Origin: Imperialibacter sp. EC-SDR9
Lineage (GTDB): Bacteria; Bacteroidota; Bacteroidia; Cytophagales; Cyclobacteriaceae
Reading direction: 5' to 3'
Assembly: GCF_902498805.1 (NCBI RefSeq)
Contig: NZ_LR701637.1
Location: 372,001 to 436,000 of the forward strand
Length of the DNA stretch: 64,000 nt
Positions 1 through 64,000 of this stretch are shown in pieces. Numbering within the stretch: position 1 is the first letter of the stretch; each line of letters starts with the position of its first letter. The notes below the pieces were generated by a model that had not been told where the DNA came from, searched no databases, and saw only the letters and a program-made list of their open reading frames with translations. The translations under genes and the position numbers were made by a program.

Positions 1-112
1 ATACAGTTGTATTCAGCCAGCAATTTTATAACCATCTCACTGCCAAAGGTGTTTTATCCCAAATATATCCGGTAATTGAAACGTTTATGCTTTACTATAC
101 TGGTAAATTAGA

Positions 113-120
113 TAATTTTG
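113..120 (+). promoter_or_regulatory. Probable promoter -7 element of the RCK channel gene
   Basis: TAATTTTG matches the Bacteroidota sigma -7 consensus TAnnTTTG exactly and lies 48 bases upstream of the ATG at 169. A clear -33 TTTG is not visible at the usual 19-21 base spacing; the best is a T-rich stretch near 91-94. Positions 1-112 otherwise show no gene. Confidence 0.35.
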
Positions 121-168
121 TTTCTATCGACGAAATGGAATTTTTTTTGAGCTGTTTAAACCTTTTAA

Positions 169-2073
169 ATGAATAACCAATCAACCAAGGCCCGGCTGAA
201 ATACGCATTTGATAATTTCATGTCCGCTGGCTCTACCAAGCTTATTTCGTACCTGGGCTTGGTGGCATTGCTCCTGGTTTTGATGTTCGCCACCATTCTA
301 TATTTGGCCAATATTCACCCCGATGAGGTAACCAGGCTCAACTTCGTTGACACCTTTTGGACAAGCCTGATGCACGTGCTGGATCCCGGTACTATTGGCG
401 AGCATGATGGCCACTGGGATTTCCGGATTTTCATGTTCCTGGTTACGCTGCTTGGTATTGTCATCCTCAGTATCCTGATCGGTTTGATTTCCAATGGTAT
501 CATGGACAAGCTGGATCAGCTAAGAAAAGGTCGTTCGTTCGTAATGGAGCAGGACCATGTGCTCATCCTGGGCTGGTCTTCAAAAATATTCACCATCATT
601 CCAGAGCTGATCATCGCCAACGAAAACCAGAAGGATCCTAAAATTGTGATCCTGGCTGACAAGGATAAGGTGTTGATGGAAGACGAGATAAAGGACAAAA
701 TTGGCAATACCAAGAACACCAAGATAATTTGCAGAACAGGCAACCCTATCGACCTCCACGACCTCGAGATTGGCAACCCAGTTAATTCAAAGTCGATCAT
801 CATTCTGGATAAAGAGAATGAGAATTCTGACAGTCAGATTATTAAGACGATTCTGGCCATCATTTCCAGCCCACACAGGAGGCAGGCGCCGTATCATATC
901 ACAGCGGAAATAGAAAACAAAAGGAACTTCGAAGTTGCAAAAATGGTGGGCAAGGACGAGGTGGAGCTTATCCTTTCCGACGACTTTGTTTCCAAAATCA
1001 TGGTGCAAACAAGTCGTCAGTCGGGGCTATCGGTTGTTTATATCGAGCTGATGGATTTTGGCGGCGATGAAATCTATTTTGTAGAGGAGCCGAAGCTGGT
1101 TGGCAAGACTTTTCGGGAGGCTATTTTCAGCTATGAAGACTCGGCCATCATAGGCATTCAGTTCGCCTCCGATAATCACGTGGAGGTAAATCCGCCAATG
1201 AGCACCGTCATTCAGCCTGGCGACTTAATGATTGGAGTAACCGAAGATGATGACACAATGATTGTGTCTAATCGCACGAATTTCAATTTGGAAGAAGGCT
1301 CGATAAGAACGAACGAAGTAGATGTTCCCCATGCCGAGACAATTTTGCTGATTGGCTGGAATAATAGGGCCAAAACAATTATCCAGGAGTTGGACAACTA
1401 TGTGCAGCCCGGGTCTTCAATTAAGGTAATCTCAAAGTTTGACGATGCGGTAGCGCCGATAGAGAAGCTTAAAAAGACAGTGAGCAACCTCACTCTTGAG
1501 TTTGAAATGGTTGACACAACGGACAGGGCAGTTTTGGAGATGCAGAAATGCCAGACGTTCGATTATATCATGCTGCTGTGCTATCAGGAGTACTACCCCA
1601 TTCAGGAAGCGGATGCCCAAACACTAATCACCCTGCTTCACCTGCGTAATATTTCTTCCAGTTCTCCACGAAAAATGAACATTGTGTCGGAAATGCTCGA
1701 CATGAGAAACAGGCAGCTGGCAGATATTACCAGTGCCGATGATTTTATAGTTAGCGATAAACTGCTGAGTTTATTGATGACTCAGGTAGCTGAGAACAAG
1801 TACCTGATGAGGGTTTTTGAGGATCTTTTTGACGCAGACGGTTCTGAGATTTACATAAAACCGGTTACAGACTATATCAACGTAGATAAGCCGGTAAACT
1901 TCTACACGATTCTAGAGTCGGCAGCCAGAAAGAATGAAGTAGCTATTGGCTACCGGAAAATTTCCGATGCCAGAAATGCCACCCAGGGCTACGGGGTAGT
2001 GGTTAACCCAAAGAAATCTGATCTGATTACCTTTTCCAGTAAGGACAAGATAATCGTGCTGTCAGAAGACTAA
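169..2073 (+). CDS. CASTOR/POLLUX-like ion channel with two RCK (TrkA-N) domains
   Basis: A 634-residue membrane protein. Two transmembrane helices (about residues 25-48 and 87-111) flank a re-entrant pore segment near 59-74. They are followed by two cytosolic nucleotide-binding RCK-type domains: the first Rossmann strand is HVLILGW at 130-136 and the second is ILLIGWNN near 393. This order (two-helix pore, then tandem RCK) is that of the CASTOR/POLLUX/SYM8 channels and their bacterial relatives, which form tetrameric cation channels in the inner membrane gated by a ligand-binding ring. The exact ion is not readable here: the pore segment lacks a GYG potassium filter, so calcium or non-selective conduction is possible. 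It ends directly against the convergent small gene below, with no spacer. The start has a TAnnTTTG promoter upstream. The family call is firm; the physiological role is inferred. Confidence 0.85.
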   Translation: MNNQSTKARLKYAFDNFMSAGSTKLISYLGLVALLLVLMFATILYLANIHPDEVTRLNFVDTFWTSLMHVLDPGTIGEHDGHWDFRIFMFLVTLLGIVILSILIGLISNGIMDKLDQLRKGRSFVMEQDHVLILGWSSKIFTIIPELIIANENQKDPKIVILADKDKVLMEDEIKDKIGNTKNTKIICRTGNPIDLHDLEIGNPVNSKSIIILDKENENSDSQIIKTILAIISSPHRRQAPYHITAEIENKRNFEVAKMVGKDEVELILSDDFVSKIMVQTSRQSGLSVVYIELMDFGGDEIYFVEEPKLVGKTFREAIFSYEDSAIIGIQFASDNHVEVNPPMSTVIQPGDLMIGVTEDDDTMIVSNRTNFNLEEGSIRTNEVDVPHAETILLIGWNNRAKTIIQELDNYVQPGSSIKVISKFDDAVAPIEKLKKTVSNLTLEFEMVDTTDRAVLEMQKCQTFDYIMLLCYQEYYPIQEADAQTLITLLHLRNISSSSPRKMNIVSEMLDMRNRQLADITSADDFIVSDKLLSLLMTQVAENKYLMRVFEDLFDADGSEIYIKPVTDYINVDKPVNFYTILESAARKNEVAIGYRKISDARNATQGYGVVVNPKKSDLITFSSKDKIIVLSED

Positions 2074-2259
2074 CTAAGCAAACGCCTCATTCTTCAGGGC
2101 GAGCCTGATTTCCTTTAGCGCCTGGCTCTTTAGCCTTGCTTTGACCCGCTGATCATTTAGTTGCAGTTCTGAGATGTATTCAAGCACATCTTTTTGCTGA
2201 TCTGTCTTTAGGTTCTCCACCGAGTGAAGAATTTCCGATTGTAGATTACTCAGTTGCAT
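2074..2259 (-). CDS. Small helical protein of unknown function (61 aa)
   Basis: A charged, probably all-helical protein without signal or membrane segment. A stretch reading QQKDVLEYISEL resembles the N-terminal helix of DUF2281-type antitoxin-like proteins, but no partner toxin lies next to it, so this is only a resemblance. ATG at 2259 is preferred over the TTG four codons upstream (2271). The gene is convergent with the channel gene and the two stop codons abut. The 157 bases between this start and the end of the next gene upstream (2260-2416) contain a 6-2-6 inverted repeat at 2333-2346 and no other gene. Confidence 0.45.
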   Translation of the reverse strand: MQLSNLQSEILHSVENLKTDQQKDVLEYISELQLNDQRVKARLKSQALKEIRLALKNEAFA

Positions 2260-2416
2260 GATTTGGTACAATTAGCTACTGTAAATAACGTAATACAGCG
2301 TAACTTGTTCATTACTATTCTATTACCCTATCATTACAGATGTAATATTTCTTCCATAATCGCTGAAAACGGAGACTGCTTTCCGTATCAGAAAAGCTCT
2401 GCTTCTGAGTGCGTGG

Positions 2417-4123
2417 CTAATCTTGTTGTTGAAAGATTTTGTTGATAATGGCAGTGGTGATCAGGTAGGTCGGTTTTACACCTACAAGGCCCAGGCTGCC
2501 CGACGCAAGTGTGTTGCCCGTTACCAAAGGATTGTCAGATGCGTAGTAGGCGTACCTTAGTACCACATCTCTGCTAATACTGTTGCGGATAATTGCGTGT
2601 GACTGAATAGCCTTCTGATAGTGTGCACCCTCCATTTCCAGTCCAATGGCATTCCACGAGGAGCTTTCGAAGTATTCCAGTACTTCCTTGTTTTGAAGAG
2701 AGGTGCCAAGCACGGTGATCATAGGCCCTTCACAAACATATAACCCCTTTGCGTGGAAGTCGTTGGCCTTGAAATCATTGACAATGGGGTAATTGTCCGC
2801 AGTGCCTTCGAACACATGGGCTGTGGGGATCATAATGTCTCCTTTGCCTCCCTGCAATATGCCCGCCTTGCCCATGATATTGATTGAAGCCACCCTGATC
2901 GAAATTTGATCGTTTTCCTCCAGCGGTTTCAACAGCTCATCCATGATCTCGTAGGCCTGCTCGCCAAAGGCGTAATCGAAAACAATCAGCACTGGTTTCT
3001 TGCTCTTGGCCTTTGCCAGGTCTGCTTTAATCTCCGTGGGAAGGAGATCAAAGTTGATTTTAGCGGTATCGATTACCTGAGCAGAGATGTTAGTGCCGTT
3101 GCTGTCTTTGATAAGGTGGAGGCCATTTTTGGAGGCAAACGCTTCCACACGATCATTCAGCTCTTTGTTTTTCGGGTCGCTCAGCATAAGCGCTACATCT
3201 TCCAGGCTTTGCTTCTTGCGTTCCGATTCTTTTAAGGCCGCAAAGCTGTAAAGAGTGTTGAGGAAACTGTGAAGGTTGGCGCTGATAACATGGATGGGGC
3301 GGTCGAGTAGCTTTGCCTTTATCAGGTATTTGTTGATTTGCTGTGACCAGCGCTCACCGTACATGTGGTGTCCAATGCGCTGGCGGAGGGTGGGAGAAAA
3401 CGAAATTTCGATGGTTTTGCTTTCCTGTTTTTCACGAATGATCAGGGTTCCCAGCCAGTAGACAATGTGAAACAGACCATTGTTATTCGACTTGGACGAC
3501 TGTAGGCGCATAACAGCCGCCTTTGTTTCCTCGTAGGTTCTACCCAGCAATGTCGACAGGTAAGTGAAGGCAAGCTCCTTGCTTTTTCCTTTCAAATCCT
3601 GCTCACTGGTGACCAACTTTTCCAGTGCAAGCCATTCTTTTCTCAGGTTACCACCCCCGTCATAGGCATGCTCTTTAATTTTCTCCGCTTCGTGGTACAT
3701 GAAGGTAAGGTGAGTGAGAATGTCGTAAATCTCACTTCTGCCTCTGGTTACCTCAATGAACATTTGCTCGTCATCAATCCTGTAGCAATTTCTTTTTCTC
3801 GCATGGGGAATGAGTACTTCAAAGCCAGATTTGTGATAACCTTCTTCTGAGATCAGCCGGATGAAACGACACTCCTCTATACCCTTTGGAAGCCGTTCGA
3901 TCACGTATACCAAGCCATCCAGCTCAACCTTTGAGGGGTCGTTCATGGAGCCATAAATTTCTGGCCTGAGGGTGAGAAGTGAATCGGTAAGCTGCTGGCC
4001 GGATGCGCCGGACGGCTTGTAGATGCCACTGTTGAACAGGTGGCGCATTTCGATATAAACTCTTTCAATAGCAGCCCTCGACTCCTGGGCTTTGGTTAGT
4101 TCAATGGGGTGGTTAAGCGACAT
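2417..4123 (-). CDS. DUF6909-like protein with nucleoside-phosphorylase-like C-terminus
   Basis: A 568-residue cytosolic protein without signal or membrane segments. The N-terminal half, with RPEIYGS near residue 53 and the block GRSEIYDILTHLTFMYHE near 128, is what I remember of the Bacteroidota family DUF6909; this assignment is from memory. The C-terminal part contains a VFDYAFGEQA strand-turn, glycine-rich GKAGILQGGKGDIMIP, and an I-G-L-E-M-E-G-A motif. The last resembles the substrate-binding Glu motif of purine nucleoside phosphorylases and MTA/SAH nucleosidases, so a nucleotide or nucleoside ligand is plausible. No enzymatic activity is known to me. It stands alone, divergent from gdhA with 173 bases between the starts. 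The start at 4123 is the only ATG preceding the conserved block. Confidence 0.7.
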   Translation of the reverse strand: MSLNHPIELTKAQESRAAIERVYIEMRHLFNSGIYKPSGASGQQLTDSLLTLRPEIYGSMNDPSKVELDGLVYVIERLPKGIEECRFIRLISEEGYHKSGFEVLIPHARKRNCYRIDDEQMFIEVTRGRSEIYDILTHLTFMYHEAEKIKEHAYDGGGNLRKEWLALEKLVTSEQDLKGKSKELAFTYLSTLLGRTYEETKAAVMRLQSSKSNNNGLFHIVYWLGTLIIREKQESKTIEISFSPTLRQRIGHHMYGERWSQQINKYLIKAKLLDRPIHVISANLHSFLNTLYSFAALKESERKKQSLEDVALMLSDPKNKELNDRVEAFASKNGLHLIKDSNGTNISAQVIDTAKINFDLLPTEIKADLAKAKSKKPVLIVFDYAFGEQAYEIMDELLKPLEENDQISIRVASINIMGKAGILQGGKGDIMIPTAHVFEGTADNYPIVNDFKANDFHAKGLYVCEGPMITVLGTSLQNKEVLEYFESSSWNAIGLEMEGAHYQKAIQSHAIIRNSISRDVVLRYAYYASDNPLVTGNTLASGSLGLVGVKPTYLITTAIINKIFQQQD

Positions 4124-4296
4124 TTTTTACGTTTCACACAAAAATAACCATTTACTTTCAAATGACCATTGTGCCAGGCACCGGCAAACGGAGTGGGGCG
4201 CCCTCTGAAGGTGGTTTTTTTCGCTGAGTTTACGTTTGTCACTGAAAACTTTTATATTAATTTTTTGAGATCAATCAACACCTAAAAAAAAGAGAT

Positions 4297-5640
4297 ATGA
4301 ACCACACTGCTTTAGTATCCGCATTTATGGAAAGAACTGCAGCAAAAAACCCCGGAGAGAAGGAATTCCTGCAAGCTGTATTGGAGTTTGCCGAGGTGAT
4401 AGTTCCTTTTGTGGAGGAGCATCCTGTGTACAAAAAGGCCAAAATTTTGGAGAGGATGGTGGAGCCAGAGCGAGTGGTGATTTTCAGGGTGCCCTGGTTG
4501 GACGACAAAGGGGAGATTCAAGTGAACCGAGGGTTCAGGATACAAATGAATTCTGCTATTGGGCCATACAAAGGTGGTTTGAGGTTTCACCCCTCGGTCA
4601 ACCTGAGCATACTTAAATTTCTGGCGTTCGAGCAGGTATTTAAAAACAGTCTTACAACCCTTCCGCTGGGCGGAGGTAAGGGAGGCTCCGACTTCGACCC
4701 CAAGGGAAAAAGCGACAATGAGGTGATGAAGTTTTGCCAAAGCTTCATGACTGAGCTTTGCAGGCATATCGGCCAGTTCACGGATGTGCCGGCAGGCGAT
4801 ATCGGCGTAGGCGCCAGGGAAATAGGCTTCCTTTTTGGGCAATACAAGAAAGTAACCAATGAGTTTACGGGCGTGCTCACAGGCAAGTCGCTGAACTATG
4901 GCGGCAGCCTGATCAGGCCTGAAGCGACTGGCTACGGCTGCGTCTACTTCAGCGACGAAGCGCTTCGCCACCATGGTCATGATATAGCAGGCAAAACGGC
5001 TGTCGTTTCTGGCTCAGGAAATGTAGCTCAGTTCACCACCGAGAAGCTTATTGAACTGGGCGCAAAAGTTGTGACGGTGTCAGACTCTTCTGGTTTTGTT
5101 TATGATAACGCTGGCATTGACGCAGAGAAACTCGATTTTATTAAGGACCTGAAAAATGTAAGAAGAGGCAGGATAAAAGAATATGCTGACAAGTTCAAGG
5201 CGGAGTTTCACGAGGGAAAGACGCCATGGGGAACAAAGTGCGATATAGCATACCCTTGTGCCACTCAAAATGAGCTTGACGAAGATGACGCCAAAACACT
5301 GGTGAAGAATGAAGTGATTGGCGTTTTTGAAGGAGCTAACATGCCCACTACCCCCGAAGCCATGCACTTTCTGAGGAACAAGGATGTGTTGTTTTCGCCG
5401 GGTAAGGCATCTAATGCTGGCGGTGTGGGCACTTCTGGACTGGAGATGGCACAAAACTCCCAACGGCTGTCATGGACGAGGGACGAAGTGGACTACAGGC
5501 TTAAAATTATTGTGAAAAGTATTCATGAAAACTGTGTTAACCACGGTGCTGGCAGCAAGATTGTTGACTACGTGAAGGGTGCCAATATCGCAGGGTTCAG
5601 AAAGGTAGCGGACGCCATGCTACAGCAGGGAGTTGTATAG
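4297..5640 (+). CDS. gdhA: NADP-dependent glutamate dehydrogenase
   Basis: Catalyses reversible reductive amination of 2-oxoglutarate with ammonium and NADPH to glutamate; cytosolic homohexamer. The 447-residue length equals that of Escherichia coli GdhA and the catalytic lysine in the GGGKGGSDFDP motif falls at residue 128, as in that enzyme. The substrate-binding KGGLRFHPSV block (about 92-101), RPEATGYG before the Rossmann domain (about 207-214), the dinucleotide fingerprint SGSGNVAQ near 239 and the C-terminal SNAGGVGTSGLEM motif are all present. ATG at 4297 is preceded by an A-rich AAAAAGAGAT stretch rather than a strong Shine-Dalgarno, normal for this phylum. It is monocistronic: an imperfect hairpin follows and the next small gene has its own promoter. 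Confidence 0.97.
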   Translation: MNHTALVSAFMERTAAKNPGEKEFLQAVLEFAEVIVPFVEEHPVYKKAKILERMVEPERVVIFRVPWLDDKGEIQVNRGFRIQMNSAIGPYKGGLRFHPSVNLSILKFLAFEQVFKNSLTTLPLGGGKGGSDFDPKGKSDNEVMKFCQSFMTELCRHIGQFTDVPAGDIGVGAREIGFLFGQYKKVTNEFTGVLTGKSLNYGGSLIRPEATGYGCVYFSDEALRHHGHDIAGKTAVVSGSGNVAQFTTEKLIELGAKVVTVSDSSGFVYDNAGIDAEKLDFIKDLKNVRRGRIKEYADKFKAEFHEGKTPWGTKCDIAYPCATQNELDEDDAKTLVKNEVIGVFEGANMPTTPEAMHFLRNKDVLFSPGKASNAGGVGTSGLEMAQNSQRLSWTRDEVDYRLKIIVKSIHENCVNHGAGSKIVDYVKGANIAGFRKVADAMLQQGVV

Positions 5641-5652
5641 AACAGGTAAGGG

Positions 5653-5684
5653 CTGGCGATAAATTTAATGAGATTATCAGCCAG
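5653..5684 (+). terminator. Imperfect hairpin after gdhA
   Basis: CTGGC-GATAA (5653-5662) pairs with TTATC-a-GCCAG (5674-5684), ten base pairs with one bulged A. The following bases are AT-rich but not a clean T run, so it may be a weak terminator or a 3' stabiliser. Confidence 0.35.
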
Positions 5685-5693
5685 TTAAACTAT

Positions 5694-5727
5694 TTGTTGG
5701 CGTCAATACAATATTGATCTATATTTG
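5694..5727 (+). promoter_or_regulatory. Bacteroidota-type promoter of the 35-aa membrane peptide gene
   Basis: TTGTTGG (5694-5700) supplies a -33 TTG and TATATTTG (5720-5727) a perfect TAnnTTTG -7 element, with 20 bases between 5699 and 5720. The ATG follows 24 bases after the -7 element. Confidence 0.6.
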
Positions 5728-5751
5728 GGCTCTCATTAAAATTTCAGAACT

Positions 5752-5859
5752 ATGGCAATGGTAGTTATTATTGGCGTTTTGTTTGTGTTGGCAATTATTT
5801 GCCCCATTATTTTGCCCAACAGCAAAGTGAGCAGCCACAACAAAGACCTGGAAGTATAA
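5752..5859 (+). CDS. Small single-span membrane protein (35 aa)
   Basis: The peptide starts MAMVVIIGVLFVLAIICPII and continues with a short polar tail rich in Ser, Asn and Lys. It therefore has one hydrophobic helix (about residues 3-21) and a charged C-terminus, probably anchored in the inner membrane. It is supported by a well-formed promoter (5694-5727) and a strong terminator (5885-5908) that make a free-standing transcript of about 180 bases. I do not recognise the family. Its role is unknown; short membrane peptides of this kind often modulate a larger membrane complex, but no partner is indicated. Confidence 0.6.
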   Translation: MAMVVIIGVLFVLAIICPIILPNSKVSSHNKDLEV

Positions 5860-5884
5860 CGAGCATGCTGGTACCTGCAATTGC

Positions 5885-5908
5885 ATCCCGGCAGTTTCCG
5901 GGATTTTT
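5885..5908 (+). terminator. Rho-independent terminator of the 35-aa gene
   Basis: ATCCCGG (5885-5891) and CCGGGAT (5898-5904) form a perfect 7-bp stem around CAGTTT, followed by a T run. On the other strand there is no T run, so it serves the + strand. Confidence 0.7.
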
Positions 5909-5911
5909 CAT

Positions 5912-6619
5912 TTAGTCGATTCTGGGCTGAGTGAAAAGCTTCATTTTGTTTAGTTCAAGGCAGCAGAGCGATCCCATATCCTTTCTTTCGCCCGAATACA
6001 CACAACCATTGTCCAGTGGAATCACTGGAAATTCTCTCTCTATTCTTTTTTTCATAATTGCCAATTCTACAGGAAGGTGTCCATGAACGAGGCGCTTGTT
6101 GCTGGCCTTGCGGGCGTCATAGTGAAAAGCCCTCGTGTTGATCATGGCACTGGTATCGTCAAAAATGCTTTTACTTTCGAAGTTGAACCCGGCATGTACA
6201 AAAAAGGTGGTTTCAGTTTCGTAGTACAGGGGAAGCGTAAGAAGAAAATCTACAAATAGCCGCTTTTCGTCGGCAGAAATGGTCTGATACTCTTCATAAC
6301 GTTTCATGTTGGCGTATTCCGAGGAATCCAGCCAATCGTCGTCGTCTCTGGTGAGAAAGGAGAGGAGGTACTGATCGTGATTGCCTGCCAGAGGAAAGAC
6401 TTTGGGAAACCGGCTTTTTAAATCGATGATAAAGTTGAGGGTGTCGACTGAAGAGGGCCCCTTATTTACATAGTCACCCAATAAAAAAAGAGGCGATTGC
6501 CCCTTGTAGTCAATTTGATCCAATAAAGCTTTTAGCGTATTGATGCAGCCGTGTATATCGCCAATGGCGTATACTTTCTGCTCATTTTCTACAGAAACAA
6601 ATGAGCCGGATGCACTCAT
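5912..6619 (-). CDS. PPP-family metallophosphatase (Ser/Thr phosphatase or Ap4A-hydrolase type)
   Basis: A 235-residue cytosolic calcineurin-like phosphoesterase. The metal-site motifs appear in order: GDIHGC near residue 18, GDYVNKGPSS near 48, GNHDQ near 79, VHAGFN near 145 and HGHLP near 181. PPP-family members dephosphorylate phospho-Ser/Thr proteins or cleave diadenosine tetraphosphate; the substrate cannot be told from sequence. The second motif reads GDYVNKG where the family usually has GDxVDRG, so the usual Asp and Arg are Asn and Lys; this may alter phosphate binding. ATG at 6619 precedes the first motif by about 17 residues. The start lies 18 bases after the stop of the upstream 44-codon gene, so the two may be cotranscribed. 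Confidence 0.85.
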   Translation of the reverse strand: MSASGSFVSVENEQKVYAIGDIHGCINTLKALLDQIDYKGQSPLFLLGDYVNKGPSSVDTLNFIIDLKSRFPKVFPLAGNHDQYLLSFLTRDDDDWLDSSEYANMKRYEEYQTISADEKRLFVDFLLTLPLYYETETTFFVHAGFNFESKSIFDDTSAMINTRAFHYDARKASNKRLVHGHLPVELAIMKKRIEREFPVIPLDNGCVYSGERKDMGSLCCLELNKMKLFTQPRID

Positions 6620-6637
6620 TTCTCTGAAAGCAGTGCC

Positions 6638-6772
6638 TTATTTGTGGTTCTCTTCAGCCTTAGCTTTCGTTTTTCTTGCGTTAACGAAAAGAAGCGCATT
6701 GACAAGAGAGATAAGTCCAATAGCGATGTAAACGAAAAGATCAACACCAGAAGTAACTGCAGGATTAAACAT
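6638..6772 (-). CDS. Small membrane protein (44 aa)
   Basis: Starting at the ATG at 6772, the protein has a single hydrophobic helix (about residues 11-30, around FVYIAIGLISLVNALLFV) and a Lys/Ala/Glu-rich cytosolic tail. A longer frame exists to 6853, but its extra 27 residues look unlike a gene start. It precedes the phosphatase gene by 18 bases on the same strand, compatible with an operon. No family is recognised. Confidence 0.45.
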   Translation of the reverse strand: MFNPAVTSGVDLFVYIAIGLISLVNALLFVNARKTKAKAEENHK

Positions 6773-6991
6773 ATTGCTTTTGTTTTTTACGTTGCGAATA
6801 TAATCAGTTTGGCCAGCCGAAAAAACAGCCGTGGGGTAAATAAACGGCTTCACGTTAAAAAAGAGTCACCAATGTGCTCATTTCAACGTTTTTGAATATG
6901 CTCGGCCTGCGGAAATCATCGTTTTGTTGAAAAAAAAGTACACGGGTAATGGCTATACCAAGTAGGGGGAAAATGATTCTTACATCAGCCC

Positions 6992-6999
6992 TACATTTG
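6992..6999 (+). promoter_or_regulatory. Probable -7 element of a short transcript
   Basis: TACATTTG is a perfect TAnnTTTG match. No good -33 TTG is seen at the expected distance. Transcription would begin near 7005 and could run to the strong hairpin at 7142-7173. Confidence 0.4.
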
Positions 7000-7004
7000 T
7001 ATTG

Positions 7005-7173
7005 TAAGTAACAGAGCAACCCGTGCAGAAATGAAGCCGGTTAGGCAAAGCCAGGAAGCTCAAAAAAGGAATTTGTTTTTCAACACAGCTAAGGAACAAG
7101 TAAGTAGGAATAGTTTATTGTTTTACAACCCAGCTAATGATAAAAGGCGGTCTCGAATGAGGCTGCCTTTTTT
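7005..7173 (+). ncRNA. Candidate short RNA (or leader) with duplicated internal motif
   Basis: About 170 bases lie between a TAnnTTTG element and a strong terminator. The segment holds an imperfect tandem duplication: 7075-7095 and 7120-7140 agree at 18 of 21 positions (both contain CAACNCAGCTAA). It also has four AGGAA motifs at 7053, 7067, 7092 and 7106, spaced 14, 25 and 14 bases. An open frame (7031-7285, 84 codons) runs through the segment and its terminator hairpin, so it is unlikely to be the product. The rest of the gap between 6773 and 7281 shows nothing else. A known RNA family (6S, SRP, tmRNA) was not recognised; start and end are inferred. Confidence 0.3.
7142..7173 (+). terminator. 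Strong rho-independent terminator
   Basis: AAAAGGCGGTCTC (7142-7154) pairs with GAGGCTGCCTTTT (7159-7171) around the loop GAAT, with two G-T wobbles, and a T run closes it. The reverse strand also ends in TTTT, so it may also stop minus-strand transcription arriving from the 7282-8229 gene pair. Confidence 0.75.
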
Positions 7174-7281
7174 GCGTCAATGGTGCTTGATTATGCCTGA
7201 CGTAACCGTGCCTTTTGCAACAAGGGGCCGGATGAGGGGTGTTGCCAGCGAAAAGGGCGACTTCATCAGCCAGGCAGACTT

Positions 7282-7605
7282 TTAGTTCGGCGCTTCCTCG
7301 TCAGCTCTGTTTCTATTACGGAAGAAGAGACTTGCTCCGATAATGATTAAAACAATCGGCCAAATATCTCTGAAATTGAAACTCATAATGTCGGGAAGCA
7401 GAAAAACGGCTCCTATGCCGGCAAGTATAAAGCCAGATGAACGATTTCCGGTGAGGAAATTGAAGGCTCCAAGTCCAATGAGTAGCATTTGCCAGGTATG
7501 GAAATACCACGGTAAATCGATGATATCGAGGTTTCTCAGGAGAAAAAGCACACCGATGACGATGAGAAAGAGACCTAAGACCAAACGTCTTTGTGATTGT
7601 TCCAT
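7282..7605 (-). CDS. LiaF/LiaI-like four-helix membrane protein (DUF5668 type)
   Basis: A 107-residue inner-membrane protein with four hydrophobic segments (about 8-24, 35-50, 57-72 and 78-95) and short loops. The N-terminal pattern RRLVLGLFLIVIGVLFLLRN and the later DIWPIVLIIIGASLFFR are typical of the LiaI-LiaF-like transmembrane module, known in envelope-stress sensing proteins. Here the extracellular LiaF C-terminal domain is missing, so only the membrane module exists. The ATG at 7605 lies six bases after the stop of the outer-membrane protein gene upstream, so the two are almost certainly cotranscribed. An envelope role is inferred. Confidence 0.7.
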   Translation of the reverse strand: MEQSQRRLVLGLFLIVIGVLFLLRNLDIIDLPWYFHTWQMLLIGLGAFNFLTGNRSSGFILAGIGAVFLLPDIMSFNFRDIWPIVLIIIGASLFFRNRNRADEEAPN

Positions 7606-7611
7606 GATGTC

Positions 7612-8229
7612 TTATTTAAACCAACCGAATAGAAACGATAAGGTGAATGATGGACTGCTAAAATCTTTATTGTCGTAAAATGAATTGTTGACAGCTGTTA
7701 CGGTGCGATAACCTACACCGGCATTGACTTTGAACCAATGAGAGAAGTTCATTTCAGCGTCTAGCTGTGGCACCCACACAAACACATTGTCTGATATGGG
7801 TGCGGCACTCGACAAAAAGGCATCTTCGGGTGTTAGCCGGAGCACGCCCCAGCCCAGCTTGTTGCTCACACCAAAGTGAATCAGCTTGTGGGGAAAGAAC
7901 ACATAGCCAGCGTAAAAACCACCGTGGGTAAAACTGGTTTCCCGCCTGATCCCCATAGCGTCCTTGTGAACGCTGTTGGACAGACTAAGTCCGTAACCAC
8001 CGAGAAAGAGCGACCTGTTGAAGAGTACCGCTCCACCGCCGCCATTCATAATGGCAGCATGACCCTCAACGGATGAGAATTCCAGGATGATTCCTCCAAA
8101 CCCGGAAATATTGATTTTTTCGCCTCCGAACAACACTTTTGGCTCTTCGTCTCTCGCCCTGTTTTGGGCATGTAGATGGCACAGGCAAGCCACAGTAAAA
8201 ACGCAGACCAGATAGAAAATCCGTTTCAT
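7612..8229 (-). CDS. Predicted outer-membrane beta-barrel protein
   Basis: With the ATG at 8229 the protein is 205 residues and begins with a classical signal peptide (MKRIFYLVCVFTVACLCHLHAQ, slightly over 20 residues, cut after the final Ala). The rest alternates polar and hydrophobic residues with many Gly and aromatic positions, and ends FLFGWFK, a terminal aromatic pattern usual for barrels. It resembles short 8-stranded porin-like proteins of Bacteroidota; no specific family is recognised. A longer frame to 8253 adds eight residues that spoil the signal. It is followed six bases later by the LiaF-like gene. The 164 bases upstream hold the ferritin terminator and no gene. Confidence 0.7.
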   Translation of the reverse strand: MKRIFYLVCVFTVACLCHLHAQNRARDEEPKVLFGGEKINISGFGGIILEFSSVEGHAAIMNGGGGAVLFNRSLFLGGYGLSLSNSVHKDAMGIRRETSFTHGGFYAGYVFFPHKLIHFGVSNKLGWGVLRLTPEDAFLSSAAPISDNVFVWVPQLDAEMNFSHWFKVNAGVGYRTVTAVNNSFYDNKDFSSPSFTLSFLFGWFK

Positions 8230-8346
8230 TAGTTGAAGATAAAAAATAACCAATAGCTAAAAGTAGGCCCCTGAAAGATCAAAATGGATCCATCTCTCCT
8301 GACCTGTTGAAATAATACGATAAACAGGGCAATAAGGGTATGAAAT

Positions 8347-8369
8347 AAAAAAGGCTCCTTTTGGGAGCC
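8347..8369 (-). terminator. Rho-independent terminator of the ferritin gene
   Basis: On the minus strand GGCTCC-CAAAA-GGAGCC is followed by TTTTTT (complement of A run 8347-8352). It lies 25 bases beyond the ferritin stop. Confidence 0.75.
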
Positions 8370-8393
8370 CTTCAAACATAAGTAGTTTTGCAG

Positions 8394-8921
8394 CTATTCT
8401 GCCGTGCCTCGGGTCTTCCCGATTTCTCTGTCGATAAGAATCTTGCCAACGCCTTCTTCACCGACAAGCTCAAATATTTCAAGACACCTTCTTGCAGTAG
8501 CCTCTTCTTCTACCTGTTCGTTGATAAACCAGTCGAGAAAAGAAGCAGTTGTGTAATCCTTAGCTTTGTAGCATTTATCAACGATGTTGTTGATAGAATG
8601 AGTAATGGCAATTTCCTGCTCCAGCGCAATTTCGAAAACGGACTTGAAAGAGTCGAATTCCTGCACAATGTTGGTGATTTCCGGCACAATGGCGGTTCCG
8701 CCCACGCTCGAGATATAGTTGAATATCTTTTTCATGTGCGCACGCTCCTCATCGGACTGGAGCTCAAAGAACCTGGCGCTATGGACGTAACCGTTGCGCT
8801 CGCACCAGGACGAGATGGCTAAATAGTTGAAGGAGCTGATGGCTTCTCTGCGCACTTGCTCGTTCAAAAGTTTCTCAATTTCTTCAGAAAGTGAGGTTTT
8901 CATTCTTACAATATCCTTCAT
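8394..8921 (-). CDS. ftnA: Bacterial non-haem ferritin
   Basis: Oxidises Fe(II) and stores it as ferrihydrite in a 24-subunit shell. The ferroxidase ligands are in place: Glu in LLNEQVRREA, the E-x-x-H pair in SDEERAHMKK, and later Glu residues in the ALEQEIAI and NEQVEEE segments. At about 175 residues it has the family length, with an extra C-terminal tail of about 20 residues. The start at 8921 (MKDIVRMKTS) is chosen; ATG at 8939 and 8903 are alternatives, and 8903 would match the typical short N-terminus of FtnA. It is monocistronic with its own terminator at 8347-8369. Confidence 0.93.
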   Translation of the reverse strand: MKDIVRMKTSLSEEIEKLLNEQVRREAISSFNYLAISSWCERNGYVHSARFFELQSDEERAHMKKIFNYISSVGGTAIVPEITNIVQEFDSFKSVFEIALEQEIAITHSINNIVDKCYKAKDYTTASFLDWFINEQVEEEATARRCLEIFELVGEEGVGKILIDREIGKTRGTAE

Positions 8922-9009
8922 AACAAAATCTGGTTTCAATAGGCTAAGATAACAGGAATCGAAGCCAAAAAGTGTAGCTGGTGGCTGATTTGTAATTAAA
9001 CTAAATAAC

Positions 9010-9206
9010 GTGAGTTCGATATAAGAATGTCGTCATTCCGGAAAATATTGGCCTAAAATGAAAATGGGCCAATATTTATCCGGAATCTCAAATGTCTTGA
9101 GGCGGAGATTGCGGATAATTTTCTTCAGATCAGAAAAATATCTGAAGAAAATTTCCGCAATGACGCCCCTTGGTGATGTTTTGCAACATTTTTATATCGA
9201 ACTCAC
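9010..9206. repeat. MITE-like nested palindromic element (197 bp)
   Basis: Terminal inverted repeats of 21 bases (9010-9030 and 9186-9206) agree at 20 positions and begin GTGAGTTCGATATAA. Inside are two long hairpins side by side: ATTCCGG...GGCC (9035-9054) with GGCC...CCGGAAT (9067-9086), and ATTGCGGA...CAGAT (9108-9130) with ATCTGAAG...CCGCAAT (9139-9161). The outer edges of the hairpins are GTCATT and AATGAC. The 7-mer TAAATAA occurs just outside both ends (9002-9008 and 9209-9215), a possible target duplication. There is no coding capacity, so it looks like a REP pair or a non-autonomous mobile element. Confidence 0.65.
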
Positions 9207-9207
9207 T

Positions 9208-9552
9208 TTAAATAAGTACGTTGTAAACCCGCTTATAAAGAATTGAGGTCAGCTCAAGCATGGTGGCCGCCCCGGCGAAGAGGTCTTTCAAACCGATCAT
9301 TTCCTGCACCCTCATAACGAGCAATACATCTATTGACGGGATATACACAACCTCGGTGTCGCAAAGGGAGTGACTAAGCAGGAGACTTTCAGGATTAACT
9401 GCCTCCATTTTTGATTTGAGCCGACTGAACTGAATGGCATTGAAAGGCTGCACCACACCCTGAAAAACAAGGTAGAACCGCTTGTTAGAAGTGCTTTGGT
9501 ACAAAGCACCTACTCCATTTTTGAAAAGTTCCTGAGCGTCTTCTGGTAGCAT
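9208..9552 (-). CDS. Protein of unknown function (114 aa)
   Basis: A mixed alpha/beta protein without signal or membrane segment, with a central hydrophobic strand pair (KRFYLVFQGVV and EVVYIPSIDVLLVMRV). No family is recognised. The stop codon at 9208-9210 lies two bases outside the palindromic element, within the putative duplicated TAAATAA. The last few residues may therefore have been rewritten by insertion of that element. ATG at 9552 follows a 160-base region (9553-9712) divergent to the next gene, in which no further gene is seen. Confidence 0.55.
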   Translation of the reverse strand: MLPEDAQELFKNGVGALYQSTSNKRFYLVFQGVVQPFNAIQFSRLKSKMEAVNPESLLLSHSLCDTEVVYIPSIDVLLVMRVQEMIGLKDLFAGAATMLELTSILYKRVYNVLI

Positions 9553-9712
9553 AGACTATTAAAATCAACGCAAAAATAACGCCTATTTAAAATCAGTCCA
9601 AATAAAAAGAACTGATTTTTGTCAGCTGGAAGATAGTTGGGCCAAAAAAAACCGGGTTGCAGAACCAATACCTCATTTTCATGTTAAGCAGGTACAACAA
9701 AAGCAAGTACCT

Positions 9713-9994
9713 ATGAAAGCGATTTGGAACGGCCAGGTAATAGCAGAAAGCAATGACACCATTGTTATTGAAAACAATCACTACTTTCCTGCCAACACCA
9801 TCAAGAGCGAGTTTTTTAAAGCGAGCAACACTCATACAGTCTGCCCGTGGAAGGGGACGGCTTCTTATTACACTTTGGAAGTGGGGGGAGAGCAAAACAA
9901 AGACGCCGCCTGGTATTACCCTAAAGCCAGCGAGCTAGCCAGAAACATAGAGGGTTATGTGGCTTTTTGGAAAGGTGTGAAGGTGGAGAAGTAA
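9713..9994 (+). CDS. DUF427 domain protein
   Basis: A 93-residue protein that is essentially one DUF427 (Pfam NTP_transf_9) domain. The pattern MKAIWNGQVIAESNDT, HYFPANTI and the CPWKGTASYY block with a following DAAWYYP are characteristic. The fold is a small beta-structure related to CENP-V/Mss4-like folds; the biochemical role is unknown. It is convergent with the next gene and the stop codons abut (9992-9994 and 9995-9997). Confidence 0.85.
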   Translation: MKAIWNGQVIAESNDTIVIENNHYFPANTIKSEFFKASNTHTVCPWKGTASYYTLEVGGEQNKDAAWYYPKASELARNIEGYVAFWKGVKVEK

Positions 9995-12871
9995 CTAGAA
10001 GCCAATCGAACCCAGCAACACATTGAAAACATAGGTGTTTTGATCTGGGATGTACACCATCCTGACACCAGTGGAAAAAACAGGCAGGTATCTCATGATA
10101 TTGTAATCCAAGAAGAGGTCGAGGCCTACCGAGCTGAACGTGACGTCGGAAGAGGGTGTGGTTCCTATTCCATAATCATAGAATGCATTCGCCCGAACTC
10201 GCTGTACATAGAGCAATGGGCCCAGAGCGAGATCAGGACAAACTAGCGGTAGCGCATAGTTAGCGGAAAACGTGGTCAGATCCTTGAACGATGTGTAGCC
10301 ATAGCCTCTGACATACTGAACCTGGCTGCGAAACCTGTAGTTGTTGATATCCTCTTTTTGGTAGGCGCCCCTCAATCTCACTGAGTGGTGTTTTAGCAAG
10401 CCTGGCAGATACAGGTACGCCTCTCCCGACCACAGCGTCGACAAGTAATCGCTTCCTTTAAACGGCGTGTCAAAATAGCTGAGGCTAACCGATTGCCCCC
10501 ACTTTGGATAGATATCACGCTTGCTTTGTTTGAGAAGCCGGGAGTAGCTTAGGCTGTATTGCGCAGAATAAAGGGAGCCATTTCTCTGTTGGTCAATGTC
10601 CAGCACCGGATTGGCATAGTCTTCAACCAGAGTGGAGGAAAACATAGCTGCCACGGAAGCATCTTCCAGATACTTTGAGTGCGTGAGGTGAAAAGGAATG
10701 CGAAGGCCGCCGTTGAGTCCCTTTTCAGTCCAGGTGTACAGTCTGTTGTCGTTGTTGACATTTTCAAAAACAGATCTGGTGCCAGACAGCACGCCTGCAT
10801 CAAGAATGACAGGCAAGCCCTGGTAGGAGAGATTGGCCGACCAGTACCCGGTACCTTCAGTGAGGTTAATGGTGTACCCGGCATCCAAATACATGGTGCT
10901 CAGAATGTTTTGCGAGTATAGCCCCAGCTCAATTTGTCTGTCGCTGAGTGTGTTTATACAGCCCCAGCCATAAGGCCGGAAAAGGTGTTTGAACTGCTGG
11001 TACTTTTTAACGTCAAAGGTTACCTCCGGCACGGTGTTAAGTATGTCGGCTTGGTTTTCCTGCAGTACCAAAGGCTCAAAATAATTGACCGGATTGACCA
11101 CCATGTCCTGGAGTTTAGTCCAGCCCGCAGGTTCGAACGGAATCCGAACAATGTCCCAACCATCTTTGGTCATTTCGTTGTAGTAAACCCAACTTTCGTC
11201 GCTTGTGACGCTGGGGTTGTAGGCCCCTACCCTCGAGGAAGTAATCTGGAAACGCTCTTTAGAAGAAAGATTAAGTGCATATAAATTGTCGAGCCCGGAT
11301 GCATCGGAGGCATAGAGCAGCCATTCTCCCGTCAGAACAGGATGCCCGAGGTTTTCAGTGGATGAGGTGATCCATTCAGTTTCCTGACCAGATTTAACGT
11401 CAATGCTAACGATGCTTTTTCTGGGAGCAGCATGCTTCAGCGCTACTATCGACAGCCCGTTGCTTGCAAACTGTGGCATGGAATAGAAGTGATTGCCCGG
11501 GTTTTCGAATCTGTTGAGGACATTACCGCTTTTTGCGTCGAGCAGCACAATGTTGAACTGATTGTCGATGCTTGATTCTATGGTAACCACTATTGTGCCA
11601 TCTGGCGAAATGCCCGCTCCTTTGTACCGCTTTCTTTTGCCCAGGGTAGCTGCTTTTCCTGTTTTCAAATCAAAAACTTTGATTGAGGAATAGGTGGTTT
11701 TGTCCCAGCGGGGGTGAAAAAGAATCTCGTTCCAAACGACCTTGCTGCCGCCTGAGGACAGGTAACCATTGTCTTCCCAAACACCAAGCGTGTGCAACAC
11801 TCTCCAGCTCCCATTACTTTCCTGTTCTACGAGCTGAGAAATGTCGCCGATGCCATACCGGATGGCCAGCACACTCCGATCAGCCGATAACTGGGGATAG
11901 GCGTATTCTGTGTAGGCCTTTCGCCTCTTTTGGTTGACGGACTCGAAACTTGTCAGCTTCAGGTCGGCCACCTGGTTTTCATATAGCCCTTCCATTTCCT
12001 CACTCATGAGGTTGTAGTTTCTGGTGAGGTTGAGTCCGGTTTCTTTTTTCAGTGCCCTGGAGAATGTGAAGGGGAGAATTGGCCAGCTAAAGGAACGTTC
12101 GGTTACTCTGTCCAGAATGTCATCACCGTAAGTTCTGCGAAGGAAGGTAGTCATCAGGTAGCCGGTGAGGTAGTGGTTGGGTATCTGGTCTTTGTAGGAT
12201 CGCAAGTACTGCTTCTGATATTTAAAGCCACCTCTGTCGAGCAGATTGGCACGGTGAAGTGCTTGAAAATAGGGAATACGACCCCTGCCCGAACCGGACA
12301 TGGCTGTTTCGATCCCCACGGCGTCGCCCTCCCAAAGCCAAAGTGGCGTTGAGATAAATGCCAGGCCCGCCAGGACGTCCTCTCCAAAAAACCAATAGCC
12401 GAGCTTTGAGATCCCCGTGATAGATTTGTCGAATTGCACCACATGCCGGTATTCGTGGGTAGCCAGCGTGTTGAGCCAATCGTTGTTGCCGAGAAACTTA
12501 TAGTCTTGAGGAGGAGAGGTATAAAATTCAGATCGTCTGGGCCCCAGTGTTACAAACCCGTTGGAGATAACTCCTTGATTTTGCAACAGAATGGGGATAG
12601 GTCTGGGCTTCTTGCCCAGCGACTTGGAGACAGGGCCATGGAGGTGTTCCAGGGTGTTGGCCATTCGCTGACCTTCTTTTTCAAAGCCTTTGGGAAAGAG
12701 CACATTGAAGTTATCGGTTATTATCTCGTTCCATTTTAGTGTGGCGGGGTTGTTTTCCATCACTGGAACCTGAGCAAAAATGGAATGAAAAAAACACAGC
12801 AGAAGTAAGGTTAGAGCGGTTGGCTTTAGCATAGGCTGAAAACAACCTACCATTTGGTTAACCTTAATCAT
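9995..12871 (-). CDS. Exported zincin-like/TolB-propeller protein with C-terminal barrel region
   Basis: A 958-residue envelope protein. It has an N-terminal signal peptide (hydrophobic core LTLLLLCFFHSIFA) and then a metallopeptidase-like region with HEYRH at 139-143 and a downstream Glu in WEGDA at 181, the spacing expected of a gluzincin active site. Next come repeated TolB/WD40-type propeller blades (about 330-620: DRSVLAIRY, ISPDGTIVV, DESWVYYNE). The last 300 residues are rich in aromatic beta-strands, ending in LLGSIGF, as in outer-membrane barrel proteins. The HEYRH motif has the His-Glu-x-x-His signature, so catalysis is possible. ATG at 12871 overlaps the stop of the aminotransferase gene (ATGA), indicating translational coupling; ATG at 12832 gives a shorter, cleaner signal. 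The function is not known. Confidence 0.75.
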   Translation of the reverse strand: MIKVNQMVGCFQPMLKPTALTLLLLCFFHSIFAQVPVMENNPATLKWNEIITDNFNVLFPKGFEKEGQRMANTLEHLHGPVSKSLGKKPRPIPILLQNQGVISNGFVTLGPRRSEFYTSPPQDYKFLGNNDWLNTLATHEYRHVVQFDKSITGISKLGYWFFGEDVLAGLAFISTPLWLWEGDAVGIETAMSGSGRGRIPYFQALHRANLLDRGGFKYQKQYLRSYKDQIPNHYLTGYLMTTFLRRTYGDDILDRVTERSFSWPILPFTFSRALKKETGLNLTRNYNLMSEEMEGLYENQVADLKLTSFESVNQKRRKAYTEYAYPQLSADRSVLAIRYGIGDISQLVEQESNGSWRVLHTLGVWEDNGYLSSGGSKVVWNEILFHPRWDKTTYSSIKVFDLKTGKAATLGKRKRYKGAGISPDGTIVVTIESSIDNQFNIVLLDAKSGNVLNRFENPGNHFYSMPQFASNGLSIVALKHAAPRKSIVSIDVKSGQETEWITSSTENLGHPVLTGEWLLYASDASGLDNLYALNLSSKERFQITSSRVGAYNPSVTSDESWVYYNEMTKDGWDIVRIPFEPAGWTKLQDMVVNPVNYFEPLVLQENQADILNTVPEVTFDVKKYQQFKHLFRPYGWGCINTLSDRQIELGLYSQNILSTMYLDAGYTINLTEGTGYWSANLSYQGLPVILDAGVLSGTRSVFENVNNDNRLYTWTEKGLNGGLRIPFHLTHSKYLEDASVAAMFSSTLVEDYANPVLDIDQQRNGSLYSAQYSLSYSRLLKQSKRDIYPKWGQSVSLSYFDTPFKGSDYLSTLWSGEAYLYLPGLLKHHSVRLRGAYQKEDINNYRFRSQVQYVRGYGYTSFKDLTTFSANYALPLVCPDLALGPLLYVQRVRANAFYDYGIGTTPSSDVTFSSVGLDLFLDYNIMRYLPVFSTGVRMVYIPDQNTYVFNVLLGSIGF

Positions 12872-14013
12872 TCGAAGCATTTAAGTAAGACAGAAATGTC
12901 GTCGAAATTGTTGTAAACATTGGGTGAAATGCGGATAGAGGTGCCTCTGACGGAAACACTGACTTTGTGCTGTTGAAGGAGGGCCTGGGTTTTCTCAAAA
13001 GAGGTCTTTTCTTTGAACCTAACCCCAATGAGGTGAGGAGAGTGATAGGCGTCATCTTCGATCAGATAGCCTTTGTTGCGCAAAATGGTAATAGCCTCCC
13101 GGGTGAGTTGAGTGCAATACCGGCTTATTTCAGGCACCCGCCATTTGATGATTTGTTTGAGAGCAGCCTTTAGCATGGGCACAAGAATAAAATTGCTGTG
13201 CTCGCCTACCTCATAGCGGAGTGCGCCGGGTTGATAATTCTCCTGATAGTTGATGAGGTTAGCAAAATTCTCACTTTCAAATCGGTTGATCCAGTTTTCT
13301 TCCACCGGTGAGCCATTGTCAAAGTGTGGGCCGTAGTAGGCAAGCCCGATGGAGTAAGGTCCCATCAGCCATTTGTACCCAGCACAAACCAGGGCATCGG
13401 GCTCAATTTCTTTTACACTGAATGGGAAAGCCCCAACAGATTGCGTGCCATCAATGACCAGCAAAGCACCAACCTCCCTGGTGCGCTGCCGAATTTTCTT
13501 CAATTCAAAAACAGTACCATCGGCCCAATGACAGTGGCTGATCGCCACAAGCTTGGTCTTGCTACTGATGGCTTTCAGAATGTTCTCATTCCATTTCTTT
13601 CCACGTCCTTCTGCCAGCTCGGGCGGAGCAATTATTTTGAACTCCGCTCCCTGATCATTACAAGCCTTCATCCAGGGATAAATATTGCTTGGAAACTGCT
13701 CTCCGGCAGCAATAACCTCGTCGTCTTTGCTCAGCTTCAGGTTCCTGGTAACGGTGGCCATGCCATAAGACACAGAAGGGATCACAACTATTCGATTGGA
13801 CTCAGGGGTATCAATTATCTCTGCAAACAGCTTCCTTAACTCGTCGGTATCCGAAAAAAAATCTTGAGGTGAGACTTGATAGGGAAACCTCTTTTTTTGC
13901 ATACCCTCGATGCCTTTTTCTTCAACCTTGATCATCATGGGCGACATGTAGGCGCAGTTGAGGTAGGGAACACCTTCAGGCAGAAAAAATTTATCTCTTT
14001 GGCAATCGAGCAT
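12868..14013 (-). CDS. Class V aminotransferase-fold PLP enzyme (cysteine desulfurase-like)
   Basis: From the ATG at 14013 it is 381 residues, the usual size of the family. It has a PLP fold: SHCHWADGT (substrate loop), DGTQSVGAFPF with the PLP-binding Asp and Gln, and AGYKWLMGP holding the Schiff-base Lys. The early motif PYLNCAYMSP and the later RYEVGEHSN and VRGTSIRISPN are typical of kynureninase/isopenicillin-N-epimerase-like desulfurase relatives. No active-site Cys loop of IscS type is seen, so it is not a classical Fe-S desulfurase; the substrate is unknown. It overlaps the downstream exported protein by four bases. It is divergent from the Rieske gene with 53 bases between the starts, so both may share control. 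The open frame extends upstream to 14214, but those residues overlap the Rieske gene and are rejected. Confidence 0.85.
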   Translation of the reverse strand: MLDCQRDKFFLPEGVPYLNCAYMSPMMIKVEEKGIEGMQKKRFPYQVSPQDFFSDTDELRKLFAEIIDTPESNRIVVIPSVSYGMATVTRNLKLSKDDEVIAAGEQFPSNIYPWMKACNDQGAEFKIIAPPELAEGRGKKWNENILKAISSKTKLVAISHCHWADGTVFELKKIRQRTREVGALLVIDGTQSVGAFPFSVKEIEPDALVCAGYKWLMGPYSIGLAYYGPHFDNGSPVEENWINRFESENFANLINYQENYQPGALRYEVGEHSNFILVPMLKAALKQIIKWRVPEISRYCTQLTREAITILRNKGYLIEDDAYHSPHLIGVRFKEKTSFEKTQALLQQHKVSVSVRGTSIRISPNVYNNFDDISVLLKCFE

Positions 14014-14066
14014 CGTTGTTCTAATTTTAGCTATCGGGGTAAAAATAATCGTAATAGTCACAATAC

Positions 14067-14390
14067 ATGCAATGGTATAAGGTATTTTCCAGCGAACAGG
14101 CCATGCAAAACAGTCTGACGATGAACAAGCCGGTAAAACTGACTGCTGGCGGGAAAACGCTTTGCCTTGTGATGACGCCGAAAGGAGTTTTTGCTTTTCA
14201 CGACGCTTGTCCACATATGAGGTTTCCGCTGCACCAGGGGAGGGTCAATCCCTTCGGTGAAATAGTTTGTGCATTGCACACCTATCGTTTCAACATGGAA
14301 ACTGGGGAGGAGGCAGAGCAAAGAGGCGGCGACCTGGACTGTTGCCCGTTGGAGTGGAGGGAGGATGGGCTGTATGTGGGGGTGGCGTGA
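14067..14390 (+). CDS. Small Rieske [2Fe-2S] protein
   Basis: A 107-residue stand-alone Rieske domain. The two ligand boxes CPHMRFPLHQG (C-x-H) and CALHTYRFN (C-x2-H) are intact and separated by about 16 residues. Such proteins act as soluble electron carriers, as the small subunit of nitrite reductases (NirD-like), or as ferredoxins for dioxygenases. No oxygenase or reductase is near, so the partner is not indicated. The C-terminus carries the usual PLEWREDGLYV edge strand. It is divergent from the aminotransferase gene, with a 53-base shared promoter region. The coding frame agrees with both cluster motifs. Confidence 0.9.
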   Translation: MQWYKVFSSEQAMQNSLTMNKPVKLTAGGKTLCLVMTPKGVFAFHDACPHMRFPLHQGRVNPFGEIVCALHTYRFNMETGEEAEQRGGDLDCCPLEWREDGLYVGVA

Positions 14391-14466
14391 TCCTTTCTGA
14401 AAAAGTGCCCTTATGAATCTCTATTACTCGTATAATTGTGAACTGTTGCCACTCACTTTTTAAACC

Positions 14467-15153
14467 ATGACCAACGTACTGCTGCTGGAAGATGATTTTA
14501 CGATGGCCAATGAGCTCAAGCGGCTTTTTGCTAGTCATGGTATGACTTGCGACGTGGTATACGACGGCGTGGTTTTTTTTAAACAGCTGCAAGCCAGTAG
14601 CTATCAGTTGTATGTGCTAGATATTAATGTGCCTTCCATGAGTGGGATAGAGGTTTGCAAAAAAATAAGACAGACAGACAGCGCTACTCCCATCCTGATG
14701 TTAACCGCCTACAGTGCAGTAGAAGACAAAGTGGAAGCGCTTGAATATGGAGCGGACGATTACCTGGTAAAACCATTTCAGATTGAAGAACTGTTGGCCC
14801 GCATCAAGGCATTGCTGCGCAGAAGTGTGTCACCTCAAAAGACGCCCGACAGTTTGCTGAAGGTCGCCGACTTGGAGATTTCGGTTGATGAGATGAAGGT
14901 GTGGAGGGCAAAAAAGGAAATCGTGCTAACACCAAAAGAGTATCGACTTCTGGAGTTGCTGGCCAATGCCCGGGGTCGGGTTGTTTCAAAGCAAGCTATT
15001 GCTGAGCAGGTGTGGGACATCAACTTTGAAACAGGCACCAACACTATTGAGGTGTATATCAACTTTTTGAGAAACAAAGTAGACAAGGGCTTTGACCCGA
15101 AACTTATCCACACCCGACCGGGCTTTGGATATTATCTGAAGGAGGAAGAGTAA
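14467..15153 (+). CDS. OmpR/PhoB-family response regulator
   Basis: A 228-residue two-domain regulator. The receiver domain (1-120) has the acidic pair EDD near 9-11, phospho-acceptor Asp52 (LDINVP), a Thr in LTAYSA and the Lys in LVKPF. A winged-helix Trans_reg_C domain follows (about 130-225), with LTPKEYRLLELLA and the recognition region TNTIEVYINFLRNKVD ending in RPGFGYYL. It is the first gene of a regulator/kinase/efflux locus: one base separates its stop from the kinase start. Direct TTTAAG repeats before the tolC gene are its likely target, probably controlling metal efflux. Confidence 0.95.
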   Translation: MTNVLLLEDDFTMANELKRLFASHGMTCDVVYDGVVFFKQLQASSYQLYVLDINVPSMSGIEVCKKIRQTDSATPILMLTAYSAVEDKVEALEYGADDYLVKPFQIEELLARIKALLRRSVSPQKTPDSLLKVADLEISVDEMKVWRAKKEIVLTPKEYRLLELLANARGRVVSKQAIAEQVWDINFETGTNTIEVYINFLRNKVDKGFDPKLIHTRPGFGYYLKEEE

Positions 15154-15154
15154 C

Positions 15155-16519
15155 ATGAACCTGAAGCAGCGATTTTCAATCATTTTTAGCTTGCTGTTTT
15201 CGGCGCTTCTGGGGGTTGTGCTTCTGATGATATTCTCGCTGTTTTCTCAATTCAGAAAAGAGGATTTTGAGGAGCGCCTTCAGGAAAAGGCCATCACCTC
15301 CATCAAGCTTCTTGTAGAAGTAAAAGAAGTAGATTATCAGCTCCTCAAAATCATCGACAGGAACACCATCCACAAGCTGTATAATGAGAAAATCTTGATC
15401 TTCAACGACAGTTTAGATATGATTTATAGCAGTATCGATGATGCTGTCATTAGCTGGGACCTGGAAGACTTAAAGTACCTGAGGGACAATAAGACTTTTT
15501 TTAAAAGGAGTAACGAGTATGATGTTTATGGCATGTATTACGACTCCAACGAGAAGGATTACTTTGCACTGGTTACTGCCGAAGACAAATACGGAAACAG
15601 AAAGCTCGACTACCTGAAGTATCTTTTGTTGGGGGCCTTTTTTGCGGGTGCAACCACCGTTTGGATCTTGTCATTTTACCTTAGTAAGAAAAGCCTGCTC
15701 CCTCTGGACATTGTGCGGGAGAAGATTCAGCAGATTACTGACAATAACCTTAATATCAGGCTTCCGGCTTCCGGCAAAAAAGATGAAATCGACATGCTTT
15801 CGGGTTCGTTCAATCAGATGCTTGACCGGATAGAGCGCTCTTATAAAAGGCAGAGAGAATTTGCGTCCAACGCATCGCATGAGCTTCGAACGCCCATTAC
15901 CCGGATAGTTACACAGCTTGAAAACATGGCGCATGAGAAGAGCCTTTCGCCGGAGGCAAGGCAGACCTTGCGAAGCATTTCTGGAGATACTTATCAGCTA
16001 TCCGACGTTGTCACTTCTCTCCTCATTTTATCAAGAATAGACGAAAAGAAAGGGCTGGGCTCCTTTCAGAAGGTGAGGCTTGACGAGTCGGTGTTCGCTT
16101 GCTCACAAAAACTTTCCAGGATTTACCCCGACTTCAAACTTCACTTTGAAATAGAGAACAATACCAGCCAGGAGATAAGTCTGGAAATAGAGGGGGACGA
16201 AATTCTGTTGGGCATCGCCATTACTAACCTTTTGAAAAATGCCTACCTGTACTCTGACAATCAGCAGGCGCTTTGCACATTGCGCACCAATACCGATACA
16301 ATCGAACTAGTGCTTGTTAACAGTGGAGAAACACCCTCTGAGAGTGAGCTTACCCGGCTTTTTCAGGCGTTCAAGCGAGGATCCAATACCGCCAATAAGC
16401 CGGGAAGCGGGCTTGGCCTGGGCATCGTGCAACGAATTCTTCAATACCACGGGGCATCCATCACCTATAGGATTCCCGAGGCTCGTAAAAACGAAGTGGT
16501 GGCCACTTTTAAAATTTAA
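15155..16519 (+). CDS. Sensor histidine kinase of the metal-efflux locus
   Basis: A 454-residue inner-membrane kinase partnered with the preceding regulator. Transmembrane helices lie at about 8-30 and 155-175, enclosing a periplasmic sensor of about 120 residues. They are followed by a HAMP-like linker (LPLDIVREKIQQI), a HisKA box with His242 (NASHELRTPI), an N box with NLLKNAYLYS and a G box with GSGLGLGIVQRIL. The sensor is short and lacks a recognised metal-binding repeat. The genes downstream suggest that it senses excess divalent metal or copper in the periplasm, an inference from context. The stop codon overlaps the first copy of the TTTAAG repeat series. Confidence 0.93.
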   Translation: MNLKQRFSIIFSLLFSALLGVVLLMIFSLFSQFRKEDFEERLQEKAITSIKLLVEVKEVDYQLLKIIDRNTIHKLYNEKILIFNDSLDMIYSSIDDAVISWDLEDLKYLRDNKTFFKRSNEYDVYGMYYDSNEKDYFALVTAEDKYGNRKLDYLKYLLLGAFFAGATTVWILSFYLSKKSLLPLDIVREKIQQITDNNLNIRLPASGKKDEIDMLSGSFNQMLDRIERSYKRQREFASNASHELRTPITRIVTQLENMAHEKSLSPEARQTLRSISGDTYQLSDVVTSLLILSRIDEKKGLGSFQKVRLDESVFACSQKLSRIYPDFKLHFEIENNTSQEISLEIEGDEILLGIAITNLLKNAYLYSDNQQALCTLRTNTDTIELVLVNSGETPSESELTRLFQAFKRGSNTANKPGSGLGLGIVQRILQYHGASITYRIPEARKNEVVATFKI

Positions 16520-16589
16520 GGTTTATTTAAGCCAGTCTTTAAGCTTCTTATAAGCTCGCCTCCGTCTATTTGCTACCAGTTTATTTAAG
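16515..16589 (+). promoter_or_regulatory. Candidate OmpR-family operator: phased TTTAAG repeats upstream of tolC
   Basis: TTTAAG occurs at 16515, 16526 and 16538 (11- and 12-base steps, one helical turn) and again at 16584. Within this, the 11-mer GTTTATTTAAG is repeated exactly at 16521-16531 and 16579-16589, and AGCTT/AAGCT (16542-16546 and 16552-16556) form an inverted pair. TCTATTTG at 16565-16572 is a one-mismatch TAnnTTTG -7 element, which puts the first three repeats upstream of -33, where an OmpR-type activator would sit. Confidence 0.5.
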
Positions 16590-16603
16590 ACGGTAAGCAA
16601 AGG

Positions 16604-17857
16604 ATGCGTTATTATATCACAGGCTTTTTGTTTTTGGTCTCAGTTTTTAGGGCATTGGGGCAGGGAGGCTATACACTTGCCGAGGCTGAGTCGAAGTTTT
16701 TGAACGACAACCTCCTTCTGCTCGCTGAACAATACAATGTGGAGGCAGCGGGAGCACGGGCGATCCAGGCAAAGCTTTGGGACAACCCTTACTTTTCCGC
16801 AGAGTTGAATGCTTTGAACCCGCAGGACAATAAGGTGCTGGATGTTGGGAAGGCCGGACAGAAGGGTTTTGCTATTGAGCAACTTATTCACCTTGGAGGG
16901 CAGAAAAAGAATGAGGTGAACCTGGCGAGGTCCAATGTGAAGCTGGCTGAGCTTCAGTTCAATGATCTTCTTCGGAACTTGAAGTACCAATTGCGATTTA
17001 GCTACTTCTCCATTTATTACGACATGGTGTCAGTGGCGGCACTCGACAACCAAATAAGCAATGTCGACTCGCTTCTGGCGGCGTACGAAGTGCAGGTGAA
17101 CAAAGGAAACATTGCCCTCAAAGACATGGTGCGGCTCCGGTCGCTTTATCTCGGACTTAAGAATGACCGAACCATGCTGGCTTACGATATCATAGAACAG
17201 CAATCGATACTCAGGTTGCTTTTGGATTCCGGGACAGATGTTGTTCCCAATCCCACAACTGCCGAGCTACAGATATATGAGCAGCGCCTGGTTCTAGAGG
17301 TGAACGTGCTTGCGGAGGCTGCTTCGGCTAACAGGCCAGACTTATTGTACGCATCCCAGCACGTAGAGTCGAATCAATGGAACGTGAAGTGGCAGAAGTC
17401 CTTGGCTATTCCTGACCTTACTCTCGGAGCGTCTTACGATCAACGGGGAGGTGCCTTCCAAAATCAGGTAAATCTTACGCTGGGCCTTCCTCTCCCACTT
17501 TGGAACCGAAATCAGGGGCATATCAAACTAGCCGAGGCAGAGTTAGCGCAATCGCAAAAGCTATATGAGTTGCAGTCGTCAAAGTTGCAAAACGAGATCA
17601 TTACAGCTTTACAAAAGTACGAAGAGGCCTCAGCCAATTATCAGTACATCAGCTCCCCCAACTCCGACTTCAACAATTTCGACAGAGTGTATGCCGGGGT
17701 GCTGGCCAACTTCCAGAAAAGGAATATTTCGCTGATAGAGTTTACCGATTTTATGGAAAGCTATCAGCAAAGTATTATCCAGTCCAACAACATTAGAAAA
17801 GACTTCGCAGGTGCCTGCGAGCGAATTAATTACACGACTTCTACGCCAGTTTTCTGA
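16604..17857 (+). CDS. TolC-family outer-membrane efflux channel
   Basis: A 417-residue outer-membrane protein with a signal peptide cut near AQG/ALGQ (about residue 20). The rest is two repeats of long coiled-coil helices and short barrel strands, as in TolC/CusC. The repeated Ala/Glu-rich helices (for example NEVNLARSNVKLAELQ) and the PLPLWNRNQGHIKLAEAELAQSQ segment are typical. It provides the exit duct for the tripartite pump formed with the two following gene products. It is the first structural gene of the efflux operon; the adaptor follows 11 bases later. Confidence 0.9.
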   Translation: MRYYITGFLFLVSVFRALGQGGYTLAEAESKFLNDNLLLLAEQYNVEAAGARAIQAKLWDNPYFSAELNALNPQDNKVLDVGKAGQKGFAIEQLIHLGGQKKNEVNLARSNVKLAELQFNDLLRNLKYQLRFSYFSIYYDMVSVAALDNQISNVDSLLAAYEVQVNKGNIALKDMVRLRSLYLGLKNDRTMLAYDIIEQQSILRLLLDSGTDVVPNPTTAELQIYEQRLVLEVNVLAEAASANRPDLLYASQHVESNQWNVKWQKSLAIPDLTLGASYDQRGGAFQNQVNLTLGLPLPLWNRNQGHIKLAEAELAQSQKLYELQSSKLQNEIITALQKYEEASANYQYISSPNSDFNNFDRVYAGVLANFQKRNISLIEFTDFMESYQQSIIQSNNIRKDFAGACERINYTTSTPVF

Positions 17858-17868
17858 ATAAATAAACA

Positions 17869-18957
17869 ATGAGAAAGCTACTACCAATCGTTCTCCTGAC
17901 AGTGTTGGCAGCCCTTTTGGGATGCCGTCAACAGGATGCGGACACAAGTGAAAAAGAACAGACATTTGTGCTCAGCGATGCCATGCTTAAGTCCACAACT
18001 ACGGCCAAAGCCGTTCTGGAGCCGCTTCGGAATGAGCTGAGGTTCTATGGTAAGATTACCACCGACAACAATAAGCTGATCGAAGTATTTCCGGTGGTGG
18101 GAGGTAACGTGGTAAAAGTGTATGTGGAGCTTGGTGACTATGTGAATAAGGGTCAGTTGCTCGCCACTATTAGAAGTACCGAGGTGGCTGGCTTCGAGAA
18201 AGAACTACAGGACGCAAAGAACGATGTATTGGTGGCGCTGAATAACGTGAAAGTAGCGCAGGAGCTCTATGAGGGAAAGCTTGTGGCCGAAAGAGACGTG
18301 ATTGAAGCCAAAAGCCAGCAAGAAAAGGCGCAATCGCAGCTCAACCGAATTGAGGAGACCTACCGGATTTACAACATGAAATCGGGTTCAATCTATGAGG
18401 TAGTGTCGCCTATTAGTGGTTTTGTGATTGAGAAAAACATCAATCAGGACATGCAGCTGCGAGCCGACCGGACGGACAACATTTTTGACATTGCCCAGAT
18501 AGATGACGTGTGGGCCATTGCCAACGTGAACGAAAGCGACATCAATGAGGTGAAGCTTGGGGTAGATGCATTTGTCACTACCCTTAGCTACAAGGACAAA
18601 GTATTTCATGGCAAGGTGGACAAGATATTCAACATCATTGACCCGGCCACTAAAGCAATGAAAGTTCGGATAAAACTGGCCAACAGTGACTATCTGCTGA
18701 AACCGGAAATGAGAGCGTCGATTCGTGTCAGCTACACTGAAGACATGCAAATGCTGGCTGTTCCTTCCAATGCCGTAATCTTTGACAAGAGTAAAAACTT
18801 TGTGGTCGTTTTCAACGATCGTTTTGACCTGGAAGTGAGACAAGTCGAGACTTTCAGGCAGCTGGGTGACATCACCTATATCGCCGCCGGATTGAAAGAA
18901 GGAGACAGGGTAGTTACCCACAATCAGCTGCTCATTTACGACGCCCTAACTGACTAA
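17869..18957 (+). CDS. RND efflux periplasmic adaptor lipoprotein (CusB/CzcB type)
   Basis: A 362-residue membrane-fusion protein. The N-terminus ends in a lipobox (LLGC, Cys near residue 19), so it is anchored in the inner membrane as a lipoprotein. A barrel-sandwich (lipoyl-like) half at about 72-95 (VVKVYVELGDYVNKGQLLATI), a helical hairpin (about 105-165), the second lipoyl half (SPISGFVIEKNINQ) and a beta-barrel domain (about 205-290) follow in the family order. The CusB methionine metal motif is not obvious at the N-terminus. It sits between the channel and pump genes, 5 bases before the latter. Confidence 0.92.
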   Translation: MRKLLPIVLLTVLAALLGCRQQDADTSEKEQTFVLSDAMLKSTTTAKAVLEPLRNELRFYGKITTDNNKLIEVFPVVGGNVVKVYVELGDYVNKGQLLATIRSTEVAGFEKELQDAKNDVLVALNNVKVAQELYEGKLVAERDVIEAKSQQEKAQSQLNRIEETYRIYNMKSGSIYEVVSPISGFVIEKNINQDMQLRADRTDNIFDIAQIDDVWAIANVNESDINEVKLGVDAFVTTLSYKDKVFHGKVDKIFNIIDPATKAMKVRIKLANSDYLLKPEMRASIRVSYTEDMQMLAVPSNAVIFDKSKNFVVVFNDRFDLEVRQVETFRQLGDITYIAAGLKEGDRVVTHNQLLIYDALTD

Positions 18958-18962
18958 AGTTC

Positions 18963-21900
18963 ATGAATAAGTTCATTAGAAGCATTATTGCCTTTTCGCT
19001 CAAGAACCGGGCCTTCACGTTTTTTTGGGTCGGTATACTCGTGATTGCTGGCTTTATCAGTTTCAAAAATATGCCCATCGAGGCATTTCCAGACGTTACT
19101 AATACCCAAATCATCATCGTAACCGAGTGGAACGGAAGAAGTGCAGAAGAAATTGAGCGATTCGTTACTACGCCGATAGAAATCGCCATGAACTCTGTTC
19201 AGAAGAAAACCAGCGTTCGCAGCATTACCATGTTTGGTCTTTCCGTCATAAAAATCATATTTGATGATGATGTAGAAGACTTCTTTGCCCGCCAACAGGT
19301 CAATAATCAGCTCAGAAACGTGTCGCTGCCCGAAAGCGTGGAGCCTGATGTGCAACCACCCTACGGCCCGACTGGCGAGGTTTTCCGGTATACGCTGAAA
19401 AGCAAAAGCAGAGACACCAGGGAGTTGCTTACTATTCAAAACTGGGTGATCGATAGGCAACTGCGCTCCATCCCGGGCGTGGCCGACCTTGTGGCGTTTG
19501 GTGGTCAGGAGAAAGTTTATGAGATAAGTATTGACCCCAACAGGTTGGCTCAGTTCGATGTAACACCCCTTGAGGTGTATGAAGCCGTGGCGAAGAGTAA
19601 CCTCAACGTTGGGGGGGATGTGATAGAAAAGAATGGTCAGGCCTATGTTGTCCGGGGTATTGGGTTGCTGCAAAGCCCGGAGGACATTGAGAACATTATC
19701 GTCGATGATGCAAACGGTAACCCGGTGCTTGTGAAGAACCTGGCTGAGGTAATAGAAAGCTCAATGCCACGGGTGGGCCAGGTAGGTTTGAACGACAACG
19801 ATGATGTAGTCGAAGGCATTGTTGTGATGAGGAAGGGTGAGAACCCTAAGGAGGTACTGGAGAGAGTGAAAGCCAAAATAGAAGAGCTTAATACCCGGGT
19901 GCTGCCGTCAGATGTGAAAATGGAAACCTTCTACGACAGGGACAACCTGATGACCTACACCACCAATACCGTTATGCACAATCTTTTTGAGGGGATTGTG
20001 TTTGTAACTGTTATTGTATTTCTTTTCATGGCCGATTGGCGCACCACGCTGATCGTGTCTATCATCATTCCTCTTTCGCTGCTCTTCGCTTTCCTCTGTC
20101 TTCGGATGAAGGGCATGAGTGCTAACCTGCTTTCGCTGGGAGCTGTCGACTTTGGGATTATTATTGACGGCGCAGTGGTGATGGTGGAAGGCCTCTTCGT
20201 ATCGCTCGACCACATGGCCCGGCACAGAGGAATGGCCAACTTTAACAAGCTGGCGAAGGCTGGAATGATTAAGAAAACCGGAGCAGAACTTGGCAAGGCC
20301 ATATTTTTTTCCAAGCTGATTATCATTACCGCCCTGTTGCCAATTTTTGCCTTTCAGAAGGTGGAAGGTAAGATGTTTTCCCCCCTCGCCTACACACTGG
20401 GTTTTGCCCTGATTGGCGCCTTGATCTTCACGCTTACATTGGTGCCTGTTCTCTCACACCTGCTGCTTAACAAGAATGTAAAGGAGACCTACAATCCGTT
20501 TGTAAACATCTGGAATAGAATGGTTGAGAAGGGGTTTTTGTGGACATTCAGGAGCAAGAAAATATCATTGATTACAGCACTTATTTTGCTGGCGGTTACG
20601 CTCTTTTCATCAAAGTTTTTGGGTACCGAGTTTTTACCGCAGTTGAATGAGGGGGCGCTTTGGGTGGAGGCCAAGCTGCCGATGAGCTCCAGCCTGAACG
20701 AAACTGTGAAGACTGTAGCCACACTTAGAAAAGAGCTTCAGAGTTTTGAGGAGGTAAATGGTGTCCTTTCCCAAACGGGAAGAAGCAACGACGGTACTGA
20801 CCCAAGTGGATTTTACTATGTGCAGATGCAAGTGAACCTGAAGCCAAAGGAGGAGTGGAAGCGAAAGATCTCATTGGACGAATTGGTCGAGGAAATGGAT
20901 GAAAAGCTGAGGAACTATCAGGGCATCGTTTACAACTACTCTCAGCCAATTATTGACAACGTTGCCGAGTCGGTGGCGGGAATCAACGCATCCAATGCGA
21001 TAAAAATTTACGGCGATGACCTCGACGACCTTGATGAAATAGCTGGCCGGGTAATTGAACAAATAAAGGACGTGCCTGGCATTAAGGACGTGGGCATATT
21101 GAGGAACCTTGGGCAACCAGAAATCAGTGTAGTTCTTGACAGGGAGAGGATGGCTGCCTATGGAGTGACCATCGCCGATGCGCAAGCTGTACTGGAAATG
21201 GCTTTTGGTGGCAAAACAGTGACTCAGAAATACGAGGGAGAAAAGAAATTTGATGTGCGCATCAGGTATGACAAGGATTACAGGAAAGACGAGAGGGACA
21301 TTGCGAACCTCAAGGTACCCACCATTCACGGGGCCAAAATCGCACTGAAGGAAATTTGCTCCATTGAAACCATTTCAGGCCCAGCCTTTATTTATCGGGA
21401 CAATACTAAGCGCTTTATTGGCGTGAAGTTTTCAGTGCGTGAAAGAGACCTGGGGAGTACGATTGAGGAGGCACAGAAAAAAGTATCAGCCAATATCAAT
21501 TTGCCGGTCGGATATAGCGTAGGGTGGACTGGCGAGTTTGAAAACCAGGTGAGAGCGACGAAAAGGCTGGGAGAGGTGGTGCCCATCAGCATCATCGGTA
21601 TTTTTGTGCTTTTGTTTATCATGTTTGGCAATGTAAAGGATTCGCTCCTTGTGCTAGCCAATGTACCTTTTGCCCTCATCGGAGGTATTTTGGCCCTTCA
21701 CATGACAGGCATCAATTTCGGAATTTCTGCCGGTGTCGGCTTTATTGCCCTATTTGGCATTTGTATCCAAAATGGGGTAATTCTTATCTCCGAATTTCAC
21801 AAAAACATTAAGGCAAAACTGTCACTCAATGAGTCGATCATAGAGGGTGTGAAAGTCAGAACAAGGCCAGTGGTGATGACCGCCCTTATGGCGTCAATAG

Positions 21901-22064
21901 GCCTGATCCCGGCCGCAACGTCAACTGGAATCGGCTCCGAATCGCAAAAACCACTGGCTGTGGTGATTATTGGCGGCCTGATTACAGCGACCGTTCTAAC
22001 ACTGCTCGTCTTCCCAATTATTTTCTGGGTATTCAACAGAACTAAACACGAACAGATCAGCTAG
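18963..22064 (+). CDS. Heavy-metal RND pump (CzcA family)
   Basis: A 1033-residue proton-driven antiporter with 12 transmembrane segments and two large periplasmic loops. The TM4 motif DFGIIIDGAVVMVE places Asp396, Asp402 and Glu409 at the same 6- and 7-residue spacing as Asp402, Asp408 and Glu415 of Cupriavidus CzcA. That pattern is linked with divalent ions (Zn, Co, Cd, Ni), whereas Cu/Ag pumps of the CusA type have a different motif. This points to a divalent-cation pump, but the final specificity is inferred. The gene is last in the regulator-kinase-tolC-adaptor-pump locus and convergent with the dehydratase gene (8 bases between stops). Confidence 0.93.
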   Translation: MNKFIRSIIAFSLKNRAFTFFWVGILVIAGFISFKNMPIEAFPDVTNTQIIIVTEWNGRSAEEIERFVTTPIEIAMNSVQKKTSVRSITMFGLSVIKIIFDDDVEDFFARQQVNNQLRNVSLPESVEPDVQPPYGPTGEVFRYTLKSKSRDTRELLTIQNWVIDRQLRSIPGVADLVAFGGQEKVYEISIDPNRLAQFDVTPLEVYEAVAKSNLNVGGDVIEKNGQAYVVRGIGLLQSPEDIENIIVDDANGNPVLVKNLAEVIESSMPRVGQVGLNDNDDVVEGIVVMRKGENPKEVLERVKAKIEELNTRVLPSDVKMETFYDRDNLMTYTTNTVMHNLFEGIVFVTVIVFLFMADWRTTLIVSIIIPLSLLFAFLCLRMKGMSANLLSLGAVDFGIIIDGAVVMVEGLFVSLDHMARHRGMANFNKLAKAGMIKKTGAELGKAIFFSKLIIITALLPIFAFQKVEGKMFSPLAYTLGFALIGALIFTLTLVPVLSHLLLNKNVKETYNPFVNIWNRMVEKGFLWTFRSKKISLITALILLAVTLFSSKFLGTEFLPQLNEGALWVEAKLPMSSSLNETVKTVATLRKELQSFEEVNGVLSQTGRSNDGTDPSGFYYVQMQVNLKPKEEWKRKISLDELVEEMDEKLRNYQGIVYNYSQPIIDNVAESVAGINASNAIKIYGDDLDDLDEIAGRVIEQIKDVPGIKDVGILRNLGQPEISVVLDRERMAAYGVTIADAQAVLEMAFGGKTVTQKYEGEKKFDVRIRYDKDYRKDERDIANLKVPTIHGAKIALKEICSIETISGPAFIYRDNTKRFIGVKFSVRERDLGSTIEEAQKKVSANINLPVGYSVGWTGEFENQVRATKRLGEVVPISIIGIFVLLFIMFGNVKDSLLVLANVPFALIGGILALHMTGINFGISAGVGFIALFGICIQNGVILISEFHKNIKAKLSLNESIIEGVKVRTRPVVMTALMASIGLIPAATSTGIGSESQKPLAVVIIGGLITATVLTLLVFPIIFWVFNRTKHEQIS

Positions 22065-22072
22065 TGACGAAA

Positions 22073-23041
22073 TTATTTGGCGAACGACTTACCGAACGGC
22101 AGGTCTTCCAGGTCAACATTGCCACCGGTGAGTATAATGCCTATTTTTTGCCCCTTGAATTCCTCTTTTCTTTTCAACAAAGCGGCAAAGGGTACGGCGC
22201 ATGAAGGTTCGATGATGATTTTCATACGCTCCCAGATGATGCGCATGGCGTCGACAATTTCAGTTTCCGAAACGGTGACGATTTCCTTAACGTGATTTCT
22301 GATGATCTCAAAGGTAAGCGGGCTCAGGCTTGTTCGCAGGCCATCGGCAATTGTCACTGGCGGCCTGGCAGGCATCAGCTTGCCTTTCTTCACCGACTGA
22401 TAGGCATCGTCTGCTAACTCAGGTTCGGCCCCAATAACCGCAGTTTTAGGCGAGAGGTAATGGCAAGCGAGGGCAGTGCCGCTTAGCAAGCCGCCACCAC
22501 CTACAGGGGCCATTACTACATTCAAATCCACTACCTCTTCCATCAGCTCTTTGGCAGCAGTAGCCTGGCCGGCGATGATAGCCGAGTCGTCGTAGGGAGG
22601 GATGAATGTCGCTCCTGTTTCGGCTGTTACTTTCTTTAATGTGTCCTCTCTTGACTTCAGAGTGGGCTCGCAAAAAATGACCTCGGCACCGTAGCCGATT
22701 GCAGCGTTTTTCTTCACCTCGGCCGAATTGCTTGGCATCACAATGTAGGCCTTTACACCGGCCATTTTAGATGCGAGGGCAACGGCCTGTGCGTGATTGC
22801 CCGACGAGTGTGTGGCGAACCCCTTGGTCCGGTTTTCAGGCACAATGGAGAAGATGGCATTCACAGCTCCCCTCATTTTGAAAGCCCCGACCTTTTGGAA
22901 GTTTTCGCATTTAAAATAAACACTGGCGCCAACCATTTCATCAATGCTATGCGAAGTGAGTACAGGAGTTTGCAGAATGTGACGAGCAATTCGGGTGTGG
23001 GCCCGTTTGATATCGCTCATAGAGGGAATGGTCAATTCCAT
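22073..23041 (-). CDS. PLP-dependent threonine/serine dehydratase (or serine racemase)
   Basis: A 322-residue fold-type II PLP enzyme. The Schiff-base Lys is in KVGAFKMRGA (about residue 54), the SSGNHAQA motif binds the substrate, and the glycine-rich GGGGLLSG loop holds the cofactor phosphate. The length lacks the C-terminal ACT domain of biosynthetic IlvA, so it is a catabolic-type threonine dehydratase or serine racemase; these cannot be separated by sequence alone. Threonine is deaminated to 2-oxobutyrate and ammonia. It is transcribed toward the efflux locus. The 91 bases between it and polA (23042-23132) contain no obvious terminator. Confidence 0.9.
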   Translation of the reverse strand: MELTIPSMSDIKRAHTRIARHILQTPVLTSHSIDEMVGASVYFKCENFQKVGAFKMRGAVNAIFSIVPENRTKGFATHSSGNHAQAVALASKMAGVKAYIVMPSNSAEVKKNAAIGYGAEVIFCEPTLKSREDTLKKVTAETGATFIPPYDDSAIIAGQATAAKELMEEVVDLNVVMAPVGGGGLLSGTALACHYLSPKTAVIGAEPELADDAYQSVKKGKLMPARPPVTIADGLRTSLSPLTFEIIRNHVKEIVTVSETEIVDAMRIIWERMKIIIEPSCAVPFAALLKRKEEFKGQKIGIILTGGNVDLEDLPFGKSFAK

Positions 23042-23132
23042 TTTTTATGGTATTTCTAGGTTGTTAATTCTTTGCAAAAGGTGATCGATATCCAGCCTTC
23101 AACTATCCGGTTACGGACGACCTTGCTAGGTT

Positions 23133-25922
23133 TTAATGTGCCTCCAGCCAGTTATTGCCTACACCGGTGCCGACCTCCAAAGGTACTTCAAGGGAAATGG
23201 CATTTTCCATAAAATGCACCACTTTTTCTTTGACTACATCCAGCTCACTTTCATGTACATCGAAAACCAATTCATCATGCACTTGCATGATCATTTTAGT
23301 CTTCATTTTTTCTTTGATAAGCCAGTCATGTATGCGTATCATGGCGATTTTTATAATATCAGCGGCACTCCCCTGGATAGGTGCATTGATGGCGTTTCGC
23401 TCAGCAAACCCACGGATGGTGATGTTTCGGGAGTTGATGTCTCTCAGGTAGCGACGTCTCCCCAGTATGGTTGTTACGTATTCCTGTTCACGTGCCACGT
23501 TCACAATATGATCCATGTAGCGTTTTACTGCTGGAAACTCAGTGAAATATGCATCAATAATTTCTTTTGACTCGGTACGTGAAATGCCCAGGTTTTCGGC
23601 CAGGCCAAACGCTGAAATGCCGTAGATGATACCAAAGTTAGCCGACTTGGCAATGCGCCTCATGTCGGAGTCCACTTCTTCCAGTGGCTTTTTGAAGATT
23701 TTGGCTGCTGTGGTTGAGTGAATATCCCGGCCGTTTTTAAAGGCCTCAATCATACTTTCATCTTTGGCAAAAGCGGCAATAATGCGTAGCTCGATTTGCG
23801 AATAATCTGCAGAAAATATTTTGTAGCCTGCTTCTCGTGGAATAAAGGCCTTCCTTATCTCCCGGCCCTTTTCGGTTCTTATCGGGATGTTCTGCAAGTT
23901 AGGGTTGTTTGAGCTCAGTCGCCCTGTGGCCGCCACTGCCTGACGGTAGTCGGTATGCACCCTTCCGTCTATTTTGCTGATCATCAGCGGCAAGGCATCT
24001 ACATAGGTCGACTTCAGCTTTTGATACTCCCGGAATTCCAGAATCTTGTTGGCGATGGGGTGTTCGTTCGCCAGCTTTGAAAGAATGTCTTCACCGGTTG
24101 CGTATTGCCCGGTCTTTGTCTTTTTAGGGCTTTCGATCAACTTGAGTTTGTCAAAAAGTATCTCACCCAGCTGCTTGGGAGAAGCGATGTTGAATGTTTC
24201 GCCGGCAATCTCATAGATTTCTTTTTCTACAACTTTACTGGCCTTCTCCAGCTCTCCCGACATTTGACTCAGCGCATCCGTATCAATTTTGACGCCTTCG
24301 TACTCCATGTATGACAGCACTTTTACCAACGGACCCTCTACTTCGTCCAGCAGTTTTTTCATGCCGTATTTTTCTACCTCAGGCTCAAGCTTTTCCTTTA
24401 ACTGCAAGGTGATATCGGCATCTTCAGCGGCATATTCCTTGATGGCTGCCAAATCGGCATCCCTCATGGTGCCCTGCTTCACACCTTTTTTACCAATGAG
24501 GGTTTCGATAGAAATAGGGCTGTAGTTAAGGTAGTTTTCAGCGAGCACATCCATGTTATGCCGGGTGTCGGGATCGACCAGGTAGTGAGCCAGCATGGTG
24601 TCGAACAGCGGCCCTGCTACTTCAACGCCATATTTTTTCAGCACCGTCATATCGTATTTGATGTTCTGCCCAATCTTGGTAATGCTTTCGCTTTCAAATA
24701 CCTCCCTGAACTCTTCGGCTATTTTTTTAGCATCCTCAAACTTTTCCGGCACGGGTATATAGTAGGCTTCGCCGACTACATAGGCAAAAGAGATGCCCAC
24801 TAGCTCCGCCTCAAATGAGTCAATATTGGTGGTTTCGGTGTCGAAGCAGACCTCTTTTTGCAAAAGCAGATATTTGAGGAGACTTTTCCTTAGCTCCGGC
24901 GTGTCGATCAGGTGGTAGTCGTGCACTTCCGTGAAAGCCGTTTTCTTTTCAGCAGGTTGTTCGGCTTCAAAGCTTTCATTGCTTGGGACAGGAGGAGGCG
25001 TACCAAACAAATCCATCTGTGATCCGCTTTCTTGCTTTTTAGGTTCGCCGAAAATACGCTTCGCCAGGGTTCGGAATTCCAACTCATTAAAAATACCTTT
25101 TAGTTTTTCCTCATCTGGCCCATCGTATCGGAGCTGCTCTTCGTTGAATTCAATAGGTACCTCGCAGTGAATAGTGGCAAGTTCTTTACTCATTATACCC
25201 TGTTGGGCAAACTGAATTACATTCTCTTGAAGCTTTCCTTTCAATTTATCTGTGTTGGCAATGAGGTTTTCTACTGTGCCAAATTCTTTCAAAAGCTTGG
25301 AGGCTGTTTTGGCGCCCACCCCCGGAATGCCGGGAATATTATCTACAGAATCGCCCTGTAAACCGAGCAAGTCACGAACCTGATCTACCCTGTCGATATC
25401 GAATTTGGCCAACACTTCTGGAATACCCAGTATTTCCACCGAATTACCCAGAAAAGCAGGCTTATAGAGGTAAACATGCTCTTGCACAAGCTGAGCGTAA
25501 TCCTTATCGGGCGTCATCATGAATACTTCAAACCCCTGATGTCCAGCTTTGGTGGCAAAGGTCCCAACGATATCATCTGCTTCAAAACCATCCAATTCAA
25601 GTATCGGAATTCTATAGGCCTCGGCCATTTTTTTCACCCAAGGAATGGCAATCTGTATGTCTTCAGGTTGAGCCTCTCTATTGGCTTTGTATGCGTCATA
25701 CTGCACATGCCTGAAAGTTGGAGCTGGTGTATCAAAACAGATTGCAATGTGGGTTGGTTTTTCCTTGTTTAAGATTTCTAATAGTGAATTAGTGAAGCCA
25801 AGAATCGCTCCCGTACTCATGCCTTTTGAGTTTATTCTTGGGTTTTTGCTAAAGGCAAAATGAGCCCTGTAGATAAGGGCCATTGCGTCAAGCAGGAAAA
25901 GTTTTTTCTCGGGTTTGCTCAT
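23133..25922 (-). CDS. polA: DNA polymerase I
   Basis: A 929-residue three-domain repair and Okazaki-processing enzyme. The N-terminal 5'-3' nuclease (about 1-290) has LLDAMALIYRA, DGFEADDIVGT and the helix-hairpin-helix GVGAKTASKLL. The proofreading domain (about 335-510) is intact: Exo I DTETTN, Exo II NIKYDMTVL and Exo III YAAEDAD. The polymerase (about 540-929) has motif A SADYSQIELR, motif B RRIAKSANFGIIYG and motif C QVHDELVFDV. Many bacterial enzymes have a degenerate exonuclease, so its completeness here is notable. A small perfect hairpin AATGGA-GTT-TCCATT sits just upstream at 25941-25955. Confidence 0.98.
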   Translation of the reverse strand: MSKPEKKLFLLDAMALIYRAHFAFSKNPRINSKGMSTGAILGFTNSLLEILNKEKPTHIAICFDTPAPTFRHVQYDAYKANREAQPEDIQIAIPWVKKMAEAYRIPILELDGFEADDIVGTFATKAGHQGFEVFMMTPDKDYAQLVQEHVYLYKPAFLGNSVEILGIPEVLAKFDIDRVDQVRDLLGLQGDSVDNIPGIPGVGAKTASKLLKEFGTVENLIANTDKLKGKLQENVIQFAQQGIMSKELATIHCEVPIEFNEEQLRYDGPDEEKLKGIFNELEFRTLAKRIFGEPKKQESGSQMDLFGTPPPVPSNESFEAEQPAEKKTAFTEVHDYHLIDTPELRKSLLKYLLLQKEVCFDTETTNIDSFEAELVGISFAYVVGEAYYIPVPEKFEDAKKIAEEFREVFESESITKIGQNIKYDMTVLKKYGVEVAGPLFDTMLAHYLVDPDTRHNMDVLAENYLNYSPISIETLIGKKGVKQGTMRDADLAAIKEYAAEDADITLQLKEKLEPEVEKYGMKKLLDEVEGPLVKVLSYMEYEGVKIDTDALSQMSGELEKASKVVEKEIYEIAGETFNIASPKQLGEILFDKLKLIESPKKTKTGQYATGEDILSKLANEHPIANKILEFREYQKLKSTYVDALPLMISKIDGRVHTDYRQAVAATGRLSSNNPNLQNIPIRTEKGREIRKAFIPREAGYKIFSADYSQIELRIIAAFAKDESMIEAFKNGRDIHSTTAAKIFKKPLEEVDSDMRRIAKSANFGIIYGISAFGLAENLGISRTESKEIIDAYFTEFPAVKRYMDHIVNVAREQEYVTTILGRRRYLRDINSRNITIRGFAERNAINAPIQGSAADIIKIAMIRIHDWLIKEKMKTKMIMQVHDELVFDVHESELDVVKEKVVHFMENAISLEVPLEVGTGVGNNWLEAH

Positions 25923-26041
25923 AATGGTAAAGGTAGAAAAAATGGAGTTTCCATTCGAGAAAGTATGCAGCTTAGCTCCGCCTAAAATTTTTTTTAAGAT
26001 AGCACCAACCTTTTATTTCCAATTGTGTCATTGATGGTGTT

Positions 26042-26170
26042 ATGAGAAAACGAAGATATTTTTTGATTTTATTGGGACTGGTTGTAGGGATGGTTTGCTT
26101 TTTAACCTCATTTGAGTCTAAACCGTCAGCTGGGCGTAATGCTTCTGTTGTTAGCTATTACCTCCGCTGA
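26042..26170 (+). CDS. Small membrane-anchored or secreted peptide (42 aa)
   Basis: The frame begins MRKRRYFLILLGLVVGMVCF: a positively charged n-region, then a hydrophobic core and a Ser/Asn/Tyr-rich C-terminus of about 20 residues. This fits either a signal peptide releasing a short peptide or a single-span membrane protein. No promoter consensus or terminator was found close by, and no family is recognised. It lies alone in a 418-base gap between polA and the DUF4251 gene. Confidence 0.4.
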   Translation: MRKRRYFLILLGLVVGMVCFLTSFESKPSAGRNASVVSYYLR

Positions 26171-26201
26171 GACTGATTCTCGTTTTTTGATCACCATCAA
26201 T

Positions 26202-26234
26202 CTTTGTGGTTCGCCTTTGTGGCGAACTGCAAAG
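26202..26234 (+). repeat. Stable intergenic hairpin
   Basis: GTTCGCC (26209-26215) pairs perfectly with GGCGAAC (26221-26227), and CTTTG (26202-26206) with CAAAG (26230-26234) after a TG/TG mismatch. There is no T run on either strand, so it is not a terminator; it may be an RNA structure or remnant repeat. The rest of the gap up to 26340 holds nothing recognised. Confidence 0.45.
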
Positions 26235-26340
26235 AACGGGTGGTGCATGTGATTCCTCCCACAAATGTTAAAAATTGCTAAAAAGGTACGAGTGGCATCG
26301 CTTTTGATTGTTATAAGGTTGTACTAAACAATTAGAAGCT

Positions 26341-26904
26341 ATGAAGAAGTTGAAGAATTTAGCGGTGCTTGGATTGTTGATCTTAGTAGTACCGGCTTAT
26401 AGCCAAACGGCTGATGACAATGAGAAACTTTCCAAAGCAGATAGAAAAGAACTTAAACAGTTAGAGAGGGATCAGGAAATGACTGAGCTCAAGGAAGTAG
26501 TGAAAGAGCGGTCGTTCCTTATAGACGCCGATTTCCTCCTTGACAGACAAAGCCGACAGTATATGGCCACGGCCAATAATTTTGTATCCATTGAGGGAGA
26601 CAGAGTTATTATGCAAACGGCTTCTCCCTATGGCATAGGCTATAACGGCATTGGTGGCGTCACTTTTGTTGGTCGAATACTAGACTATAAGGTCAACGAG
26701 AGTAAAAACGGCAACAACTTATTCGTCACCATTCAAACGAGCTCCGTTGGCTATGGTAACGGCACCATATTTATAACCATTCGGGGCAAGGAAAACGCTG
26801 TGGCTCGATTTTATGGGCCCTGGGGAAGAAGTCTTGCCTTTTCGGGAGATGTGGAGCGCCATGGCGAGTCGTTTAAATACAAAGGTATGAGTGTCCCCAT
26901 GTAG
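26341..26904 (+). CDS. Exported DUF4251 protein
   Basis: A 187-residue protein with a signal peptide (hydrophobic core LAVLGLLILVVPAYS). A charged, coiled-coil-like linker (about 25-55) is followed by the DUF4251 domain (about 58-187), recognised from the start FLIDADFLLDRQSRQYM, the strand series and the Gly-rich SPYGIGYNGIGG loop. It is a periplasmic or surface protein of unknown function found almost only in Bacteroidota. It is a single gene, closed by the strong terminator at 26926-26956. Confidence 0.88.
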   Translation: MKKLKNLAVLGLLILVVPAYSQTADDNEKLSKADRKELKQLERDQEMTELKEVVKERSFLIDADFLLDRQSRQYMATANNFVSIEGDRVIMQTASPYGIGYNGIGGVTFVGRILDYKVNESKNGNNLFVTIQTSSVGYGNGTIFITIRGKENAVARFYGPWGRSLAFSGDVERHGESFKYKGMSVPM

Positions 26905-26925
26905 CACTTGCAAAACCACAGGCAG

Positions 26926-26956
26926 AAAGGCCCGTTGCTTAGCAGCGGGCCTTTTT
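26926..26956 (+). terminator. Strong rho-independent terminator of the DUF4251 gene
   Basis: AAAGGCCCGTTG pairs with CAGCGGGCCTTT around CTTAG, with one G-T wobble, and TTTATTTT follows. It lies 21 bases after the stop. Confidence 0.85.
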
Positions 26957-27079
26957 ATTTTATTGAAAATTTAGGAGTATCTTAGATGCTGAATGAGGTC
27001 GAAACAGCATCAGTAGTTTTTTGAGGATTTCGGTTATCATTGGTGAGCTTTAGCAATATTATTTCTAACCTGAGCTATT

Positions 27080-28042
27080 ATGAGAAAACTTATTACCACT
27101 GTCCAACTGGCAGTTTCCCTGACGATTATTGTTTCTATCGTCAGCTGTGGCGACAAAGATGAGGAACCTTCAGCGTCCCTGGAGTTTGATGGAAGTTATA
27201 ATGGGATTTTTTCGATGCAAGGGGTTCAAATTGGCACCTGGACTATGCTGGTCAACACGGGGCAGGCCAGCGGCTCTTTCGATTATATCACGGGAAGTAC
27301 AACTTACACAGGAACGGTTTACGAAGGTGGCAAGCTTGAAGTAAACATCACTTACGACGACGGATCTACCACAGAGACGGTCATCACTATTAAAGAGGAC
27401 GGTGCAGTATCGGGAACCTGGGCAAACTCCGATGTGGAGTTTGGGGAACTTTCCGGAGCAATAGAGGTGACAAGCTTTGACGGCAGCTACAACGGGATTG
27501 CTTTTTCTGACGATATGTATTCCGCTTCCTGGTCGCTGACTATCAGCAAGGGAAAGGCAACAGGCGCTTACAGTGGAGGAGACGGCAACGGCCTGATATC
27601 TGGATATGTTGATAGCGAGGGAAAATTATCAATCGGCTCTGCCTTTGCCACAGGAACTGTGCTGACTGCGCAGGGCAGTATTGCGGATGGCAACGTCACG
27701 GTAATTTGGTTCGATACAACACAAGAAACGGGTACAGCCCTTGGTGCTATTGCCACTGGCGCTTTTGACAATGACTATAAAGGAACGGCACAAGGCGGCG
27801 GTGTCGTAATTGGTACCTGGACTTTGAATATTGCAGGCGGCAAGGCAATGGGCATTTATAATGGCAGCGATGATTCATCGGCGATTAATGGCTTTGCCAA
27901 CGAGGATGGCGACATTTATCTGGGCATCAACCAGGGCGACGGAGATGTGGTGACTGTCACTGGCACCATCGAAGGTGGGGATATCGCTGGCTCATGGACC
28001 GATTCTGACGGACGAAGTGGAACGTTCGTAGGCGGCATCTAA
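27080..28042 (+). CDS. Lipoprotein with three internal beta repeats
   Basis: A 320-residue secreted lipoprotein: the lipobox IVSC places the lipidated Cys near residue 23, followed by an acidic linker (GDKDEE), so it is probably outer-membrane anchored. The mature part is three homologous repeats of about 90 residues, starting FDGSYNGIFS (about 35), FDGSYNGIAF (about 134) and FDNDYKGTAQ (about 230). Each has a GTWTLNI-like strand, a Gly-rich G-K-A-x-G turn and a closing GTW/GSW or aromatic strand. I do not recognise the repeat family; the composition is that of a small beta-barrel or beta-sandwich carrier. No enzyme motif is seen, and the gene has no evident operon partner. Confidence 0.65.
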   Translation: MRKLITTVQLAVSLTIIVSIVSCGDKDEEPSASLEFDGSYNGIFSMQGVQIGTWTMLVNTGQASGSFDYITGSTTYTGTVYEGGKLEVNITYDDGSTTETVITIKEDGAVSGTWANSDVEFGELSGAIEVTSFDGSYNGIAFSDDMYSASWSLTISKGKATGAYSGGDGNGLISGYVDSEGKLSIGSAFATGTVLTAQGSIADGNVTVIWFDTTQETGTALGAIATGAFDNDYKGTAQGGGVVIGTWTLNIAGGKAMGIYNGSDDSSAINGFANEDGDIYLGINQGDGDVVTVTGTIEGGDIAGSWTDSDGRSGTFVGGI

Positions 28043-28111
28043 TACCTGAGGATTGTTGGTTAACCCAAACCAACCGATTCAGCATTTACGTTAAGTTTAT
28101 TCTGAAGGCTA

Positions 28112-28140
28112 CAAAGTCGACTGCATGCCAGCCGACTTTG
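28112..28140 (+). terminator. Hairpin after the repeat lipoprotein gene
   Basis: CAAAGTCG (28112-28119) pairs with CGACTTTG (28133-28140), and an inner CTG-CAG pair extends it. The following T run is weak (CTGTATTTT). Confidence 0.4.
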
Positions 28141-28229
28141 CTGTATTTTGCCCGGGCTGCGCCTTTTGTGTAAGGCTGCTTTCAAAAGTTTTGAATAAGG
28201 TGAAAATTGGTCAAAATAATATTGACCCC

Positions 28230-30590
28230 ATGAGACCAATCTACATTGTTGTCCTTTTGCTTGCTCTTTCATTTTCCGCAGCCACCGCCCAGTCTTCCCT
28301 TTCCATTCCCCAGATTATGCAGGGGCAAGATTTCACGGGCTACTGGCCGTCCAGCCCATGGTGGTCAGAAGACGGTAAGACAATCTACTTCGACTGGAAT
28401 CCTGACAAGAATCCGAGCGATTCACTTTATAAGTTTGTTGTAGGCTCCGGCGCCCCACTGAAGGTGTCTCCCTCGGAGAGACGGGCTCTTCCGACCAGAC
28501 GAGGCACGTACAATAAGGAAATGACCAAAAAGCTGTACGAAAAAGGTGGGGACATATTTGTTCTGGATCTGAAGAGTGGAGCAACTACTCAGGTGACTAA
28601 TACAGCAGGCAGGGAGTCGGATGCTTATTTTGGCCCGGATGAAAAGACCATCCATTTTACCTTCGATAACAACCTGCTCTCCTGGGACATTTCAACGGGC
28701 GTTGTCACCCAACTTACCAACTTTAAAGAGGGCTCTGTAAAGAAGCCCAAAAAACTATCGGAACAAGATGAATGGCTAAAAAATGATCAGCTGGGGCTTT
28801 CGCAGATTGTGAAGCAGCGCCATGAGGAAGATGAACTGGAAAAGGAAATCCGAAAGGCAGATCAACCAGGCAGACCAAAGGAAATTTACCTTGAGGGCAA
28901 AAGTGTGTCGGGTATTCAAATGAGTCCCGATGGTAAAATCATTTCTTATGTGCTCTTTAAATCGGCGGACAATACGCACAATACCATGGTGCCTGAGTTT
29001 GTAGCTGAATCAGGCTACACGGAACCAATCAATACGAGAACAAAAGTGGGCTCCGAGTTATCGAAAAGGGAAGTTTGGATGTTTACGCCTGCCACAGGAA
29101 AGGTGATGCAGGTGAAAACCAATGATTTACCGGGGATCAAAGACAAGCCCGATTTTTACGCCGACTATCCAAAGCTTGATACGATGAAGGCTTTCGAGAG
29201 AGAAGTGTTCAGCTTTGGCCCTTTCTGGTCTGATGACGGGTCGAAGGCCATTATGGTGTATCGCTCGGTCGACAACAAAGACAGGTGGATCACCCTGTTG
29301 AACCCTGAGGACGGATCGAATACATTATTGGATAGGCAAAGGGATGAGGCCTGGGTAGGCGGCCCCGGCGTGGGTTGGTCAATGTATTCTCCTGGTGACA
29401 TTGGCTGGTTGCCTGACAACAAAAGGATTTGGTTTCAGTCGGAAGAAACTGGGTTCTCACATTTGTACGTACTGGATGTAGATAGCAAAAGCAAAAAGGC
29501 TTTAACGGCTGGAGAATATGAGGTGTACGATGTAAGCTTATCCAAAGACAAGAAGTCGTGGTATTTCAGCAGCAATGAGGGAGACTTCGGACAAAGGCAC
29601 TTTTACAAATTGCCGTTGGAGGGAGGTAAGGCCGTGAAAATTACATCACAGGTCGGAAGCAACGATGTCACGTTGTCGCCGGACGAGAGGAACCTGGCCA
29701 TTTTGTATTCAACAGCCAACAAGCCCTGGGAGTTGTTCCTGATGCCGAACAAACCGGGGGCAGCGATGAAGAAAATTACCTCTTCAACTACGCCCGAATT
29801 TGATGCTTATAGCTGGAGAACACCCGAGTTCACTACTTTCACAGCCAGGGATGGTACTGAAGTGCCGGCGAGGCTTTATAAACCGGCTAATCCCACACCG
29901 AACGGCCCGGCGGTTGTTTTTGTGCACGGAGCTGGCTACCTGCAGAATGCGCACAAATGGTGGAGCAGCTATTACCGTGAGTACATGTTCCACAACTTCC
30001 TGGTAGACAATGGCTACACAGTACTGGACATCGACTACAGAGCAAGCGCAGGCTACGGCCGTGACTGGCGAACTGCCATCTATCGGTTTATGGGGGGTTG
30101 GGACTTGTCCGACAATGTGGATGGAGCCAAGTTCCTGGTAGAGAAACACAGCGTGAGCAAGGACAAGATTGGCGTTTATGGCGGTTCCTATGGAGGCTTT
30201 ATTACGCTGATGGCATTATTTACCGAGCCCGATGTTTTTGCGGCTGGTGCCGGCCTGCGGTCTGTTACCGACTGGGCTCATTATAACCACGGCTATACGT
30301 CTAATATCCTGAACACACCTGTGCTGGATAGCATTGCCTATCGCAAGTCGTCGCCGATTTATTATGCAGAAAACCTGAAAAAGCCTTTGCTCATTGCCCA
30401 TGGCATGGTCGACACCAACGTTCACTTTCAGGATGTCGTTCGACTGTCGCAAAGGTTGATTGAGTTAGGCAAAAAGGATTGGGAAATGGCGTTGTATCCG
30501 GTGGAGAATCACGGCTTTGTGGAGGCTTCCAGCTGGGCCGATGAGTATCGAAGAATTTTCGAGCTATTTGAGAAAAACCTGAAAAAGTAG
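28230..30590 (+). CDS. Secreted S9-family prolyl oligopeptidase-like peptidase
   Basis: With ATG at 28230 the protein is 786 residues and starts with a clean signal peptide (MRPIYIVVLLLALSFSAATA, cut before Gln-Ser). A beta-propeller (about 40-500) is followed by the alpha/beta-hydrolase domain with the S9 triad: Ser653 in GGSYGGF, Asp728 in HGMVDTNVH and His761 in ENHGF. A DPP-IV-like periplasmic peptidase that trims peptides is the expected role. The longer upstream frame (to 28125) would add 35 residues that hide the signal and is rejected. It is convergent with the SLC13 gene, four bases between the stops. Confidence 0.93.
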   Translation: MRPIYIVVLLLALSFSAATAQSSLSIPQIMQGQDFTGYWPSSPWWSEDGKTIYFDWNPDKNPSDSLYKFVVGSGAPLKVSPSERRALPTRRGTYNKEMTKKLYEKGGDIFVLDLKSGATTQVTNTAGRESDAYFGPDEKTIHFTFDNNLLSWDISTGVVTQLTNFKEGSVKKPKKLSEQDEWLKNDQLGLSQIVKQRHEEDELEKEIRKADQPGRPKEIYLEGKSVSGIQMSPDGKIISYVLFKSADNTHNTMVPEFVAESGYTEPINTRTKVGSELSKREVWMFTPATGKVMQVKTNDLPGIKDKPDFYADYPKLDTMKAFEREVFSFGPFWSDDGSKAIMVYRSVDNKDRWITLLNPEDGSNTLLDRQRDEAWVGGPGVGWSMYSPGDIGWLPDNKRIWFQSEETGFSHLYVLDVDSKSKKALTAGEYEVYDVSLSKDKKSWYFSSNEGDFGQRHFYKLPLEGGKAVKITSQVGSNDVTLSPDERNLAILYSTANKPWELFLMPNKPGAAMKKITSSTTPEFDAYSWRTPEFTTFTARDGTEVPARLYKPANPTPNGPAVVFVHGAGYLQNAHKWWSSYYREYMFHNFLVDNGYTVLDIDYRASAGYGRDWRTAIYRFMGGWDLSDNVDGAKFLVEKHSVSKDKIGVYGGSYGGFITLMALFTEPDVFAAGAGLRSVTDWAHYNHGYTSNILNTPVLDSIAYRKSSPIYYAENLKKPLLIAHGMVDTNVHFQDVVRLSQRLIELGKKDWEMALYPVENHGFVEASSWADEYRRIFELFEKNLKK

Positions 30591-30594
30591 TTTT

Positions 30595-32388
30595 TCAGAA
30601 GGGAAAAATAATGGGGATCAGGATGCTGGCTACTATCCAGAACACCAGGGAAAGTGGCCAGCCTACCTTAAAGTAGTCGGTAAACTTGTAGCCACCTGCA
30701 CTGTACACCATGGTATTGGTTTGGTAGCCCACCGGAGTCATGAAGCTGGCCGATGCAGCAAAGGTGACGGCCATTAAGAAAGGCGTGGGGCTCAGGTCAA
30801 GCGACTGCGCCGTTACGATGGCAATAGGTGCTAAAAGTGCTGCGGTGGCATTGTTGGACATCATTTCCGTTAGCAGTGCGGTAACCAGATAAAGACCCGA
30901 CACGATGGCAATTGGCCCAAATTCTCCCAGCGAATCAATGAGCGAGCCAGCAATGATGGCAGCGAGGCCACTTTTTTGCATGGCCACTCCAAGGCTTAGG
31001 GCTCCAGCCAGCAGAAAGACCACTTTCCATTCAATGGCCTGGTACACCTCCTTCATCGTGATCGATTTAGAGACCACAAGTATGGCGGTGCCCGCAATCG
31101 CTCCAATCATTATATTAACGAGATTAAAAGCTGCCAGAAACACAATGGCGCCAATAATTGTCAGCACAAAAAGGAACCGTTTCTTTTTAAAGTCCATCAC
31201 ACCCTCTTCTGAAAGAATAAGGAAGGGGCTTTCGTGATGAGTCTCTTGTTTTTTGAGCTCAGTCAGGTGGTGGGTTTTTATTTCTGCAAGGATAACGTCT
31301 CCAGCCTTTAACGCTACCTCATGCAAGTGTTCGTGGAGCACCTCTTCACGATGGCGAATCGCCAGGGGAACAGCACGGTAGCTTCGCCGAAAGTCGATTT
31401 CCCTAAGAGTTTTTCCCTCAAAACTAGATTGAGAAGTAATGACCAGCTCTACCAGTGTCATACCCTGGTTGTTGAGGGCTTCTTCACCAATACTTACAGC
31501 AGATTGCGATTGAATTTTTACCAGGTCTTTGAGCCCTTTGATCTTTTCAACATTGCACCGAACTTTCAGTACGTCGCCGGAGAGCAGCACCATATCGCCG
31601 GGAGGCAGCCCATATTTTTGTCCATTACGTCGAACTTCTAGGATATCCATTTCCAGTTCCTTGACAATCGGGCTATCCATGATGCGCTGACCTGTGAAGG
31701 CCCCATCTTCTTTTAACTCAATTTCTGTAAGGAAGTCCCGGAAAGAAACACTGCTTTTGAATCCTTCGGCCACCGATCGGTCGGGAAGAAGTTTTATCCC
31801 AATGAAAGCGATATACAACGTGCCAATCACAAGAAAGATCAGACCAAGGGGAGACATTTCGAACATACCAAACTCGGGCAGTCCGTTTTTCATCGCCACA
31901 CCTGATACGACAATATTGGTAGACGTACCTATTAGGGAGCAAACGCCACCAAAGATGGAAGCGAAGGAGATTGGAATGAGCAGCTTGGAGGGACTTATAT
32001 TGCTGGTGTGGGCGATCTGCACGGCAACGGGGATAAATACCGCCACTACTGGCGTATTGTTGACAAAAGCCGAAGTGAACCCGACAAAGAGCACGAGGCT
32101 GATCATCCCAAAAAGGTAATTCGATTTGAACAGGCCGGCAAGCTTGGGCGTCATTAGCTGAAGCGCACCTGTCTTCAGCAGAGCGGCACTGAGAACAAAC
32201 ATGAAAGCCACGGTAATGGTGGCGGGATTGGCAAAGCCGGCTACACCTTCCTCAGGGCTGATAATACCCAGAAGAACCAGTGAAGACAATATGAGTAGCG
32301 CAACAACGTCGATTGAGAAGAATTCCGTGACGAATAGCAGCACTGCCACTACTATCACGCCCAATACCAACCATGCATCTAGCCCCAT
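30595..32388 (-). CDS. SLC13/DASS-family anion transporter with two TrkA-C domains
   Basis: With ATG at 32388 the protein is 597 residues. The transmembrane halves of an SLC13-type symporter flank a cytosolic insert with two TrkA-C (RCK-C) domains (about 200-400: VRRNGQKYGLPPGDMVLLSG and FRRSYRAVPLAIRH). The conserved N-terminal NTPVVAVFIPV and C-terminal SNNATAALLAPIA signatures place the substrate sites. Family substrates are sulfate, dicarboxylates or citrate; the ligand here is unknown. The TrkA-C pair suggests regulation by a small cytosolic ligand. It is transcribed in the same direction as the Rrf2 regulator upstream, 79 bases apart. Confidence 0.9.
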   Translation of the reverse strand: MGLDAWLVLGVIVVAVLLFVTEFFSIDVVALLILSSLVLLGIISPEEGVAGFANPATITVAFMFVLSAALLKTGALQLMTPKLAGLFKSNYLFGMISLVLFVGFTSAFVNNTPVVAVFIPVAVQIAHTSNISPSKLLIPISFASIFGGVCSLIGTSTNIVVSGVAMKNGLPEFGMFEMSPLGLIFLVIGTLYIAFIGIKLLPDRSVAEGFKSSVSFRDFLTEIELKEDGAFTGQRIMDSPIVKELEMDILEVRRNGQKYGLPPGDMVLLSGDVLKVRCNVEKIKGLKDLVKIQSQSAVSIGEEALNNQGMTLVELVITSQSSFEGKTLREIDFRRSYRAVPLAIRHREEVLHEHLHEVALKAGDVILAEIKTHHLTELKKQETHHESPFLILSEEGVMDFKKKRFLFVLTIIGAIVFLAAFNLVNIMIGAIAGTAILVVSKSITMKEVYQAIEWKVVFLLAGALSLGVAMQKSGLAAIIAGSLIDSLGEFGPIAIVSGLYLVTALLTEMMSNNATAALLAPIAIVTAQSLDLSPTPFLMAVTFAASASFMTPVGYQTNTMVYSAGGYKFTDYFKVGWPLSLVFWIVASILIPIIFPF

Positions 32389-32467
32389 ATTTTCCGAATA
32401 AGCGGGCAAATATTATAAAATCTATAAACTATACCAAATTAGTAGACTTTTGGGTAAAGAAAAAAAA

Positions 32468-32896
32468 TCACTTTTGAACCGATTCCTTTCCGATGATGGA
32501 AGCCAGGGTGTTTTGCTTCAGTATCTGAACGGTCTCATTTCTAACAGCCATAAATACATCTCTGATACCACAAGTTTCTTCGTCTTTACACTCCTCGCAG
32601 CGTTCATAATATTTGTAAGTGACGCAGGGAAGTAGCGCAATAGGGCCGTCAAGCAAACGCATAACATCAGCCACATTCACTTCTTCGGGGGGTTTAATGA
32701 GGTAGTACCCACCGCCTTTGCCCTTTTTACTGGCTAGTATGCCTGCATTTTTCAGATCAAGAAGAATAGCCTCAAGAAACTTTTGAGGGATGTTTTCCTG
32801 CTCGGAGATATAACTAATTAGCACCGGCCCTTGCTCGAATTTTTTGGCCAGGTGAACCAGCGCATTGAGTGCATACTTGGTTTTTTTTGAAATCAT
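32468..32896 (-). CDS. Rrf2-family transcriptional regulator with four cysteines
   Basis: With ATG at 32896 the protein is 142 residues. A winged helix-turn-helix (about 1-80, MISKKTKYALNALVHLA and ENIPQKFLEAILLDLK) is followed by the Rrf2 cysteine loop, C-x7-C-x2-C-x5-C (LPCVTYKYYERCEECKDEETC). IscR and relatives ligate an iron-sulfur cluster here with three Cys and one other ligand, so a redox- or Fe-S-responsive repressor is likely. The true targets are unknown; the adjoining SLC13 gene and its own promoter are candidates. A longer frame reaches 33181, but it runs into the divergent amidase gene and is rejected. Confidence 0.88.
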   Translation of the reverse strand: MISKKTKYALNALVHLAKKFEQGPVLISYISEQENIPQKFLEAILLDLKNAGILASKKGKGGGYYLIKPPEEVNVADVMRLLDGPIALLPCVTYKYYERCEECKDEETCGIRDVFMAVRNETVQILKQNTLASIIGKESVQK

Positions 32897-32922
32897 TAAC
32901 AGCGACTGAGTTGAGAGCGTGA

Positions 32923-32930
32923 CAAATATA
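32923..32930 (-). promoter_or_regulatory. Probable -7 element of the Rrf2 gene
   Basis: The minus strand reads TATATTTG, a perfect TAnnTTTG match, 26 bases upstream of the ATG. A TTTTC at the -33 distance is only a partial match. The AT-rich TATAACTATA next to it could be an operator for autoregulation. Confidence 0.4.
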
Positions 32931-33032
32931 ACTATATAAATAGAACCCGAAGAAAATGGTGTGTGGGATTCCATTCCTAAAAAATTTGTTGGTGCCGTTG
33001 AGATACTTCTATAGCTTCTCAAAAAATATTCC

Positions 33033-34688
33033 ATGAAGAGAAGAATCGTTTTGCTGCTGCTGCTGGTTTTGAGTTTTGGAAGCGGATTTTTTGTCGCTTC
33101 GAAGCACCCGTTTTCCAGGAAGGACATAGGCTCGGCACAAAAACTTATCGGCTTGCAACTTAGCAAGGGCGATGTCGACACTATGTTCAGCTATCTGGAA
33201 AGGAACCTGACGGGTTATGAAGCGATGAGAAACCTTCGGTTGCCCGAGACAGTTGTGCCGCCACTCCTTTTTACCACCAATTATCAGGAGGGCTCGAAAG
33301 AACAGCACAAAAAAATTGATTGGTCTGTAGAAACCAACCCAAACGCAGTTTCTAATGAAGAGCTGGCTTTTTTAAGTGTCGAGCAACTGGCCGCGCTAAT
33401 CAAAGCAAAAAAGGTTTCTTCAGTTGAGCTGACTCAGTTGTTTCTCGATAGGATTAAGCAATACGACCCGACATTGCTGGCAGTGATAACCGTAACCGAG
33501 GAGCTTGCTTTGGCCCAGGCTCGAAAAATGGATGAAGAGCTTGAGGAAGGTAAATACCGGGGCCCGTTGCATGGTATACCCTACGGCATCAAGGATTTGT
33601 TTGCGGTGCAGGGTTACCCCACCACCTGGGGTTCAAAGCCGTACGAGCATCAGGTACTGGATTACAATGCTACCGTCGTAACAAAGCTTGAGGAGGCTGG
33701 GGCTGTGCTGGCGGCAAAGCTCACATCAGGCGCTCTTGCCCGTGGCGACGTTTGGTTTGGCGGGCAAACGAAAAGTCCCTGGGATACCACCCAGGGAGCC
33801 AGCGGCTCCTCGGCTGGAGTGGGATCAGCCGTGGCTGCGGGGCTTGTGCCATTTGGTATCGGCACGGAAACACTTGGCTCTATCGTCAGCCCGTCGTCCC
33901 GCTGTGGTGTGACTGGCCTGCGGCCCACTTTTGGAAGGGTGAGCCGATACGGTTGCATGAGCCTGAGCTGGAGCATGGACAAGCCTGGGCCAATTGCAAA
34001 AACGGCCATGGACTGCGCCTTAGTGTTAGAGGCCATTATGGGACCTGACAACCTCGATCTTACAGTCGACGACGTCCAGCTTTTACACCCAGCGGCGCTC
34101 TCGGCCAAATCGCTACGAGTGGGCTACTTAAAGGGCATGATGAAAAACGACAGCACGGAGCTTGGAAAAAACGCCATTGCCATACTCGATAGACTAATGG
34201 AAGCAGGTTATGAAATGCATGAGATTGAATTGCCTGCGGAGGATTCAATTCCCTACAGCGCTTTTGACGTGATTCTCAGAGCCGAGGCAGGGGCTTTTTT
34301 CGACGACCTCGTGAGAAGCCATGATGTTGATAAAATGGTAGAGCAGACGGGCGGCTCCAGAGCTAACTCACTGAGACAATCAAGGTTTATACCAGCCGTG
34401 GAATACCTTCAGGCGAATAGGCACAGGCAGGTGTTGATGGATAAGATGGATGAGACACTTGCGGGAATTGACATTTTAATTTCGCCCACATTCAGTCGCC
34501 AGTTGCTGATAACAAATCTTACCGGGCACCCGGCGTTGGCTTTTCCAACTGGCTTCGATGACAAGAAGAGACCGACAAGCCTTACCCTGGTTGGTCATTT
34601 ATTTGAGGAGGACAAGCTGGTTGCCTTTGGGTCAGAAATTCAGGGGTTGACGGATTTTCACCTTCAGCATCCGCCTATGTTCAAATAA
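33033..34688 (+). CDS. Exported amidase of the amidase-signature family
   Basis: A 551-residue protein with an N-terminal signal or membrane anchor (about residues 4-20, RIVLLLLLVLSFG). The Ser-cisSer-Lys triad of the family is intact: Lys187 in YGIKDLF, cis-Ser259 in GASGSSAG and nucleophile Ser283 in LGSIVSP; the two serines are 24 residues apart, as in fatty-acid amide hydrolase. The closest relatives are GatA-like amidases, but the signal and the N-terminal extension of about 100 residues argue against tRNA amidation. The substrate (small amide or peptide amide in the periplasm) is unknown. It is divergent from the Rrf2 gene with 136 bases between the starts. Confidence 0.9.
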   Translation: MKRRIVLLLLLVLSFGSGFFVASKHPFSRKDIGSAQKLIGLQLSKGDVDTMFSYLERNLTGYEAMRNLRLPETVVPPLLFTTNYQEGSKEQHKKIDWSVETNPNAVSNEELAFLSVEQLAALIKAKKVSSVELTQLFLDRIKQYDPTLLAVITVTEELALAQARKMDEELEEGKYRGPLHGIPYGIKDLFAVQGYPTTWGSKPYEHQVLDYNATVVTKLEEAGAVLAAKLTSGALARGDVWFGGQTKSPWDTTQGASGSSAGVGSAVAAGLVPFGIGTETLGSIVSPSSRCGVTGLRPTFGRVSRYGCMSLSWSMDKPGPIAKTAMDCALVLEAIMGPDNLDLTVDDVQLLHPAALSAKSLRVGYLKGMMKNDSTELGKNAIAILDRLMEAGYEMHEIELPAEDSIPYSAFDVILRAEAGAFFDDLVRSHDVDKMVEQTGGSRANSLRQSRFIPAVEYLQANRHRQVLMDKMDETLAGIDILISPTFSRQLLITNLTGHPALAFPTGFDDKKRPTSLTLVGHLFEEDKLVAFGSEIQGLTDFHLQHPPMFK

Positions 34689-34716
34689 AAACCCATCTGC
34701 CGCAGACAGAAGGGTT
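34684..34716 (-). terminator. Terminator hairpin of the CHAT gene
   Basis: On the minus strand AACCC and GGGTT enclose a TCTG/CAGA inner stem, followed by TTTTATT (complement of 34684-34690). It overlaps the amidase stop codon, so it lies in the 3' ends of both convergent genes. Confidence 0.45.
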
Positions 34717-34741
34717 CGCAATTTCGGATAAGGAATATTTC

Positions 34742-37700
34742 TTATTCGCCGACCATTATAAATGCTCCCCAGAAATAAGGCTCTGGATATTTTTCCTTCA
34801 ACGACTTTTGCGCATTAATAAAGGAGGCATGTTTATCTCCTGTCTTTAGCCAATTTTCATAAAAGTGAGTCATGAGCTCTTGCGTGGCGTCGTCATCCAC
34901 CGTCCACATCGACATGATCATGCTTTTGGCACCGGCCACTCTGAACGCCCTTTGAAGCCCGTAGACGCCTTCTCCATTTTGCACCTCGCCCAACCCCGTT
35001 TCGCACGCAGACAGCACCACCAACTCAGTACCATCAAGGTTGAGGTTCATCGCTTCGTAGGCGGTCAGAATCCCGTCATCTTCTGTCATTTCGCCGGTTG
35101 CCAGAAAACTATTGGCCCCCGCAAACACGAGTCCTGACTTAAGAAGTGGATTCTCAATATACTTAGTGTCAATGGCCTCCTCCGGCTTTGGGTCTTCAAG
35201 AAAGAAGCCGTGTGTGGCTACGTGCAAGGTGCGAGGATAGCGGACATCTTTGAGCGACGTCTCAATGGCATTGTCACCAATCACAATTTCCGATGATGTT
35301 TTACTTGATGTATAGAGTGCATTAATTTTTTCCACCTCCACTTTTGTTCCGGGAAGAAGGGCCAATAGGTCGTCGCTGTTTATATAACGGTTAAGGTTTC
35401 CTCTGATTCCTCTTGGAAGCCCCCTGGAAGCCCCCCTTGTTAATCCACGGCTAACAGCTTCTTCGCCATCTGTGCCTCTCGACCCCCGTGTTCCACGTGT
35501 GCCTCTGGTTCCCCGCACACCCCTACTATCTGCACCGCCTTCAGCGGCATCCGCAACGACGCTGGAAGCAATGGCTTCTTCAGCTTTGATGTCTTCGAAG
35601 GCACCTTTGTTGTAGTTGGGGTACCCTATGAGCACCGCTTTGCCGTCCTTAGTTTGAAAGGCTGAGACTTTTCTTTCCTCCACCAGGTCTTTGGTGTTGG
35701 TTACTACTTGAATCTCTATTTCGTCGAGAGTGTAATTGCCAGTGTCAGGGTTTCGCAAGGTGTAGATGCTGATTTGATTAAAGGCTCCATCAGGAGACAA
35801 ATACACCTTTTTGACGCCTTCTAGTTTGTTAGCGATGGGCTTCCAAAATAGCCCGTATGAAAAGTCTTCTTCAATTTTGTAGCGAATGGCGTTTCTATAG
35901 TTGGCCAGGTAGCGGTCTTCCATTTGGTTGCCGTTTCTTATGATTACCAAATCAGGGTTGTCCTTTGTGTCGTTGCGAACAACTAACGCCGCATAGTATA
36001 TATTGTCAGTGAAAATGCCGCTTGAGTCAGGCTTGAATTCTCTAAAACGGATAATTTCTACGGCCGCTTCTCCAGGTTTAAGCTTGTCTCGTACATTTTG
36101 CCAGGTGTAGTCTTTTTTCACAAAGGTATTGGAGAAGGCAGCCGAAGCTGTACTTAATTCCCTTTCCAGGGCGTTAGCAATGCTGGACAGGGAGTCAATT
36201 TTTCGATTTCTGATGTCTAGCTCCTCATCATTGGAAGAGTATAATTTGGCAATCTTTTCCTTTTGGCTTATCCAATCCTGGTATTTGTTGATGACGACAG
36301 TGTCACCGCTGTTAAGGATGCTTTCACGCACTTTGTTGGTGGCATACAGAATTAATCCCTTCGTAGCCAGCTGAATATTGTACATATCGCCAATAAGGGC
36401 TGGGTTGTCTTTGAACCTGTCAATGGCAAAAGAATTAAACTCTTCAAAGGCAGTTCTTAACTTGGTATAGTAGAACGTAGCTTTTTCGTCTTCGCTAAGG
36501 ATGGGGAAATAGCCGTTGATCTGGGTGAAGAAGTTGTCAAACGTCTCTTTGTAGAAGGCTTCGGCACCTTTTGAGTCTTTTTGAGCCCACTTGAGGATGG
36601 CTAGCTTATTCGTCGTTTCTGCGTATTTTGGGTGAGTGGTACCCAAAGCTCTCTTCCTTATTCTTAAAGATTCGCTGTAATACTTATCGGCCTCGCTATA
36701 GTTTTCTCGTTTGAACTGAAGATTACCCATGTTGTGTACACTATTGGCGTAGTCTGGGTGACCTTCTCCTAACACGGCTTTATCAGTGGCCAGCACTTCG
36801 GTCATTGTGCTGAGAGCTTTTTCCAGCTGGCCGTCGTTGATATACGCAAGTGCCAGGTTGGCTTGGGTGTAGGAGTAGTCGAAGCTTTCAGTACCCATGG
36901 CGTCACCAATGATGCGTGACGCTTCTTCATACGCTTCAATAGACTGAGCATGATTGCCCATATAGTTATAAACAGACCCAAGGGCGTCGAGGGAATAGGC
37001 ATACAAAGGAGACTCCGTCCCATACAGTGTTGAATCTATTTTTAGCGCTTGCGTGAAGTAATCTACGGCATCGTCGTAAAGCCCCATCCTGAATTTAACG
37101 GTACCTGTATAGTTATAAATAAGACTTTTTACCTGCTCGTTTTCTCCCTGAAGCCTGTTTAGAATTGAGTTGGCCGTTGTAAGCGTTTCTTCAGCTTCTG
37201 AATAGCGGCCTGCCGACTGATAGAGATAACTTAAGCTACTTAATGCAACAACATAATCAAGCGAGGCGCTTCCAACACTATTTTCCAGCAACTCCAGCGC
37301 TTGCTCGAAAGTCCTCTCCGATTTCGAATACTCTCCCGTTGCCGTGTATAAAATGGCGAGGTTAGTGACGATCGAAGGATAATTGGGATTGTCACGATCA
37401 ATTTCTCTCATTAATTTTCTGAGCGTGGTTTCGCTGTCTTTGTAGCGCCCCATGCTCTTGTAGAGGTCAGCGAGGTTTTTCACAGTCCTTGCGTATTCCT
37501 CGCTTTTATTACCGTAGGTCTTTTTGTCTTCCTCTGCCAGCTCTAAAAACAGCCTTTCCGACTCCTGGTAGTCGCCAAGCCCCATGGCATAGAAAGCCAG
37601 GTTGAACAACAACCCCCCATAATTGTATTCTGATTTATCCTGAATAGATTGTCGTAGCGCATATTCCTTTTTGTAGTAAGCATAGGCCTTCATGGGGTCG

Positions 37701-37963
37701 CCCTCCACATCGTATGACTCACCCAGCATAGAGTAAACAAAGGCCGTGAGAGTATCTTTTTTAGGCTCGGAAAATTTCAGAAGATCAGCTTCGAGGTCAA
37801 GAATAGTGGCATAGTCGTAATCGTCATAAGCTTTCTTTGCCTTCTCAAAGCTTTTTTTGAATGGCTTACTGTCAAACTTATACTGGGCTGACGCAGGTAG
37901 AAATGATAATCCCAGAAAAAAAATCAGCAAGCTTTTAATAAAAAACAAAATGGGGGTCTTCAT
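34742..37963 (-). CDS. Secreted TPR-CHAT protein (caspase-like peptidase)
   Basis: A 1073-residue exported protein. The signal peptide is about residues 1-27 (core LLIFFLGLSFLPASA). Tandem TPR repeats with regular SLYGTESPLYAYSLDALG-type helices fill about 50-480, then a helical linker. From about 650 a CHAT domain follows with the catalytic dyad His918 (VATHGFF) and Cys987 (LSACETG), both present. CHAT is the caspase/gingipain-related C11-like fold; TPRs bring the substrate. An Arg-Gly-rich stretch lies inside the CHAT domain at about 813-857: RGTRGTRGTRGSRGT, then spaced RGL/RGI. A cleavage site or RNA/polyanion binding is possible. It is divergent from the giant adhesin gene across 675 bases, which may share regulation. 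Substrate unknown. Confidence 0.9.
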   Translation of the reverse strand: MKTPILFFIKSLLIFFLGLSFLPASAQYKFDSKPFKKSFEKAKKAYDDYDYATILDLEADLLKFSEPKKDTLTAFVYSMLGESYDVEGDPMKAYAYYKKEYALRQSIQDKSEYNYGGLLFNLAFYAMGLGDYQESERLFLELAEEDKKTYGNKSEEYARTVKNLADLYKSMGRYKDSETTLRKLMREIDRDNPNYPSIVTNLAILYTATGEYSKSERTFEQALELLENSVGSASLDYVVALSSLSYLYQSAGRYSEAEETLTTANSILNRLQGENEQVKSLIYNYTGTVKFRMGLYDDAVDYFTQALKIDSTLYGTESPLYAYSLDALGSVYNYMGNHAQSIEAYEEASRIIGDAMGTESFDYSYTQANLALAYINDGQLEKALSTMTEVLATDKAVLGEGHPDYANSVHNMGNLQFKRENYSEADKYYSESLRIRKRALGTTHPKYAETTNKLAILKWAQKDSKGAEAFYKETFDNFFTQINGYFPILSEDEKATFYYTKLRTAFEEFNSFAIDRFKDNPALIGDMYNIQLATKGLILYATNKVRESILNSGDTVVINKYQDWISQKEKIAKLYSSNDEELDIRNRKIDSLSSIANALERELSTASAAFSNTFVKKDYTWQNVRDKLKPGEAAVEIIRFREFKPDSSGIFTDNIYYAALVVRNDTKDNPDLVIIRNGNQMEDRYLANYRNAIRYKIEEDFSYGLFWKPIANKLEGVKKVYLSPDGAFNQISIYTLRNPDTGNYTLDEIEIQVVTNTKDLVEERKVSAFQTKDGKAVLIGYPNYNKGAFEDIKAEEAIASSVVADAAEGGADSRGVRGTRGTRGTRGSRGTDGEEAVSRGLTRGASRGLPRGIRGNLNRYINSDDLLALLPGTKVEVEKINALYTSSKTSSEIVIGDNAIETSLKDVRYPRTLHVATHGFFLEDPKPEEAIDTKYIENPLLKSGLVFAGANSFLATGEMTEDDGILTAYEAMNLNLDGTELVVLSACETGLGEVQNGEGVYGLQRAFRVAGAKSMIMSMWTVDDDATQELMTHFYENWLKTGDKHASFINAQKSLKEKYPEPYFWGAFIMVGE

Positions 37964-38638
37964 GAACCGACAGATTTAGGTTGATTGCTTTAACTGAACA
38001 AGTTACAACATAGAAATATAATAATCCCAGAAAGAAATTGTATTTCTCTAATTCCTCTGTGTTAAAATGTAATTCTAAGCTTCCGATGGATGAATTTGTT
38101 GTTTGGTCTAACACAGCCGACGGAACCGTTAAAAATATTTTACTAGAATTATACACATCTGTTTAGCTTAAGTTAAATTTTGACATTATGTTTATGAACG
38201 AAGCGTAATAGGACTTCCACTGCTATTGTGTCGTTCGAACTATTCGATGTTGCCAGCTGCCTTGTTATAAAGACGTTTTTTGCCCATTTTTCATACCGAA
38301 AGTAGGCTGACGTCGACATTTCCTACACTTATAATTTTTGTTTTTGGGCGTGCTATGTCACCGTTGAAATCTCTTTGTCCTCGTATCAAAATACTGATAT
38401 GAGCTTGCAATCTTATATCTTCTTTTTCACCGGTCTTTGCTCAGCAGCCTTTTCTGTCGATCAGGTGAGAGCCATTTGCATGTCTGAAAATATGGTTCAC
38501 CTTCGTTTTTCTACCACCCATGATGCCACTACCCATACTAACTAAATTTTTGCTTTAATAACATCAACTATAAAAAGAGTGTGTTTTACTTGAAATCATC
38601 TCTATAAAAATAATTAATACCCAATCGTTAACCGAAAT
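37964..38638. other. Intergenic region between the CHAT and giant adhesin genes
   Basis: This 675-base divergent region is AT-rich and holds the promoters of both flanking genes. A 48-codon frame exists at 38399-38545 on the + strand (MSLQSYIFFFTG..., with a hydrophobic start), but its later codons look non-coding. No perfect TAnnTTTG element was found. Nothing else was recognised. Confidence 0.35.
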
Positions 38639-41600
38639 ATGAAAATTCCAACCACTTGTTTACTGAAATGCCCGAAGGTTCCTTTTGTGCTTTTCTTGCT
38701 GCTTATGTCATTTGGTCATTTACACTATGCTCAGGTCATAAAGCTTGAGAATGCCAGTGCCTATGGAACGGCCGCTTTTGAATTTGGACAAGCTATCGCC
38801 ATTCACAATGGAACCAACAATGTGTATACTACTGGAAGGTTCTTTGGTACGGTAGATTTTGACCCCAGCGGGTCTGTATTTAATCTAACTTCGGTAGGTG
38901 ATGGTGATATTTTTGTTTTGAAGCAGGACGAGGCAGGGAACTTCCTGTGGGCCATCAACATAGGCGGATCCGATTTGGATAGCCCAGGAGATATTGCCGT
39001 AGATGCTAGCGGCAATTTTTATATAACAGGGTGGTTTAGAGATATTGTTGATTTTGATCCGGGCGTAGGGACAACTAACCTTACTGCAGCAGTTGGTGGA
39101 GGCGATGTGTTTGTTGCCAAATACGATGCTAACGGGGACTTAGTGTGGGCAAAAAGCATGCTTAGTGACGGTCTTAGTACTGATTCTGGTGCAGCTATAG
39201 CTGTTGACGGATCTGGCAACGTATATACTGCCGGTTCTTTTGATGGCACAACAGATTTTGACCCGGGCGCTGGTGACGCAAGCGTGATTGCACAAGACTT
39301 AGACTCCTTCTTCAGTAAGTTAGATGCCAATGGCGATTTCGTATGGGTAAAGACAATTGGTGCATCGGGTCTTTCTACCGTTGTTTCAGATATGACCATA
39401 GATGCATCAGGTAGTGTTTATTCAGTTGGAACTACTAATGGAGTCGTTGATTTGGATCCGGGAATAGGCACTTCCAATATGACTTTTTCAGGCACGACTG
39501 CCACTTTTTTGTTGAAGCTTGATGCTTCCGGCATATTTCAGTGGGGTAACTCAATGGTGAGCGACGATGCCATAGGCATTACGGGTCAGGCTATTGGGGT
39601 AGACGCCACCGAGCAGGTATATACGGTTGGGTATTTCGCTGGCGTTGCTGATTTCGACCCAACCAATAGCCCCGTAAATATTACAGCTACAGGTACGGCC
39701 GTAGATGCCTACATAAGTAAGCATGATGATTTTGGAAACTTTGTGTGGGGTAGGGCTTTTAATGGAACCGTAGAGACACTTGCAAACTCGCTTGTAGTGA
39801 GTGGCCTGGGAGATATTACCGTTGCCGGTTATTTTGACGGCACAACGGATTTTGACCCCTCAGTAGCGACCCAAAATATTACGTCAGCCGGGTCTTATGA
39901 TATATTTATAGTCCAGCTTGATCCAACCGGTGACATAGTATCGTTTGCTGAAAACATTGGTTCCAGTACTTCCGAACAACCTGAGGACATAGCCATTGAC
40001 GGCGGCGGCAGAATTCACTTAACGGGCCTTTTCGACGGAACTACTGACCTTGACCCAAATGCTGGGGTATCCAATTTTATTTCAGCAGGAGGCGGAGATA
40101 TATTCATTGCGAGCTATTCCGAATACAAACCCTTCATTACTATCTGGCAAACCACAGGCACTAGCGAAACTATAACCATACCGACCACCGGAACCAGTAT
40201 CGGCTATAGTTACAGCGTCACCTGGGAGGAAGTAGGAAATGAGGTGTCAAATAACGGCTCAGCAGGACCATTTAATGACGGAAACCAGCCTCATAGTTTT
40301 GTGTTGCCAACTGTCGGCCTCTATCGGGTGTATATCGCCGGGGATTTTCCGGCAATTTATTTCGACAGTTCAGGCGACCGTTTGAAAATACTGTCTATTG
40401 AGCAGTGGGGAGATATTGCATGGGCGGATATGAATGCGGCTTTTGCCGGGTGCAACAATCTTATATACAATGCAATAGATGCTCCTGATCTTTCCAATGT
40501 GTTGGACATGAGTTCCATGTTTAGCTATGCGGGTTCATTTGATGGGGACTTGAGTAGCTGGGATGTAAGCAATGTTGAAAACATGCGTTCCATGTTTGAA
40601 GGAACCGACTCCTTCAATGGAAATATTACCAACTGGCAAGTTGGAGCTGTTACGGACATGTATTCGATGTTCTCCTATGCGATATCTTTTAATCAGGACA
40701 TTGGAGCTTGGGACGTAGGCTCGGTGGAGGATATGTCATATATGTTTTCTGGAGCGTCTTCTTTTGATATCGATATCTCCGGTTGGCAAGTGGGAAACGT
40801 CACAAATATGTTCCACATGTTCGAGGATGCGACCATTTTTAATCAGGATATTGGCGGTTGGGATGTGAGTCAAGTCTTCGAAATGCGGAGCATGTTCTCC
40901 AATGCGACTGCTTTTGATCAGAACCTTGGGGCGTGGGACATTGGCAGTCTAAATTCAACTTCCGGCGACAACATGCTCGACAACAGTGGTCTTTCCAAAG
41001 CCAATTATGATGCTTTGTTGATGGGCTGGGCAGATGACAACGGAGCCACCGAAATTATTCCAACAGGCTTAACGCTGGGTGCAGCGGGCCTTACCTATTG
41101 CTCATCCGCAGCTGACCGGCAAGTATTAATAACAAACTACTCATGGACGTTTGCCGGAGATACTGAGGATTGCCCCACTGAGCATTGCGCTTCCGCAGCA
41201 ACTGATGCCGCTGACTCTAAGATAGTAGCATTTTCCATGGGGGGTGTTAGCACAACCAATACCCTCTCCTGCGAAACATATACTGACTATAGCTCAGAAA
41301 TTATTTTAGTGGCACCCGAATCTGTGAACGCCTTCTCACTAGATGTCGGCACTTGCAATGGTGACTATGATAAGATCGCCAAAATTTTTGTGGACTGGAA
41401 CAACGACTTTGTTTTTTCGCCAGGCGAGTTGGTATATACGTCGACGGTTAGCCTGTCGCCGACCAATTTTAGTGACGACATCACGGTGCCCATAGACGCA
41501 GCGACCAATGCACTGCTAAAGTTGCGTATAGTGCTGATGGAGACGACTGTTGCGGGAGACGTGCAGGCTTGCGGCACATACGACTATGGCGAAACTGAGG

Positions 41601-44600
41601 ACTACTCAATCTATGTGTCCGACGCCACCACCAATGCAGGTGTCACCGCTATCACATCGCCACTTACCGCACCTACCGGCGACTATCAGGTAAAGGCCAG
41701 AATCACTAACCTCGGTCAGGATCCGATTCAGAACTTTAATGTTAGCTATGAAATCAACCCGGGGGCAATAACCGCAACAGAAATGTTCACAGCCACCATT
41801 AACCCCCTGCAAACACAAGAATATGCCTTTACCAGCCTGGCCAATCTGGCAAGTGTTGGAACGTATCAGCTTGCGGTAAGTATAACCCTTGCGGGTGATG
41901 AAGTCCCGGCAGACAATGTTTTCAACGCTGACATTGAAATAATTGAGCCGATCGCCGCCTTTCCCTATTTTGAAAGCTTTGAAAGTGGAGATGGTGGTTG
42001 GATGGTGGGGGGATCGAACCCTTCTTGGGATAGCGGATTCCCCAGCGGTTCGGTAATTAATGATGCAGCAGATGGCGCACAGGTTTTTACAACTAGCCTT
42101 GAATCAAGCTATAATGAAAATGAAGACAGCTATATTGAAAGCCCGTTTTTTGACGTTTCAGGCCTTACGAATCCGACCTTCCGCTTTTCGCTGATCTACG
42201 ACATGAATTTCAATGCTGGTGATGGGCTCGAAACCTTTGACTATGCTAATGATATTGCCTACATAGAATATTCATCGACGGATGGTCTTTGGCATGTGCT
42301 GGGCCAGGCCAGCGACCCCAACTGGTACAACGTCAGTAGTGACCCTCCGGCAGGAACAGTGTCAGGCACCGATGGCTGGTCCGACGGCTCTGGAGGCTGG
42401 CAAGAGTACAGCTATAACCTGAGTACGATTAATCTTACCGGCCCAGTGAGGTTTAGGGTTCGTTTTTTGACGAATGAGACAAGTGAAACCAGTTATGACG
42501 GGGTAGGTTTTGACAAAGTCTATCTCTACGACGACGTACCCACTTCGTTAATCGTCACTTCCACCGCTGATGCTGGCCCTGGTACTTTGCGTCAGGCGAT
42601 TTTGGACGCCAGTACGGTATCTGTTGACACGGTCAGATTCAATCTGCCTGCTAGCTCGCAAATCACAGTGCTTTCTACCCTGGATATTGGCACCAAGCAG
42701 CTGGTGATCAACGGATACGAGGTTGATAACCTTGTCATAAATGGTTCCGGGGATGTTGACCAGGGCAGTGGTGTGTTTGGTGTGAGGCTCTTCAACGCCA
42801 GCGCCCCCCTTACACTCAGCCACCTCGGCTTCACCAACGTGAATTATACCAATGCTCTAATCGACGGAAATATCGGCGCTTTGCTAACTATCAAAGAAGA
42901 CCTCAATATTGAGCATTGTTCGTTCTTTGGGAACACCATGGTGGGCCAACCGATGTTTCACCTAATGGATGAATTTTTTGGAGCAGGGCCGCAAGTATTG
43001 GTCAATGAATCAAGCTTTACAGGCAACAGCCTTACAGGTGCCAGCGGAACCATATTCAATATTTTGGGAGATTGCCAGGTTTTGATTGATAATAGTGTTT
43101 TCGACGGGAACGTAACCGACTATGATGGAGGGGCGATATATGCTGAAAAGGGATTCATTTCTACAGAAAATACGACCTTTGAAGCGAACGAAGCCTACCT
43201 TGGAGGAGCTGTTGCCGGAGCTAGCAGCACAGTTTATCTTATATTTAGTAACTCAACCTTTAACAATAATATTGCCAACAGCGGCGGGGCTATTAGCTAC
43301 TCGGGCAATTCGCTGGTAACAATTAGCCGCAGTACAATATCTGGCAACTCGGCAATAAACTATGGCGGTGCTATAGAAGTAACCGCTGGGTCGCTCAACA
43401 TATACTCTTCCACCATTACCCTCAATCAGGGAAATAGTGACAGTGACGGAACAGGCTACGCAGGGGGCATTTACTTTAACTCTCTGGGTGCAGTCACTTT
43501 GAACAATACCATTTTGGCTGGGAACCTGGACGACACCTATCCAGACGCCTTTGGTGATTTCACATCAGCCGACTACAATCTCGTCGGCGACAACTCCGGA
43601 ATGACATTTAGCCCCCTCACCAATGACTTGGTTGGGGACAATACTACCCCTATAGACGCCTTGCTTGAGCCGCTTGCGGATAACGGAGGGCCCACTTTAA
43701 CACACCTCCCTGGCGTGGGCAGCCCGGCTATTGACGCTGGTTCGCCGGCTGAGGGCAATGAGTATGACCAAAGAGGAGCACCAAGGTTTGACGGCAATCC
43801 CGACATCGGTTCAGTGGAAGCGGGGTCACGGGTGCCAACTGTTATTTATGTGAACGCTACGGCGTCAGGTCTTGATGATGGCACCTCCTGGGCCGATGCC
43901 TTTGTCGACTTGCAGGATGCCCTGACATTTGCTATCAGTGGTGACCAGATATGGCTGGCCAATGGGGTGTATCTGCCTGACGGGGCCGATGCTGGTAATA
44001 CGTCTCTTTCTTTTGTGATTGCACAAAATGACCTTGAGATTTTTGGTGGTTTTGATGCGACTGAAACAGACCTTTCACAACGATTTGCTGACCCGGCACA
44101 AACTGTTTTGAGTGGCGATTTAAATGGTGATGACGATTTCAATTTCACCAATATGGCTGATAATTCGAACAACGTGCTTATTGTAAGCAATGTGCAAGGG
44201 GTTTTCCTTGATGGGTTCACGATAAGTGGCGGTAATGCCACCACCTCTGGAGGAGGTATTTATTCCTCCAATACGGACTTGAGCCTGAATAACATGGTGG
44301 TTGAATATAACCAGGCCGGGACTAGTGGAGGTGGCGTCTATATAACAAGCGGAGAAGTTACTTTTCTCAAGACCCATTTTCAGAATAATAACGCCACGGT
44401 AGGTGGAGGGGTCTATCTGGACGCATCGGAGCCCTTTATTTACAGATCTATTTTTCAGTACAATTCAGCTGTTCAGGGGGCCGGGCTTTACCTGAGTAGC
44501 TCTAACCTGACTAACCAGACGCCTGGATATTACAATAAATTCATCGGGAATAGCCAAAATGGAGTAACGGGAGGGGGGCTTTACCTCAGTGAAAGTTATT

Positions 44601-47600
44601 ATGAAGCATTTCAAAATTTGTTCGCAGGTAATTTCGCTTATGACAATGGTGGTGCGGCGCATGCGGATTATCTTTCCACATTCATTTCTGTCAACTCAAC
44701 TATTGTCGACAATTCATCTAACGACGGATCAGGCGGTTTGAGCTTTGACGATGGAGCTTATGTTGAAATACAAAACACCATCTTTTGGGGCAATGCCTCA
44801 GTAGCAGCACCAGAGGGGAGTCAACCAAGCATTAGGGATGGGGGATCATTTACGGTTGAAAATTCCATTGTAGAGTTTTGGGACCCGCTTGTCTATAGCG
44901 ACGTTTCGGACTATGATGTATTCGGCACCGATCCTAATTTTGTAGATGGGCCTGGTGGCGATTATGGACTTTTGTCAGGGTCGCCCGCCATTGATCTAGG
45001 CAACAATCTTTTATTGAACAATTCCGTCAACATCGACTTTCTTGATGAAGACGGGGATGGAAACTTTACCGAAAAGCTTCCTAATGACTTGGCCAATAAC
45101 CGGAGGTACACAGGGCTTAGTGTAGACCTTGGTGCTTTTGAATTTCAGGCAGGGTTCGGGCAGTTACAGGTGGCGGCGGCAAACGGGGAAATACCAACGG
45201 GTACTGTTTCCTATCCCGACACCGATGTGGTGGTGGCAGGATTGAGTGTCAGCCTCACTGACGCTGCCGATCTGGATAGGCTAGCCTTTACCACCAACGT
45301 TGACCTGTCGGCAAGCCTGGGTAACTATAGGCTCTACCATTCTACTGATGCTTTGTTCGGCACCACCGGTGACAATACCCTGATTGGCAGTAGTCCTTTT
45401 TTCTCTATGACTGATTTGGAGTTTGCCTCTATGGCGTACGGTTTAGCAATAGGTACTCACTATATTTTCCTGGTAGCAGATGCAGAACCAGAGGCCAACC
45501 CTACCCAGCCGGGTATTCAATTCAGCACAGATAATTTTGGTATTGATGTAAGCTCGGTAACGGTTGAGGCATTTAGCTACAGCGGCCCAAGTATTACCTT
45601 TGATGCTGATCCGTTATTTACGGCGACCCTTCAAAATGCGACTGGCAGTGAGGTGAATGTTTCGGCAGGAACTTCAGATATTACTTTGATGGAGTTTCTC
45701 GTGGCTGCTGATCCTTATGGAGAAGTGACCGGGTTGAAGGTCAACTTCTCATCGGATCCGGACACCTACCTGGAGAACTACCGATTAGTTATTTCACTGG
45801 ACAACAGCCTTGCTACCTTGATTGACAATGACACATACAATTCCTCTTCACTTACAGCTGGTTCAGTAGAATTTTCACCGCTTTTCGGGGGGATCTACAC
45901 CGCAGGCAGGTACTACTTCCTGGTGGCCGATGTGGCAACCGGGGCAGGAATTACGCCTTCTCCCATTACCTTTTCTGTGGATGACGCCAGTTTCACTGCA
46001 GCATTTGGAACGGTGACCGACATTGATGTTTCGAGTGATCCGTTGTCGGTTGGAGATATTGTGGCCCCGGCCACTCCCACAGCCTTGAGCCTAAGCCTTG
46101 CTGCTGCCAATGAGGTAGATGGAAGCTTCGTAGGGAGTGGAGCTTCTGGCTATTTGGTGATCAGACGCCCTGCACTAGTTGTAGCTTACAGCCCAGTTGA
46201 CGGCACAGAGTTAACGGCTGGCAGCAACCCATTAGTTGATAACCACGTGATAACTGTGGGCCCAACTACTGTCTTTACAGACGCCGGTCTTGCCAACCAA
46301 ACAGATTACACCTACGACGTGTATGCCTACAATGGCAGTGGGGCTGGCATTGTATACAGCACGACCGCATTGACCGGCAACATTACTACACTTTCGGCAA
46401 CTCCGGTCACCCCCACAGCCTTGAACCTAAGCCTTGCAGCAGCCAATGAGGTAAATGGGAGCTTTACAGGTTCTGGAGCCTTGGGCTATTTAGTGATCAG
46501 GCGTCCTACGGCAGCGGTAGCTTACAGCCCGGTTACCGGCACAGAGCTCACGGAAGGCAGTAACCCTTCTGTCGACAATACGGTAATAATGGTTGGCGCT
46601 GGCACCACGTTTACCGATAGTGGGCTGTCTTTCGAGACGGATTATACCTACGATGTATTTGGATACAATGGCAGCGGCAGCGGAATAGTGTATAGCGTTA
46701 ACCCGTTGGCCGGGAACATCCAAACAGGGGCAGAAGCGTTGCTTGCTACTGAACCGCTGAGCCAGCCCACAGCGCTTGTCCTAAGCCTGGAACCGGGCCG
46801 GCAGATGAGCGGTAACTTTACTGCGGCTGCTGACGGAGCGGAGGGGTATCTTGTGCTTCGGTACTATACGCCGACGTCTCGTACAGTACCTGAAGATGGG
46901 ACGGAATATGCGGCAGGAGCCAGCTATGCTGATCAGTACGTGGTGTATGCAGGATCAGACACAAGCTTCACCGATGACTTGTCTGGCTTAGAGCTGGGAA
47001 CATTGGTGGATTACGATGTATATGCCTACAATGGTACTGGAGCAACCATCAATTACCTGACAACAGAACCATTGACAGACAGTAGAACGCTGGAAGAAAG
47101 TTTAAGCGTAATTGTGTCTGAGGCCACTTCCATCACGACCTACAGCTTCCTGGCGAGTTGGGACTCTGTGGCCAGCGTTAGTGCTTATTTGCTTGAAGTA
47201 GCGACCGACGAATTGTTTGCCAGTCAGCTGACTGGCTTCAACCCCTTGGTTACGACGGACACCAGTGCAACAGTTAGTGGGTTGTACCACGCCACCGACT
47301 ACTTTTACAGAGTTCGAGGCTACACCGCTACCGATACTACTAATTACAGTGATACCATAAAGGTGCACACCCTTTACTCACCAGAGCTAACGTCTGACTC
47401 GACAGCGCTGGTTAAAATCTACGATGAAATGGGAGGTGCTGGCTGGAGTAGTTCAGGGAACTGGAAGGTAAGCCAGGTGAGAGGCTGGGCAGGCGTAGCA
47501 GTAACAAATAGCCGGGTGACGGCCCTCAACCTTGCCTCTAATAATGTGACGGGCGCCTTTCCAATACTGACAGGCACCGAGCTGAATGCACTACAGCAGC

Positions 47601-49576
47601 TAGACCTGGCCAATAACCAGGTCACCACGGTGCCAGCCAATGCTAACCTGTCAGCACTGTCAATATTGGACCTGTCTTCCAATCAACTGGACTTTGGTTC
47701 CTTGGAGCAGTTTGCAGGAGTAACGACGTTTAGCTACTCGCCGCAAGCTGACTTGTTTACCGCAGTTGACCTGCTTCAGGAGCGAGGAGAGCCTTTATCA
47801 ATTGACCGTACAAGTGCGGGGGCTTCAAACCAGTATCAGTGGTATAAAAACGGGACAGTCATCGACGGAGCCATCGCAGCTACCTATACAATTGACTTCC
47901 CTACGTTTGCCGAAGAGGGCGACTACACAGTTCAGGTTAGCAATAGCCTGCTACCCAACCTTACGTTGAACACATTGCCTATTACACTTCGGGTAAGCTC
48001 ATTGGAACGAGACAGGCTGGTACTGACCGAGCTTTATACCCTAACGGCTGGCGATAGCTGGACAAACAAAACCAATTGGAACACAGCTGACATAACGAGC
48101 TGGTTTGGCATCACAGTAGAGAACGACCGTGTTACAGGTATTACCCTTCCGTCGAACAACCTTGCTGGTAATGTACCCGCTCGTCTGGGCGACATGAGGA
48201 GACTTACAGTGATTGATTTGAATGACAATGAGATAAGCAGCTTGCCAGCACTAACCAACATCATACAACTCAACACCCTTGACGTTAGAAACAACCGGCT
48301 TCAGTTCGACGACCTTGAGCCTAACATAGGCATAGCGAGTATGACCTATGCACCTCAGAAGCTGACCGGCCAGGCCAGAGACGAAAAGGTAGCAGTGAAC
48401 ACAGAAGTAACAGTAGAGGTGCCAGTTGGTGGGACGGCCAATAGCTACCAGTGGTATCGCAACGGATCATCGATAGAAGCAGGAACCAGCAGCACCTATC
48501 AGCTAGGACCAATAAGGTATGAGAATATGGGAAGCTACGAGCTGGAGATAACCAATAGCAAAGTAGCTGGCCTCAGTTTGCGAAGCGAAGTACAAAGAGT
48601 CCTTGCTACTGCCGCCATTACAGGCACGACAACAGACCTGAACGAATTAAGAGTTAGCGGCGTAACAGGTGCATTGTTAGGAGTAAAAGAAGGAGCGTAT
48701 GATACGACAGGTTTATACACCAGCAGCGACAATGGCGTGTTTACAATCAACGATGTGGTATTGGGAGACTATCTGCTGTACGGTGAGCAGGACAAACAGG
48801 TATACATCCCGAGTTACTACCGTAGTACCATCGATTGGGTGTTTGCCGACCTGATCCAACTAAGAGACAATATTGGAGACCTGGCGTTAACGCTGGTTAA
48901 CGTACCGAGGGAGTTGACCCCGGCGGATGGAGACAACACGTTCAAAGGTCTTTTTGAATCGGACTTTGGGGACACTGGGGGCAGGGTTCTTGACCGAAAG
49001 CGAGTGCAGGGAGCCGGGGTAAGTGTGAGCCGCTCCAGGTTCAGAGCGAAAGACAACGAAGATGAGTATGAGCTGATCGCCTATGTTCAAACCGATGAAA
49101 CGGGTCAGTTTGAGATGAACAACTTACCTGACGGGGACTATCGAGTGAACATTCAGTATCCGGGTATCCCGATGGATCCTACTTCTTTTATCGATTTTCA
49201 GCTTGGCGGTGGCACAGGCGTTGAGCAGAACAGCATCCGTATCAATGCGCTGGCTACGCCAACCAGCATTGTGGTGACCAAGGTGGAAGAGACAGGCATC
49301 TATCTGGATTACTTCAAGGGGCTGACGGTGTACCCAAACCCGGCGGATGACTATATCACGATACGGTACGAGAAGCTTGTAAAGGGCAGGGTTGAAGCAG
49401 AGCTTATGGATTTGAACGGTCAGGCAATAATGTCGAAAGAGGTGCGGCAGGGAACCAACCAGCAGACGGTATTGGATCTGACAGATGTTAAAAACGGCTT
49501 ATATATATTGCGATTTTTTGACAAGCATAGGAATGGAGTAGAGATAGCCTCATTCAGGTTGATAGTGAAGAAGTAG
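38639..49576 (+). CDS. Giant T9SS-secreted multidomain surface adhesin (3645 aa)
   Basis: Signal peptide about 1-32. Then in order: seven beta-propeller-like repeats around V/T-D-F-D-P (about 35-495); a BspA/DUF285 region with six WDVSNVENM-type repeats (about 500-805); a GEVED domain (about 885-993) and a CARDB-like domain (about 1000-1105); a MAM-like jelly-roll from ESFESGDGG (about 1108-1298); a right-handed beta-helix ending in a choice-of-anchor Q motif (about 1304-1728); a second beta-helix (about 1735-2170); beta-sandwich units (about 2175-2470); four FN3-like domains (about 2477-2916); LRR/Ig/LRR/Ig modules (about 2920-3324); carboxypeptidase-regulatory-like units (about 3325-3500) and the T9SS type A tail (about 3558-3645, with VYPNPADDYI). 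The role is adhesion or substrate binding on the cell surface, inferred from the domains. The ATG at 38639 gives the clean signal. Confidence 0.92.
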   Translation: MKIPTTCLLKCPKVPFVLFLLLMSFGHLHYAQVIKLENASAYGTAAFEFGQAIAIHNGTNNVYTTGRFFGTVDFDPSGSVFNLTSVGDGDIFVLKQDEAGNFLWAINIGGSDLDSPGDIAVDASGNFYITGWFRDIVDFDPGVGTTNLTAAVGGGDVFVAKYDANGDLVWAKSMLSDGLSTDSGAAIAVDGSGNVYTAGSFDGTTDFDPGAGDASVIAQDLDSFFSKLDANGDFVWVKTIGASGLSTVVSDMTIDASGSVYSVGTTNGVVDLDPGIGTSNMTFSGTTATFLLKLDASGIFQWGNSMVSDDAIGITGQAIGVDATEQVYTVGYFAGVADFDPTNSPVNITATGTAVDAYISKHDDFGNFVWGRAFNGTVETLANSLVVSGLGDITVAGYFDGTTDFDPSVATQNITSAGSYDIFIVQLDPTGDIVSFAENIGSSTSEQPEDIAIDGGGRIHLTGLFDGTTDLDPNAGVSNFISAGGGDIFIASYSEYKPFITIWQTTGTSETITIPTTGTSIGYSYSVTWEEVGNEVSNNGSAGPFNDGNQPHSFVLPTVGLYRVYIAGDFPAIYFDSSGDRLKILSIEQWGDIAWADMNAAFAGCNNLIYNAIDAPDLSNVLDMSSMFSYAGSFDGDLSSWDVSNVENMRSMFEGTDSFNGNITNWQVGAVTDMYSMFSYAISFNQDIGAWDVGSVEDMSYMFSGASSFDIDISGWQVGNVTNMFHMFEDATIFNQDIGGWDVSQVFEMRSMFSNATAFDQNLGAWDIGSLNSTSGDNMLDNSGLSKANYDALLMGWADDNGATEIIPTGLTLGAAGLTYCSSAADRQVLITNYSWTFAGDTEDCPTEHCASAATDAADSKIVAFSMGGVSTTNTLSCETYTDYSSEIILVAPESVNAFSLDVGTCNGDYDKIAKIFVDWNNDFVFSPGELVYTSTVSLSPTNFSDDITVPIDAATNALLKLRIVLMETTVAGDVQACGTYDYGETEDYSIYVSDATTNAGVTAITSPLTAPTGDYQVKARITNLGQDPIQNFNVSYEINPGAITATEMFTATINPLQTQEYAFTSLANLASVGTYQLAVSITLAGDEVPADNVFNADIEIIEPIAAFPYFESFESGDGGWMVGGSNPSWDSGFPSGSVINDAADGAQVFTTSLESSYNENEDSYIESPFFDVSGLTNPTFRFSLIYDMNFNAGDGLETFDYANDIAYIEYSSTDGLWHVLGQASDPNWYNVSSDPPAGTVSGTDGWSDGSGGWQEYSYNLSTINLTGPVRFRVRFLTNETSETSYDGVGFDKVYLYDDVPTSLIVTSTADAGPGTLRQAILDASTVSVDTVRFNLPASSQITVLSTLDIGTKQLVINGYEVDNLVINGSGDVDQGSGVFGVRLFNASAPLTLSHLGFTNVNYTNALIDGNIGALLTIKEDLNIEHCSFFGNTMVGQPMFHLMDEFFGAGPQVLVNESSFTGNSLTGASGTIFNILGDCQVLIDNSVFDGNVTDYDGGAIYAEKGFISTENTTFEANEAYLGGAVAGASSTVYLIFSNSTFNNNIANSGGAISYSGNSLVTISRSTISGNSAINYGGAIEVTAGSLNIYSSTITLNQGNSDSDGTGYAGGIYFNSLGAVTLNNTILAGNLDDTYPDAFGDFTSADYNLVGDNSGMTFSPLTNDLVGDNTTPIDALLEPLADNGGPTLTHLPGVGSPAIDAGSPAEGNEYDQRGAPRFDGNPDIGSVEAGSRVPTVIYVNATASGLDDGTSWADAFVDLQDALTFAISGDQIWLANGVYLPDGADAGNTSLSFVIAQNDLEIFGGFDATETDLSQRFADPAQTVLSGDLNGDDDFNFTNMADNSNNVLIVSNVQGVFLDGFTISGGNATTSGGGIYSSNTDLSLNNMVVEYNQAGTSGGGVYITSGEVTFLKTHFQNNNATVGGGVYLDASEPFIYRSIFQYNSAVQGAGLYLSSSNLTNQTPGYYNKFIGNSQNGVTGGGLYLSESYYEAFQNLFAGNFAYDNGGAAHADYLSTFISVNSTIVDNSSNDGSGGLSFDDGAYVEIQNTIFWGNASVAAPEGSQPSIRDGGSFTVENSIVEFWDPLVYSDVSDYDVFGTDPNFVDGPGGDYGLLSGSPAIDLGNNLLLNNSVNIDFLDEDGDGNFTEKLPNDLANNRRYTGLSVDLGAFEFQAGFGQLQVAAANGEIPTGTVSYPDTDVVVAGLSVSLTDAADLDRLAFTTNVDLSASLGNYRLYHSTDALFGTTGDNTLIGSSPFFSMTDLEFASMAYGLAIGTHYIFLVADAEPEANPTQPGIQFSTDNFGIDVSSVTVEAFSYSGPSITFDADPLFTATLQNATGSEVNVSAGTSDITLMEFLVAADPYGEVTGLKVNFSSDPDTYLENYRLVISLDNSLATLIDNDTYNSSSLTAGSVEFSPLFGGIYTAGRYYFLVADVATGAGITPSPITFSVDDASFTAAFGTVTDIDVSSDPLSVGDIVAPATPTALSLSLAAANEVDGSFVGSGASGYLVIRRPALVVAYSPVDGTELTAGSNPLVDNHVITVGPTTVFTDAGLANQTDYTYDVYAYNGSGAGIVYSTTALTGNITTLSATPVTPTALNLSLAAANEVNGSFTGSGALGYLVIRRPTAAVAYSPVTGTELTEGSNPSVDNTVIMVGAGTTFTDSGLSFETDYTYDVFGYNGSGSGIVYSVNPLAGNIQTGAEALLATEPLSQPTALVLSLEPGRQMSGNFTAAADGAEGYLVLRYYTPTSRTVPEDGTEYAAGASYADQYVVYAGSDTSFTDDLSGLELGTLVDYDVYAYNGTGATINYLTTEPLTDSRTLEESLSVIVSEATSITTYSFLASWDSVASVSAYLLEVATDELFASQLTGFNPLVTTDTSATVSGLYHATDYFYRVRGYTATDTTNYSDTIKVHTLYSPELTSDSTALVKIYDEMGGAGWSSSGNWKVSQVRGWAGVAVTNSRVTALNLASNNVTGAFPILTGTELNALQQLDLANNQVTTVPANANLSALSILDLSSNQLDFGSLEQFAGVTTFSYSPQADLFTAVDLLQERGEPLSIDRTSAGASNQYQWYKNGTVIDGAIAATYTIDFPTFAEEGDYTVQVSNSLLPNLTLNTLPITLRVSSLERDRLVLTELYTLTAGDSWTNKTNWNTADITSWFGITVENDRVTGITLPSNNLAGNVPARLGDMRRLTVIDLNDNEISSLPALTNIIQLNTLDVRNNRLQFDDLEPNIGIASMTYAPQKLTGQARDEKVAVNTEVTVEVPVGGTANSYQWYRNGSSIEAGTSSTYQLGPIRYENMGSYELEITNSKVAGLSLRSEVQRVLATAAITGTTTDLNELRVSGVTGALLGVKEGAYDTTGLYTSSDNGVFTINDVVLGDYLLYGEQDKQVYIPSYYRSTIDWVFADLIQLRDNIGDLALTLVNVPRELTPADGDNTFKGLFESDFGDTGGRVLDRKRVQGAGVSVSRSRFRAKDNEDEYELIAYVQTDETGQFEMNNLPDGDYRVNIQYPGIPMDPTSFIDFQLGGGTGVEQNSIRINALATPTSIVVTKVEETGIYLDYFKGLTVYPNPADDYITIRYEKLVKGRVEAELMDLNGQAIMSKEVRQGTNQQTVLDLTDVKNGLYILRFFDKHRNGVEIASFRLIVKK
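46066..46737 (+). repeat. Two tandem 336-bp repeats inside the adhesin gene
   Basis: Units 46066-46401 and 46402-46737 each encode one FN3-like domain of 112 residues. Both begin with closely similar DNA (ACAGCCTTG-A/G-CCTAAGCC and then CAATGAGGTA), so the duplication is recent. A third, more diverged copy starts near 46756. Confidence 0.6.
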
Positions 49577-49712
49577 CCAGGAATCACATGCGATTCTGAT
49601 GGGTAAATTTTTTTAACGCAAGTAGTTGTATTTCAGTATATTATGTGCTATGTTCTAATCTGTTATAGCTGCTCAGCCGATAATTTGCACCTGCAATCTA
49701 ACCTTCGATTGT

Positions 49713-52700
49713 ATGAAACTTGCTTTCAGAGGTCTCATGGTACTCATCATTTTTTTTAGCTGGCAAAACCTTTTTGGGCAAAGCCGCAATGAGATGGGGA
49801 TTCCACTAATAACGAATTTCAGCCATAAAGAAACTGGAGGGCACGCTCAAAACTGGGCCACAACTCAGGATGAAAAAGGAGTGCTGTACTTTGCCAATAC
49901 CAATGGGGTTTTAGAGTTTGATGGCGTTCGATGGAGGATAATTGAAACAAAAACGGGCCTGTTTTTCTCTCTCGCTAAAGATGAAAGCAATAGAATTTTC
50001 GCTGGCGGCTATGACGAAATCGGCTATCTGGCACCGGATTCAATCGGGCAAATGCAGTTTGTATCCCTCAAGTCTGAAGTGGGGGAGGAAAATAAGGACT
50101 TTAGAAATATGCGAAGAACCTTCTCGACACCTGAAGGGACTTATTTTTGTGGGTATAGTCACATTCTCCGATGGGATGGGTCGAAAATGAAGACTTGGCA
50201 GTCAGGCGAAAATGCATTCGGCATCTCATTTTTTGTAAACAATGATTTCTATGTGCAGCAGCGAAATGTGGGTCTTCTGAAGCTTGTCGCAGACTCTCTG
50301 CAGCTGGTGCCGGGGAGTGAGAAACTGATGGACAAGCGATTCTATTTTATGCTTGGGAATAAAGCTGGTGGGGGCTTGGTCATTGGGACATCAAATGATG
50401 GACTTTACCACTTCGACGGGACAGAATTTTCAGTGTTTCCCACTGAAATTGATGCTTTTCTTAAGGAAAGCCTGCTTTATCATGGCATTTGGTTAGAGGA
50501 TGGAAGCATGATGCTAAGTACCATACTGGGGGGAACCGTAGTAGTTACAGGTGGTGGGGAGTTAAAATACAGACTTCATACTGGGAACGGGCTTCAAAAT
50601 GATGCGGTTCACGCTGCATTTGTTGACTATAGTGGTGCCGTATGGTTGGCGCTCGACAACGGAATAAGTAAGGTTGACGTTGCATCTCCAATTACTCGTT
50701 TTGACCAAAAAAATGGTGTTCGTGGCATAGTGAATTCCATTATCAGGCATGACAATGAACTCTATGTAGCAACGGGCCATGAAGTCTCAAGAATGCGGAA
50801 TGATAAGGACGGCGCAATGTTCAGTGGCATTGAGGGGGCCAATAGTGCCTGGTCTTTTCTGACGATCGACCGTTCTTTAGTAGTTGCCACCGATTTTGGT
50901 ATTAAGGTATTGACTAAAAGCGGCTTCGAGCAAGTTCCTGTAGCTCCTCAGGGATATCGCCAACTTTATCAATCTCCGCAAAACCCAGACATTGTTTACG
51001 GCGGCACTACCGATGGCGTAGCAGTGTTCGAAGTGAAAGGCGAAAAATGGGAGAGTCTCGGAAAACTACCTGATGTCGGAGGGGAAATCCGCCGAATGCT
51101 GGTCGTGGATAGTATTCTTTGGCTTAGCACCTTTCATCGTGGTATTTATCGACTGAAAACGAATCCGGGCTCCCCGCTTGAGATTCAGGAGACGCAGCTG
51201 TATGATACGCTGGGAGGCCTGCCCTCCATGGTTGAAAATTTCGTTTATCCATACGGAGGAGGTAAGGTAATAGTCACCCACCGTGGTATTTTTCAGTTTG
51301 ATGCTGGGCTGAATAAATTTCGACCTGATTCTACTTTTGGAGACATGCTGGCCAATGGCTCTCATGCCGCCTATAGCTTTGAGGAAGGGACTGATGGTAG
51401 AGCATGGATACATGTATACAATCGTGATAAGAAGGTTAGGGATACTGGCTATGCAAAAAGGGGAGAAGATGGAAAGTACGCCTGGGTGAATAACGCATTT
51501 GCGGGATTGGAAGACGTCAACCTTTTTTATATCTATTCAGAGCCCAATGGCATTACCTGGCTGGGGGGCAACGATCTTTTGTTGCGACATGACAATAGCG
51601 TCTCAGTTAATTATGATAGACCTTTCAATACACTCATAAGGCGGGTTATCATCAAAAGTGATTCCTTGATTTTTGGAGGTAACCAGAAGGAAGAGGCAAT
51701 GGTAGTCTCCAAATTCGAGTTCCCGAACAACTTCATACGGTTTCAATTTGCGGCAACCAGTTTCGACTTTGCAGAAAAAAACGAATACCAGACTATGCTG
51801 GGAGGATATGATGAAGACTGGTCGGCCTGGACAACGGAGACACAAAAAGACTTTACGAACTTGTCTGAAGGGTCTTATACTTTCTATGTACGAGGGAGAA
51901 ACATTTATGGTGTACAGGGCAAAGTCGATTCCTATGTTTTTTTGATCCTTCCGCCATGGTATCGCACCTGGTGGGCATTTGTCATTTACCTGGCGTTGTT
52001 TGTGGGAACGATACAGTTGACTATTCGTCGGCGCTCCAAACAACTTAAAGAAGAAAAATTGGTGCTTGAACGCATTGTAGCACAGCGAACACAAGAAATC
52101 GAGCAAAAGAATGCACAGCTTGAGGAGCAGGCCAGGCAGCTTCAGGAAATGGACAAAGTGAAATCTAACTTCTTTGCCAATATTTCCCATGAGTTTCGAA
52201 CACCGCTCACCCTAATACTTGGCCCGCTAAACGATCGGGCGGATGGCAACGATGCAGTGATGCCGGGCAGCGTGCTGAGCATGATGAAGTCCAACGCCGA
52301 CCGGCTTTTGCGCTTGATCAACCAGCTTTTGGATCTGTCGAAGCTGGAGACCGGCTTGCTGAAGTTAGAAGCTGCAAAATATGATTTTGTATCATTTGTG
52401 AAAGGGCTGACCAGATCATTTGACTCGCTGGCAGAGCGCCGGGGGTTGACGTTGTCTATTTACTCGGAGGTAGACTCGCTGGACATTTTTTTTGATGTAG
52501 ACAAAATTGAAAAAGTCTTTTTTAATCTAATCACTAACGCAATTAAGTTCACAGAAGACGGCGGAAGCGTCAGTTTGACCATAAGAGAATTACAAGAATC
52601 CGTCGAAATTGATGTGGCGGATTCAGGCATTGGAATCCCTGAAGATCAACTGAAAAATATTTTCGAGAGGTTTTATCAGGTAGATAGCTCAATAACTAGA

Positions 52701-53699
52701 TTTCAGGAAGGTTCAGGGATCGGGCTGGCGCTGACCCGGGAACTTGTTGAGCTTCATCATGGGTCAATTAGTGTCAGTAGTACCAGAGACAAGGGTACAG
52801 TGTTTACTGTCAAATTGCTTAAAGGAAGCGCTCACTTTGGGAAAGACGAAATTGTTGCAGAAAAAGTGACCGCCGATGTTGCCACAAAGCCGGCTAAAAG
52901 CAAAGTTTTGACAGAGACTGGCATAGTGGCTGACGATGGCCGCCTTGTCGTGCTGGTAGTTGAAGACAATCCGGATGTGAGAGCCTATATCAAAAGCCAA
53001 CTGGAGGGACAGTTTAGAATTCTTGAAGCAGGCGATGGAGAAGAAGGGTTGGCTATGTCTAAAGAAAAGGTACCCGATTTGATCATCAGCGATGTAATGA
53101 TGCCGGTCATGGATGGGTATACGTTGACGAAGAAATTGAAGGAACATGTTGGCACTTCCCATATTCCTGTTGTGCTTCTGACCGCCAGGGCCGACAGTGA
53201 AGATAAAATAGAAGGGCTTGTAACCGGAGCTGATGACTATTTAACCAAGCCATTTGACGGAAAAGAGTTGGCTGTACGGATTGACAACCTGATTAATATC
53301 AGACAAAAGTTGAGGGAAAGAATCCGCCAGCAGGTTTTGTTGGAGCCGAGTTCAGTAGAAGCCATGTCAATGGACGAAACTTTTATCAGAAAAGCGGTGG
53401 CGCTAGTGGAGAAGCATCTGGCAGATTCGGAATTAAATGTAGAATGGCTGAGTGACGAAATGGCCATGAGTCGGATGCACCTCCACCGTAAGCTGAAGGC
53501 ACTTACTGACCAGTCGCCCAGCGAGTTCATCAGATCCATCCGCTTGAAGCGGGCTCATCAGCTTATCCGGCAGAGGAGCGCCACCGTGACAGAAATTGCC
53601 TTTGAGGTGGGCTTCAATAACCTTTCTTATTTTTCGAAATGCTTCAAAGAAGAGTATGGTCTGCTGCCCTCGGAACTTGAGGAAAAATCAAGCCACTAG
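49713..53699 (+). CDS. Hybrid two-component sensor with AraC output (HTCS)
   Basis: A 1328-residue one-protein signalling system. Signal peptide about 1-23; a periplasmic two-component-regulator propeller (about 30-670) with a terminal Y_Y_Y domain (about 673-740); one transmembrane helix (about 749-771); a coiled-coil; HisKA with His826 (NISHEFRTPL) and a HATPase domain; a receiver with Asp1127 (ISDVMMPVMDG) and Lys in LTKPF; and an AraC-type double HTH (about 1222-1328, ending in GLLPSELEE). HTCSs of Bacteroidota sense glycan fragments or surface signals and activate neighbouring outer-membrane gene clusters. Its placement between two giant adhesin genes suggests that it controls this island. 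The gene follows the adhesin by 136 bases. Confidence 0.93.
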   Translation: MKLAFRGLMVLIIFFSWQNLFGQSRNEMGIPLITNFSHKETGGHAQNWATTQDEKGVLYFANTNGVLEFDGVRWRIIETKTGLFFSLAKDESNRIFAGGYDEIGYLAPDSIGQMQFVSLKSEVGEENKDFRNMRRTFSTPEGTYFCGYSHILRWDGSKMKTWQSGENAFGISFFVNNDFYVQQRNVGLLKLVADSLQLVPGSEKLMDKRFYFMLGNKAGGGLVIGTSNDGLYHFDGTEFSVFPTEIDAFLKESLLYHGIWLEDGSMMLSTILGGTVVVTGGGELKYRLHTGNGLQNDAVHAAFVDYSGAVWLALDNGISKVDVASPITRFDQKNGVRGIVNSIIRHDNELYVATGHEVSRMRNDKDGAMFSGIEGANSAWSFLTIDRSLVVATDFGIKVLTKSGFEQVPVAPQGYRQLYQSPQNPDIVYGGTTDGVAVFEVKGEKWESLGKLPDVGGEIRRMLVVDSILWLSTFHRGIYRLKTNPGSPLEIQETQLYDTLGGLPSMVENFVYPYGGGKVIVTHRGIFQFDAGLNKFRPDSTFGDMLANGSHAAYSFEEGTDGRAWIHVYNRDKKVRDTGYAKRGEDGKYAWVNNAFAGLEDVNLFYIYSEPNGITWLGGNDLLLRHDNSVSVNYDRPFNTLIRRVIIKSDSLIFGGNQKEEAMVVSKFEFPNNFIRFQFAATSFDFAEKNEYQTMLGGYDEDWSAWTTETQKDFTNLSEGSYTFYVRGRNIYGVQGKVDSYVFLILPPWYRTWWAFVIYLALFVGTIQLTIRRRSKQLKEEKLVLERIVAQRTQEIEQKNAQLEEQARQLQEMDKVKSNFFANISHEFRTPLTLILGPLNDRADGNDAVMPGSVLSMMKSNADRLLRLINQLLDLSKLETGLLKLEAAKYDFVSFVKGLTRSFDSLAERRGLTLSIYSEVDSLDIFFDVDKIEKVFFNLITNAIKFTEDGGSVSLTIRELQESVEIDVADSGIGIPEDQLKNIFERFYQVDSSITRFQEGSGIGLALTRELVELHHGSISVSSTRDKGTVFTVKLLKGSAHFGKDEIVAEKVTADVATKPAKSKVLTETGIVADDGRLVVLVVEDNPDVRAYIKSQLEGQFRILEAGDGEEGLAMSKEKVPDLIISDVMMPVMDGYTLTKKLKEHVGTSHIPVVLLTARADSEDKIEGLVTGADDYLTKPFDGKELAVRIDNLINIRQKLRERIRQQVLLEPSSVEAMSMDETFIRKAVALVEKHLADSELNVEWLSDEMAMSRMHLHRKLKALTDQSPSEFIRSIRLKRAHQLIRQRSATVTEIAFEVGFNNLSYFSKCFKEEYGLLPSELEEKSSH

Positions 53700-53851
53700 G
53701 TACTTCTGAGATTTTTTGGGCTATATGTTACATCTGTGTGAGTCCGTGTTACGTGGCTGTTAGCATGCAGGTATCTGAGGGCCGAACTTGAAGCTATGAA
53801 AAAGCCAAAAGGCTGATCATCAGCTAAAGTTTTTAACTAACTCTCAGGATC

Positions 53852-54982
53852 ATGAAAACCTTTTTTAAGCAAAAAAATGGGCTTGCCTTTCTTTTGGGGA
53901 TGCTTATGACTTACTTCGGAAGTGCTCAAAACATTTTGACGGCGGATAGAAACCCGGGGGCAGTAGCCGTGCCGGGTGCTGTTTTTGTTGGTTCAACAGC
54001 TCTGCAGGACGCCATTGCGGCGGCGGCGGATGATGACATTATTCACGTAATACGGAGCTCCAGCAGTTATGGAGCAATCATTATTGACAAGCGACTTAAT
54101 ATTTTTGGAATTGGGCTTTTTCCGGATACTGATGGCTCCAGCAGATCCTTCGTAACCACTGTCGAGATAGCCGACCCGGCGGCAAGCGGTACCCGGATAT
54201 CGGGAATGGTTATTTCCGCATCACTTACTCTCGGCGGTGTTGCCGGGACTCTAAGCAATTTGCTTCTTGAAAACAGTCAGATACTAAGAATTCAGCATGA
54301 AGGAAGCACAACCACACTCAACAACATCATAATTAGAAATAATTTGCTTGGGCATGGAATTGGCACTTCAACGGAGGAAACAATAGACTTATTGGCGGGG
54401 TATGTTTCCAACGTGGTTATTGCAAACAATGTTATTTATGGTTCAAGTGGTTCAGATTGTTGCAACGCACAGCAGGGGACACTGACAACAGACCTCAGCA
54501 CCATCGAAAACAATTTGTTCATACACAACGATGGGATCAGTAGCGGCTGGTTCGCTTTCGAAGAGCTCAGAAACAGCATAGTGAAAAACAACATTTTTTA
54601 CGGTATTGGGCCAAGGGGAAAAGTGGTACTTTCCAATAACACTTTTGAAAACAATTTGAGTTTTACCAGCAAGGCCACTCAAGGATTTCTCACTACTGGT
54701 GGCAACACAAGTGTTAATAATATTACTGGTCAAGACCCTCTTTTTGTCAATGTATCATTTGGAACGGGAGTTCCCTCTCTCTCAACATTTGACCCAACCC
54801 TGGATACGGGCTCACCTGCTCTTGGCTCAGGCACCAATGGCACCGACATGGGTGTGTATGGAGGCCCAATCCCTTTTAATTTGGAGGGCACTTTAATACC
54901 CACCATTCAGGTGCTCGATGTTCCTTCTATGGTGATTGAAGGCAATGACTTGAATGTGCACATCCAGGCCAAAGGAAACTAG
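53852..54982 (+). CDS. Secreted right-handed beta-helix protein (376 aa)
   Basis: Signal peptide cut after AQN (about residue 26). The mature protein is rungs of short strands with repeated NNI, NNL and NNT turns (about 100-270), typical of a pectate-lyase-like right-handed helix. It ends in a proline- and valine-rich tail (VLDVPSMVIEGNDLNV) and HIQAKGN rather than a T9SS tail. No carbohydrate-active catalytic residues were located. Only 20 bases separate it from the next gene, so they are probably cotranscribed. My memory of similar Bacteroidota pairs is that this small helix protein commonly precedes a D-x-D-P-G repeat adhesin; that is not checked. Confidence 0.75.
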   Translation: MKTFFKQKNGLAFLLGMLMTYFGSAQNILTADRNPGAVAVPGAVFVGSTALQDAIAAAADDDIIHVIRSSSSYGAIIIDKRLNIFGIGLFPDTDGSSRSFVTTVEIADPAASGTRISGMVISASLTLGGVAGTLSNLLLENSQILRIQHEGSTTTLNNIIIRNNLLGHGIGTSTEETIDLLAGYVSNVVIANNVIYGSSGSDCCNAQQGTLTTDLSTIENNLFIHNDGISSGWFAFEELRNSIVKNNIFYGIGPRGKVVLSNNTFENNLSFTSKATQGFLTTGGNTSVNNITGQDPLFVNVSFGTGVPSLSTFDPTLDTGSPALGSGTNGTDMGVYGGPIPFNLEGTLIPTIQVLDVPSMVIEGNDLNVHIQAKGN

Positions 54983-55002
54983 TACAGCTCATCCCGAAAA
55001 AG

Positions 55003-58000
55003 ATGAAAAAGCTTCTTTCCATTCTGGGGTTGATATGCTGTGCGCAATTTGGGCTGGCACAAGCGCCGCAAATAGCGGCCATGGAATACTATGTAGATGC
55101 CGACCCAGGTTTTGGTGGTGGTACCAGCGTTTTTGTCACACCCGGCGCTCAGGTGGATTTTAACTTCACCGTGCCCACTGGCTCGCTTACACCAGGCATG
55201 CATACATTGTACGTTCGCTCAATGGATGAGAACAACGTATGGAGTCATTTTGAAAGAAGAGCTTTTTTTATCAGTCAATCCACAACCGAAACACGCAACA
55301 ACATAGTAAGTATGGAGTATTACCTTGACTCTGATCCTGGTCAGGGTAATGGAACGCCGGTGGCGGTGACGCCGTCCGCTTATGTCGATGTTTTTGAGCT
55401 GATCCCCACGGCGTTCCTTAGCTCCGGTTTTCATAACATCTATTTCAGGGTGCAGGACGCATCCGGTCAGTGGAGTGCAGCAGAGCATCGGCCATTTTTC
55501 GTTAGCCAGTCGACCAGTGAGGTTCGAAATGACATTGATGCCGTAGAGTATTTCATAGATGTTGATCCGGGTCAGGGCAACGGTGTGGCCGTAGCAGTAA
55601 CACCATCCACAGATGCAGACCTGATAGAGCAAGTTCCAACTTCATCGTTAAGTGCCGGCTTTCACAAGGTTTATTTCAGGGTGCGTGATGCCTCCGGTCA
55701 GTGGAGTGCTACGGAGCATCGGCCATTTTTCATTAGCCAGTCGACCAGTGAGGTTCGAAACGACATTGATGCCGTAGAGTATTTCATAGATGTTGACCCG
55801 GGTCAGGGCAACGGTGTGGCCGTAGCAGTAACACCGTCCACAGATGTAGACCTGCTGGAGCAAATCCCAACAACTTCCCTAAGTGCTGGCTTTCACACGG
55901 TCTATTTCAGACTGCGTGACGCCTCCGGTCAGTGGAGCGCTACGGAGCATCGGCCATTTTTCCTTAGCCAGTCGACCAGCGAAGTTCGAAATGACATTGA
56001 TGCCGTAGAGTATTTCATAGATGTTGATCCGGGTCAGGGCAACGGAGTGGCCGTAGCAGTAACACCATCCACAGATGTAGACCTGATGGAGCAAATTCCC
56101 ACGACTTCCTTAAGCACTGGCTTTCACACGGTCTATTTCAGGGTGCGTGATGCCTCCGGTCAGTGGAGTGCGACGGAGCGCAAGCCATTTTTCATCACCA
56201 CCTCGAGTGTTGAGGGCCAAAATACCATTACCTCGTTGGAATACTTTTTTGATGTGGATCCGGGGCATGGAAACGGTTTGGCGCTGGCCATTTCTCCGGG
56301 AACCCTGGTTGATGCTGCTGTTCCCATACCTATTGGATCACTTTCTCCCGGGATGCATACGCTTCATATCAGGGCCCTGGATGATAGGGGGCAGTGGAGC
56401 CATATTGAATCAAGACCCTTTTTTAGAGACGGGACAAGGCTGATAACTACTGTTGAATACGCCATAGATACAGACCCCGGCGTGGGTCAGGCCACCCAGG
56501 TGGTTGTAGCTTCTCCCCAAAATCCCATTGATGAAAATGTCAGCATACCTATTGCCGTCAATTCGTTAAGTAGTGGCAGCCATAACCTTTTAACGAGGGT
56601 AAAAGATGGAAATGGAGCATGGAGCTTAACAAATACTACTGCCTTCGAACTGCTAAGCTTTTCTCTTATGATAGACAGTGTGGCCCTTGATTCTATTTAC
56701 AGGAAAACGGCTGGCGCAAGTTGGGTAAATAGCACCAATTGGTTCAATGTGGATCTCAACACCTGGTACGGAATAGACACACTGGGAGGCAGGGTGCAAG
56801 CGGTGAGCTTGGGCAGTAATAATTTGGAGGGCGGTTTCCCCTATGAATTGGCCTACTTATCTGAAGCAGTCAGTATTGATCTGTCGGATAACTTTTTGGC
56901 TGACAGTGTCCCTGAGCAGATAGTGAATTTGCAGGCGCTGACCAGTTTTAATATCAGCAACAACGAACTGACCCACTTGCCCGACATGAGCTCACTCGGG
57001 CTGCTCTCCTCGTTTGATGTGAGCAACAATCGATTCACCTTTGAAGATTTAGAGCCAAACGTAGGCATCATCACCGTCAATGCAGGACAGAAGCCATTCG
57101 GCCTGAGCCAAACAATTGGACTAAATGCAGGAGATAATCAAACATTGGCATTTGCAGTCGGTGGAATAAACAACGAATACCAGTGGGAGAAGGACGGCCA
57201 AGATATTGTCGGTGCCACATCTGACACCTACGAAATACCAAACTTTGGCCCACTGGATCTCGGTGTATATAAACTGAGGGTAACCAACACTGTGGTTACG
57301 GAGCTGACCCTCATAAGTGAGCCAATCACCATTAAATCGCCGGCATCGGTTCTTTCTATTACAAAAAACGATGCCAACCCAAATAACTTTTCTTCAGTTA
57401 GCTGGACTGTCGCCTTCGACCAGCCGGTGACCGGTGTTTCCGAAGCAAATTTCTCGCTTGTCGAATCCGGCGTAGCTAGTCCAATCTTAACTGCTGTATC
57501 AGATGTAGATGGGGTCAACTGGCTCGTTGCGGCAGAATTTGGTGCAGCCGGGGGCACCCTGGGCCTGGATTTCACCGATAACACTGGAGTTTTGCCAGGC
57601 GTTATCAGCATCCCCTTCAATGGAGAAGTGTATAGCATCGACAACATCCCGGCCACTGCTGACACCGTGATTGTGCAAAGCGGGCCCGTGAATCTCGATT
57701 CACAGTTATTAGACTTCGACATACTAAATGGAGAGATAGGAGCAACGTTTGAGTATTTTATTAATAGCGAGGCGGACAGCAGTGCCCTGACAATAAGTGG
57801 AAGTGACACTATTACCTCTGACCCAGAGCGCCTTACCGAAATAGATTTGGCCAGCTTGGCCGACGGTATTATCAGCGTTAAAGTTGTTTTAACCGATAGT
57901 CTTGGCAACCGGGGCGATACAATTAGTACCGAAGGGCTAAAAGACATTGTTCCCCCCACAGCCACTTTGAGTTACAGCTTGCCTCAGCCAGCAATGACAG

Positions 58001-60441
58001 GCATCATACTTGTTGACGTCCAATTTTCAGAAGCAGTCACCAATCTGACAAGCCAGGATTTTGAGGTGCTCAATGGTGTCGTGGATACAATTGTCCAAAT
58101 CAACGCCTCAAATTATCAGCTTATCTTGTTGGTCACCGCAGACATTGCGTTGTTACAGGCAAGTCTTCGGTCGGTAGGTGTGACGGACTTAGCAGGGAAT
58201 CTCGCAGAAAATAGTAGTGTGCTTGAAATCCGGAAAATCAAGGATGGCGTCATCGCATCTGACTCCCTGGCTCTTGTACGCCTATATGAATCTCTTGACG
58301 GAGCTAATTGGGTCAATAATACTAATTGGCTTGCACCTGGCCAGAAAATTGAGAACTGGTTTGGAGTAACGGCATCCCTGTCAAGGATAACAGGCATTGA
58401 TTTGTCTGCAAACGGCCTCAGAGGAGCCGTGCCCGATGATATTCTTGTGCTTGATTCATTGAGAACCCTCAATGTCAGCAATAATCAGATTACCGGTGTA
58501 CCCAACCTGAAATCACTGACACTTTCTACCACCAACGTTGCTGGTAATGTTCTTGATTTTGCCTCACTGGAACCCAATATAGGGCTAGCCTCTTTCACGT
58601 TTTCGCCACAGGCTCCACTTCTTACCCAGGTTGATACGCTTCAGGAGAGAGGGGAAAGCCTGACCTTGGATCGCCAGGTCGGCGGCAGCGCAAACAATTA
58701 TCAGTGGTTTAAAAATGAAATCTCAATCGGGGATGCTGCCGGGGTCAATCATACGATCGATTTTCCAACATTTGCCGACGAGGGCAACTACTATGTAGAA
58801 GTTACCAGTAGTATCGTTCCGGGGCTGACGTTAACAACTATGCCTGTAGCACTCAGGGTGAGCTCTCTCGAGCGTGACAGGTTATTGTTGGAGGAACTGT
58901 ATAACTCAACCAGTGGGGACAACTGGATAAATAATTCGGGATGGAACACGGCCGATTTATCTTCCTGGTTTGGTATAACAGTTACCAGCGATAGAGTAAG
59001 CGGGATTGACTTGCCCGCAAACAACCTTTCAGGTGACTTGCCGGGATTTCTGGGCGATATGAGGAAGCTAACGAACATCGATTTATCGGCAAATGAAATC
59101 ACCAGCCTCCCGGGGTTGGCAAATATCATTCAGCTTACCCTACTTAATGTCTCGGACAACAGACTACAGTTTGATGACCTCGAGCCAAACATCAACATTT
59201 CCAGCCTGGTATATAGTCCACAAAAATTGGCGGGAGTAATGTTGGAAGAGCTGGTGCCGGTGGGTGCTGATTACATTCTTGGCGTATCGATTGGTGGCAG
59301 TGCCAATAGTTATCAGTGGTTCAGAAATGGCGTGGAGTTAGAGGGAGGAGATGTGGCAGAGTACACTATTGATGGAATAGACTTCAATAAGATGGGCGAC
59401 TACCAACTGGAAGTGACCAATTCTAAGGTAGCTGGCCTGACTATCAAAAGTAGGGTGCAACGAGTTTTAGCTACAGCCAGCCTTTCGGGTAGGATAACAG
59501 ACAAAAGCGAACTTCCGATAAGTGATGCTCTTGGCGCACTACTTATAGTCAAGTCAGGTGCCTACGATACCACAGGGCACTTTAGAAGCGAGCTAAACGG
59601 CACATTTTTCATCGAAGATGTTGTTCTGGGGGACTATCTGCTTTATGCTGAGCAGGATATAGAAGTCTTTTTACCAAGCTTTTACAAAAGCACCATCGAT
59701 TGGGCCTTTGCTGATCTTCTTCAGCTCCGTGGCAATGTTGGTGAACTGGTGCTTACGATGGAGGGTGTTTTGCCTGTATTGACCCTGGCAGACGGCGACA
59801 ATACATTCAGCGGGTTGTTTGAGTCAGATTTTGGAGATGCTGACGGGAGGGTATTTGACAGAAAGAGAGTGAAAGGAGCGGGAGTAAGCGTGAGTCGTTC
59901 ACGATTTAGGGCGAAGGATAATGACGAGGACTACGAGCTAATAGCCTATGTGCAAACCGACGCAAATGGTGAATTTGAAATGAACAATTTGCCCGACGGA
60001 GATTACCGGCTCAACATTCAATATCCGGGTATTCCAATGGATCCGACATCTTTTGTTGATTTTCAACTCGGAGGAGGAAGCGGAGTAGAACAAAATAGCA
60101 TCAGAGTAAATGCATTTGCCAGTCCGGAATCTATTGTGGTGACAAAAGTCGAAGAAACAGGCATCTATCTCGATTACTTCAAAGGGCTGAAAGTGTATCC
60201 GAACCCAGCGGATAAATTCTTGACAATCCGTTATGAGAAATTGGTGAGGAGTGACGTAGTAGCCGACCTGATGGACTTGACGGGACAGACGATAAGAAGT
60301 GCTAGTCTTGAGCAGGGCTCTAATGGGCAGGCTCTTCTTGATGTTGATGGCGTAAGAGCAGGAATTTATATACTGCGATTTTACGATACAGCAGAAAATG
60401 GGGCTGGTATTATTTCACTAAGAATAATTATAAGCAGATAG
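55003..60441 (+). CDS. T9SS-secreted repeat adhesin (1812 aa)
   Basis: Signal peptide about 1-20. Seven tandem repeats of about 77 residues (about 24-550) carry the motif EYFIDVDPGQGNG, then FRVRDASGQWS; three of them are nearly identical. Then LRR and Ig-like domains (about 556-780), three beta-sandwich domains (about 785-1075, the first starting SVLSITKNDANPNNFSS), LRR/Ig/LRR/Ig modules (about 1085-1490), a carboxypeptidase-regulatory-like unit and the T9SS type A tail (about 1725-1812, VYPNPADKFL). From the second-last LRR onward the protein follows the C-terminus of the 3645-residue adhesin very closely. It is probably a surface adhesin or receptor; no enzyme motif is seen. The ATG at 55003 gives a clean signal peptide. 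Confidence 0.92.
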   Translation: MKKLLSILGLICCAQFGLAQAPQIAAMEYYVDADPGFGGGTSVFVTPGAQVDFNFTVPTGSLTPGMHTLYVRSMDENNVWSHFERRAFFISQSTTETRNNIVSMEYYLDSDPGQGNGTPVAVTPSAYVDVFELIPTAFLSSGFHNIYFRVQDASGQWSAAEHRPFFVSQSTSEVRNDIDAVEYFIDVDPGQGNGVAVAVTPSTDADLIEQVPTSSLSAGFHKVYFRVRDASGQWSATEHRPFFISQSTSEVRNDIDAVEYFIDVDPGQGNGVAVAVTPSTDVDLLEQIPTTSLSAGFHTVYFRLRDASGQWSATEHRPFFLSQSTSEVRNDIDAVEYFIDVDPGQGNGVAVAVTPSTDVDLMEQIPTTSLSTGFHTVYFRVRDASGQWSATERKPFFITTSSVEGQNTITSLEYFFDVDPGHGNGLALAISPGTLVDAAVPIPIGSLSPGMHTLHIRALDDRGQWSHIESRPFFRDGTRLITTVEYAIDTDPGVGQATQVVVASPQNPIDENVSIPIAVNSLSSGSHNLLTRVKDGNGAWSLTNTTAFELLSFSLMIDSVALDSIYRKTAGASWVNSTNWFNVDLNTWYGIDTLGGRVQAVSLGSNNLEGGFPYELAYLSEAVSIDLSDNFLADSVPEQIVNLQALTSFNISNNELTHLPDMSSLGLLSSFDVSNNRFTFEDLEPNVGIITVNAGQKPFGLSQTIGLNAGDNQTLAFAVGGINNEYQWEKDGQDIVGATSDTYEIPNFGPLDLGVYKLRVTNTVVTELTLISEPITIKSPASVLSITKNDANPNNFSSVSWTVAFDQPVTGVSEANFSLVESGVASPILTAVSDVDGVNWLVAAEFGAAGGTLGLDFTDNTGVLPGVISIPFNGEVYSIDNIPATADTVIVQSGPVNLDSQLLDFDILNGEIGATFEYFINSEADSSALTISGSDTITSDPERLTEIDLASLADGIISVKVVLTDSLGNRGDTISTEGLKDIVPPTATLSYSLPQPAMTGIILVDVQFSEAVTNLTSQDFEVLNGVVDTIVQINASNYQLILLVTADIALLQASLRSVGVTDLAGNLAENSSVLEIRKIKDGVIASDSLALVRLYESLDGANWVNNTNWLAPGQKIENWFGVTASLSRITGIDLSANGLRGAVPDDILVLDSLRTLNVSNNQITGVPNLKSLTLSTTNVAGNVLDFASLEPNIGLASFTFSPQAPLLTQVDTLQERGESLTLDRQVGGSANNYQWFKNEISIGDAAGVNHTIDFPTFADEGNYYVEVTSSIVPGLTLTTMPVALRVSSLERDRLLLEELYNSTSGDNWINNSGWNTADLSSWFGITVTSDRVSGIDLPANNLSGDLPGFLGDMRKLTNIDLSANEITSLPGLANIIQLTLLNVSDNRLQFDDLEPNINISSLVYSPQKLAGVMLEELVPVGADYILGVSIGGSANSYQWFRNGVELEGGDVAEYTIDGIDFNKMGDYQLEVTNSKVAGLTIKSRVQRVLATASLSGRITDKSELPISDALGALLIVKSGAYDTTGHFRSELNGTFFIEDVVLGDYLLYAEQDIEVFLPSFYKSTIDWAFADLLQLRGNVGELVLTMEGVLPVLTLADGDNTFSGLFESDFGDADGRVFDRKRVKGAGVSVSRSRFRAKDNDEDYELIAYVQTDANGEFEMNNLPDGDYRLNIQYPGIPMDPTSFVDFQLGGGSGVEQNSIRVNAFASPESIVVTKVEETGIYLDYFKGLKVYPNPADKFLTIRYEKLVRSDVVADLMDLTGQTIRSASLEQGSNGQALLDVDGVRAGIYILRFYDTAENGAGIISLRIIISR
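55519..56211 (+). repeat. Three near-identical 231-bp tandem repeats
   Basis: Copies start at 55519, 55750 and 55981, exactly 231 bases apart, each encoding one 77-residue unit. The DNA is nearly identical, including synonymous positions, whereas the flanking repeats (55288 and 56212 onward) are diverged. This is a recent slippage- or recombination-driven expansion. Confidence 0.9.
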
Positions 60442-60571
60442 CTGAGCAAGGAGGCCAATGCCCATTTTACCACTTAGGCAGTTTAAGTGATATTTTTTAT
60501 TGATAAATTATTATATTGGGGTGCTGCCTATAGCCCAGTTTGCGGGCCTTTTCTGTAACTATTGTATTTTC

Positions 60572-60592
60572 TTGAGCCGTATATGGGCTCAA
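60572..60592 (+). repeat. 5'-leader hairpin before the tail-fibre-like gene
   Basis: TTGAGCC (60572-60578) pairs perfectly with GGCTCAA (60586-60592) around a 7-base loop. It ends 15 bases before the ATG at 60608, so it can influence ribosome access or transcript stability. No T run follows. Confidence 0.4.
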
Positions 60593-60607
60593 CCGATCTA
60601 ATCGAAC

Positions 60608-63600
60608 ATGAAATTTAAAATTTTGGTGTTCTCAATTGCACTGGTATGTGCTATTCAGAACTTGTATGCTCAAAACTCAGTTGGCATTGGCACCGAAACG
60701 CCAAATCAAAATGCTGTCCTCGAGTTAATCGCTATTAATGGAAATCAAGGCTTTCTTGCTCCCCGACTAACCGCCGCTGAGCGAACCGCCTTCGCAGCCA
60801 ATCTGACGGCTACCGACAATGGCATGTTGGTTTTCGATAGCGATGATGGGACACTGTATGTTTGGTACAACGCTGGCTGGAACGCAATTGGACTCTCTCA
60901 GTTTGTAGCTGGTGACGGTATTTCAATTGTCGGTCAGGAAATTACCAACTTAGGCGATATCGATGCAACAGATGATGTGACCATCACAACAGCATCTGCC
61001 GGCGATGTGTTGGGCAGGTTCGATTCTCTGGTGGTTTCAGGGCTCAAAGGACTGCCGCTGGACAGCATCGCACCATCAACGGGTTTTAGCCTCGTTTGGA
61101 ATGGAAGTCTTTGGAAATTTGCCCTGGATTCGGCGTCTAATCAGACGGTCATTCCCAATGCAAACCTATTGGCCACCAATACCCAGGCTGCGCTCGAAGA
61201 ACTACAGGTTGAGATATTATCAATCACCACGGGCCCAAACAGCATTGGCAGCGCTGACATAATAGATGGATCAATTGTTGACACAGACATAAGTGCGACG
61301 GCCGCCATAGCAGGAACAAAGGTTAACCCAAACTTTGGCGCCCAAAATGTCTTAACCACAGGCACAGTAACCGGCGCATCTTTTTCCGGTGATGGAAGCG
61401 GGTTGACCAATATACCAGCGACTCCTGGGCCAAATACAGTAGGCAGCCCGGAAGTTATTGATGGATCGATTGCAGATGCGGACGTCAACGCTGCCGCAGC
61501 AATTGCTGGTACCAAGGTTACCCCAGATTTTGGTGCACAGAACATTTCGACCACAGGATCAGTGACGGCGAGCTCCTTTTCGGGCGATGGAAGCGGTTTA
61601 ACGAACATTCCCGCTACCCCAGGCCCGAATACTGTCAGCAGCGCAGAAGTTATAGATGGCTCGATCGCATTCTCCGACCTGAACACCGCAGTAGTGGATG
61701 GAGTTACGCTGGCGTCGAACGGCTCGTCGTTTGAAATTCGTGACAATGGGGTAACAACGGCAAAGCTGGTGAATGGGTCGGTGACAGACGCCAAGGTAAG
61801 CGACGTAGCGCCAGCAAAGATTACCCAATCGGGCGCAACCCCAGGTCAGGTACTAAAATGGACCGGCAGTGCCTGGGCTCCTGCGACTGACGTTACCGGT
61901 TTGGCCTCGCTTACCAACGGTACGCTGCTGATTGGCGACGGCACCAATATTCCTCAGGAACATGCAATTTCCGGCCATATTAATATCGATAATACTGGAA
62001 CGGCATTGATTCAAAACGGCGTCATTACGCATGATATGGTCAACGACCTGTCCTTTGTGGACGGCATTACATTGGTGTCGAATGGGTCAACGTTTGAAGT
62101 CCCGGTTGGAGGGATTTCCGGCCTGGAAATACAGGATTTAACAATTTCAGACATTGATATCAGCAATGTTGATGCGGGAAAGATAATAGGCCTGGGAACT
62201 GCGGCGACACTTAATGTTGGCACAGGGGCAAATCAAATAGTTCAGCTGGATGGTGGTGGTGCTTTGCCTGCTGTAGACGGGTCTAGTTTGACTGGCATTG
62301 TTCCGGTAATTGGAGCGGGCACTATTGGTGCCACGGAATTGGCGGCAAACGCAGTCACTAATGGAAAAATAGCAGATGGTAACGTCACCGGAGCGAAAAT
62401 CGCCACTGACGCAATAAGCAGTGATAAAATTGTTGATGGCTCAGTCATCACAATCGATCTGGCAGATGGTAATGTGACCACTGCAAAGCTTGCAAATAAT
62501 GCAGTTACTGGCGTAAAAATAGCTGATGGCTCCATTGCGGATGCCGATATTGCCGATGTTGCCGTGGGCAAAGTGACAGGCCTTGGCACAGCCGCTACCC
62601 TTGATGCCGGAGTGACCACTAACGACCTGGTTCAACTACCCTCGGATGGTACACTGCCTGCACTGGACGGATCTGCGCTGGTGAACATGTCCGCTGCCCA
62701 GATTTCGGGCCTGGGAACAGCCGCCGCCCTAAATGTAGGTGCTGCTGCCAATAATGTGGTGCAGCTTGACGGAGGTGCCAAATTGCCAGCTGTTGAAGGC
62801 TCGCAGTTGACCAATGTAACTGCAGTCAATTTTACAGGGGCACTGGCTGGCGACGTGGCGGGTGGCCAGGGAACAACCATCATATCAAATGGTGCCGTCA
62901 GCGGTGGCACGGGTGGAAAAATAGCCGATAATACCATCACTGACGATGACATTAATAGTATTAGCACAGCCGTTATTACAGGGCTCGGCACGGCGGCTGG
63001 ACTCAACGTGGGGGTATCCCCCGGTAATGTTGTGCAGCTCGATGCTACCGGTTTGCCGGCCGTTGACGGTTCACAACTCACAAATGTTACCGCCACTGGT
63101 TTTACAGGCTCCCTGGCTGGTGACGTATCAGGCACTCAGGGAGCTACGCTGATAGCAAACAATGCCGTAACAGATGCAAAGCTAGACAAATCCAATATCC
63201 CACTTAGTGGGTTTGGAAACCCGGCGTCTTCAGTTAATATGGGTGGACAGTTGGCAACAAACTTAGGCACGCCGGTTAGCTCAACCGATGCGGCTACCAA
63301 GGGTTATGTCGATTTAAGTACCGTTGTTTTTGAGGATGCTCCTACTGGAACACTGAAGGCAGGAGTGCTTTCCGGGGATCTCCTAACTTCTGGTCAGGGC
63401 AACGTGCTTTACGGCAGAGCATCGGGCGGTAACCTGACAACGGAATCACACAACACAATAATGGGGTGGCTTGCCGGGGCGACAGCTACATCGTCGAATA
63501 ATTCATTTTACGGATACAGGGCCGGTGTAATCACATCAACTGGTGCCGACAATACGTATTTAGGCTACGAGGCTGGTGACAACAACGTTTCAGGATCAGA

Positions 63601-64000
63601 CAATGTAGCGATTGGATCCGGTGCCGGGTCAACGGGTGGCACATTTTCAGGAACAGTGGCTATAGGGGCGTCGTCGATAACAATTCAGGATGACGCTATT
63701 GCTGTTGGAACAAATGCGATCGCCAGTGCGACGAACGCTATAGCCATCGGAGCAAACACTACTGCGGCGAATGCAAATACAATGATTTTGGGTAATGGTG
63801 TAAATGTTGGTATTGGTGCACCGAATCCAGCTGAATTACTAGAAGTAAACGGTGGTGTCAAAATCGGCAACACGGCGGGAACCAATGCTGGGACATTAAG
63901 GTGGACTGGAAGTGAATTTCAGGGCTATGACGGCAGCGGTTGGTTGAAGCTCGATGCCACAGGGATTGACGGTAGCATAAGTCAGGATATTACCTTCGAC
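60608..64000 (+). CDS. Tail-fibre/YadA-head-like surface protein, 3' end outside window
   Basis: The frame is open from ATG 60608 to the last base, 1131 codons with no stop. Signal peptide about 1-22 (cut after YAQ). It starts with the Bacteroidota motif VGIGTETPNQNAVLEL and GFLAPRLTAAER, then FDSDDGTLYVWYN. A long series of short repeats follows, with SFSGDGSGLTNIPAT, IDGSI-D-D and AAIAGTKV signatures. Near 1028-1082 is a YadA/Hia-like head motif (AIAVGTNAIASATNAIAIG). Such proteins resemble phage tail fibres and trimeric adhesins and commonly end in an S74 intramolecular chaperone domain, which would lie beyond 64000. It starts 166 bases after the previous gene. Confidence 0.85.
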   Translation, partial: MKFKILVFSIALVCAIQNLYAQNSVGIGTETPNQNAVLELIAINGNQGFLAPRLTAAERTAFAANLTATDNGMLVFDSDDGTLYVWYNAGWNAIGLSQFVAGDGISIVGQEITNLGDIDATDDVTITTASAGDVLGRFDSLVVSGLKGLPLDSIAPSTGFSLVWNGSLWKFALDSASNQTVIPNANLLATNTQAALEELQVEILSITTGPNSIGSADIIDGSIVDTDISATAAIAGTKVNPNFGAQNVLTTGTVTGASFSGDGSGLTNIPATPGPNTVGSPEVIDGSIADADVNAAAAIAGTKVTPDFGAQNISTTGSVTASSFSGDGSGLTNIPATPGPNTVSSAEVIDGSIAFSDLNTAVVDGVTLASNGSSFEIRDNGVTTAKLVNGSVTDAKVSDVAPAKITQSGATPGQVLKWTGSAWAPATDVTGLASLTNGTLLIGDGTNIPQEHAISGHINIDNTGTALIQNGVITHDMVNDLSFVDGITLVSNGSTFEVPVGGISGLEIQDLTISDIDISNVDAGKIIGLGTAATLNVGTGANQIVQLDGGGALPAVDGSSLTGIVPVIGAGTIGATELAANAVTNGKIADGNVTGAKIATDAISSDKIVDGSVITIDLADGNVTTAKLANNAVTGVKIADGSIADADIADVAVGKVTGLGTAATLDAGVTTNDLVQLPSDGTLPALDGSALVNMSAAQISGLGTAAALNVGAAANNVVQLDGGAKLPAVEGSQLTNVTAVNFTGALAGDVAGGQGTTIISNGAVSGGTGGKIADNTITDDDINSISTAVITGLGTAAGLNVGVSPGNVVQLDATGLPAVDGSQLTNVTATGFTGSLAGDVSGTQGATLIANNAVTDAKLDKSNIPLSGFGNPASSVNMGGQLATNLGTPVSSTDAATKGYVDLSTVVFEDAPTGTLKAGVLSGDLLTSGQGNVLYGRASGGNLTTESHNTIMGWLAGATATSSNNSFYGYRAGVITSTGADNTYLGYEAGDNNVSGSDNVAIGSGAGSTGGTFSGTVAIGASSITIQDDAIAVGTNAIASATNAIAIGANTTAANANTMILGNGVNVGIGAPNPAELLEVNGGVKIGNTAGTNAGTLRWTGSEFQGYDGSGWLKLDATGIDGSISQDITFD

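Follow-up and report, generated by a model that had tools for sequence, protein, structure and literature searches.

The stretch of DNA that we analysed, here called the window, comprises 64,000 nucleotides of the 6.8-Mb genome of Imperialibacter sp. EC-SDR9 (genome G000, C2:372001-436000). It contains two large genes, A and B, whose products carry type A tails of the type 9 secretion system (T9SS), together with a sensor gene, the gene P4 and the start of a fibre-like gene. The features are as follows:

38639..49576, +, protein A (3645 aa), T9SS type A cargo
38639..43858, +, outer head of A (residues 1-1740), with SBBP beta-propeller, DUF285, GEVED and further domains (Pfam)
43859..47347, +, middle part of A (residues 1741-2903), homologous to A1 of the sister species G001, about 40-71% identical, fourfold sites near saturation
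47348..49573, +, stalk of A (residues 2904-3645)
47348..48601, +, A stalk LRR1-Ig1 (2904-3118), LRR2 (3119-3240) and Ig2 (3241-3321) (Pfam and model)
48602..48949, +, A stalk TTL1, first beta-sandwich (3322-3437), putatively carboxypeptidase-regulatory-like from its sequence pattern
48950..49306, +, A stalk TTL2, transthyretin-like (3438-3556), the part most alike within genomes
49061..49324, +, A residues 3475-3562, counterpart of the A1/B1 conversion tract of G001
49307..49573, +, linker and type A T9SS tail domain of A (Por_Secre_tail, 44.6 bits, cut-off 27)
49713..53699, +, hybrid two-component sensor with HisKA, HATPase, receiver and AraC-type HTH (Pfam), 95% identical in G001
53852..54982, +, P4 (376 aa), no Pfam match, no recognised T9SS tail
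55003..60441, +, protein B (1812 aa), T9SS type A cargo
55003..58212, +, head side of B (residues 1-1070), with YFIDVDPG-motif repeats and Big domains (Pfam)
56632..57369, +, extra LRR-Ig unit in the head side of B (residues 544-789)
58213..60438, +, stalk of B (residues 1071-1812)
60608..64000, +, 5' part of the fibre-like gene F (1542 aa whole), which continues past the window and lies directly upstream of C

Both A and B begin with hydrophobic N-termini that end in YAQ or LAQ (read by eye). The head of B includes a tandem repeat at 55439-56195 (231 bp, 3.3 copies, 89% match), and its counterpart B1 in the sister species is 77 residues shorter at this repeat, which is one repeat length.

A sequence-only reading of the window had proposed that A and B display unrelated adhesin heads on one shared C-terminal stalk, and had suggested pairwise protein and DNA alignments of the two. 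BLASTP of A against B aligns residues 2904-3633 with 1071-1800 at 59.9% identity over 734 columns with 8 gaps (900 bits), and the alignment continues to the final residues of both proteins. The stalk is thus about 740 residues long; its homology begins some 16 residues before position 47396, where that reading had placed the start. Pfam and an AlphaFold2 model bear out the same C-terminal order in both proteins (LRR-Ig-LRR-Ig-CarboxypepD_reg-Por_Secre_tail), with the CarboxypepD_reg and Ig_3 matches under the curated cut-offs in A and above them in B, and the segments SRSRFRAKDN and YLDYFKGL are present in each. At the DNA level the stalks are similar over 687 bp (71%) and 114 bp (68%). Two further BLASTP matches pair the A stalk with the extra LRR-Ig copy of B at 544-789. 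In line with the claim of different heads, no BLASTP match at 1e-3 links A 1-2903 to B 1-1070.

Identity between the A and B stalks varies by part, from 0.44 in LRR1-Ig1, 0.68 in LRR2 and 0.49 in Ig2 to 0.63 in TTL1, 0.86 in TTL2 and 0.57 in the tail. The peak is therefore TTL2 (86%), the domain preceding the tail, against 57% in the tail domain itself, which is more than generic LRR/Ig likeness with ordinary tail conservation. Only 38% of the 430 identical residues are encoded by identical codons and third codon positions agree at only 0.36, so the relation between the two stalks is old. A recent A/B duplication in the window's genome is ruled out by this codon identity of 0.38 among identical residues.

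The AlphaFold2 model of the A stalk (50 alignment rows) has a mean pLDDT of 89.7 and a pTM of 0.63. Its best match to LRR ectodomains has a Z of 16.2, but with an rmsd of 17 across two domains; a single-domain LRR match gives Z 14.7 (2.3 A over 119 residues). Residues 530-651 of the model superpose on transthyretin with Z 12.1 (2.1 A over 102 residues, 22% identity). A Foldseek search of the PDB with the whole stalk returned generic Ig arrays only, with TM-scores near 0.1, and the Aureispira grappling-hook protein GhpA appears among the Foldseek matches at this generic Ig level (TM-score about 0.1, 10-12% identity).

The genome search for further stalks that had been proposed yields two more, C (C2:437248-439755, 835 aa, one LRR-Ig unit), with a stalk 50% identical to that of A, and D (C2:460468-469392, 2974 aa), with a stalk 37% identical to that of A. 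Both are found downstream of B, at distances of up to 37 kb, and all four stalks fall within 50 kb. Proteins on contigs C41 and C43 have a distant stalk match in the last part only, and the C41 protein carries the propeller head of A (37% over 499 columns) without an A-type stalk. The stalk occurs on 4 of the 64 type A tail matches in the genome (62 of which are above cut-off). The idea of one stalk with different heads and more copies therefore holds up, but not as a genome-wide standard, which these numbers rule out. The number of LRR-Ig units per stalk ranges from 1 to 6; the stalks of L094 (G003) and L096 (G072) have 6 and 5 consecutive units, so that rod length varies by whole units.

The tails of all four proteins score above the curated Por_Secre_tail (PF18962) cut-off of 27 (A 44.6, B 38.2, C 41.3 and D 38 bits), and the type B tail CHU_C (PF13585) is absent from their Pfam matches at E <= 0.01. 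The SprA family TIGR04189 is found in both G000 and the sister species G001, split over two contig ends in G000. The PorP_SprF family is also found in both, with 14 PF11751 matches in G000, none of them within C2:410-470 kb and thus none near C. Taken together, the tail domain and SprA suggest that the stalk proteins are exported by the T9SS and may serve in adhesion. No toxin family came up when A, B, C, D and most of A1 were scanned with Pfam; the heads are partly without matches.

The genus is represented in our sample by two genomes, G000 and its sister species G001, which has the whole cluster in the same gene order. When A is compared with the syntenic A1 in blocks of 100, residues 2901-3645 are 73-97% identical and residues 1701-2900 are 40-71% identical. 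Residues 1480-1740 align weakly, and residues 1-1480 have no BLASTP match in A1 at 1e-3. Pfam finds SBBP, DUF285 and GEVED domains in the A head, and FG-GAP repeats with a LamG-type domain in that of A1 (scanned beyond the first 416 residues of A1). Fourfold sites differ by 0.14-0.46 in 3001-3645 and by 0.54-0.80 in 1601-3000; the sensor gene and six further genes of the region differ between G000 and G001 by 0.10-0.47. D shows a similar gradient, from 0.60-0.66 (residues 1-800) through 0.53-0.42 (801-1400) to 0.26-0.39 (1401-2974). B and C are each 90% identical overall between the two species; the C head is 85% identical, with only 72 of its first 100 residues alike. The B stalk is more diverged than the B head, in part owing to conversion in B1 (described below).

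Head replacement between the sister species is therefore clear at A, partial at D, where it affects the N-terminal quarter, and lacking at B and C. The first two loci bear out an exchange of heads above a stalk that is kept, but the B and C heads are largely conserved. As to whether heads recombine at the stalk boundary, a check that had been proposed, the transition between A and A1 at the start of the stalk is graded over about residues 2900-2990, with no sharp breakpoint. In F (L021:609-5237), which has a VGIGT-type N terminus, the first 650 residues are kept in G001, with stretches of 100% DNA identity, and after a sharp break at about residue 680 the C-terminal part is different.

As a control, 42 cargo genes fetched from G000 and 40 from G001 gave 27 reciprocal best pairs, leaving 15 and 13 loci, respectively, without a partner. 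The 22 pairs with tails at least 80% identical were taken as orthologues, and the 5 pairs with poorer tails, which may be non-orthologous, were not counted. Eighteen of the 22 pairs lack any 100-residue block below 60% identity, and the other 4 have 1 to 7 such blocks. One pair of the 22, L168/L215, has a saturated N-terminal stretch over an ordinary tail, showing that such an N terminus is not unique to the stalk proteins. L168 (G000:C2:525700-530700) is a T9SS cargo with a conserved tail and an N-terminal stretch saturated at silent sites.

Gene conversion between stalks is directly visible in G001. A1 and B1 share a run of 125 identical bp, within a tract in which 254 of 264 positions agree as against 1094 of 1911 (57%) outside it; the longest identical run was 37 in 2000 site shuffles and 33 in 2000 codon shuffles. 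The tract corresponds to A 3475-3562. Within it B1 is 0.920 identical to A of the window and 0.754 identical to its own counterpart B, indicating that A-type sequence was copied into B1. At the right border B1 returns immediately to B type, and the left border is ragged over about 50 residues. This is the only conversion tract among the 63 within-genome stalk pairs, with no other pair having a 40-codon window above 0.87, and no A/B tract is found in the window's own genome.

The stalk core is matched at E <= 1e-20 in 38 of 146 genomes (own included). We built a stalk tree from 50 full-length stalk proteins of 18 genomes, chosen among the matches listed and including two from L060 (Marinoscillum sp.), one of 12 contig-scan loci. 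The partial stalks L113, L114, L115 and L116 were left out, with L113 taken as a C head in the C-head tree and the upstream-gene comparison below. The genome label changes 23 times on this tree, for a minimum of 17 and a shuffled mean of 39.9; the exceptions are D of G000 and G001, which falls apart from A, B and C, and G008, which is also split. Trees of individual stalk parts (17 genomes, with G001 out and LRR1-Ig1 left out; shuffled means about 36.5) need 25 genome changes for LRR2-Ig2, 20 for TTL1, 17 for TTL2 and 21 for the tail. TTL2 also has the greatest excess of mean identity within genomes (0.686 over 63 pairs) over that between genomes (0.419 over 1146 pairs), with the other parts at 0.37-0.44 within and 0.27-0.38 between. 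Except for D of G000 and G001, paralogous stalks are thus closer to each other within a genome than to their counterparts elsewhere, the pattern by which concerted evolution is recognised.

The heads behave differently. Two head types recur by head BLAST among the matches listed, B (7 rows) and C (10 rows), with the partial B-type matches L086 and L104 counted as other. With G001 removed, the B type requires 6 changes for 6 rows on the stalk tree and the C type 8 changes for 9 rows, so that both are scattered about maximally. With the G001 rows kept, AU tests reject a single clade for B (p 6e-69) and for C (p 1.4e-5), values to be read in the light of the head types having been assigned after the stalk tree was seen, as the test assumes groups named beforehand. 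The trees thus indicate that stalks group by genome and that heads follow their own history.

Matches to the C head are more widespread than the stalk, occurring at E <= 1e-5 in 55 of 146 genomes (own included). We chose 20 stalkless C heads, mostly from frames of about 400 aa, a choice that favours stand-alone proteins. The stalk model matches none of these 20 frames, 19 of which are 375-464 aa long and one of which (L143) was cut to 1002 aa; L143 is a large stalkless C-head protein with an end that resembles a type A tail (by eye). All 10 stand-alone C-head proteins scanned (of the 20 fetched) have a CHU_C type B tail. A gene of about 300-390 aa follows closely downstream at 15 of the 17 stand-alone loci with longer flanks, and every one of the 10 such genes scanned (of 15) is PorP_SprF. 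In the window's genome, by contrast, the C head is carried by the stalk with its type A tail.

A C-head tree, made without L143 (score under 60), has 3 changes between stalk and no stalk (bootstrap 3-4), and a single stalk-bearing clade is not rejected (p 0.275). The tree therefore allows one origin, or a few, of the stalk-bearing C heads. The C head itself (L021:5249-6109) has no Pfam match, and its model (pLDDT 94) has no PDB Foldseek match at E <= 0.001. The N-terminal half of the model resembles a beta-helix; the top structural match, a tapirin domain (Z 10.4, 121 residues), may reflect only a shared beta-helix arrangement.

Both head types tend to keep an upstream neighbour. Of the 17 type B loci, 11 have an F-like gene, recognised by BLAST, ahead of the C head, 3 have another gene there and 3 have no BLAST match. 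Leaving C itself aside, 10 C heads were examined on stalks; an F-like gene precedes 7 of them at E <= 1e-10 (G001, G048 twice, G059, G060, G061 and G087), one has a weak F-like match and two have none, with some upstream genes truncated where the retrieved sequence ends. P4 precedes B by 20 bp, and P4-like sequence (34-58% identity) is found upstream of B-type heads at all five loci from other genera. Neither F nor P4 has a Pfam match, and hence neither has a recognised T9SS tail. A piece of a sensor homologue (68%) also precedes P4-B in G087 (L073). The B and C heads are thus long-lived types, mostly with an upstream partner gene of their own, and the label of adhesin heads that had been given to this system may be wrong for them.

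Sequence shows that the stalk is shared and that stalks group by genome; it also shows the one conversion tract, the replaced head of A, the C head on two types of tail and the conserved partner genes. We consider it likely that this is an array for T9SS surface display, in which the stalk recombines and is homogenised and the heads are either exchangeable or dock partners. Secretion, anchoring, docking, adhesion or glycan binding, and control by the neighbouring sensor would be the functional side of this interpretation. The T9SS recognises the tail of its cargo, cuts it off and replaces it with a surface anchor. Each large protein would have a signal-peptide-like N terminus, a head, a rod-like stalk of LRR-Ig units with two beta-sandwich domains, and a type A tail; once the tail had been replaced by the surface anchor, TTL2 would lie nearest the cell and the head outermost. 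Stalks would trade sequence by gene conversion and so become homogenised within one genome. Because the stalk would be the shared, recombining part, heads could change while export was kept. Some heads would have been replaced, as at A and the outer part of D, and others long kept and tied to an upstream partner without a recognised tail, P4 with B and F with C. The B head probably docks P4, and the C head probably docks F, to the surface. A C head on the stalk and type A tail would have a different anchor from a C head on a type B tail.

Because a sensor gene lies between A and P4, glycan capture has to be taken seriously as an alternative. Hybrid sensors of this kind often govern polysaccharide loci, and the LamG-type domain in the A1 head would suit a locus for glycan capture or degradation, with heads that are carbohydrate-binding or catalytic and not adhesins. 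Against this, Pfam named no glycoside hydrolase or SusC/D-type family in A, B, C, D, F, P4, the sensor or most of A1, and we regard such a function as possible but not the one to be expected.

The grouping of stalks could also have arisen by plain old paralogy, in which the stalk was duplicated in each lineage, fused to different heads and left to diverge in the ordinary way, the conversion tract being incidental. Duplication of the stalk onto pre-existing heads in each lineage could give much of the grouping, because in the pairs without a tract identical codons are mostly about as frequent as between genomes. That 62 of the 63 within-genome pairs lack a conversion tract, that A and B share codons at just 38% of their identical residues, and that the C-head tree allows one or few stalk-bearing origins (3 changes, p 0.275) would all fit such a history. 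However, in G000, G024, G048, G060 and G061 the stalks of C heads group on the stalk tree with stalks of the same genome that bear other heads, and that of G059 is in a clade shared with G069. Later duplication does not easily give such placement if C heads joined the stalk once or a few times, and in G001 conversion is directly visible. Paralogy as the whole account thus seems to us rather doubtful.

A more specific form of the display array, which we put forward as a speculation that is unlikely as it stands, concerns the part of the stalk next to the anchor. TTL2 and the linker might be a genome-private coupler, kept alike by conversion and selection, that fits the surface anchor of the lineage or gathers the members of the array; heads, including those that dock partner proteins lacking a tail, could then be exchanged freely or could trade a type B/PorP anchor for one of type A. 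Transthyretin, which TTL2 resembles, is a tetramer.

Fast adaptive change in place, with no recombinational replacement, could be envisaged for the heads of A and D, given that the middle of A and the N terminus of D can still be aligned and that the gradient in D is gradual. It is made improbable by near-saturation at fourfold sites (0.54-0.80 in A 1601-3000 and 0.60-0.66 in D 1-800), where the A stalk reaches only 0.14-0.46 and the sensor and six regional genes 0.10-0.47, and by the lack of any BLASTP match in A1 for A 1-1480. That the stalks share only generic LRR/Ig and T9SS-tail similarity, for which the generic Ig arrays in the whole-model Foldseek search (TM-scores near 0.1) and the weak matches of distant tails elsewhere in the genome could be cited, is ruled out for practical purposes by an alignment of 59.9% identity over 734 columns with 8 gaps in which identity is highest outside the tail.

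The point of most interest is that stalk and head have decoupled histories, with a conversion tract visible in the transthyretin-like domain, and that this tract marks the most homogenised domain. This bears on the open question of how Bacteroidota diversify T9SS surface proteins yet keep them exportable. The locus offers a testable case, with different heads on the same stalk and a natural change between type A and type B anchors within a single head family. If the docking proposal is true, T9SS cargo would also hold in place exported partners that themselves lack a T9SS signal.

Among the matches listed in a search of the open literature, no paper was recognisable from its title or the start of its abstract as being about this stalk, although one may still exist in print. 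The proteins resemble known T9SS type A cargo, the class for whose tail TIGR04183 is named in PMC7073777, in having tails above the curated cut-off in a genome with SprA. They differ from it in the LRR-Ig and transthyretin-like stalk of about 740 residues that precedes the tail and is alike within genomes. In P. gingivalis, as far as the consulted sections of PMC9143113 describe it, PorU removes type A tails and A-LPS replaces them, and type B proteins are proposed to remain on PorP-like partners; in F. johnsoniae, according to the portion of PMC12618676 consulted, tails decide the destination of cargo. The stand-alone C heads of relatives, with CHU_C and a downstream PorP_SprF where scanned, are like the type B cargo that has a PorP/SprF shuttle, SprB and PG1035, as portrayed in those parts of PMC9143113 and PMC12618676, and the C head of the window's genome is unlike it in being borne by the stalk, in ending in a type A tail and in lacking a nearby PorP_SprF match.

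A constant delivery part combined with exchangeable parts, near T9SS cargo, recalls the polymorphic toxins of Bacteroidetes (TANFOR) as they appear in the excerpt of PMC7073777, but here the constant end is C-terminal and no toxin domain is recognised. Giant1-5 of Apilactobacillus kunkeei are likewise giant secreted proteins, encoded one after another, that share a C-terminal segment and for which many recombination tracts are predicted; in the passages of PMC12863079 that we drew on they belong to a lactic acid bacterium and have DUF5776 C termini and other repeats, and no T9SS or LRR-Ig stalk is described there. Concerted evolution of prokaryotic paralogues, as outlined in PMC6053082, likewise makes paralogues of one genome more alike than their counterparts elsewhere, but here it is confined to a stalk module inside otherwise different proteins. 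What is already known is modular T9SS cargo, and the A/B stalk system is a new variant of it.
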